Positions 1 to 38,696 of a DNA stretch of 38,696 nucleotides are shown here, piece by piece. The position numbers and the translations under genes are program-made. The number at the start of each line of letters is the position of its first letter. The stretch's first letter is position 1. The notes under the pieces are model-generated. The model worked only from the letters and a program-made list of their open reading frames with translations. It was not told the DNA's origin and searched no databases. Source of the DNA: Desulfobacteraceae bacterium (lineage in GTDB: Bacteria > Desulfobacterota > Desulfobacteria > Desulfobacterales > Desulfosalsimonadaceae); contig JAQIBZ010000577.1 in assembly GCA_027858815.1 (NCBI GenBank), positions 1 through 38,696 of the forward strand, written 5' to 3'.

Positions 1-224
1 TGCATGATTAACTGCAAAAAATCTTCCCCTTTCAGAGTGCGGTATCGTGTATCTCCGGTCTTGCTTTCAATATACTTAAAAGTGACCTGGCCGTTTTGAT
101 TGGAAACGATATTTTTTTCACTGATCACGCCCCGGTATAAATATTTGGATAAGTATTTCAGGGCGGTTATTCCGTTGCCCGCATGCCTGCAATCAACAAC
201 CCATTTGCCGGGCACGTTTTCAGG
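1..224 (-). pseudogene. IS91-family transposase, internal/C-terminal fragment (runs off the window start)
   Basis: Reverse-strand translation gives ...WKRIPENVPGKWVVDCRHAGNGITALKYLSKYLYRGVISEKNIVSNQNGQVTFKYIESKTGDTRYRTLKGEDFLQLIM, matching the typical IS91/Y2 transposase 'KWVVDCRH.G.G..ALKYLS.YLYRGVI' block. The N-terminal part is absent. Confidence 0.8.
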
Positions 225-399
225 AATACGCTTCCAACTGGTCCAGTGTTAATGTATCCGGGCAGCAATCAAAATGATCTCTGATCCGCAGGACAGACCG
301 GGAATAGGCATCAATGTTTTGGGCCTTGCCCTGAAGCTTGAGCAGTCTCAGGTGACGTTCGCAGAGCGTGTTAAATCGGTTTACTTCTGATCTCTTCAT
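220..399 (-). pseudogene. N-terminal fragment of a phage-integrase-like (SAM-like N-domain) protein of the type that accompanies IS91 transposases
   Basis: MKRSEVNRFNTLCERHLRLLKLQGKAQNIDAYSRSVLRIRDHFDCCPDTLTLDQLEAYS then stop, where the transposase frame begins. Truncated to about 59 aa. Confidence 0.7.
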
Positions 400-459
400 A
401 GTGTATACTCCTTTTTTATAAGTGCCCGGAATTGGACACATAAAAAGAGTATACACTAT
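398..459. repeat. Imperfect inverted repeat atagtgtatactc(c)ttttt ... aaaaagagtatacactat
   Basis: Left arm 398-416 and right arm 442-459 are complementary apart from one extra C. They flank the start of the IS91-associated integrase fragment. Confidence 0.7.
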
Positions 460-692
460 TTTTGACTTTTCCGCCGCGTAGCGGCTTCGTTCAACTATAA
501 GAATATGTAAATATTTAGAGTAGCAAAAAGCCCGAGAGCGATGATTAGATTATTAAAGGTTCAAAAGAACAGGAGATAAATATAAGTTGTGGCTCTGTGA
601 TGGATAAGCCCGAAACCACCAACGCTGGATAGTGGATTCTTTACTTTCTTGGAGATAATTAAACAAATTTTGAACAGAAATAGGAATGGATA

Positions 693-2792
693 TTGTTTAA
701 GTTTACCAAAGCTTTTAAAAATTATCTGCCAGTATCATGCGATTGCCCTGCACCAAAATCTTTTCAAGATAAGTTAAAAGGAAAATATACAATTTGGGTT
801 TGTTTGATACTGACTTGCATGATATTTTTCAGTTACATGCAAGTTGTCAAATATGAATTTACGAATTTTGATGACGATAACTACGTTTATGCAAATCCCC
901 GCGTAACATCTGGCTTAACCGCTAAGAACATCGTCTGGGCATTTTCCTCTGCCCATTGTGCCAATTGGCATCCCATCACCTGGATATCTCACATGCTTGA
1001 TGTCGAAATTTATGGCATTAACGCCGGCGGTCACCATTTTACAAACTTGATTTTTCATGTTGCAAACACCATTTTGTTGTTTGTGTTTTTGAAAGGCGTA
1101 ACAGGCTCGTTTTGGTCCAGCGCATTGGTTGCGGCCTTATTCGCATTGCATCCATTGCATGTGGAATCCGTAGCATGGATATCGGAACGAAAAGATGTAT
1201 TGAGTACGTTTTTTGCGCTGCTTACGCTTATTTGCTATGGCTGGTATGGGATATATCGTATAAGTGTATGGTATCTGTCAGCTCTGCTTTTCTTTATTTT
1301 AGGATTAATGACAAAACCCATGCTTGTGACCCTTCCCTGCCTATTTTTATTGTTGGATTACTGGCCCCTCAGTCGCATTGATATTAAAAACGGATTTGAA
1401 TATAACTCATCGAGAGAATTCTCGTCAATTTCTTCATTGCTGTGGGAAAAAATACCGTTTTTCATGCTCGCTGCTTCATCTATCGTTATTACCTATTACG
1501 TTCAGCAAAGTGCAGGTGCAGTGTCGACTTACCAATTCCTTCCACTCGGAGAAAGGATATTAAATGCCTTAGTTTCATATGCGGCCTACATAGGTAAAAT
1601 GTTTTGGCCGGCCGGGCTTTCTGTTTTTTATCCCTATCCTGATTCTTTGGAGTTATGGAAAGCGAGTTTCTCCTTGGCATTGCTGACGGGAATCACCCTT
1701 TTTACAATTTGGCAAAGAAAACGTCGTCCATACTTACTTGTAGGTTGGCTCTGGTATTTTGGAATGCTTGTACCTGTAATCGGAATAGTGCAAGTTGGAG
1801 GCCAAGCAATGGCAGACCGATATATGTATATGCCGATCATCGGGCTGTTTATTATGATTTCTTGGGCAGGCTCGGATATTATGAAGCGGAAATTATTGAA
1901 ACCGATCTTCGCGGTCTTTTTGGTTACATTAGTATTGCTGATATTGATGGAAACTTCTAGAAGGCAAACCCGCCATTGGGTCAACAGTATCACGCTTTAC
2001 AATCATGCTTTGGCGGTTACTAATAATAATGAAACGGTTCACCTTAATCTCGGGAAAGCCCTGAACGACGCTGGCAAAAACTTCGAGGCCCGCAGACATT
2101 ATGAAGAAGCGCTCCGTATAAACCCGGACTTTGCTGATGCCCATCTAAACTTAGGAAGCTCCTTGCTTGATGAAGGACAAATCCGACAAGCAATCAATTA
2201 TTACAATCATGCTTTGAGATTGAAACCCGATATGGCTGCAGCTTACAACAACATCGGACTTGCACTTGTTCGCACAGGAAATTTAGAGAAAGCTATAACG
2301 TTTTTCAGAATCGCTTTGGAAAAAGATCCTGAAAACGCGGAGGCGACTATTAACTTAAAGTTGAGCAAGAATATCATGAATAAAATTTTTGAGACCGTAC
2401 GTTCTATGCGCAAAATCTTGTCAGCGGAAAACGCCAATTCACTTTCTTTGGATTTAGCTAAACTTTCTAAACGGAAAAAAGAGATGATGGAAACGGTCGA
2501 TTATTATCGAGACTCTTTGACAAAACAACCCGGCTTTAGCGGGCTCTCGGAATCTGATATACCAATTCTATTGGAAGTAATGCTAGAATATGAATGTTTG
2601 CTCCCCATAATGCTTAAAATAATCGATAATCAACCCGAGAATGGAGAGGCCTGTTACCATATCGCATGTATATATGCAAGGAAAGGTCAGTCGAGGAAAG
2701 CTGATTTATGGCTAAAACGAGCCATTAATGCCGCTCCCACCAAGCGTATTTTTTTCGAGTCGGATCCAGACATGATGAACTTGAAAAAATAA
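693..2792 (+). CDS. TMTC/PMT-like membrane glycosyltransferase with C-terminal TPRs
   Basis: 699 aa, TTG start. Many TM segments, FDDDNYV first-loop motif, HPLHVESVAWISERKDVLSTFF, GWLWYFGMLVPVIGIVQVGGQAMADRYMYMPIIG, then TPR-like repeats (HLNLGKALNDAGKNFEARRHYEEALRINPDFADAHLNLGSSLLDEG). Confidence 0.8.
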   Translation: MFKFTKAFKNYLPVSCDCPAPKSFQDKLKGKYTIWVCLILTCMIFFSYMQVVKYEFTNFDDDNYVYANPRVTSGLTAKNIVWAFSSAHCANWHPITWISHMLDVEIYGINAGGHHFTNLIFHVANTILLFVFLKGVTGSFWSSALVAALFALHPLHVESVAWISERKDVLSTFFALLTLICYGWYGIYRISVWYLSALLFFILGLMTKPMLVTLPCLFLLLDYWPLSRIDIKNGFEYNSSREFSSISSLLWEKIPFFMLAASSIVITYYVQQSAGAVSTYQFLPLGERILNALVSYAAYIGKMFWPAGLSVFYPYPDSLELWKASFSLALLTGITLFTIWQRKRRPYLLVGWLWYFGMLVPVIGIVQVGGQAMADRYMYMPIIGLFIMISWAGSDIMKRKLLKPIFAVFLVTLVLLILMETSRRQTRHWVNSITLYNHALAVTNNNETVHLNLGKALNDAGKNFEARRHYEEALRINPDFADAHLNLGSSLLDEGQIRQAINYYNHALRLKPDMAAAYNNIGLALVRTGNLEKAITFFRIALEKDPENAEATINLKLSKNIMNKIFETVRSMRKILSAENANSLSLDLAKLSKRKKEMMETVDYYRDSLTKQPGFSGLSESDIPILLEVMLEYECLLPIMLKIIDNQPENGEACYHIACIYARKGQSRKADLWLKRAINAAPTKRIFFESDPDMMNLKK

Positions 2793-2846
2793 AAGACAAT
2801 GTTTAACCCCATAGCCATATCAAACTAATCTTGAAATTGTATTCTC

Positions 2847-4460
2847 ATGATCAAGTTGGAATTTAGAAAAATACTATTGATTGTTGCACTCATTATTTCT
2901 GTGTTCTCCGTTTATGGACCTGCTTTTCATTTCAACTTTGTCAATTACGACGACCCGGCCTATGTCAGTAATAATGAGACTGTTAAGGAAGGAATCAGCT
3001 TAAAAAACGTTATATGGGCATTCACTACTTTTTCAAACAGCAACTGGCATCCTTTGACTTGGCTTTCCCATATGTTAGATGTGACGCTTTTTGGATTAAA
3101 TGCTGGATATCACCACCTTATAAATGTGGTGATTCACACCTGCAATACTCTTCTACTTTTTTGCTTGTTTTATTTGGTTACCCACCACACTTATAAAAGT
3201 TTGATTTTAGCAGCTTTTTTCGGGTTACACCCTATTCATGTGGAATCTGTAGCCTGGATTTCAGAACGTAAGGATTTATTGTGCGCCTTTTTCTGGCTTT
3301 CAGCTATGGTTGCTTATTACCGTTATACTCAAAAACCATCGCCTGAAAGGTATCTTATCTCATTTATACTTTTTATTTTTGGCGCACTATCCAAACCGAT
3401 GATGGTTACATTCCCCTTCGTCTTATTGCTGTTCGATTACTGGCCATTGAATCGGTATTTAGGTTCTGACCGTATTTCACATTATCATTTTACAAAGAGT
3501 CCGTGGGTATGGTTGATCATTGAAAAAATACCAATGATGCTTGTTACCATAATAATTAGTTATGTTGCATTACTTTCTCAATCCAAAGGCGGTTCGATAG
3601 CGGAATTGCCCATTATGGTGCGTTTCGCAAATGCGGTAATATCCTATCTTATTTATTTAAAAAAAATGATCTGGCCAGGAGAGCTGGCGGTCATATATCC
3701 TTTTCAAACACCTTCTTTATGGCTGGCCGCAGCCGGTTTCATAGCTATTGTATGCATTCTGATTATCTCTTTTACAGTTCGTAATAAGTATCCCTATGTT
3801 TTAGTCGGTTTTTTGTGGTTTTTCGGCACGCTTGTTCCCGTGATAGGTTTTATCCAGGTAGGTTCCCAGGCCTTGGCTGATCGATATACTTATATACCGA
3901 GTATCGGTTTTTTTGTGGCAGTTATTTGGGGAGGGGCATCTCTTATCAAACAGCTAATACCGGATAAATTTTTAAAGAAAGTAATCATTACGATAGTAAC
4001 GATGACCGCGTTGACATTGATGATGTTGTTATCATACAGTCAGGTGCGTTACTGGGAAAACAGCGTCACATTAATGACAAATGCCGTTCGCGTCACAGAA
4101 AACAATTATATCGCACATGAAAATTTGGGGCTTGCACTATCGGAATTGGGACTTCACGATAAAGCGTTATTCCATTTTAACCAGGTAATTACAATTAATC
4201 CCGATTATGCGCCAGCATATATGAATATTGGCAGTTATTATCTGCTTCATAAGCAATACAATAAGGCAGTCTCCTTTTACCAGAAAACGATTTCCCTGGA
4301 TCCCAGTCTTGTAAGATCCTATGCGCTGATGGGAAAAGCTTTGTCTGCGCTGGGAAAACAGGAAAAAGCGGCAATGTATTTTGAAAAAGTCCGTCAATTA
4401 AGTCCTGGTGAGGAAAGCTTACAAGCGTTGAGAAAGTTTGAACAATCCGAAAAGGATTAA
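2847..4460 (+). CDS. TMTC/PMT-like membrane glycosyltransferase with C-terminal TPRs (paralog)
   Basis: 537 aa; NYDDPAYV, HPIHVESVAWISERKDLLCAFFWL, GFLWFFGTLVPVIGFIQVGSQALADRYTYIPSIG, TPRs at the C-terminus. Confidence 0.8.
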   Translation: MIKLEFRKILLIVALIISVFSVYGPAFHFNFVNYDDPAYVSNNETVKEGISLKNVIWAFTTFSNSNWHPLTWLSHMLDVTLFGLNAGYHHLINVVIHTCNTLLLFCLFYLVTHHTYKSLILAAFFGLHPIHVESVAWISERKDLLCAFFWLSAMVAYYRYTQKPSPERYLISFILFIFGALSKPMMVTFPFVLLLFDYWPLNRYLGSDRISHYHFTKSPWVWLIIEKIPMMLVTIIISYVALLSQSKGGSIAELPIMVRFANAVISYLIYLKKMIWPGELAVIYPFQTPSLWLAAAGFIAIVCILIISFTVRNKYPYVLVGFLWFFGTLVPVIGFIQVGSQALADRYTYIPSIGFFVAVIWGGASLIKQLIPDKFLKKVIITIVTMTALTLMMLLSYSQVRYWENSVTLMTNAVRVTENNYIAHENLGLALSELGLHDKALFHFNQVITINPDYAPAYMNIGSYYLLHKQYNKAVSFYQKTISLDPSLVRSYALMGKALSALGKQEKAAMYFEKVRQLSPGEESLQALRKFEQSEKD

Positions 4461-4482
4461 AAAATGACTAAAGGATGATCGA

Positions 4483-6252
4483 TTGAAAAGCATTTCATTT
4501 CACAAAAAACTGAACAAGGATTTTCTTTACGTGTCAGGTCTTGTTTTGTTTTTGGGTATTTCAGTACTTTTAATATTTAAAGAGGTTTCCTCTTTCAAAT
4601 TTATTACCCTTGATGACTATACCTATATCGTTAATAATTTATTTATTCAAAAAGGGTTGAGCCTTGAAGGTATAAAATGGGCTTTTTCCGGTTCCATTAG
4701 TATGTATATACCGTTAACATTTATTTCTTATATGTTTGATTGGCAAATTTACAATGGATATTCCGGAGGGTTTCATTTTACTAATTTGGTACTCCATATG
4801 TTTAACAGTATCCTTCTCTTCACCGTATTAAAAAAATATACAAAAACATTATTGCCCAGTGTTTTTGTGGCCTTTTTGTTTGCTTTTCACCCGATTCATG
4901 TTGAATCAGTTGCCTGGGCTAGCGAACGCAAAGATGTTTTGAGCACCTTTTTTTTTCTCATTTCGATTTTTTTCTATCATCGTCAGATAAAAAAGCCTAA
5001 TACGCTCAATTCAATATTGGTCAGTTTAAGTTATTTGTTGGGACTATTATCAAAACCAATGCTTGTTACTTTTCCGTTTGTACTTCTTCTCTTGGATTAT
5101 TGGCCTCTGAATCGTTTCTGTCTCAATGTTCCAAGTATGAAGCAAAGGCACCAACTGAAATTTCATATATTAAGGTTTATAGAACTATTGCGAGAAAAAA
5201 CCTCTCTTTTTTTACTCTCAATCACGTTTAGCTTATTTATCTTAATGGCCCAAAGATCCCACGGAGGATTGGCTTCATTTCAAGTCATTCCTTTGAATAT
5301 ACGTATTGAGAACGCTATCTTATCTTATGCGATGTATCTGAAAAAATTATTCTGGCCCATTGATTTGGCGGTATTTTATCCTCATCCCATGGATACCATT
5401 TCAAATACTGCATTGGGAATATCTGTTTTACTGTTATTGGGAATAACGGTTTGGATAATTAAAGTTGGAAAAAAGTATCCTTATTTGCCAGTGGGTTGGT
5501 TTTGGTACCTGGGGACAATGATTCCGGTGACAGGTATTTCTCAATCCGGTATGCAGGCCATGGCTGACCGTTTCGCTTATATCCCTTTTATTGGATTATA
5601 TATTATACTTTGCTGGGGAACCTTTTCTCTAATCAATAGATTAAGCCCAAAATACAACTATTATGCTTATATTGGTCTAATTATCATTACCATTTCAGTA
5701 CTTATGGCTCTTACCCGCAGTCAGCTTGATCTTTGGCGTGACAGTGAAACATTGTATGCACATACGCTCAAGGTAACTCAAAATAATTATATAATGCATT
5801 ATGCCATGGGTGATATTTTCGCAAAAAAAGCCAATCTTCAAGAAGCAAAAAATCAGTTTCATAAAGCCGTTCAAATAGAGCCCCGATTTATCAATGCAAT
5901 ATTTTCTATTGGCAAAATCAATCAGATCGAGGGGAAACTAAAAGATGCCTTACTTATGTATTATCAGGTAATTGAACAGAGGCCGAATTATTATCCCGTC
6001 CATAAACAGTTAGGATATCTATGGTTGCAACTAGGCAATCTTGACAAAGCAATTTTTTATTTGCAAAATGCGGTTTCCATCAATCCTGAAAATGCGAAAT
6101 TGCATAATGATTTAGCTTCTGTTCTTTTAAATGAACAAAACATAGAGAAGGCTATTTTTCAGTTCAAAAAAGCGATAGAGCTGAAACCCAAAAATCAAGA
6201 GTATCAAAAAAATTATAAAAAAGCACTCAAGCTATCTTTATCAGGTAAGTGA
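4483..6252 (+). CDS. TMTC/PMT-like membrane glycosyltransferase with C-terminal TPRs (paralog)
   Basis: 589 aa, TTG start; TLDDYTYI, HPIHVESVAWASERKDVLSTFFFL, GWFWYLGTMIPVTGISQSGMQAMADRFAYIPFIG, several TPRs. Confidence 0.8.
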   Translation: MKSISFHKKLNKDFLYVSGLVLFLGISVLLIFKEVSSFKFITLDDYTYIVNNLFIQKGLSLEGIKWAFSGSISMYIPLTFISYMFDWQIYNGYSGGFHFTNLVLHMFNSILLFTVLKKYTKTLLPSVFVAFLFAFHPIHVESVAWASERKDVLSTFFFLISIFFYHRQIKKPNTLNSILVSLSYLLGLLSKPMLVTFPFVLLLLDYWPLNRFCLNVPSMKQRHQLKFHILRFIELLREKTSLFLLSITFSLFILMAQRSHGGLASFQVIPLNIRIENAILSYAMYLKKLFWPIDLAVFYPHPMDTISNTALGISVLLLLGITVWIIKVGKKYPYLPVGWFWYLGTMIPVTGISQSGMQAMADRFAYIPFIGLYIILCWGTFSLINRLSPKYNYYAYIGLIIITISVLMALTRSQLDLWRDSETLYAHTLKVTQNNYIMHYAMGDIFAKKANLQEAKNQFHKAVQIEPRFINAIFSIGKINQIEGKLKDALLMYYQVIEQRPNYYPVHKQLGYLWLQLGNLDKAIFYLQNAVSINPENAKLHNDLASVLLNEQNIEKAIFQFKKAIELKPKNQEYQKNYKKALKLSLSGK

Positions 6253-6360
6253 AACCCTTTATCAATCTCACAATAACAATACAATATTTACAAATGAATT
6301 ATTTGACTTCGTAAAGATCATTCTTGCAATCACTTAAGAAATTGAAATCAGGTAGGCCAA

Positions 6361-8487
6361 TTGAATTTTCGATTTAATTATCCAGAGAAAAATAAAGCAA
6401 TAAACTTATCTTTTTCTCTTCTTTTTTTTGGGTGTACCTTTCTGGTTTTTGCAGTACTTTTTATCCGGCAGCCCATTGAAGCAGTTGATACGGATTTGTG
6501 GTATCACTTAAACGGGGGAAGATATTTTTTCGATAATAATGAAATCGCTAGTAACAGTTTTTTTTCATTTCTTTCACCTGAGCGTATAAAAGTTAATTAT
6601 TATTGGCTTTTTCAGGTTTTGGTTTATAAAGTGTATTCTTTTTCAGGGTATCATGGCCTGATATTTTTGCGAGCTTTTGTCTTTTTATTAATTATTTCAT
6701 TGCTATATAGTTTTTTAGACAAAACGCAAAACCGAAAGCTGCTGCCATTTATTTTTATGTTGTTTGGGCTGTTGCTTTTAATGCGATGCCTGCTTGTCAG
6801 GCCGCATATTTTTTCATTTTTATTTCTAATTTTATTTATTTATATTCTTGAAATAGCCCCTCAAAAATCAATTTGTTTACCTTTTATTGGGTTATTATGG
6901 GTAAATATGCACGGCATCGCATATCCTGTGATGATATTGATCATAGTCTCCTATACTACCGGTATTTTTTATAAGAGAATTAAAAATAACGCCCCGCTTG
7001 ATAAAAAGCAAATTCTTCAGCTTCTTTTTCTCACATTTTCAATGTTAACTATTTTTGTTTCTCCTCATGGAACAAAATTACTGACGGTTCCTTTTATTTC
7101 GACAAAATATGCTTCCCAGTATATTCAGGAGCTGGGGGGAAGGGGTATGCATATCGCTGATTTCTTGACTTTTCACGTTACTAATCTGGCACCTTCACTG
7201 CAAACAATTTTTAATATTATTTTTTTAATGGTGATCAGTTCTGTAATTATAAAATCGTTTAAAAAGAAACTGCGAATCAGTCATATTTTACTTTTTGGGG
7301 GGGCAACCTTTTTGCTTATAAAAAGCAGCTCTCGATTTATGTATGAATTTTCATTGCTTTCTTTACCGTTGCTCAATACAAAAAACGTTTTCGTTCGCGA
7401 TGATAAAGTTTCATATATAAACAATTTCTTTTATTATTCCTGTTTTCTTGTACTTTTAATTTCCACGTATGGTCACGCTGCAAAGTATTTTTCAAACCCG
7501 CCCACATATCCTGTTTCCATGGTCGGATTACCAACGGGTATTTCTACTTTTTTAAAAAAGATAGACACAAAAGGAACTGTTTTAAATTTTCCTAATACTG
7601 GAGGGTATTTACAATGGATGCTTTATCCGGATTACCAGATTGCAATGGACATGGAAGTGCCTCACTTGTTTACTGACAAAGACTTTTTTTATGTTCTGAA
7701 TGCATTTTTTGATGATTCCGGTTTTAAAAATTTTTATGCTCAATATAATCCGTCTTACATTACCGTTCCGATTTATATTTATCTGAATTATAATATTTTG
7801 AAAAAATTTAGCCCGGAATATGTTTGCGTATTTTTTGATGATGCAGAAGCTCTTTTTGTAAATAAAGCAAAACTGCCAGAAATCGCTGATGAATTTGCAT
7901 TGACATTAGATCCCGCGTTGCTGGTAAATTTTGATATGTCGCTATTGCAGCGCGGTATTCAGAAAAACCATGAAATTATACAGGATCTTTTTCATGTTGA
8001 GACTATTTACCCAAACTGCAAAATGATCAACTGGGCAATTTCAAATATTTTCATTGATAAAAAAGAATATGATTCGGCTGAGAAATATGCATCTCGAATT
8101 ATACAGGATTTTCCTGACTCATATATTGGGTATAATTTATTGGGGGATATCAAATCATATGCTGAATTGTATAATGAGGCAATTTTAGATTACAAAACCG
8201 CCCTTGAGAAAACTGATGATTTGGATATCTATAAAAAATTGAGCGTTTGTTATGTCAAAATTGAAAATTACCAAAAAGCCTACCATACATTAAAAAAGGG
8301 ATTAGACATTTACTCAACAGAAATTCAACATGAAGATATTTTTAAACTTGGCTTGCTTGCACTGCAACTTAACAAAAAGGACGAAGCTCGAATGCTTATG
8401 GAATTTGCAGATTATAAAACGCCTGATAGTGAGACTGATTTGAAAAACCGGATTCAAATCATTTTAGATAACGCAAACGTTAATTAG
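6361..8487 (+). CDS. Multi-pass membrane protein with C-terminal TPR, probable GT-C-like protein
   Basis: 708 aa, TTG start; TDLWYHLNGGRYFF resembles the 'DPDLWWHL' membrane protein family; TPR-like C-terminus (YIGYNLLGDIKSYAELYNEAILDYKTALEK). Confidence 0.6.
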   Translation: MNFRFNYPEKNKAINLSFSLLFFGCTFLVFAVLFIRQPIEAVDTDLWYHLNGGRYFFDNNEIASNSFFSFLSPERIKVNYYWLFQVLVYKVYSFSGYHGLIFLRAFVFLLIISLLYSFLDKTQNRKLLPFIFMLFGLLLLMRCLLVRPHIFSFLFLILFIYILEIAPQKSICLPFIGLLWVNMHGIAYPVMILIIVSYTTGIFYKRIKNNAPLDKKQILQLLFLTFSMLTIFVSPHGTKLLTVPFISTKYASQYIQELGGRGMHIADFLTFHVTNLAPSLQTIFNIIFLMVISSVIIKSFKKKLRISHILLFGGATFLLIKSSSRFMYEFSLLSLPLLNTKNVFVRDDKVSYINNFFYYSCFLVLLISTYGHAAKYFSNPPTYPVSMVGLPTGISTFLKKIDTKGTVLNFPNTGGYLQWMLYPDYQIAMDMEVPHLFTDKDFFYVLNAFFDDSGFKNFYAQYNPSYITVPIYIYLNYNILKKFSPEYVCVFFDDAEALFVNKAKLPEIADEFALTLDPALLVNFDMSLLQRGIQKNHEIIQDLFHVETIYPNCKMINWAISNIFIDKKEYDSAEKYASRIIQDFPDSYIGYNLLGDIKSYAELYNEAILDYKTALEKTDDLDIYKKLSVCYVKIENYQKAYHTLKKGLDIYSTEIQHEDIFKLGLLALQLNKKDEARMLMEFADYKTPDSETDLKNRIQIILDNANVN

Positions 8488-8543
8488 TGCGTTAATTGCT
8501 TTCGCATAACACAAGGTACGAAAATGGCCACTGTGATAGTTCT

Positions 8544-8569
8544 AATTTATCTTATCCCCCCGATAAATT
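8544..8569. repeat. Hairpin aatttatc-N10-gataaatt
   Basis: 8-bp perfect stem (8544-8551 / 8562-8569) in the intergenic region between two GT-C genes. Confidence 0.45.
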
Positions 8570-8722
8570 CCACTCCGATAGGCAATGTTACAGAATATAT
8601 TCCTTGAAATTGAGGTGGAAAATATGCGGAAAATAAAAGGTTGCAACCGTATGTTGTTGTGACTATTTTTTTCGTTTTATTACTCAGCAACCTGAATGTC
8701 GTGATTTAGATAAGGTATTAAT

Positions 8723-10381
8723 ATGAAGTTATTAAAGTACTCCCGGCAAAAAGGCAATTTAGCATCATTTTATTTTGAGTCTGGATTTTCTTTAAGGCTG
8801 ACTTTGGTTTTTTTAAGCGCAATCATATTTATATATATCTTACTAAGAGTGAATCTTATCAATATTCCGCTGGATCGGGATGAAGGGGTGTTTGGCTATA
8901 TTGGACAAGTTATCAATGATAACGGAATACCGTATGTAGATGCCATTGACCATAAACCCCCTATTGTCTTTTATATTTATGCTTTTGCGCTTAAATTTTT
9001 TCCTCCAAGTGCGAAAGGGGTCCATCTGTTTCTGCACTTATATAACTTTCTGACACTTATTGTTCTTTTTTTTGTCGTAGATATTTATTCAAAATCAAGG
9101 CTTATGGCATTATGGACAGTATCTGCATATGCAGTTATTAGTTCTAGTCCTATAGTTCAGGGTTTTACAGCTTCAACAGAAATGTTTATGCTTTTACCCA
9201 TTTCGCTTTCTCTTCTATTTATTGTTTTAGCAATTCAAAAAGAAAGGCTTTATTATTTTATTTTAAGCGGGGTTTGTGGTGCTTTGTCCTTTTGGATAAA
9301 GCAAACCGGTGCATTCATCATTTTATTTGTTGTTTTATATTTTATCAATGTATTGACCTGGAGAGTTCTTCGGAAAGAAAAATCATTATTAGATTTTATG
9401 AGAGATATTCTTTTATGGGGATCGGGATTTATTTTTATTTCGGTGTTGATCGCTGGTTATTTTTATTTCAACAATGCATTTAATGAATTTGTGTATTGGA
9501 GTTTCACACACAGTTTTTTTTATAGTCAAAAAAGCAGTATATTTTTGATGTGGCCGATAATATCCCAGACTCTTAAGGATCTTTTTACAGGAAATTTTAT
9601 GATCATACTTCCTGGCATTGCCGGGTGCTTGATTATGGTTAAACAAAAGGATAAAAGAGGAATATGGGCTTTGTCTTTTTTATTGTTTTCATTTCTTGCG
9701 ATATGTCCGGGATACGCATATTGGCATTATTTTGCGCAATTATTGCCCGCGCTTTCTGTTACCAGTGGAATCGGAACTGTTTATCTTCTTCAATTTATTC
9801 CCAAGAAATCCAGAAGTGCCTTTTTAACGCTTATTATCTGCTCCATTATATTTGTACCTTTTTTGGTTCATTACAATTATTATGTTAGAAATTCCCCGGA
9901 AGAAAATATCAGGGATCTTTTTAAGGGCAATCCTTTTCAGGAATCAATCGAATTGGGAAAATATATAAAAGAACAAACCACAGATAAAGATACGATTTTT
10001 ATTTTTGGTTCGGAGGCTCAAATATTTTTTTACTCAGAAAGAAAAAGCGCAACTGCTTTTGCTTTGATTTATCCTCTGCTTACCAGCTTTCCGAAATATA
10101 TGGAATTTCAGCATAAGGCATGGAAAGATATTGAACAAAATGACCCCAAGTATATTATTTTTATAGAGATTCAATCAACATTGTCGTATGATGGTAAAGC
10201 CGATTTGTGGATTGTGAGAAAAATCCGAGAGCTAATATCAACTAAATATGAGTTAGAGGCGGTCATGACAATTGATACCCCAAAAGGCAGGATTCTAAAA
10301 AAATCTGAATTGTTTGAAACCAAGAATACATTCAATCATCAACAATTTCCGATCAAAATTTTTCGTAAAAAAGAAAATTAA
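8723..10381 (+). CDS. ArnT/PMT_2-like GT-C glycosyltransferase
   Basis: 552 aa multi-pass protein; IPLDRDEGVFGYIGQVINDNGIPYVDAIDHKPPIVFYIYA matches the first-loop DxDEG...KPP pattern of GT39/GT83-like enzymes. Confidence 0.75.
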   Translation: MKLLKYSRQKGNLASFYFESGFSLRLTLVFLSAIIFIYILLRVNLINIPLDRDEGVFGYIGQVINDNGIPYVDAIDHKPPIVFYIYAFALKFFPPSAKGVHLFLHLYNFLTLIVLFFVVDIYSKSRLMALWTVSAYAVISSSPIVQGFTASTEMFMLLPISLSLLFIVLAIQKERLYYFILSGVCGALSFWIKQTGAFIILFVVLYFINVLTWRVLRKEKSLLDFMRDILLWGSGFIFISVLIAGYFYFNNAFNEFVYWSFTHSFFYSQKSSIFLMWPIISQTLKDLFTGNFMIILPGIAGCLIMVKQKDKRGIWALSFLLFSFLAICPGYAYWHYFAQLLPALSVTSGIGTVYLLQFIPKKSRSAFLTLIICSIIFVPFLVHYNYYVRNSPEENIRDLFKGNPFQESIELGKYIKEQTTDKDTIFIFGSEAQIFFYSERKSATAFALIYPLLTSFPKYMEFQHKAWKDIEQNDPKYIIFIEIQSTLSYDGKADLWIVRKIRELISTKYELEAVMTIDTPKGRILKKSELFETKNTFNHQQFPIKIFRKKEN

Positions 10382-10512
10382 ATATTTATTGAGTTCCTGA
10401 AATTAAACAAATATCATTCTCGATATGATTCATTAATCTGTATAATTGCCTTTTGACTATCTAAAATACGTGTCATGCATAGTGAAAAAGCGGACAAAAT
10501 AAATCGTTGTGG

Positions 10513-10527
10513 CCTGCCATAGGCAGG
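10513..10527. repeat. Perfect hairpin CCTGCC-ATA-GGCAGG upstream of the GT2 gene
   Basis: Directly read: cctgcc ata ggcagg. Confidence 0.6.
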
Positions 10528-10553
10528 TTTAAATGAGAGATTAGGGGTATTCG

Positions 10554-11357
10554 ATGGCATCCGATTTACAAACAACGATCATTATTCCTTGTTATAATGA
10601 AGAAAAACGGTTACCCACTGAAAAATTGCTGAAATTTTTGGATCAAACAGTAAATATAGGGTTTTTACTAGTCAATGATGGTAGCTTAGATAAAACGGCA
10701 AGGTTAATAGATGATTTAGGCAGGAAAAGGCCTGAAAAAATTAAGACCTTTCATCTTAGGTCCAACCAGGGGAAAGGCGAGGCGGTTAGACTGGGATTGC
10801 TCAAGGCCATGGAGAATGAGTCCAGGATTGTTGGATATTGGGATGCAGATTTGTCGGCACCATTATGTGAAATCCTGCGCCTGCAACAAATACTAGAGAT
10901 GCGTCGAACGCTAGACGCGGTAATTGGGGCACGGGTTAAACTGATCGGGCGCAGAATTGACCGCACAATCTGGCGTCATTATGTAGGGAGAACAATTGCA
11001 ACTATAATTTCAATAGTTTTGCTTTTGCCAGTTTATGATACTCAGTGTGGTGCTAAATTATTCAGAGTTTCTCCAAGACTAAAAAACGTGATGGAAGAGC
11101 CGTTTTTGACCCGATGGCTTTTTGATGTCGAAATATTTGCCAGATCCTTACTGTCATTTGCGACTTATGGAAATGTGAGCCTGACTTTTTATGAAGAGCC
11201 ATTGGAAAGCTGGACCCATGTCGGTAACTCTAAGATTGGACCCACCGATCTTCCGATTATCATTAAAGAATTATGTCAGATTTGGTACAATTATACCCTG
11301 AAACTCCGCCGGATAAAAAAGTCCACAGGTTCACAAATGGAAGATGGGTTATCCTAA
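10554..11357 (+). CDS. Family 2 glycosyltransferase, dolichyl-phosphate glucosyltransferase (ALG5)-like
   Basis: [58 protein letters not shown]. Confidence 0.85.
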
Positions 11358-11860
11358 ATCATTTTCTTTTTCGCCGCAATCGCCGCCTGGGCTACTGCCA
11401 GCCTTGCAATGGGCAATCGAAACGGAGAGCAGCTCACGTAATTAAATCCGGTTTTAAAACAAAATTCAACCGAGGCCGCATCTCCGCCGTGTTCACCGCA
11501 GATACCGATTTTCAGGTTCGGTCGGGTCGCGCGCCCTTTTTCGACCGCCATTTGTATTAAAGCCCCCACACGCCCTCGATATCCAGAGTCTGAAACGGGT
11601 CATTTTTGATAATTTTCTTATCAAGATAATCATCCATGAATCCGCCGATATCATCCCGGCTGAATCCAAGATGGGTTAAATCGTTGGTGCCGAACGAGAA
11701 AAATTCAGCGGTTCCCGCCATTTTGTCGGCCAGTAAGGCAGTCCGGGGAATTTCAATCATTGTCCCGTATTGGTAATCGATTTTATTAATCTCAATCTTG
11801 GAAGGATTATCCGGAATATAATCCGTTAACTCAAGCTTTTTTGCAATAGTCTTTTCGGGT
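11354..11860 (-). pseudogene. ppdK: Degraded C-terminal fragment of pyruvate, phosphate dikinase
   Basis: Two frames: [69 protein letters not shown] and ...[70 protein letters not shown]. They are joined by a +2/-1 frameshift (GAG GGC GTG [TG] GGG GCT TTA). Expected LTQMTFGFSRDD is shortened to LTHLGFSRDD. Confidence 0.9.
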
Positions 11861-12140
11861 GGGGGTCAAATAAAATATGGTGATATTTGAAGTAATAATA
11901 ACCTAATGAATTTAATTAAATTTTTTACTTTTTGATTGAAAGTTTGAAAGGTTTATGTATAATTGAATCCTGTTGTTGATAAGAGATGAATTGTATGATG
12001 ACAAAAAATGTCAGCAAAAACCTATTTTTGTCAAATTTTTTACCTGATGACTTTGAAAACAATGTTTTGATCTGTGAATACTATTTTTATTTGTATTCTT
12101 TTTAGATGCTTAAAATAAAAATAGATAATGATTTAATTTT

Positions 12141-12156
12141 TGGCACATCCATTGCT
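12141..12156 (+). promoter_or_regulatory. Sigma-54 (RpoN) -24/-12 promoter upstream of the first pilin
   Basis: TGGCAC-atcca-TTGCT matches the consensus TGGCAC-N5-TTGCW with correct spacing, about 155 nt upstream of the pilin ATG. Confidence 0.85.
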
Positions 12157-12311
12157 TCTTTATAAATTACATTTATTTTAAAACTTATAAAAAAAGGAAG
12201 GGGGGGATAAAATACATTCAATCAGTAAATTCAATACAATTGAAAAAAAAACACACACATCACACCAAATGGTTTTTTAAACCAAACTCAATATAAAAAA
12301 GGAGAATAACT

Positions 12312-12695
12312 ATGTTGAAGAAACTTAGAGGAAACACTAAAGGTTTTACACTGATCGAACTGATGATCGTTATTGCCATCATCGGTATTTTGGCTGCCAT
12401 CGCCATCCCGAACTTCATCGCTTATCGTAACAAATCTTTCTGTTCAACTGCTGAATCAGATGCCAACTCCATTGCCGGCGGCATCGCAGATTATTTTGCT
12501 ATCCCGCAACGTACAACTAATCCGACAGACGCGGCGATGGTTGGTATCACTATAGCAAATACCAACGGAGTTGCCGGTGATATCAATACCACCCTGACCA
12601 TTACGGTACAAGATGACAGCAAGCGTTGCCCGGACGATTATCAAGGTGCCAGCGATTATTGGGCCAGCAATGTTTTTACAAAATACATCCGGTAA
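12312..12695 (+). CDS. Type IV pilin (major pilin-like) with N-terminal prepilin peptidase site
   Basis: [41 protein letters not shown]; 127 aa; AAAGGAG ribosome-binding site; two cysteines (precursor residues 44 and 106). Confidence 0.95.
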   Translation: MLKKLRGNTKGFTLIELMIVIAIIGILAAIAIPNFIAYRNKSFCSTAESDANSIAGGIADYFAIPQRTTNPTDAAMVGITIANTNGVAGDINTTLTITVQDDSKRCPDDYQGASDYWASNVFTKYIR

Positions 12696-12749
12696 GTTGT
12701 TTAACGAATTTACTATTTGTTAATGTAAATTAAATATTTTTGAGTTGTA

Positions 12750-12784
12750 AAAGGAGAGGAGAAGCAATTCCCTCTCCTTTTTTT
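12750..12784 (+). terminator. Rho-independent terminator after the first pilin
   Basis: Stem aaaggagagg (12750-12759) / cctctccttt (12771-12780), loop agaagcaattc, T tract through 12784. Confidence 0.9.
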
Positions 12785-12803
12785 ATAAATTTGTTGAATA
12801 ATC

Positions 12804-14921
12804 ATGCCAATGATCTATAAAGCAAATAAATCCAAGCTACCGGCAGTCTTTTTATTACTGGCGCTAATTATCGGTGTCTGCTATTCAAACACCCTTAATG
12901 CCTCCTGGCATTTCGATGATTATCCAAACATCATAAATAATCCCGGTCTGCACCTGGAACATATTTCCATTGACGCCATTTGGAACTGTTTTTTCAATGC
13001 TACACCGTCGGGGGGGACTTTTCGTCCAATTGCTTACCTGACGTTTGCATTTAACTGGTTTACTGGAGGCACTCAGGTCGTTGGATATCATGTGATCAAC
13101 ATCCTCGTCCATATGCTTGCTGCGTTTTTTCTTTTTTTAACCATTCAACAAATATTAACAACACCCAATATTACCTGTGATTTACAGAAGAACGCATTTT
13201 CCATTGCCTTGCTCACTTCTGTCGTGTGGGCAGTTCATCCCATTCAAATACAGGCTGTAACCTATATCGTGCAGCGTATGACATCCATGGCTGCCCTTTT
13301 TTTTATCCTATCTGTGTGGGCCTATCTTTCCGGTCGAACGTCTTCAATTCCCTACAAAAAAACTTTATGGTATCTTGGATGTTTTCTTTCATGGACCTTG
13401 GCTGTTCTCACCAAACAAAATACAGTCACGCTGCCGCTTATTTTGCTGCTGCTGGAGTTTATATTTTTCCAAAACTGGCGGTCTCCTATGGTAAAGCGAT
13501 GCTATTGGGGTATTATCATTGTCGGTGTGCTGGTTTTGATTGCCGGAATATGTTTTTTGATTATCAATGGGGACGCCGGACCATATATGGGGAAATATCA
13601 AATACGGCCTTATACACCTATTGAGCGCTTGTTAACTCAGTTTCGGGTGGTGTTATTTTATCTTTTTCAGATTGTTTATCCGGTTCCTGGTAATTTCAGC
13701 ATTACGCATGATTTTATGATTTCAAGGTCATTACTTAATCCATGGACCACGCTGCCGGCCATTGGGGTAGTTCTGGGAATGGTATCGGTTTCAGTATGGG
13801 CGATATCCAAAGGTCCATTTTTGAAAATTATGGGTTTTTCGATTCTGTTTTTTTCAATTAACCATTTGATCGAATCTACTATTTTACCGCTGGAAATGGT
13901 GTTTGAACACCGTAATTATTTACCTTCATTTTTTTTGTTTATACCTTTTGCCATTGGCATAAATAAGGCCTTTGATATTTATCATAAACAAAGCAAACCC
14001 ATGTTTTATTTTCTGGTGCTTTCTACATGTGCACTCTTAATCAGCATGGGTATCAGCACCTATCTACGAAACATGGACTGGCAATCAGAAAAGACTTTAT
14101 GGCAGGATGCCATGAAGAAAGCCCCCCATTCCTCTCGCCCCCCCCATAATATAGCATTAGGGTATTATGAGCCTGCCGGAATGTATAATCAGGCAATAGA
14201 CCTCTATCATCACGCATTAGAATTAAATGATGAATCAATCGGATTTGAATCGACAATTTTTTTCAACATTGCGGCAATTTATTTCTCATCATTGCAAGAC
14301 TATGAGAAAACAATTGAATATGCTTTTAAGGCCCTCCAGATAGACAGAAACCATGACCGTGCACTCTATTTGCTGGCAAGATCTTTGGCCGAACTTGGGC
14401 ATTATGGAGACGCGTTGAATGTAATAGCGCCTCGTCTTCATAAAAAGAATACAAGCCCTGCAAATATGCACCTTAACGGTTTAATTTTGCTTAACCTATC
14501 ACAACCGGAGACGGCCTTGGTATGTTTCCAAAAATGCATGGCTCGAGATCCGGGCAACTGGCTATATCTGCGGGAAATCGGTTTTGCGTTGTCTGCCATG
14601 GAAATGCAGAATAGGGCGCGCTGGTTTTTTCGTCGTGCCAATGCATTATATCCAAATCAGCCAGAAATTTTGCTGGGCAGAGCTGCCGTCAATCTTGAAT
14701 ACGGATTGTTGAAAAAAGCTGAAACAAATGTCGAACAGTTTATTCTCAGCATTGGTATAGACAACGTTGAAAACTACTGGGTGAATGCAAGCGCTGCTCC
14801 ACTGGGGTTGCCGATTCCCTACTCACGACTTACCCCAATGATTTGCCGTTTTTTATTTAACCAGTCCGAAGGTTATGCTAAGATGTCTCAACGATTATTA
14901 AATATTTTTAGTGAAAAATAA
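12804..14921 (+). CDS. Divergent TMTC-like TPR membrane glycosyltransferase located between two pilin genes
   Basis: 705 aa; HFDDYPNI first loop, HPIQIQAVTYIVQRMTSMAALFF (variant of HPLHVESVAWISERKD), VFEHRNYLPSFF (equivalent of ADRYMYMP), TPR C-terminus. Confidence 0.75.
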   Translation: MPMIYKANKSKLPAVFLLLALIIGVCYSNTLNASWHFDDYPNIINNPGLHLEHISIDAIWNCFFNATPSGGTFRPIAYLTFAFNWFTGGTQVVGYHVINILVHMLAAFFLFLTIQQILTTPNITCDLQKNAFSIALLTSVVWAVHPIQIQAVTYIVQRMTSMAALFFILSVWAYLSGRTSSIPYKKTLWYLGCFLSWTLAVLTKQNTVTLPLILLLLEFIFFQNWRSPMVKRCYWGIIIVGVLVLIAGICFLIINGDAGPYMGKYQIRPYTPIERLLTQFRVVLFYLFQIVYPVPGNFSITHDFMISRSLLNPWTTLPAIGVVLGMVSVSVWAISKGPFLKIMGFSILFFSINHLIESTILPLEMVFEHRNYLPSFFLFIPFAIGINKAFDIYHKQSKPMFYFLVLSTCALLISMGISTYLRNMDWQSEKTLWQDAMKKAPHSSRPPHNIALGYYEPAGMYNQAIDLYHHALELNDESIGFESTIFFNIAAIYFSSLQDYEKTIEYAFKALQIDRNHDRALYLLARSLAELGHYGDALNVIAPRLHKKNTSPANMHLNGLILLNLSQPETALVCFQKCMARDPGNWLYLREIGFALSAMEMQNRARWFFRRANALYPNQPEILLGRAAVNLEYGLLKKAETNVEQFILSIGIDNVENYWVNASAAPLGLPIPYSRLTPMICRFLFNQSEGYAKMSQRLLNIFSEK

Positions 14922-14946
14922 ACTGATCTTTTGATCGGGAGGAAAA

Positions 14947-15336
14947 ATGTCTGATAAATATATCATAAAGAGATCAAAAGGGTTTACATTAATAGAACTT
15001 ATGATTGTCGTTGCAATTATCGGCGTTTTAGCATCTATAGCAATCCCAAATTATATAAATTATCGAAATAAGGCCTACTGTAGTGAAGCAGAAACCAATG
15101 CCAATCAGATCGGCTCTGCCATTGCCGATTATTTCGGCAATGGCAACCGGGTCAACCTACCCACTGTCGACGACCTGAGAATAAAGTTAAAATTCGCTAA
15201 TCCGGGGGGTATTCAGGGTGATCCCAACTTAACGATTTCCATCCTGATAACTGATCGTACTGGCAGATGCCCGAAAGAATACCAGGAAGCCCAAGAGCAA
15301 TGGTCCAATAATGTGTTTACCAAATATGTCCGATAG
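14947..15336 (+). CDS. Second type IV pilin
   Basis: [45 protein letters not shown]; 129 aa; aligns with the first pilin including both Cys (45, 108) and the C-terminus W(S/A)(N/S)NVFTKY(V/I)R. Confidence 0.95.
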
Positions 15337-15548
15337 TTGTTATGAGATAGTTCAACCAGAGCCAAATCCATAAAAGAATTGATTCCCATTGGCTTTATGT
15401 GTTCGGAAGATGAGAATTCTATGCTTTTTTTTAAGAAACCTGCCCAAAAATCAGTCCGATAAAAAGATTTGGCCCGCTTACTTTTTCCATGACTTTTTAG
15501 CCAGCTGAATTGGGACAGCCCAATCTTGACATTTAAGATTGAAAGGGA

Positions 15549-16271
15549 ATGATGAACCAGAAAAAATCTGATATTAATGATATCCTGCTAAGTGTTGTGA
15601 TCCCGGCATATAATGAAGAAGAAACCATCATGGAAATTATTGATCGGGTTTTGGATTCACCGTTTAAAAAGGAAGTAATTGTGGTTGACGACGGGTCAAC
15701 AGACAATACCCGTCATATTTTATCTAAAATTGAAAATTCAGTCATCAAAGTCATCTTTCATGAAAATAACGCAGGCAAGGGCAGCGCTGTGCAAACAGGA
15801 TTTGATGCCGCCACTGGCGATATTATTGTGATTCAGGATGCGGATCTTGAATATAATCCGGATGAGTATCCAGTGCTTCTCAACCCCATATTATCCGGTA
15901 ACGCAGATGTGGTTTATGGTTCCAGATTCGGCGGGCATGGTGAACACCGGGTGTTGTATTTCTGGCATTATGTGGGCAACCGCTTTCTCACGTTGCTTTC
16001 AAATATGTTTACAGATCTGAATCTGACCGACATGGAAACCTGCTATAAGGCATTCTCCCGCCAGGCCCTCCAGGGAATTCGAATCAATGAAAAACGGTTC
16101 GGTTTTGAACCGGAGATTACCGCATATATAGCGAAAAAAAAGCTTCGCATTTATGAAGTGCCGATTTCATATTACGGCCGGACCTATGAAGAAGGGAAAA
16201 AAATCAATTGGAAAGATGGCTTTCGCGCCTTGTGGTGCATTTTTAAATACAATCTTTTTATCCGGCAATGA
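15549..16271 (+). CDS. Family 2 glycosyltransferase, polyprenyl-phosphate sugar synthase (DPM)-like
   Basis: [81 protein letters not shown]. Confidence 0.88.
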
Positions 16272-16284
16272 AAACCCATATAAC

Positions 16285-18102
16285 GTGAAAGCAACTGTTT
16301 TTAATCAAGAAAAATTTTATAATTCAAGCCGATTTATTTTTTATTTATTTCTGGCCGCGTTTGCTTTGCGCATCGGTTTTTTTGCGGTAATGCGCGATTA
16401 TCCCCTCCTTTATATACAAAGCCTTGATGAAAAGTATTATGTGGATCTTGGCAAAATCATTGCCAGTGGTTCCCTTAGAGGCGAGCAAGGCGCTTTTTTC
16501 ATGGACCCTATGTATGGCTACTTTTTGGGGTTCATTTTTTTTGTATTTGGCGATAACCTTACCATCGTCCGGCTCATTCAGATATTGCTGGATGCCTTTA
16601 ATGTGGTTCTCATTTTCGCCATTGGCCGCAGGGTATGGGACCAGTGGGCTGGAATAGTTGCAGCGATCATTTGGGCCGCTTATATTGTTTCGTTTTATTA
16701 TACGCTGTTGATGCTCAAAGTCACCCTGGCGATAACAGGGCTTCTTGTATTCATGCTGTTGCTTTTAGTCGTCATTAAAAACCAGCGAAAGACGTCATGG
16801 TTTTTGACTGGTATGGGAGCGGGGATATTAAATTTTATTAGCGCGAATTTCATATTAATGATCCCGCTGACGCTGGTGTTTTATTGTTTCATTGAACGAC
16901 CCAAATGGCGAAGTTTTATAATCAATAGCGCTTTTGTTTTGGCGGGGGCCATGACGTTGCTATCAATAAATGGTATCCGCAATTATTTCGTGGCCGGTCA
17001 TCCCGTATTTTTAAATACCTCCTCTGGCCTGATACTGTATTCTTCAAATAATCCGGGTAACACTTCCGGCCTGTTTGATGTGCCAGCTTTTGCGCAATCC
17101 CATCCGGTTTCTTGCCAAGATGATTTTCTTAAAGAAGCGGAACGTAGAACCAGCAGGTCTTTGTCCCCCAAAGAGGCATCAATTTTCTGGCGAAACGCAA
17201 CATTCCGCGTATTAAAAGACAATCTGCAAATTATTCCGGTTCTCATTTTAAATAAGCTGAAATGGACTTTTGCAAACTATGAAATTACCATGAACCAGCC
17301 CTATCAGTTTGTTGCAAACTTCGCAGGGACGAATAAATGGCCGTTTCCCAATTATGCATTTGTGCTCGCCTTCGGATTACCTGGGCTGGCCATCGGCATT
17401 TCAAGGAGGAAACAGGTCGGGTGGCTGCTGGTTCCAGTATTGGTTATTCTGGCCACATTGATGATTTTTTACGTCTGCACCCGTTTCAGAATGCCAATGG
17501 TGCCGTTTCTGGTGATTGGAACAGGTATCTGTTTGCGGATAGCATTCGTTTGGGTCAAAGAAGGCAATTGGCGGAAAATTATTTTACTGGGCCTTGTTTC
17601 ATCAACGATTTTTTTGGTTTCCATGTCTATTTCGCCGCCTTCAGGTGACGGGTATAAGGAATTTGTGCTGGCAAAGGCATTTTACTCGCAGAACCATCAC
17701 GATAAAGCCGAAGCGTATGCTGTGAATGCGTTAAAAAAATATCCCGATAATTTGGATTTGCATATTCTGCTCGGACGTATTGCCACTAAAAAAGGTCTGA
17801 TTAATGAGTCAATTATGTATTATCAGGGCGCCATGAAAATCACCCCTGACAATTTTACCGTTAATTATGATCTGGCGATGATTCATATGGATTCCGGCAA
17901 GCCTGAACTAGCCATTCCTTATTTCGAAAAATGTTTAACGCTTAACCATCATATCCAAAGTATGTTTCATCTGGCCCGGGCGTATGAGGCCTGCGGCAAC
18001 AACCGGCAAGCTATCAAATATTATAGGGAGTTTTTGGAGTCAGCAAGCCCTGATGATCCGGGGCGTGAATATGCGAAAAAGCGATTAGCCGTCATAAGAT
18101 AG
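16285..18102 (+). CDS. GT39-like membrane glycosyltransferase with C-terminal TPRs (likely GTG start at 16285; the ORF track starts upstream at 16153)
   Basis: Multi-pass N-terminus (LDEKYYVDLGKIIASGSLRGEQGAFFMDPMYGYFLG), TPR C-terminus. The first residues of the 16153 ORF overlap the upstream GT2 in another frame; GTG AAA GCA ACT at 16285 follows the GT2 stop at 16271. Confidence 0.75.
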   Translation: MKATVFNQEKFYNSSRFIFYLFLAAFALRIGFFAVMRDYPLLYIQSLDEKYYVDLGKIIASGSLRGEQGAFFMDPMYGYFLGFIFFVFGDNLTIVRLIQILLDAFNVVLIFAIGRRVWDQWAGIVAAIIWAAYIVSFYYTLLMLKVTLAITGLLVFMLLLLVVIKNQRKTSWFLTGMGAGILNFISANFILMIPLTLVFYCFIERPKWRSFIINSAFVLAGAMTLLSINGIRNYFVAGHPVFLNTSSGLILYSSNNPGNTSGLFDVPAFAQSHPVSCQDDFLKEAERRTSRSLSPKEASIFWRNATFRVLKDNLQIIPVLILNKLKWTFANYEITMNQPYQFVANFAGTNKWPFPNYAFVLAFGLPGLAIGISRRKQVGWLLVPVLVILATLMIFYVCTRFRMPMVPFLVIGTGICLRIAFVWVKEGNWRKIILLGLVSSTIFLVSMSISPPSGDGYKEFVLAKAFYSQNHHDKAEAYAVNALKKYPDNLDLHILLGRIATKKGLINESIMYYQGAMKITPDNFTVNYDLAMIHMDSGKPELAIPYFEKCLTLNHHIQSMFHLARAYEACGNNRQAIKYYREFLESASPDDPGREYAKKRLAVIR

Positions 18103-18115
18103 ACTCTTTATTATG

Positions 18116-19837
18116 CTATTGCGAATGAGGGGGAGCATAAAATATTACTTCGGAAATACGGAAATAATATTTTGGTGAAATATTTATTTGAGCAATTTCG
18201 TTAAGCTGGAATTCTTTTTTCAGCCGATCGGCCGGAAACACTTCATCGGTAAATAGATTGCATTTTTGAATCACCAATATCTGATCATAATACACATTCG
18301 CAAGATAATTTATTTTTTTTCGTTGACGAGTGGCCTCCTTGAAACAAATAGACCCGATACCGTGAATGATATAAAAATTCGCTCGATCGGAAATCAGCAA
18401 CAGTTTTTCATTTTTTATGTCATGATTTTTGTAAAGGTATTGAGTTATCCGGTTGTTGATATAATGGAAGTTGTTTTGTTTTAAAATGTGATGGTCCGCA
18501 GCAATTGGCCAGTAATAAAGCATTTGAACCAGAAGTAAAAAAAGCAGTAAATTTTTTGCTGACGAAAATTTATAATGGAAAATCCGATAAATACAGTAGA
18601 CAGAGGGGATAATAATAAACGGCAGAAGCGACATTGCCAGGCGATTGTCAATATCCGTGGTAAAATGTCCCCAAAAAAAAGATGTATAAAGGGCAAAGAG
18701 CAAAAACCCGGATAATGAAACATATAACCCGAACGCTTTGTCGGCTGGATTGATGGAATAAGGTTGTAATAGTAATGTTTTCCCGGCAAGATATATCCCC
18801 GCAACTGCCGCGATAAAGATTAAAAGTATAAATCCAAAATCTGCGTTCAGGCCGGTCAAAGAGAATACGTTCGGTGAAAAATTATGCAGAAAATTGCTCA
18901 GTCCAAACGTTTGGTCTGGTGTTTTTACTCCATCTGGACTCCAAATAGATGCATTAAAAAAGATAATCTGCCGTTGCCATGCCGAAGGTAAAAATAATAG
19001 GGGTATACAAAAAGTGGGAAAGCGGTATTTTTTCATAATTTCTGTGTTTAAGAAATATGGTGCCAATATAATCAGGCTGAAAAAAAATATAATGGATTCA
19101 TAACGGCAATTGGCAAGCAAAACCAGAGAGAATAATACGATTTCAGCGTATTCGACATCTTTGTGTCTTAAAAAAAGAATCAATGCCAGCAATACTATCA
19201 TGATAAAAAACAGGTTAATGGTTTCAAAGCCGCTTGACGTCACCCAGAATATAAAAATTGGAAAACTCGCCATTATAATCATGGCAACAATCCCATAAAA
19301 TTTTGAAAACATATGAAAAAATAACAAATAAAGCGCAAAAAGAATACCGATACCGGCTACAAAATTGACTGCCATGCCATTAAACGGGCTGTAGCCGATA
19401 AACGCGTGGAATAAGGATATAATAAAGGGGTATAATAAGGGTCGTTGATCTACGCTCTGGTCATAATCAAACGGATAATATTCCACCGCCAATCCCTGCA
19501 GGGGCATAGAAGCAGTTTTATTTTGGTGCATGGCCATGGATACACTGACCAAATTGGTCTCATCCGCCAGTATTTTGAATTTCGGGGGGGAGATATGAAA
19601 AATGAGCACCATTAAAACAATGGCAAATAACAGGGCAGGGATATGTTGCTTGATATTAGTCAGAAAATTATTTTTTAAGACATCTAAAATTAATGCTCCC
19701 CATAATACAAATGCAAAGAGCATGAAATAATACCCTGAATAATGAAAAGCCGGGGACAACCATTGGTCCGGAAGAGAAAATCCTAAAACAATGGCCAGCA
19801 AAGCGATAGCTAAAAATAATATAATTTTTTTAATCAT
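18116..19837 (-). CDS. GT-C-like membrane glycosyltransferase, tandem paralog A
   Basis: 573 aa; ISPPKFKILADETNLVSVSMAMHQNKTASMPLQGLAVEYYPFDYDQSVDQRPLLYPFIISLFH; near-colinear with 19855-21582. Confidence 0.75.
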   Translation of the reverse strand: MIKKIILFLAIALLAIVLGFSLPDQWLSPAFHYSGYYFMLFAFVLWGALILDVLKNNFLTNIKQHIPALLFAIVLMVLIFHISPPKFKILADETNLVSVSMAMHQNKTASMPLQGLAVEYYPFDYDQSVDQRPLLYPFIISLFHAFIGYSPFNGMAVNFVAGIGILFALYLLFFHMFSKFYGIVAMIIMASFPIFIFWVTSSGFETINLFFIMIVLLALILFLRHKDVEYAEIVLFSLVLLANCRYESIIFFFSLIILAPYFLNTEIMKKYRFPTFCIPLLFLPSAWQRQIIFFNASIWSPDGVKTPDQTFGLSNFLHNFSPNVFSLTGLNADFGFILLIFIAAVAGIYLAGKTLLLQPYSINPADKAFGLYVSLSGFLLFALYTSFFWGHFTTDIDNRLAMSLLPFIIIPSVYCIYRIFHYKFSSAKNLLLFLLLVQMLYYWPIAADHHILKQNNFHYINNRITQYLYKNHDIKNEKLLLISDRANFYIIHGIGSICFKEATRQRKKINYLANVYYDQILVIQKCNLFTDEVFPADRLKKEFQLNEIAQINISPKYYFRISEVIFYAPPHSQ

Positions 19838-19854
19838 CAGGTTTTATGAAGTTT

Positions 19855-21582
19855 TTATTTACGTAAATGAAAAGGTGTGTGTTTAAGGGATGCCTCGGAA
19901 ATACGAATATAATATTCGGGTGACACGTTTATCCTGGCTATTTTCTGAAGCCGGAAGCCGTCATCTAAAAGATTATCAGATATTAATTCATTGGTGTAGG
20001 GATTGCATTTTTGAAGCACGAGTATTTGATCGTAATACACATTAGTCAGATAATATATTTTTTTTCGTTGAAGGACGGCTTGTCTGAACCCGATAGACCC
20101 GATACCGTGAATAATAAAAAAATTAGGTCGATCGGAAATTATCAGCAATTTTTCATTTTTCATGTCATGATTGTTATAAAGATAGCGAATCACGCGTTCA
20201 TTGAGATAACAAGATGCATTTCGTTCGATAATGCGTTGTGCAGCAGCCACCGGCCAATAATAGAGCATTTGAACCAGAAGTAGAAAAATCAGTAATTTTT
20301 TTGCTGATGAAAATTTATAATGGAAAATTCGATAAATACAGTAGGCAGCAGGAATAATGATAAATGGCAGCATGGACATCGCCATTCGATTGGCGACATC
20401 CATGGTGAAATTTCCCCAGATGAATGATGAATATATACCAAAAAGCAACATTCCGGATAAGGAAATATATAATCCGAAAGCTTTACTGGTCGGATTGATG
20501 GTATGTGGATTCAATAGTAATTTTTTACCGGCAAGATATATTCCCGCAACTGCTGCAATAAAGATTATAGGCAAAAATCCAAAATCCGCGTTCATTCCGG
20601 TCAATGTAAATACGTTCTGGGAAAAAGTACCCAAAAAATTATTCATCCCAAATATATGATCATAAGTTTCCAGCCCATTATCGCCTTTAAGGTATGGATA
20701 GAAAAAAATGATTTGCCGCTGCCATGCCATGGGCAAAAAGAACAGGGGCATGCAAAAAGTTGGGAAACGATATTGTTCAATGATTTCTCTGTTTAAGAAG
20801 CATGGAACCAAGATGATCAGGCTGAAAAAAAAGATGATGGACTCATACCGGCAATTGGACAGTAGAACTAATGAGATAAGAACAAGTTCGGCGAATTTGA
20901 CGTCTTTGTGTTTTAAAAAAAGAAACAGCGTCAGTAGCACAGCCATGATAAAAAACAGGTTAATGGTTTCAAACCCGCTCGACGTGACCCAGAAAACAAA
21001 TATTGGAAAACTTGCCATGATGATCATGGCGATAATGCCATAATATATAGAAAACATATGAAAAAATAATAAATATAATAAAAAGAGAATACCGATGCCG
21101 GAGAAAAAATTAACCATCATGCCGTTATACGGACTATAGCCGAGCAGGGCGTGGAATAAGGATATAATAAAAGGATATAATAATGGTCGGGACCCCACAG
21201 TCTGGTCATAATCAAACGGATAATATTCCACCGCCAATCCCTGCAGGGGCATGGAAACTGTTTTATTTTGGTGCATGGCCATGGATACACTGACCAAATT
21301 GGTCTCATCCGCCAGTATTTTGAATTTCGGGGGGGAGATATGAAAAATGAGCGCCATTAAAAAAATGGCCAACAATAGGGCCGGGGCGTGATTCTTGAGG
21401 TGCGTTAAAAAATTGTTTTTCAAGACATCTAAAATCAATGCTCCCCATAATACAAATGCAAAGAGCATAAAATAATACCCTGAATAATTAAATGCCGGCG
21501 TCAACCATCGATCAGGAAGACAAAATCCTATAAATAGAGCGATCAGGGTAATAACCAAAAATAATATTATTCTTTTAATCAT
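19855..21582 (-). CDS. GT-C-like membrane glycosyltransferase, tandem paralog B
   Basis: 575 aa; same ISPPKFKILADETNLVSVSMAMHQNKT...PLLYPFIISLFHALLGYSP architecture as paralog A. Confidence 0.75.
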   Translation of the reverse strand: MIKRIILFLVITLIALFIGFCLPDRWLTPAFNYSGYYFMLFAFVLWGALILDVLKNNFLTHLKNHAPALLLAIFLMALIFHISPPKFKILADETNLVSVSMAMHQNKTVSMPLQGLAVEYYPFDYDQTVGSRPLLYPFIISLFHALLGYSPYNGMMVNFFSGIGILFLLYLLFFHMFSIYYGIIAMIIMASFPIFVFWVTSSGFETINLFFIMAVLLTLFLFLKHKDVKFAELVLISLVLLSNCRYESIIFFFSLIILVPCFLNREIIEQYRFPTFCMPLFFLPMAWQRQIIFFYPYLKGDNGLETYDHIFGMNNFLGTFSQNVFTLTGMNADFGFLPIIFIAAVAGIYLAGKKLLLNPHTINPTSKAFGLYISLSGMLLFGIYSSFIWGNFTMDVANRMAMSMLPFIIIPAAYCIYRIFHYKFSSAKKLLIFLLLVQMLYYWPVAAAQRIIERNASCYLNERVIRYLYNNHDMKNEKLLIISDRPNFFIIHGIGSIGFRQAVLQRKKIYYLTNVYYDQILVLQKCNPYTNELISDNLLDDGFRLQKIARINVSPEYYIRISEASLKHTPFHLRK

Positions 21583-21919
21583 TGATTATAGCTTATACTT
21601 TTTTTATCATTTGAGACGATTTCAATAAAGCAAAACAGGTATTACAATGCATCCAGCGGATAAATCGATAACCCGTCTAAATGTGAAGGTTTATATAACA
21701 ATTGTCTTACGGTCTTCAAGATAAATCATCCACAAGATGGATTCAGGATGTCATTTTTTTTGATCGACGTAGGACATCAAACGTTTTTAGAGTCAGCATG
21801 TTAACTTGTCATAAATGGATTAAAAAAGTCTATCAAGTTTTGATGAAAACTATTAAAAAGATGAGTATTGCCCTGTTTTTTGTTTTAATTATTAATGAAA
21901 GCTGAATAACCTTATTCCC

Positions 21920-22660
21920 ATGCATGAAAAAATTATTTGCTGTTTGCCCACCTACAATGAAGCGGAAAACATTGCGGCAATCGTCAATGCCATTCTCCGT
22001 TTCGTTCCTCAATCATCCATTTTGATTATCGATGATCATTCTCCTGATGGAACTGGACAGATAGCCGATACGCTTTCTCACCAGGACTCTCGTATTTCTG
22101 TGCTCCATCGCCCGCAAAAGGAAGGTCTGGGAAAAGCGTATTGTCATGGTTTCCAAGTTGCTCTCGACCGGATGAAAGCGGATATTATAGTGCAGATGGA
22201 TGCGGACCTGTCCCATCCGCCGGAAAAACTCCCTGAAATGATAGACGCTATTCAAATGAATGATTTAGTGATCGGTTCCCGTTATATTCCAGGTGGTGGC
22301 ACGAAAAACTGGAATATGGCCCGTCGCATGATCAGCCGTTTTGGCGCTATCTATGCAAGAGTGTGGCTGGGTTTACCAGTCAATGATCCTACCGGCGGAT
22401 TTAAGGTTTGGCGAAGTGATCTGCTCAAACATGTGCTGGCTTGTCCCGTCAGATCGGAAGGATATGGTTTTCAGGTAGAAACTACCTTTATTGCCCGCTG
22501 TCTCGGTGCGCGCATCGTGGAAATTCCTATCTGTTTTTCGGACCGCCATGTGGGGCGGAGCAAAATGACAGCCGGAATTGCGTTTGAAGCATTTTGGCAG
22601 ATACCATTCATGCGGGTTCGTTGCCGTTATTTAAAGAAAAAATCAGGCTGTTATGAATAA
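21920..22660 (+). CDS. Family 2 glycosyltransferase, DPM1-like
   Basis: KIICCLPTYNEAENIAAIVNAIL, LIIDDHSPDGTG, QMDADLSHPPEKLP, GSRYIPGGGTKNW, NDPTGGFKVWR, FSDRHVGRSKM. Confidence 0.9.
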   Translation: MHEKIICCLPTYNEAENIAAIVNAILRFVPQSSILIIDDHSPDGTGQIADTLSHQDSRISVLHRPQKEGLGKAYCHGFQVALDRMKADIIVQMDADLSHPPEKLPEMIDAIQMNDLVIGSRYIPGGGTKNWNMARRMISRFGAIYARVWLGLPVNDPTGGFKVWRSDLLKHVLACPVRSEGYGFQVETTFIARCLGARIVEIPICFSDRHVGRSKMTAGIAFEAFWQIPFMRVRCRYLKKKSGCYE

Positions 22661-24332
22661 AGGTAAATATAACTTATTATGGTCAACAATATTCATAGGT
22701 ATGACCTTTGCGCTGTATGTTGGCGTTACCCGGTTTCCTTTTTTGATCATAGATGACCAGGTTTATGTAACGGCGAATGAACATGTCCGGCAGGGCCTGA
22801 ACTGGGAAAACCTTCGCTGGGCTTTTACCACTGTTCATGCTGAATTCTGGCACCCCCTGACCTGGCTGTCTTTGATGCTCGATACCACTCTTTACGGCGT
22901 GACACCAGCCGGATATCATTTCACAAATCTGCTGCTGCATATCGCATCCGCAGTTTTGCTTTTTCTATCATTTGATTTGATTACTCGCCAACGTTTCCGA
23001 TCGTTCATTCTGGCTGTTCTGTTCGCTCTTCACCCGCTGCATGTGGAAGTTGTGGCATGGATCGCCGAGCGAAAAGAAGTCTTGTGCGGATTTTTCTGGA
23101 TCGCCGCGCTTTATGCGTATGCAAGGTATGTTCAAAACCCGGGCATCAGATGGTATGGAATAATTACATTGTTATTTATATTAGGGCTTATGTCCAAATC
23201 CATGATTGTGACTCTGCCGTTTAGCTTGCTGCTGCTCGATATCTGGCCTTTGCAGCGTTGGCAGTGGAACAGGAAGATTATCTTCGAGCTTGTGGAGGAA
23301 AAGATACCCCTCTTTTTTTTAAGTGCCATTGGCATTGGATTAACAATCTTTGCCCAACAAGCCGGTGATGGCATCGTCAATTTTGATGTTTACTCCCTGC
23401 CTGATCGTTTTGCAAATGTCCTGGTTGCCTATAAAATGTATGTTGTTAAAACTTTTTTCCCCTTTAACCTTTCTGTCTTTTATCCATTTCGAATCCATAT
23501 TCCGCTTATACAAACCATCAGCGCCATAGTCTTGCTGATTTTTATTTCCGCTTTGGGGGTTATTCTTTTTTTTAGGAAAAAACAGTATGTTATTATCGGA
23601 TGGTGCTGGTTTCTGGGTACTCTCGTGCCTGTGAGTGGCATTGTTAAAATCGGGGACTTTGCAATGGCGGATCGATATATGTACATGCCAATCGTCGGCC
23701 TGCTGTTCGGTTCTATCTGGCTGGCGGCTGACATGATGGGTGACCAGCGTACAGGGAAGATCATTTTTGGCATTATGTGCATAACCGCAATTATCCTTTC
23801 GGGAATTAGCACTCATTATTATTTGCTCTGCTGGCGGGATAACAATACATTATTTCGCCATGCAGCAAAAACAGCTGCGCCAAATTTTTTTGCGCATAAC
23901 ACACTTGGCCATATCTATACAAGCAAGGGGCAAATGATCGAGGCTGAACGACACTTTCAAATTGCGGTTTCCATGAGACCAGACAAACAAACATTGAGAC
24001 TGGATCTCGGACGTATCCTGGGATGGAACGGACATTTCGCGGAATCTATCCCGCAATTTCAAACTGTGATTCAAAAAAATCCGGAAAACCTTGAAGCGCA
24101 TTATTATATGGGATTGGCGTTGATAGGGCAGGGTAGACGCTCGGACGCATTGACACATTTTATCATAGCAGTTAAAGATGTAGTGGACATTCAAACAGCT
24201 ATTCAAAAACGACAAAAAGCAGGCGATGTGGAAGGCAGTCTGCTCTTGCTTGGCATTAGTGAAGAAACAACAACTATAAAAAAAAATATGGCCAGAGGAT
24301 ACAATCATTGGCGGGTCCACGTTGCACCGTGA
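22653..24332 (+). CDS. TMTC/PMT-like membrane glycosyltransferase with C-terminal TPRs (fourth close paralog)
   Basis: IIDDQVYV, HPLHVEVVAWIAERKEVLCGFFWI, GWCWFLGTLVPVSGIVKIGDFAMADRYMYMPIVG, TPRs; overlaps the upstream GT2 by 8 nt. Confidence 0.8.
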   Translation: MNKGKYNLLWSTIFIGMTFALYVGVTRFPFLIIDDQVYVTANEHVRQGLNWENLRWAFTTVHAEFWHPLTWLSLMLDTTLYGVTPAGYHFTNLLLHIASAVLLFLSFDLITRQRFRSFILAVLFALHPLHVEVVAWIAERKEVLCGFFWIAALYAYARYVQNPGIRWYGIITLLFILGLMSKSMIVTLPFSLLLLDIWPLQRWQWNRKIIFELVEEKIPLFFLSAIGIGLTIFAQQAGDGIVNFDVYSLPDRFANVLVAYKMYVVKTFFPFNLSVFYPFRIHIPLIQTISAIVLLIFISALGVILFFRKKQYVIIGWCWFLGTLVPVSGIVKIGDFAMADRYMYMPIVGLLFGSIWLAADMMGDQRTGKIIFGIMCITAIILSGISTHYYLLCWRDNNTLFRHAAKTAAPNFFAHNTLGHIYTSKGQMIEAERHFQIAVSMRPDKQTLRLDLGRILGWNGHFAESIPQFQTVIQKNPENLEAHYYMGLALIGQGRRSDALTHFIIAVKDVVDIQTAIQKRQKAGDVEGSLLLLGISEETTTIKKNMARGYNHWRVHVAP

Positions 24333-24585
24333 AAATATGACTGCGATCATCCATTCCGGTTCAGAGTAAGTTTATCGGGGCAAAAGCTTATCACGGGTAA
24401 GGGACAAAATTATTTTTGGTGCTTGCGCATGATCGTCCCTTCGGTCATGAACGATTACCTGAAAATTTAGGAATAACCAACCGAGGTATCACTACTTGTT
24501 TTTTTGATATCAATGATTTAATTTTGGATTATTTTTAGAGAATGCATGAAAGAATATTTACTTTTCTTGTGGAGGCACAACAACA

Positions 24586-25767
24586 ATGCGGCTGATTTGG
24601 AACCATAAAAAAACTATCATTCCCCTCCCATTTTCTTATTATTTTGTGCCGGCCACAATCATCGCCCTGACTGGTTTTTTCGATTCCATCTATCTGGCGG
24701 TATCTCATTACCGCAATTATGCTGACATGGGTTATCAGAGCTTTTGCGCGATTTCCCGATCTCTTAATTGCGATACGGTTTCCCAAAGCGCTTATTCCAT
24801 TTTCTTGGATGTTCCGGTGCCGATTTGGGGGATTCTGGGATATGGTTTTTTTATGTTCCTGCTGTGTTTTGCATGGGATAGAAAGGCTGAGAAAAAACGA
24901 GTCTGGACCCTGTTGATGCTGATCAGTTTGGCATTCAGCATTTACAGTGTTATCCTGGCATTTATCTCTTCCTATTATATCCACAGCTACTGTATCATGT
25001 GCATTTTGAGTTATGGAGTCAATCTGGCGCTTCTTTTTTATGCATGGATTATACGGAAACGATTTGCCTGTGAATCGATTTTCACTGCCGCCAAACTGGA
25101 TGTCCTTTATTTGTTGAGTTATAAAAAAATTGTGATTCCTGTTGGATTGGTTTTTGTCACAATGTCCCTTTTCATGATCTTTTTTTTCCCTCCTTACTGG
25201 CATATGAATCCGCCGGCGTTATCTAATACCATTCCCACCGGTGTCAATGAAGACGGTTATCCCTGGATCGGGGCCGAGCACCCAGAACTGATCATCACCG
25301 AATTTTCCGACTACCGGTGTTTTCAGTGTAAAAAAATGCATTATTTTCTCCGCCGGCTCATTGAAGCGCATCCGGAAAAAATTCGGCTGATTCACCGGCA
25401 GTTTCCCATGGACCATACTATTAACCCTCTGGTCACCATTCCTTTCCATACGGGCGCTGCCAAACTCTCGATGCTGGCGATATTTGCCGGGGAACATGGG
25501 AAATTCTGGGAAATGAACGATTATTTATTTAATTTGTTAAAAAATATTGAAGCGGTGAATATGAGAAATATTGCCGGAAAAATCGGCCTTGACCTTGAAA
25601 CCATGCGCCATGCTTTTCAGGACCGCCGATTATGGAATATATTATGGGGAGATATTAAGGAAGGTATCAAGGTTCATGAATTGACCGGCACGCCGGGCTT
25701 TGTTATTAAGGGTCAGGTATACGAGGGACAAATCCCAGCAGAAATTCTAAAACCATATCTTGAATAA
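24586..25767 (+). CDS. VKOR-family protein fused to a thioredoxin/DsbA-like domain (disulfide-bond formation)
   Basis: N-terminal TM domain with loop cysteines (SFCAISRSLNCDTVSQSAYSIFLDVPVPIWGILGYG) and CIMC; C-terminal ITEFSDYRCFQCKKMHYFLRRL...TGTPGFVI with a CxxC motif. Confidence 0.88.
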   Translation: MRLIWNHKKTIIPLPFSYYFVPATIIALTGFFDSIYLAVSHYRNYADMGYQSFCAISRSLNCDTVSQSAYSIFLDVPVPIWGILGYGFFMFLLCFAWDRKAEKKRVWTLLMLISLAFSIYSVILAFISSYYIHSYCIMCILSYGVNLALLFYAWIIRKRFACESIFTAAKLDVLYLLSYKKIVIPVGLVFVTMSLFMIFFFPPYWHMNPPALSNTIPTGVNEDGYPWIGAEHPELIITEFSDYRCFQCKKMHYFLRRLIEAHPEKIRLIHRQFPMDHTINPLVTIPFHTGAAKLSMLAIFAGEHGKFWEMNDYLFNLLKNIEAVNMRNIAGKIGLDLETMRHAFQDRRLWNILWGDIKEGIKVHELTGTPGFVIKGQVYEGQIPAEILKPYLE

Positions 25768-27451
25768 CAAAAATTTATGTTTTGATATGAAAACCTCAGC
25801 CAATCAAAAATCATACTGGACTTCTATTGTTTATGGCTTCATGATCGCAGGTGTTGTGGCGATCATCGCCCTTATGGCCAGCGTTCCGCCGGTCAGCCGG
25901 GATGCGCTGATTCACCATCTGGCCATACCGAAATTGTACCTGCGACATGGCGGTATGTTTGAGATTCCGGCGTTTTCCTTTTCCTATTATCCCATGAACC
26001 TGGATTTGCTGTATCTGATTCCGTTGTATTTTAAAAATGATATCTTCCCGAAATTTATCCATTTTGCTTTTGCTCTGGCAACCGCCTGGATGGTTTACCG
26101 ATATTTAAAACGCCGGCTCAATATTGAGTATGCGCTGTTGGGCAGTCTTTTTTTTCTTTCCATTCCCGTTATTGTGAATCAGTCAACCATTGTATATGTG
26201 GATTTGGGCCTGGTCTGTTTTTTGTTTGCCGCGCTGATGTATTTGTTCAAGTGGATTGAGTATGATTTTAAAATAAAATATCTGCTTATCAGCGCTGTGT
26301 TTTGCGGGTTTGCCATGGGAACGAAATACAATGGTCTGGTCGGTCTGTTTCTATTGGGTCTATTTGTGCCGCTTGTTTATGCACGATACCATGCTGAAGA
26401 GCAATCCCATGCCAGAAAAGCCATTGGGTATTCAGCAGTGTATGTTCTTATCGCATTGATTATTTTTTCACCCTGGATGATTCGCAATACGATCTGGACC
26501 GGAAATCCGGTTTATCCTCTGTATAACAGCGTGTTTAATTCAGGAGCGGCACACACTGAAGCAGTTGATGAAGATGAGCATGAGAAAGGTTCCCGCATGA
26601 ATCATTTCCAGATCCGTCGAGACCTGTACGGGGAATCCGGCCTTGAAATCGCGCTGATTCCCTTACGGGTATTTTTTCAGGGGAGAGACAATGATCCTAA
26701 ATATTTTGACGGCCGGGCCAACCCATTTCTGTTGTTACTGCCGATTTTTGCATTTTTGGGAATCCGGACAAATCCCCGGCAGATCAAAACAGAAAAATAT
26801 CTCATGCTGGGATTTTCTGTCTTCTTTCTTTTATTTGCCTGCGCCCAGACAGTGATTCGGATTCGGTATTTCGCGCCCATTTTCCCCCCATTGGTAATTC
26901 TATCCATGTTCGGCCTGCGTCATATCCAGAAAAATCTTTTGAGCCGGAATTTACAGATAGGAGCTTTTGCGAACCGGACATGTATTATCAGCATTATATT
27001 TGTCATGCTCGGCTTAAACGCAAAATACATGATGGAACGATTCAGTTATGCACAGCCTCTGGCTTATCTGAGCGGAAAAGTCAGCAGGGATCAATATATT
27101 CAGAAATTCCGGCCTGAGTATGCATCCATGCAATACGCTAATCGTAATTTAACCAAAAACGATCGAATTCTTGGTGTTTATACAGGCAACAGAGGTTATT
27201 ATTCGGATATCGATATGGTGTTCAGTCTGGATTTATTGCAAGACTTGGCAGCGGAAGCCAATACACCCGAAGATATCGCCGAAGGCCTGAAGAAACTTGG
27301 CATCACGCATTTGCTGGTGAATTATGAATTGTTTAATTTTTGGGTGAAAAATTACAGCCTGCATGAAAAACAGATGCTCAAGGATTTCTTTGAGAAAATG
27401 ACAGTTACAGAATTCTCAAAGGATCAAAACGGGTTGTTGAAAGTTTTGTAA
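25760..27451 (+). CDS. GT-C/ArnT-like membrane glycosyltransferase (alternative start at 25787)
   Basis: 563 aa; SVPPVSRDALIHHLAIPKLYLRHGGMFEIPAFSFSYYPMNLDLLYLIPLYF, many TM segments. Confidence 0.65.
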   Translation: MNNKNLCFDMKTSANQKSYWTSIVYGFMIAGVVAIIALMASVPPVSRDALIHHLAIPKLYLRHGGMFEIPAFSFSYYPMNLDLLYLIPLYFKNDIFPKFIHFAFALATAWMVYRYLKRRLNIEYALLGSLFFLSIPVIVNQSTIVYVDLGLVCFLFAALMYLFKWIEYDFKIKYLLISAVFCGFAMGTKYNGLVGLFLLGLFVPLVYARYHAEEQSHARKAIGYSAVYVLIALIIFSPWMIRNTIWTGNPVYPLYNSVFNSGAAHTEAVDEDEHEKGSRMNHFQIRRDLYGESGLEIALIPLRVFFQGRDNDPKYFDGRANPFLLLLPIFAFLGIRTNPRQIKTEKYLMLGFSVFFLLFACAQTVIRIRYFAPIFPPLVILSMFGLRHIQKNLLSRNLQIGAFANRTCIISIIFVMLGLNAKYMMERFSYAQPLAYLSGKVSRDQYIQKFRPEYASMQYANRNLTKNDRILGVYTGNRGYYSDIDMVFSLDLLQDLAAEANTPEDIAEGLKKLGITHLLVNYELFNFWVKNYSLHEKQMLKDFFEKMTVTEFSKDQNGLLKVL

Positions 27452-27500
27452 TGCTTTAAAATTGATGGTAAGTATTGTCCCCGTAGCTTTGAAAAACAGA

Positions 27501-27528
27501 TTGACTTCAAACACCCCATTGCTATATT
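27501..27528 (+). promoter_or_regulatory. Putative sigma-70 promoter of the relBE-like cassette
   Basis: TTGACT-N16-TATATT, upstream of the aggagg-like RBS and the ATG at 27550. Confidence 0.5.
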
Positions 27529-27549
27529 TGTATAACAGGAGGAGAGAAT

Positions 27550-27765
27550 ATGTTAGCCATCAGATTGCCGGACGAAATCGAAAAAAGACTTGAATCCCTG
27601 GCTGAAAAGACGGGACGAACCAAATCGTTTTATGCCAGGGAAGCCATTATGGAGCATCTGGAAGATATAGAGGATTACTATCTTGCAGTCCATCGAATTG
27701 AAAATCCGCCCGAAAGAAGCTGGTCGTTAGAAGAATTGGAGAAGGATTTTGATCTGGAAGGTTGA
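27550..27765 (+). CDS. relB: RelB/RHH-type antitoxin
   Basis: MLAIRLPDEIEKRLESLAEKTGRTKSFYAREAIMEHLEDIEDYYLA...ERSWSLEELEKDFDLEG; overlaps the downstream toxin. Confidence 0.88.
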   Translation: MLAIRLPDEIEKRLESLAEKTGRTKSFYAREAIMEHLEDIEDYYLAVHRIENPPERSWSLEELEKDFDLEG

Positions 27766-28015
27766 ATTCGATGAACGGGCCAGAAAAGAATTGCGCAAGT
27801 TGGATCGACAGGCACAGGTTAATATCCTGAGTTATTTGAGAACCCGCATTGCCACGCACGAAGATCCCCGTCGATTTGGAGATCCTCTTCGGAAAACGTT
27901 GATCGGGTTATGGAAATACCGGGTAGGCCCTTACCGTATTATTTGTTATATTAACGAGAATGTTGTCACTGTCCGCGTTCTCCGTGTCGGCCATCGTAAA
28001 AATGTATATGAATAA
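27749..28015 (+). CDS. relE: RelE/ParE-superfamily toxin
   Basis: WKVEFDERARKELRKLDRQAQVNILSYL...RRFGDPLRKTLIGLWKYRVGPYRIICYINENVVTVRVLRVGHRKNVYE. Confidence 0.92.
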   Translation: MIWKVEFDERARKELRKLDRQAQVNILSYLRTRIATHEDPRRFGDPLRKTLIGLWKYRVGPYRIICYINENVVTVRVLRVGHRKNVYE

Positions 28016-28036
28016 CTGCCATCCGGCAGTTATTTT
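28011..28036 (+). terminator. Hairpin terminator immediately after (and overlapping the stop of) relE
   Basis: AATAACTGCC-ATCC-GGCAGTTATT-TT: perfect 10-bp stem, short T run. Confidence 0.7.
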
Positions 28037-28057
28037 GGATTCAGGAAATCAGCGTAA

Positions 28058-29005
28058 ATGTATAAAAATAAAAAAATAGGCGTTGTTATACCCGCCCATA
28101 ACGAGGAAACCCAGATAGGCAAGGTCCTCGAAACCATGCCGGATTTTATCGATCAGATAGTTATTGTCGATGATAAGAGCACTGATAAAACCGTTGGAAT
28201 CATAAATTCTTATCAGAAAAAATTCCAGAATATCACCCTCCTTGAGCATAAAACGAATAAAGGGGCAGGGGGGGCAATGATAACGGCCTATAATTTTGCA
28301 AAATCGATGGATCTTGATGTGGTGGTCCGGATGGACGGTGACGGCCAGATGGCTCCAAAAGATTTGCCGGCATTGCTTGATCCGGTAGTTGAAGGGAAGG
28401 CTGATTATTCAAAAGGCAACCGTCTCTTTACCGGTGAGGCGTATCAGAAAATTCCGAAAGTCAGATATTTCGGCAATGCGTTTTTATCGTTATTTACTAA
28501 AATAGCATCCGGATACTGGCATGTGGCAGACTCGCAGTCAGGGTATACTGCAATAAACAAAAAAGCGCTTCAAATGATTGATTGGAATCAACTGTATACC
28601 TGGTATGGACATCCAAACGATATTCTGGTTCGTTTAAATGTGCAAAATTTTAGAGTTAAAGACGTACCCGTTGAACCGGTTTATAATATCGGTGAAAAAT
28701 CAGGGATAAAAATCGGACGCGCGATATTTAAAATCGGATGGTTGCTGATCAAGCTGTTTTTCTGGAGAATGAAAGAAAAGTATATCATTCGCGATTTTCA
28801 TCCACTGGTGTTCTTTTATGCGCTAGGTGGTTTATTCGGTATTGTTACTTTTCTGCTTTTTATTCGCCTTCTAATCCTATGGTATCTAACCGGCTATATT
28901 CCACCCATCAATGCGCTGGCGGCCATGTTTTCGTTCATGAGCGCCAGTTTGTTCACGCTTTTTGGAATGTGGTTTGATATGGAGGCGAATAAGGATTTGA
29001 AATGA
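28058..29005 (+). CDS. Family 2 glycosyltransferase (DPM-like) with C-terminal TM segments
   Basis: KIGVVIPAHNEETQIGKVLETMPDFIDQIVIVDDKSTDKTVGII, NKGAGGAMITAYN, RMDGDGQMAPKDLP; two TM stretches at the C-terminus. Confidence 0.88.
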   Translation: MYKNKKIGVVIPAHNEETQIGKVLETMPDFIDQIVIVDDKSTDKTVGIINSYQKKFQNITLLEHKTNKGAGGAMITAYNFAKSMDLDVVVRMDGDGQMAPKDLPALLDPVVEGKADYSKGNRLFTGEAYQKIPKVRYFGNAFLSLFTKIASGYWHVADSQSGYTAINKKALQMIDWNQLYTWYGHPNDILVRLNVQNFRVKDVPVEPVYNIGEKSGIKIGRAIFKIGWLLIKLFFWRMKEKYIIRDFHPLVFFYALGGLFGIVTFLLFIRLLILWYLTGYIPPINALAAMFSFMSASLFTLFGMWFDMEANKDLK

Positions 29006-29041
29006 TATCGAAATAATTTTGTTGGTTAATGCGGGTATAAA

Positions 29042-29335
29042 ATGCGACTCATAGAATCAGAAAAGATGATTATTAAAAAGGTTGCACAAGAAATATTCGG
29101 TCCTGAAGTTAGAATATTTTTGTTTGGCAGTCGGGTAAATGATTCCTTAAAAGGCGGTGACATCGATTTATATATAGAAACAGAAAAGCATGCGCTACTT
29201 CAGGACAAAATATCATTATTGTCGCTTCTGAAATTAACTCTTGGGGATCAAAAGATTGATGTGGTGGTCAATGCGCCGAATAAAAATGACCAGAAAATTT
29301 TTCACATTGCTCGACAAACAGGAATTGAGTTATGA
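29042..29335 (+). CDS. mntA: MNT-type nucleotidyltransferase (MntA-like antitoxin)
   Basis: IFLFGSRVNDSLKGGDIDLYIE = GSx(8-10)DxD motif, plus downstream IDVVV; ATGA overlap with the HEPN gene. Confidence 0.8.
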   Translation: MRLIESEKMIIKKVAQEIFGPEVRIFLFGSRVNDSLKGGDIDLYIETEKHALLQDKISLLSLLKLTLGDQKIDVVVNAPNKNDQKIFHIARQTGIEL

Positions 29336-29763
29336 CCTTTTCAGATATCTATAAAGTTTTGGATTTACATTTCAGCCGGGCGGACAAAGCTGCGGATGAA
29401 ATCAGTCGGATTCAACTGGATGCCCATACTTTCGACGATTTTGAAGCTGTGAAAACTATTGATACGTTCATATACCGCTTTTCAAAAATCCAGGATTACA
29501 TGGGAGAAAAATTATTTCCCGTGGTTCTTGATATGCTGGGCGAATATAAATCTTCCTTGTCGTTTATGGATATTCTAAATAAACTTGAACGGTTGGAATT
29601 TATTCAATCCGTCCGACAATGGATTAATTTCAGGGAAATCAGAAACACCTTAACTCATGAATATCCGGACAATGAGAAAGAAATCATTGAAGGCATTAAG
29701 CTTGCCGTGAACGCTTATTCCGAAATCAAAAACATTTACGCAACCATTAATAAAAGGCTTTAG
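29332..29763 (+). CDS. HEPN-domain protein (HepT-like toxin)
   Basis: Ends with FREIRNTLTHEYPDN, an RX4HXY HEPN motif; translationally coupled to the MNT gene. Confidence 0.78.
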   Translation: MTFSDIYKVLDLHFSRADKAADEISRIQLDAHTFDDFEAVKTIDTFIYRFSKIQDYMGEKLFPVVLDMLGEYKSSLSFMDILNKLERLEFIQSVRQWINFREIRNTLTHEYPDNEKEIIEGIKLAVNAYSEIKNIYATINKRL

Positions 29764-29880
29764 GGGTGCGTTATTTTACACTCAATGCCTGATTTGTTGC
29801 GCGTTCCAGATTGGGGCTTTACAAATTTCATTAAATGCAGGAGGAATGAATGGACGTCCGTTCAACTGATGATTTATTAA

Positions 29881-30129
29881 TTTGAACAGGATAGAAAGAA
29901 TTATTCTGCGGTAATCAGAGATTTTGAAATCATTGGTGAGGCGGTTGGGAAAATTCCTGAAAACATCAAGCGGAAACACCAAAATGTCGAATGGCAGGAT
30001 ATTAAAGATTTCAGAAACCTGTTGATACATGAGTATTTTGGCGTTGACTTGGAAATCGTGTGGAAAATCATTCAGGATGATCTACCTGTATTGATTTTGA
30101 CGGTAAACAAAATGTTATATGAAGTGTAA
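29881..30129 (+). pseudogene. N-terminally truncated HepT/DUF86 HEPN protein
   Basis: Open frame preceded by an in-frame TAA: FEQDRKNYSAVIRDFEIIGEAVGKIPENIKRKHQNVEWQDIKDFRNLLIHEYFGVDLEIVWKIIQDDLPVLILTVNKMLYEV*. RX4HXY retained; missing the usual N-terminal helix and partner MNT. Confidence 0.82.
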
Positions 30130-30661
30130 TCATTTCCGTTTATTTGTATTTACCAAAATCGCCTCCGGGTACTGGCATGTGGCGGATTCCCAATCCGGAT
30201 ATACGGCAATAAACAAAAAAGCGCTTCAACTCATCGACTGGGATCAACTATATACTTGGTACGGACATCCCAATGATATTTTGGTCCGTTTGAACGTTCA
30301 TAATTGCAGGGTTAAAGACGTACCAGTGGAACCGATTTACAATATTGGTGAAAAATCTGGTATCAAGTACAAGAAAGCAATTTTTGCTATCGGATGGCTT
30401 TTGATTAAACTGTTTTTCTGGCGAATGAAAGAAAAATATATTATTCGTGATTTTCATCCACTAGTATTCTTTTATATACTTGGGGGCCTTTTTTCAATGC
30501 TAACTTTCTTGCTGTTTGTTCGACTCTTTATACAGTGGTATCTAAACGGCTATATACCTCCGATAAATGCTTTAGCAGCAATGTTTTCTTTTATGAGCGC
30601 CAGTTTATTTACTCTTTTTGGCATGTGGTTTGATATGGAAGCAAATAAGGATTTGGAATAA
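30119..30661 (+). pseudogene. Truncated duplicate of the GT2 gene 28058-29005 (C-terminal half only)
   Basis: FTKIASGYWHVADSQSGYTAINKKALQLIDWDQLYTWYGHPNDILVRLNV...FSFMSASLFTLFGMWFDMEANKDLE is near-identical to the C-terminal half of 28058-29005; lacks the nucleotide-sugar binding DDxSTD and DxD regions. Confidence 0.9.
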
Positions 30662-30732
30662 AAAAATTTAATATTCAATTTCATATAAATAATAAGCAAT
30701 AATGTTAGTGAATTATATCTGAGGGTAAATCG

Positions 30733-31719
30733 ATGTTTAATAATAAAAATATTCTAATTACAGGTGGCACCGGATCATTCGGGAAGAAATGTACTGAAAT
30801 ATTACTGAAAAGATATCAACCAAATAAAATAATAATTTTCAGCCGAGATGAACTTAAACAATTTGAAATGTCTCAAACATTTCCTGATAAAACATTCCCT
30901 TGTATGCGATATTTTATCGGAGATGTTCGGGATAAGGAAAGACTCTCTCGAGCATTTCGTAATGTAGATTACGTTATCCATGCAGCGGCCATGAAGCAGG
31001 TCCCAGCCGCAGAATACAATCCTTTCGAAGCGATCAAAACTAATATCATCGGTGCTGAAAATATTATCGACGCAGCCATTGATCAAAAGGTAAAACGAGT
31101 GATTGCTTTAAGCACTGATAAAGCGGCTAATCCGATAAATCTTTATGGCGCAACAAAATTATGTTCTGATAAGCTTTTTATTGCTGGGAATTCATATGTC
31201 GGCAGAGATAAAACGATATTTTCAGTTGTTCGCTATGGCAATGTGGTTGGCAGCCGTGGAAGTGTGATACCTTTCTTTTTTAAAAAAAAAGCTGAAGGTG
31301 TCCTTCCCATAACTGATCCTCGCATGACCCGTTTCTGGATTACCCTGGAACAAGGGGTCGATTTTGTAATCAATTCATTTGATTTAATGGTTGGCGGTGA
31401 AGTTTTTGTGCCCAAAATCCCTAGTATGAGAATAACTGATATAGCCAATGCCATTTGTCCTGATTGCCGACTTGAAACAGTGGGTATTCGTGCTGGTGAA
31501 AAACTCCATGAAGTCATGATTCCGATGGACGATGCAAGAAATACGATTGAATTTGATAATTATTTTGTTATAAAACCGGCATTCCGATTTTTTGAGAGAA
31601 GATTTCTGCAGGAAGGGGGTAAAGAACTCCCGGATGGTTTTGAATACAGTTCTGACAAAAATGAAAAGTGGTTATCTTCAGATGAACTAAAAAAAATGAT
31701 TCAACCTGTGACCCCATGA
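30733..31719 (+). CDS. pseB: UDP-GlcNAc 4,6-dehydratase (inverting), PseB
   Basis: NILITGGTGSFGKKCTEILL, FSRDELKQFEM, HAAAMKQVPAAEYNPFEAIKTNI, STDKAANPINLYGATKL. Confidence 0.93.
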   Translation: MFNNKNILITGGTGSFGKKCTEILLKRYQPNKIIIFSRDELKQFEMSQTFPDKTFPCMRYFIGDVRDKERLSRAFRNVDYVIHAAAMKQVPAAEYNPFEAIKTNIIGAENIIDAAIDQKVKRVIALSTDKAANPINLYGATKLCSDKLFIAGNSYVGRDKTIFSVVRYGNVVGSRGSVIPFFFKKKAEGVLPITDPRMTRFWITLEQGVDFVINSFDLMVGGEVFVPKIPSMRITDIANAICPDCRLETVGIRAGEKLHEVMIPMDDARNTIEFDNYFVIKPAFRFFERRFLQEGGKELPDGFEYSSDKNEKWLSSDELKKMIQPVTP

Positions 31720-32846
31720 TACCATATGGCAGACAATTAATTAATGAAGATGATATTGAGGCTGTTGTCGAAGTATTACGATCTGATTATTTAACAACAG
31801 GTCCGAAAATCAATGAATTTGAAAACGCAATATCCGAATATGTTGGCACAAAATACTCAATAGCATTATCCAGCGGAACTGCCGCTTTGCATTCAGCAAT
31901 GCATGCCATTGGAATCGGACCAGGAGATGAGGTGATTTTACCTCCTATAACATTTGCTGCAACAGCCAATTGCGTCGTTTATCAGGGAGGTACACCGGTT
32001 TTTGCGGATGTTGAACCTGAAACTCTTTTAATTGATCCCATAAAAGTTGAAAAAAAAATTACTCCAAAGACCAAAGTCATTATTGGCGTTGACTATGCTG
32101 GTCAACCCTGTGATTGGAACGCTCTTCGCGGAATCGCTAAAAAGCATAACCTTATTCTGGTAGCCGACGGTTGCCATGCATTAGGCGCAGAATATAGAGG
32201 AGTTAAAGTAGGTTCACTTGCCGATTTGACGGCATTTAGTTTCCATCCGGTTAAACATATTACAACTGGTGAAGGCGGGATGGTTACCACGGATAATCAA
32301 GACTGGGCTGAAAAAATCCGTATGTTCAGAAATCATGGCATCACCACCGATCATCGTGAGCGGGAAGAAACCGGCTCCTGGTTATATGAAATGACTGACC
32401 TGGGTTTTAATTACAGAATAACCGATTTTCAAAGCGCTCTGGGTATCAGTCAACTCAAAAAACTTCCTGATTTTCTAAAAAAACGAAGAAAGATAGCTGA
32501 TCAATATAACACTTTTTTTTCATCCAGAGAATCTGTAAAACCTTTGTCTGTAAAAACTGATCGTTTGCATGCGTATCATTTATATGTTGTAAAACTCCAT
32601 AAGGATAAAGAAAATTCAAGGCAGGATGTTTTTAATCAATTGCGAAAAAATGGCATTGGCGTGAATGTACATTATATTCCTGTACATATGCATCCGTTCT
32701 ATCGAAAAAATTTTGGATATAAGGCAGGTGATTACCCGGTAGCGGAAAAAGCTTTTGAAAGCATTCTCTCTTTACCGATGTTTCCGAGTCTAAAAAAGAA
32801 CGAGATTGAGCATGTAATCGAAAATATAAGACAAATAATATTCTAA
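31716..32846 (+). CDS. pseC: UDP-4-amino-4,6-dideoxy-N-acetyl-altrosamine transaminase, PseC
   Basis: DegT/DnrJ family: YGRQLINEDDIEAVVEVLRSDYLTTGP, SSGTAALHSAMHA, FSFHPVKHITTGEGGMVTTD; ATGA overlap with pseB. Confidence 0.93.
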   Translation: MIPYGRQLINEDDIEAVVEVLRSDYLTTGPKINEFENAISEYVGTKYSIALSSGTAALHSAMHAIGIGPGDEVILPPITFAATANCVVYQGGTPVFADVEPETLLIDPIKVEKKITPKTKVIIGVDYAGQPCDWNALRGIAKKHNLILVADGCHALGAEYRGVKVGSLADLTAFSFHPVKHITTGEGGMVTTDNQDWAEKIRMFRNHGITTDHREREETGSWLYEMTDLGFNYRITDFQSALGISQLKKLPDFLKKRRKIADQYNTFFSSRESVKPLSVKTDRLHAYHLYVVKLHKDKENSRQDVFNQLRKNGIGVNVHYIPVHMHPFYRKNFGYKAGDYPVAEKAFESILSLPMFPSLKKNEIEHVIENIRQIIF

Positions 32847-32871
32847 AAATGACATAAAGTTATATAATTAA

Positions 32872-33579
32872 ATGAAGATAGCAGTGATTCCAGCAAGGGG
32901 AGGGAGTAAACGTATTCCCCAAAAAAATATTAAGAATTTTTTAGGCAAACCGATTATTGCTCATTCTATCGAAACTGCCAAGGTATCCGGTCTTTTTGAC
33001 CGTATTATTGTCTCTACAGATAACCATGAAATAGCTGCCGTGGCCAGAGATTTCGGCGCGGAAGTTCCTTTTATGCGTCCGGCAGAATTAGCTGACGATT
33101 ATACCGGGACTAATGCGGTGGTTAAACATTCAATTGAATGGCTGAATATCAATGGTTTTCAAATAGATTTTGTCTGCTGCATCTATGCAACTGCCCCGTT
33201 TTTAAATATTAGTTATTTGAAACAAGGAATCGAGCGTCTCGAGAAAACCAATAAATTGTATGCTTTTTCTGTTACATCTTTTCCCAGCACCATTTTCAGG
33301 TCTTTTCGAATGGATAATGACGATTCAGTAAAAATGTTCTGGCCGGAATATTTAAATACCCGGTCACAGGATTTGCCTGTTGCGTATCATGATGCCGGGC
33401 AATTTTATTGGGGTAAACCGGAAGCATTTTTAAAAAATTATCCTGTGTTTTCAAACCATTCAATTGGAATCGTATTACCACAACACTTAGTGATGGATAT
33501 CGATACCATAGAGGAATGGAAACAAGCAGAACTGATGTATAAGGCCTTGCAGATAGAGGAACAACAATGTACCGCTTAG
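32872..33579 (+). CDS. pseF: Pseudaminic acid cytidylyltransferase, PseF
   Basis: KIAVIPARGGSKRIPQKNIKNFLGKPIIAHSIETA, STDNHEIAAVARDFGAEVPFMRPAELADD, YHDAGQFYWGK. Confidence 0.93.
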   Translation: MKIAVIPARGGSKRIPQKNIKNFLGKPIIAHSIETAKVSGLFDRIIVSTDNHEIAAVARDFGAEVPFMRPAELADDYTGTNAVVKHSIEWLNINGFQIDFVCCIYATAPFLNISYLKQGIERLEKTNKLYAFSVTSFPSTIFRSFRMDNDDSVKMFWPEYLNTRSQDLPVAYHDAGQFYWGKPEAFLKNYPVFSNHSIGIVLPQHLVMDIDTIEEWKQAELMYKALQIEEQQCTA

Positions 33580-35072
33580 TCATTCGGGCGGATTCCAATT
33601 TTCAAATCGGAACCGGGCATGTCATGCGTTGTGTCGCTCTTGGGCAGGCCTGGAAAGATCAGGGTGGGCAGGTTTCATTTTTTTCGTATTGTGAATCGAT
33701 TGCCTTGCAGCAGTTCATTCGTGATGAGGGATTTGATTTAACTGAAGTGGAAAACCCTCATCCTGATTCATCTGATTTAATCCAGCTTAAAATTCATTTA
33801 AAGCAACATAATGAAACAGCTGATGCAATCTGGGTGGTTTTGGATGGTTATCATTTTACGTCGGATTATCAAAAAGCAATAAGAAAAGCTGGTTTCAGAT
33901 TGATGGTGATTGATGATTACAATCACTTGCCGGAATATCATGCCGACATTTTATTGAACCAGAACATCGGAGCCGAACAGCTCAATTACACTTGTAACCT
34001 GGAAAGCCTGAAATTATTAGGTTCCAGGTATGTGATGCTGAGACGGGATTTTTCCCAATACAAGAATTTTAAAAGGATTATTTCGCAAAAAGCTAAAAAT
34101 ATTTTGATCACTCTGGGGGGAGCGGACCCTGATAATATAACGCTTAAAGTTATCAATGCACTAAAAAAATCAAATGATCTGGAGCTTGATATACGTGTGA
34201 TCATCGGACCGTCCAATCCAAATCGGAGTGTTTTGGAGAATGCGATAAAAAAGTTCGAATCTAAAATTTTATTTGTCTCACCTTCTCCCGATCAAATGCC
34301 AGATCTTATGGCCTGGGCCGAGTTAGCAATTACGGCCGGCGGAAGTACTTGTTGGGAATTGTGCTTTATGCAGGTGCCCATGTTTGTTTTGATTGCGGCA
34401 GAAAATCAGCGAGAAATATGCCGGAGATTGGACGAAAATTTTATGGGATGTTGTCTGGGATGGTACCATGACTTTTCTGAGAAAGAATCTTCTTCAAAAA
34501 TTAACAAATTGATCAAAGATTATTCAACTCGGCATCATATGGTAGAGCAAGAAAAGTCATACGTTGATGGAAAGGGATTAAAACGTATACTGAGACAATT
34601 GTTGGTCGGTAATTTTCAATTGCGTTTATGGAAAATGCAAGATTGTGAACATCTATGGGTCTGGGCGAATGATTCCCTTGTCCGAGAAAATTCATTTAAC
34701 GCAGAACCCATTTTATGGAATGAACATAAAAAATGGTTTGAGCATAAAATTATGGATTCAAACGCATATGCATATATTGCAATAACTGAACTTGGTGAAT
34801 CAATTGCACAAATCAGATTTGAAGTTTCTGAACAATTTGCTGAAATTAATTATTCTATCGCCCCATCATTTCGAGGGATAGGAATCGCTGAACTTCTTAT
34901 TCAAAAGGGTATTCAAAGATTTAAAACGGATCATAAAGGAATATTAAATTTACAGGCACTTGTTAAACCTCAGAATAAAACTTCGAATCATATTTTTATG
35001 AAGTTAGGATTTGTTCAGTTTTTTAATTGTTCAAAAAATCAGGAATTTATTATCTGGCGGTACAAGTTGTAA
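33567..35072 (+). CDS. pseG: Bifunctional PseG (UDP-sugar hydrolase) - PseH (GNAT N-acetyltransferase) fusion
   Basis: PseG domain: VIRADSNFQIGTGHVMRCVALGQAW, ITLGGADPDNIT, ITAGGSTCWELCFMQVP. C-terminal GNAT: LRLWKMQDCEHLWVWANDSLVRENSFN...YSIAPSFRGIGIAELLIQKGI. Confidence 0.9.
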   Translation: MYRLVIRADSNFQIGTGHVMRCVALGQAWKDQGGQVSFFSYCESIALQQFIRDEGFDLTEVENPHPDSSDLIQLKIHLKQHNETADAIWVVLDGYHFTSDYQKAIRKAGFRLMVIDDYNHLPEYHADILLNQNIGAEQLNYTCNLESLKLLGSRYVMLRRDFSQYKNFKRIISQKAKNILITLGGADPDNITLKVINALKKSNDLELDIRVIIGPSNPNRSVLENAIKKFESKILFVSPSPDQMPDLMAWAELAITAGGSTCWELCFMQVPMFVLIAAENQREICRRLDENFMGCCLGWYHDFSEKESSSKINKLIKDYSTRHHMVEQEKSYVDGKGLKRILRQLLVGNFQLRLWKMQDCEHLWVWANDSLVRENSFNAEPILWNEHKKWFEHKIMDSNAYAYIAITELGESIAQIRFEVSEQFAEINYSIAPSFRGIGIAELLIQKGIQRFKTDHKGILNLQALVKPQNKTSNHIFMKLGFVQFFNCSKNQEFIIWRYKL

Positions 35073-35124
35073 ACGATATTGACGATATTTATACATCCGA
35101 TAGAGACAGTGGAATCCGACTAAT

Positions 35125-36174
35125 ATGAAAACTGAAATCAAAATCAATGATCGTTTCATCGGTGACGGTAGGCCTGTTTATATAATAGCCGAAATATCAG
35201 CTAATCACAGCCATGATTTTAGTAAAGCAGTCCGACTCATTCAGGCTGCAAAAAAAGCCGGGGCGGATGCTGTTAAACTTCAGACTTATAAGCCTGAAAC
35301 TATGACCATTGATTGTGACAACGAATATTTCAGGATTAAGGGAACGATTTGGGAAGGGAAAACATTATATCAACTTTATGAAGACGCTTATATGCCTTGG
35401 AAGTGGCAGCCAGATTTAAAAAAAATAGCCATAGAATTAGGGATCGATTTTTTTTCAAGTCCATTTGATACAACCGCTGTTGATTTTTTAGAAGAAATTG
35501 GTGTGAGGTGTTACAAAGTCGCATCGTTTGAAATCTTAGATATTCCATTACTGCAAAAAATTGCTAAAACCGGAAAGCCTATTATCATGTCAACTGGAAT
35601 GGCTTCATTGGGCGAAATTGATGAAGCAGTCGATACAATCCGTTCAAACGGTAATAATCAGTTAGCTCTGCTCAAATGTACCAGCGCATATCCCGCACCA
35701 CCGGATGAAGCAAATTTAAAAACCATAAAACACTTGGCAGATGCATTCGGCGTGCCGGTGGGACTATCCGATCATTCAATGGGCAGTGCTGTGGCCGTGG
35801 CGGCAGTGGCTCTTGGCGCCAGAATTATTGAAAAGCATTTCACCTTATCACGAAATGATCCTGGTCCGGACAGCTCATTTTCAATGGAACCGTATGAATT
35901 CAAACAAATGGTAGAGGATATTCGCACTGTTGAAAAGGCCCTTGGAAAAGTGACATACGAGATTACCGAAAAACAAAAAGAGAGCAGGTGCTTTAGGCGC
36001 TCATTATTCATAGTGAATGATATAAAGGCAGGAGAATCATTCACTCGAGAAAATATCAGGTCTATCCGGCCTGGCTATGGATTGCATACAAGATATATTA
36101 AAGAAATTTTAGGACGAAAGGCGAAGATTCATATTACAAAAGGAACTCCACTATCCTGGGATTTATTCAGATAG
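35125..36174 (+). CDS. pseI: Pseudaminic acid synthase, PseI
   Basis: PVYIIAEISANHSHDFSKAVRLIQAAKKAGADAVKLQTYKPETMTIDC, FSSPFD, KVASFEI, STGM, LKCTSAYPA, GLSDHS, C-terminal SAF-like domain. Confidence 0.95.
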   Translation: MKTEIKINDRFIGDGRPVYIIAEISANHSHDFSKAVRLIQAAKKAGADAVKLQTYKPETMTIDCDNEYFRIKGTIWEGKTLYQLYEDAYMPWKWQPDLKKIAIELGIDFFSSPFDTTAVDFLEEIGVRCYKVASFEILDIPLLQKIAKTGKPIIMSTGMASLGEIDEAVDTIRSNGNNQLALLKCTSAYPAPPDEANLKTIKHLADAFGVPVGLSDHSMGSAVAVAAVALGARIIEKHFTLSRNDPGPDSSFSMEPYEFKQMVEDIRTVEKALGKVTYEITEKQKESRCFRRSLFIVNDIKAGESFTRENIRSIRPGYGLHTRYIKEILGRKAKIHITKGTPLSWDLFR

Positions 36175-36511
36175 CATCTCATACCTACCAGTCGGAAATC
36201 GAATGGTCAAATGGCAAAGTGCTTGGAAAAAATTTGGCATCATTTTAAAATTATCACTCAGAAAAAAAATGTAGCCATAACAATCTAAAAGAATAAATCC
36301 ACGGTATATTTTCCTCTCACACCGGTGGTATATTATTTCAGGGGAAAAAATTCAGGAATAGAATGTATAGTGTTTCATATGACTAACCTTCTGTTAAGTC
36401 GGTTGAACATAATTTGATTGTCCGAGGAATATATTGAAAGCTAAAAGATGGCATTTAAGTTTGTTAAGGTTATATGTCAAATCAAAAAACCAAATCTGAA
36501 TGGAGAGTTAA

Positions 36512-37128
36512 GTGAGCTTTAAAACCGATCAAGAAGAATTTTGGGCTGGCAAATTTGGTGATGAATACATTGAACGAAATAAGGGAGGTTCAACATTAGC
36601 GTCAAATATTTCATTTTTTGCAAAAATACTTAAAAAAACTGTTTCTGTTTCGAGTGTTATTGAGTTCGGTTCAAATATTGGACTTAACTTAGAAGCAATT
36701 CAGCGCTTATTGCCAAATGCAGATTTGTCTGCAATTGAAATAAATAAAAATGCGGTAACTCAACTCAAAAGAATTAAAGGCATCAAAGTTTATCACTCTT
36801 CAATTCTTGATTTTGTTCCAGATAAAGCTCGTGATTTTGTTTTAATCAAGGGTGTGCTAATACATATTAATCCAGACGAACTGCAAAAAGTGTATGAGTT
36901 GTTACATAAAACGAGCAATAAATATATCTGCATTGCTGAGTATTATAATCCGTCCCTGTTGAGGTAAAGTATCGTGGGCATGATGGAAAGCTATATAAAA
37001 GAGATTTCGCAAGAGAAATCATGGACAATTTCTCTGACTTAAGACTCCTTGATTATGGCTTTGTTTACCATCGAGATAACAATTTCCCACAAGATGATAT
37101 AACTTGGTTTTTGTTGAAAAAACGATAA
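36512..37128 (+). pseudogene. Pseudaminic acid biosynthesis-associated methyltransferase, interrupted by a 1-nt frameshift near 36954-36956
   Basis: Frame 1: ...VIEFGSNIGLNLEAIQRLLPNADLSAIEIN...CIAEYYNPSLLR*. The other frame resumes at once as (P)VEVKYRGHDGKLYKRDFAREIMDNFSDLRLLDYGFVYHRDNNFPQDDITWFLLKKR*. One extra C in the CCC run restores PSPVEVKYRGH. Confidence 0.85.
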
Positions 37129-37296
37129 AGAAACACTTACTTTTGAGCGGTAAAAAGCGCCGCTCGTTCCTCATTATACTTTTCCCCGATGGCTATTTGC
37201 TACGATTATAGCTGGGGCAGCTGAATTATTTATTTTTGACGGAAAAATTGTCTGCAGTAAATTCCTTTTAGTATAAAATGAGGCACTATATAAATT

Positions 37297-38574
37297 GTGA
37301 GTAATATTAAATCTCAAATACAATCTGCTTTTTCTATAGCTAATAAAAATCCATTAATTCCAGAATTCTTTCTTTTTTCTTTTACTACATTTCTATTATT
37401 AATTTCGCGGTTAGTGGCATATTTTTGGGCAGCTAAATTACTTGGGCCTGAAACTTGGGGCAAATGGTTTCTTTTTGATCTTGTCATTATATATGGACCT
37501 AATTTCCAATTTGGTACGTTAAATGCCATGAATAAAGATGTACCATTATACAGAGGCAAACAAAATTTTGACAAAATAGTTGAGATTCAAAGTAATTCAT
37601 TTGGGTTCCAAATTATTATATCAATTCTATGCGCATTTTTTATATTTTTATATGGATTTGTAAAAGGTCCGCTTGAACTTAAATGGACATATCTGTTTTT
37701 TTGTTTATTTTTTTTATTTCACATGATTTATTTGTGGGAGCAGTTCTATCTGAAATCTATGGCCTTTTTTAACTATTTTAGCCAACAGCAAGCTTTTTTC
37801 GCATTTTTTTTTGTATTATTTACTATTCCTTTTACATATTGGAAGGGACTTTCAGGTTTTATTACAGGTCAATTATTAGCAACATCTATAATGGTTGTAT
37901 TAATATGGAAACAGAAAGTATCTGTTGTTCCTCGCTGGAATCGGACGAAAATAATACAATTGATTCGAATTGGCTTTCCGATAATGCTTGTTGGATTAAT
38001 TTTTTCTTTATTTAAAACAATTGATCGTTGGATAGTAATCGCTTTTTTTACTGAAAAACAATTAGGGTATTTCAGCATCGCCATTATGTCATTTAATGTT
38101 CTATTAATACTGCAAATGGTGGTTGCTCAACAAGTATACCCTAGAATGGCCGAAGCATGGGGACGAACGCAAGAAATAAAAGAAATATTAAAATGGGTTC
38201 GTTTGCAAATTGGAGTATCGGTTCTTTTATCTATTTTAGCTGCAACCATTTTTGCTTTTTTAATCAAATTTATAATTAACCATTTTTTAATTGAGTATTC
38301 TCCCGGATTAGCTGCTGTCTATCCTATGCTCTTCGGACCTGTTTTTTTGTCCTTTGCAGGTGCATTTGGCAATTTACTTAATACAATTAATAAACAAAAT
38401 CATTATTTAGCTGTTCAAATATTTACTCTTCCAATATTTATTGGATTGGATATTTGGTTTGTAAAAAATGGTTATGGGTTACCGGGTGTAGCTTTAGGCA
38501 CATCAATAACATTTTTTATATATTCTTTAATATTGAGTATGGTTGGAATTTATCATTTAAAAAATTCTGTGTGA
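37297..38574 (+). CDS. Wzx-like flippase / oligosaccharide membrane translocase
   Basis: 425 aa multi-pass protein, GTG start; LISRLVAYFWAAKLLGPETWGKWFLF N-terminus typical of polysaccharide-biosynthesis flippases. Confidence 0.75.
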   Translation: MSNIKSQIQSAFSIANKNPLIPEFFLFSFTTFLLLISRLVAYFWAAKLLGPETWGKWFLFDLVIIYGPNFQFGTLNAMNKDVPLYRGKQNFDKIVEIQSNSFGFQIIISILCAFFIFLYGFVKGPLELKWTYLFFCLFFLFHMIYLWEQFYLKSMAFFNYFSQQQAFFAFFFVLFTIPFTYWKGLSGFITGQLLATSIMVVLIWKQKVSVVPRWNRTKIIQLIRIGFPIMLVGLIFSLFKTIDRWIVIAFFTEKQLGYFSIAIMSFNVLLILQMVVAQQVYPRMAEAWGRTQEIKEILKWVRLQIGVSVLLSILAATIFAFLIKFIINHFLIEYSPGLAAVYPMLFGPVFLSFAGAFGNLLNTINKQNHYLAVQIFTLPIFIGLDIWFVKNGYGLPGVALGTSITFFIYSLILSMVGIYHLKNSV

Positions 38575-38696
38575 TATCAATAAAAAGGCTTCAACCGTTT
38601 ATAACGAATCAGGAAAAGGCATAAATATTCTTAAAAAAGTTTGGTTTTTTTTATATTTTTTGAAAGTGAAGGTATTCCAAGCTGATTTAAATAGAT

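Follow-up and report, generated by a model that had tools for sequence, protein, structure and literature searches.

TMTC-like GT-C glycosyltransferases with divergent TPR tails in a type IV pilin island of a Desulfobacteraceae bacterium

Four genes (A to D) in the 38,696-nucleotide stretch of DNA that we analysed as a whole (the window) encode predicted inner-membrane GT-C glycosyltransferases. A cross-genome comparison suggests type IV pili as the structures that this family decorates. At a probability of roughly 55%, we favour the reading that A-D are glycosyltransferases that use polyprenyl-phosphate sugars and belong to a variable island for pilin glycosylation. The fold, the kinship, the conserved motifs, the pilin linkage and the synteny were all obtained by computation. 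The new point of our analysis is the genomic context, that is, the linkage to pilins. The link of the family to major pilin loci provides it with a testable substrate, and suggests that in sulfate-reducing bacteria and their relatives the pili are variable surface structures that carry glycans. The family might also serve as a bacterial model for the choice of acceptors by TMTC enzymes through their TPR repeats.

Table 1. Genes A-D and the neighbouring features of the island (window coordinates)
Feature	Position	Strand	Length	Description and basis
Gene A	693-2792	+	699 aa	GT-C core residues ~36-430, TPR tail ~270 aa; ORF, TPR matches, core alignment, tree neighbour G036 L140_5088 (support 90)
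Gene B	2847-4460	+	537 aa	Core residues ~1-406, short tail of ~3 TPRs; AlphaFold2, GT-C fold matches, 56% identical gene in pilin locus of same-genus genome G006
Gene C	4483-6252	+	589 aa	TMTC-like GT-C core, TPR tail; long-branch paralogue
Gene D	22653-24332	+	559 aa	Fourth copy; PMT_2 E 3.7e-7, over cut-off
Type IV pilin 1 (PilA-like)	12312-12695	+	127 aa	Two Cys; N_methyl E 8e-10; kept across genus
Distant TMTC-like GT-C with TPRs, other subfamily	12804-14921	+		Between pilins; hhalign probability 98.8, E 1.2e-16, 381 columns
Type IV pilin 2	14947-15336	+	129 aa	Two Cys; N_methyl E 5.4e-10; synteny
GT2, polyprenyl-phosphate glycosyltransferase-like	15549-16271	+		Best PDB matches 5MLZ (2.9e-21), ArnC, sll0501/GtrB
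PMT_2 GT-C with TPR tail	16153-18102	+		PMT_2 E 1.5e-11; TPR
GT2 resembling dolichol/polyprenyl-phosphate mannose synthase	21920-22660	+		Overlaps start of D
VKOR-DsbA-like thiol oxidase, pilin cassette	24586-25767	+		VKOR E 3.5e-27, thioredoxin/DSBA; 69-72% identity to G008 and G004 counterparts
PMT-type GT-C, pilin cassette	25760-27451	+		PMT_2/PMT; 68-71% identity in G004/G008
GT2, pilin cassette	28058-29005	+		Glycos_transf_2; 73-75% identity in G004/G008

A sequence-only reading of this DNA had described three consecutive genes and a fourth at 22653 that share a catalytic core and carry divergent TPR tails. This description held: the genes are present at these positions and the motifs it cited are invariant or near-invariant across A-D. 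B matches A, C and D at E <= 1e-93, which excludes chance likeness. A and B are separated by 54 bp and B and C by 22 bp, and the first 8 bp of D lie within the GT2 gene before it. Since A and C start with TTG, their exact starts are uncertain. When the domains were aligned separately, the cores of the four proteins were 36-42% identical and the TPR regions 19-35%, so that divergence along the proteins is non-uniform; the tails differ in length as well (270, 134, 171 and 165 aa in A, B, C and D). TPR matches over the Pfam cut-off occur in all four proteins, and the repeats of B also appear in its AlphaFold2 model. In PHROGs and NCBIfam scans of A-D, matches were confined to the TPR region; the only labels that the scanned libraries give these genes are TPR and a weak match to PMT_2. 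The gene at 6361-8487 was considered as a further TMTC-like member and ruled out, as it had no match to the family profile.

The AlphaFold2 model of B is confident, with a pLDDT of 94.4 at full length and 94.8 for the core alone. A fold search with full-length B was dominated by the TPRs and uninformative, and the search was rerun with the core only. Against the PDB, Foldseek then returned STT3, PglB, AglB, Pmt4, ArnT, EmbB, ALG6 and DPY19 as credible matches (top E 3e-4; query TM 0.38-0.58 for the main matches), with Pmt4 (9i5k) at E 5.5e-4 and ArnT represented by 5ezm. These matches bear out the GT-C fold that had been proposed from the letters alone, and the core is predicted by the model to adopt it. 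The modelled helix count is in the range of the 11 transmembrane helices of TMTC, and acidic residues stand where the GT-C superfamily demands them in the first loop (DD). PMT/POMT (GT39) and ArnT (GT83) share this fold, and PMT_2 matched 42 of 75 family members. Unlike those enzymes, the family has a TPR tail where a MIR domain would be expected, and DD rather than DE; a sequence search of the PDB with the B core alone found no chain. With the full family alignment, the PDB matches listed were of TPR type only.

TMTC1-4 (CAZy GT105) are animal protein O-mannosyltransferases, with cadherins among their acceptors. As a yardstick we used true DUF1736 proteins, found by searching the bacteria of the phylum. 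Using hhalign, the family aligned with these bacterial PF08409-positive proteins over the whole core (379 columns, E 1.4e-36), whereas two other GT-Cs from this cluster in the window reached a probability of 0.2. The earlier claim of TMTC likeness is thereby upheld, and A-D come out as remote relatives of the TMTC protein mannosyltransferases of humans. PF08409 (DUF1736) itself matched 0 of 75 family members at E<=0.01, was not among the matches listed for A-D at E<=1, and had no match in the source genome or in the control genomes. TMTC1-4, the bacterial PF08409 proteins and A-D all consist of a GT-C core followed by a TPR tail. Of the TMTC motifs defined in PMC7801869, M1 (DD, first loop), M3 (RxD in EL2, here ERKD, with the D in 82%) and M7 ((E/D)RxxY in EL5, here with D for E) are present. 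In M4, KE(T/Q)xxT, the K and T are kept and the E is replaced by P (90%). M5 is absent: the EL4 DW of TMTC, which is DYS in the bacterial forms, reads xYP in the A-D family, and NWHPLTW stands at the place of SHKSYRP. Because DUF1736 is unmatched, KE has become KP and DW/DYS has become xYP, the family is a large bacterial sister of TMTC (GT105) and not TMTC proper.

Motif conservation was scored over about 188 relatives. In the first loop, D35 is present in 100% and D36 in 99% of 187 members. The conservation of successive residues is 93/99/99/82% for ERK(D), 100/90/97/96% for KPMxxT and 98/98/99/100% for ADRxxY. The sequence-only reading was right about the fourth copy; the family is, however, far larger than it implied. 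The source genome contains six full copies and one fragment, tandem arrays recur in related genomes, and members range over Desulfobacterota, Planctomycetota, Verrucomicrobiota, Nitrospirota, Acidobacteriota and others. Environmental bacteria are rich in TPR-GT-C genes.

The pilin-GT-pilin cassette flanked by A-D looks like the major-pilin locus of this genus. The order pilin-GT-pilin-VKOR/DsbA-PMT-GT2 is conserved in genomes G004 and G008, and pilin-GT-pilin also in G006; proteins 37-57% identical to the glycosyltransferase between the pilins adjoin a pilin in all three. In G004 and G008 the cassette is present without A-D-type genes inside, and family members lie upstream of a pilin in G006, G001 and G002. 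In the window, a distance of 6 kb, occupied by other glycosyltransferases, separates A-C from the nearest pilin; A-D are within the island and not adjacent to a pilin. Further on, the island includes genes of pseudaminic-acid type and flippase-like genes. Exchange of the glycosyltransferase cargo at a pilin locus resembles the pilin accessory variation of Pseudomonas as excerpted from PMC11841053: in P. aeruginosa the glycosyltransferase gene (TfpW/TfpO) is tied to the major pilin gene, the accessory genes differ between strains, and this variation affects phage susceptibility. The likeness drawn here is one of gene layout, and a TPR tail is absent from the excerpted description of TfpW (PMC11841053). 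A gene cluster of the cable bacteria Candidatus Electrothrix, likened here by its description, also combines PilA, two sugar-modifying enzymes and TPR proteins, the last described as putative protein-interaction proteins and not as GT-C (PMC10580974).

Across the family, 17 members have a type IV pilin gene immediately upstream of them and need 16 changes on the tree, which argues for repeated independent linkage. Where a pilin gene lies within 1 kb of a member, it usually precedes that member closely and shares its strand. A cultured species with members, Desulfonema magnum, has an array with a pilin at a distance of about 2.2 kb. In a sample of 40 loci drawn irrespective of pilins, six have a pilin at most 500 bp away, where the genomic density of N_methyl genes (about one in 330 kb) would lead one to expect about 0.13; when intervals inside these loci serve as the reference, the enrichment is modest (p = 0.0097). 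For PMT_2, the nine pilin-density genomes were mostly picked for having linkage, and thus form no independent control for other GT-Cs. Of 93 loci, 29 have a GT2 gene in the neighbourhood of a member. A close Dol-P-Man-synthase-type GT2 was ruled out as a general partner, being found beside members in 3 of 132 loci. Because of this rarity we argue for mannose in the case of D only: the GT2 that overlaps D, whose sole PDB match at E<=1e-10 is the P. furiosus Dol-P-Man synthase 5MLZ (1.6e-32), indirectly suggests a mannose donor.

In the pilin-glycosylation reading, a polyprenyl-phosphate carrier would deliver a single sugar to the membrane core at the periplasmic face. The first-loop DD would be the catalytic or metal site, K183 and R346/Y349 (B numbering) may hold the phosphate, and the putatively periplasmic TPR tail would serve as the platform for the acceptor protein. 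The lipid-linked sugars would come from the GT2 enzymes of the island, of which the one overlapping D is Dol-P-Man-synthase-like. Type IV pilins would be the likeliest acceptor class, with A-D as accessory genes on both sides of the genus-conserved cassette.

A distinctly less probable alternative is that the same enzymes act on other secreted or surface proteins in broad or mixed O-glycosylation, as TMTCs do with cadherins, and that the pilin linkage reflects some members only. About 7% of tree members are pilin-linked and about 93% are not, including whole arrays such as G008:C42; members also lie near DUF6160 proteins in three loci, and the TPRs of TMTC have been proposed to recruit protein domains (PMC11292533). 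Nevertheless, at short distance pilins rank third among the neighbour families and first among those that are not enzymes, and their linkage recurs independently. A wider idea is that TMTC-like GT-C/TPR enzymes form a class of type IV pilin glycosyltransferases, widespread in bacteria and so far without a name, whose TPR tails can be swapped, and that the animal cadherin mannosyltransferases derived from such a bacterial family for the glycosylation of surface fibres; this we consider rather improbable. It is more doubtful still that A-D add side branches to lipid-linked O-antigen or capsule, as in Gtr/three-component systems, with the TPRs holding other biosynthetic proteins. Such systems also consist of GT2 and GT-C pairs, and the genes into which the island runs would suit them, but the nearest profile relatives are TMTC-like with TPR tails, from a protein-glycosylating family, Pfam scans found no Gtr-type flippase next to A-D, and the pilin linkage also favours pilin glycosylation.

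The TMTC-like and GT-C parts of the sequence-only reading stood; its derivation of the triplet by duplication was not supported. It is very improbable that the genes were triplicated in tandem on the spot and that their TPR tails then specialised for different acceptors: the genes are adjacent on one strand, their tails are more diverged than their cores, and real tandem duplications occur in the family (G008:C42, where all four genes fall into a single clade, and a G036 pair), but A+B+C as one clade is rejected (AU p = 0.0022). The sister of B in the tree is a gene of another species (support 100), and the nearest to A in the tree is G036 L140_5088 (Table 1). Identity at fourfold sites among A, B and C is at chance level, and because of this saturation the dN/dS comparison that had been proposed yields no usable ratio. 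None of A, B and C is a recent duplicate of another. A first impression of extra-diverged tails in tandem copies fell in the comparison of independent pairs, where the excess of tail over core divergence was alike in tandem and non-tandem pairs (p = 0.42). Tail divergence alone therefore does not point to acceptor specialisation after duplication. TPR tails outpace cores throughout the family, and weaker constraint on the TPRs explains this faster divergence too.

The four genes A to D, each encoding a GT-C membrane core followed by a TPR tail, are open reading frames of the window at the positions that the sequence-only reading had assigned to them. In their alignment, DD, HP-x-HVE-x-VAW-xx-ERK, K-xM-x-VT, Y-xx-Y-xx-K and AD-R-xx-Y were invariant, and identities were 36-42% in the cores versus 19-35% in the TPR regions. 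The shared-motif observation for A-D is real, well described and far above chance. Across approximately 188 relatives, the motif residues were near-invariant.

Positions of features discussed, in the window
Feature	Position	Strand	Remark
Y2 (IS91-type) transposase remnant	3-215	-	PF04986, E 2.7e-15
18-bp inverted repeat	398-459
A	693-2792	+	successive with B; gap A-B 54 bp
B	2847-4460	+	gap B-C 22 bp
C	4483-6252	+
Pilin 1, PilA-like	12312		N_methyl match
Distant TMTC-like GT-C/TPR protein	12804		between both pilins; hhalign 98.8%
Pilin 2, PilA-like	14947		N_methyl match
GT2	15549
D	22653-24332	+	starts within final bases of GT2 gene ending 22660
VKOR-DsbA fusion	24586-25767
PMT-type GT-C	25760
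GT2	28058
Five-gene sugar run	30733-36174

The GT-C fold claimed for these proteins was supported by an AlphaFold2 model of B, built from an alignment of 109 members (pLDDT 94.4 for the full length and 94.8 for the core alone). Searched without its TPR tail, B had as credible PDB matches the GT-C enzymes STT3, PglB, AglB, Pmt4, ArnT, EmbB, AftA, ALG6 and DPY19, and TM-scores by query length against PDB GT-C enzymes were mostly 0.38-0.58. The core of B is thus predicted to be a GT-C fold at long distance. Like TMTC, whose motifs M1-M7 were defined in PMC7801869, the family has M1 (DD), M3 (RxD) and M7, and of M4 it keeps K and T. Unlike TMTC, it has P for the E of M4 (90% of members) and xYP where M5 has DW. 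The TMTC domain PF08409 (DUF1736) matched none of 75 members; the phylum does contain bacterial proteins with PF08409 above the cut-off, in 3 of 148 genomes. The family profile matched such proteins at E 1.4e-36 across 379 columns, and gave no match to two other GT-C proteins of the window. Therefore, the family is a sister of TMTC: the earlier TMTC-like call holds as kinship (profile match, M1/M3/M7), and does not hold as strict membership (DUF1736, M4/M5). Bacterial entries may already be listed under CAZy GT105. True DUF1736-positive TMTC-like bacterial proteins occurred at five compared loci (L134, L135, L136, L170 and L171); TMTC-like segments in PF08409-positive proteins were YRPLTVLS, HTEAV..GRA, LLSKE, LSADYS and AERLLYLP.

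Strong family matches were present in 19 of 40 sampled relatives and in 39 of 76 genomes drawn evenly across the order; named matches came from Desulfobacterota, Planctomycetota, Verrucomicrobiota, Nitrospirota, Acidobacteriota and others. The window's own genome (4.85 Mb, 663 contigs) carries six full copies and one fragment, and tandem arrays are frequent among members.

A, B and C had been read as a triplet arisen by duplication. In the family tree, however, A-D were scattered without a common group: B's partner belongs to a different species of the genus (support 100), A was weakly joined to a gene from another family, and C and D formed long branches. A single A+B+C clade was rejected (p-AU 0.0022, with the long branches as a caveat). 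The suggested dN/dS comparison would be meaningless, because fourfold-site identity among A-D was at chance level. The cluster is therefore a gathering of old, distinct family members, without a recent triplication, and an origin of the triplet by duplication is not supported. The four-gene array of genome G008 formed one clade, joined in a second tree by the own-genome copy on contig C489.

TPR tails fell approximately 20 points below cores in conservation, alike in 19 tandem pairs and 30 other pairs (p 0.42), so that faster tail evolution is a family-wide property. Taken by itself, the tail divergence is no sign of acceptor specialisation after duplication; weaker constraint on the TPRs would account for it as well. 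At one compared locus (L107), the tandem pair at 820-2733 and 4398-6131 has cores 83% and tails 49% identical, with fourfold-site identities of 0.80 and 0.35 respectively, a pattern suggestive of core gene conversion or tail exchange.

What our analysis adds to the sequence-only reading is a link of the family to pilin loci. Leaving aside GT2 and other GT-C genes, members most often neighbour a short type IV pilin (median distance 233 bp). Across 115 loci, 15 pilin genes lay in the 227 kb within 1 kb of a member, versus 9 in the remaining 816 kb. Most of these pilin genes immediately precede the member and share its strand; one locus (L110) runs pilin-GT-pilin-GT with gaps of approximately 13 and 25 bp. 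Among 40 loci taken from an order-wide search regardless of pilins, 6 had a pilin within 500 bp of a member (p = 0.0097 with the remainder of these loci as background). The N_methyl density of nine genomes, most of them picked for having pilin linkage (approximately 115 genes in 38 Mb), predicts approximately 0.13 against the 6 seen, and in seven of the nine the genome's top N_methyl match was the pilin near the GT. The 17 pilin-linked members in the tree require 16 changes, so the linkage arose repeatedly. Pilins are the likeliest acceptors of the family.

The pilin-GT-pilin cassette of the window is kept in genomes G004, G006 and G008. In G004 and G008 it is followed by VKOR/DsbA, PMT-type GT-C and GT2 genes with 68-75% identity to their window counterparts. 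In the window, a block of approximately 9 kb including D interrupts the cassette, and A-C lie within the block preceding it. Family members stand upstream of the pilin, past a pyruvate-phosphate-dikinase gene, in G001, G002 and G006, where B's relative is one of them; none lie upstream of the cassette in G004 or G008. Since the cassette is conserved and A-D-type genes vary among genomes, the latter are accessory genes carried by a conserved pilin locus. The GT-C between the pilins is 37-57% identical across relatives, more divergent than the other cassette enzymes. Because each pilin has two cysteines as a pair, the VKOR-DsbA fusion of the conserved cassette may serve the pilins as their dedicated disulfide oxidase.

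What is computed for the family is its fold, its kinship, the conservation of residues and the synteny; for its activity we infer every step. GT2 enzymes would load sugar onto polyprenyl phosphate, a putative enzyme would flip the lipid-linked sugar across the membrane, the GT-C core would transfer it to a secreted protein, and the TPR tail would pick the acceptor, which is only a proposal for TMTC too (PMC11292533). Of 93 loci, 29 have a GT2 gene near a member. The common type, like the GT2 at 15549, matches Dol-P-Man synthase, ArnC and GtrB, enzymes that put sugar onto polyprenyl phosphate. For the GT2 overlapping D, the sole PDB match at E<=1e-10 was Pyrococcus Dol-P-Man synthase (1.6e-32). 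This close type is rare near members (3 of 132 loci), so mannose is suggested as donor sugar for D only.

An open-literature search gave the TMTC motif paper and reviews; it found no paper treating the family as pilin glycosyltransferases, which is not proof of novelty. In cable bacteria, PilA is reported to share a gene cluster with TPR proteins and two sugar-modifying enzymes (PMC10580974), which fits the pilin reading. The pilin-linked glycosyltransferases already known are TfpO/TfpW (PMC11841053).

Besides A-D, GT-C or GT-C-like genes start at 8723, 12804, 16153, 18116, 19855, 25760 and possibly 6361, which brings the total to about eleven over 27 kb, an unusually dense set (6361-18102 and 18116-27451). 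The transposase remnant, beside an 18-bp inverted repeat directly upstream of A, may mark how GT cargo came into the locus. The five-gene run (Polysacc_synt_2 dehydratase, DegT aminotransferase, cytidylyltransferase, glycosyltransferase-28-like + GNAT fusion, and NeuB with SAF) reads from its domains as a complete CMP-pseudaminic/legionaminic-type pathway. DUF6160 proteins (PF19657) near members in three loci (e.g. L149:4010-4852 and L138:10972-12063) are possible alternative acceptors or partners.
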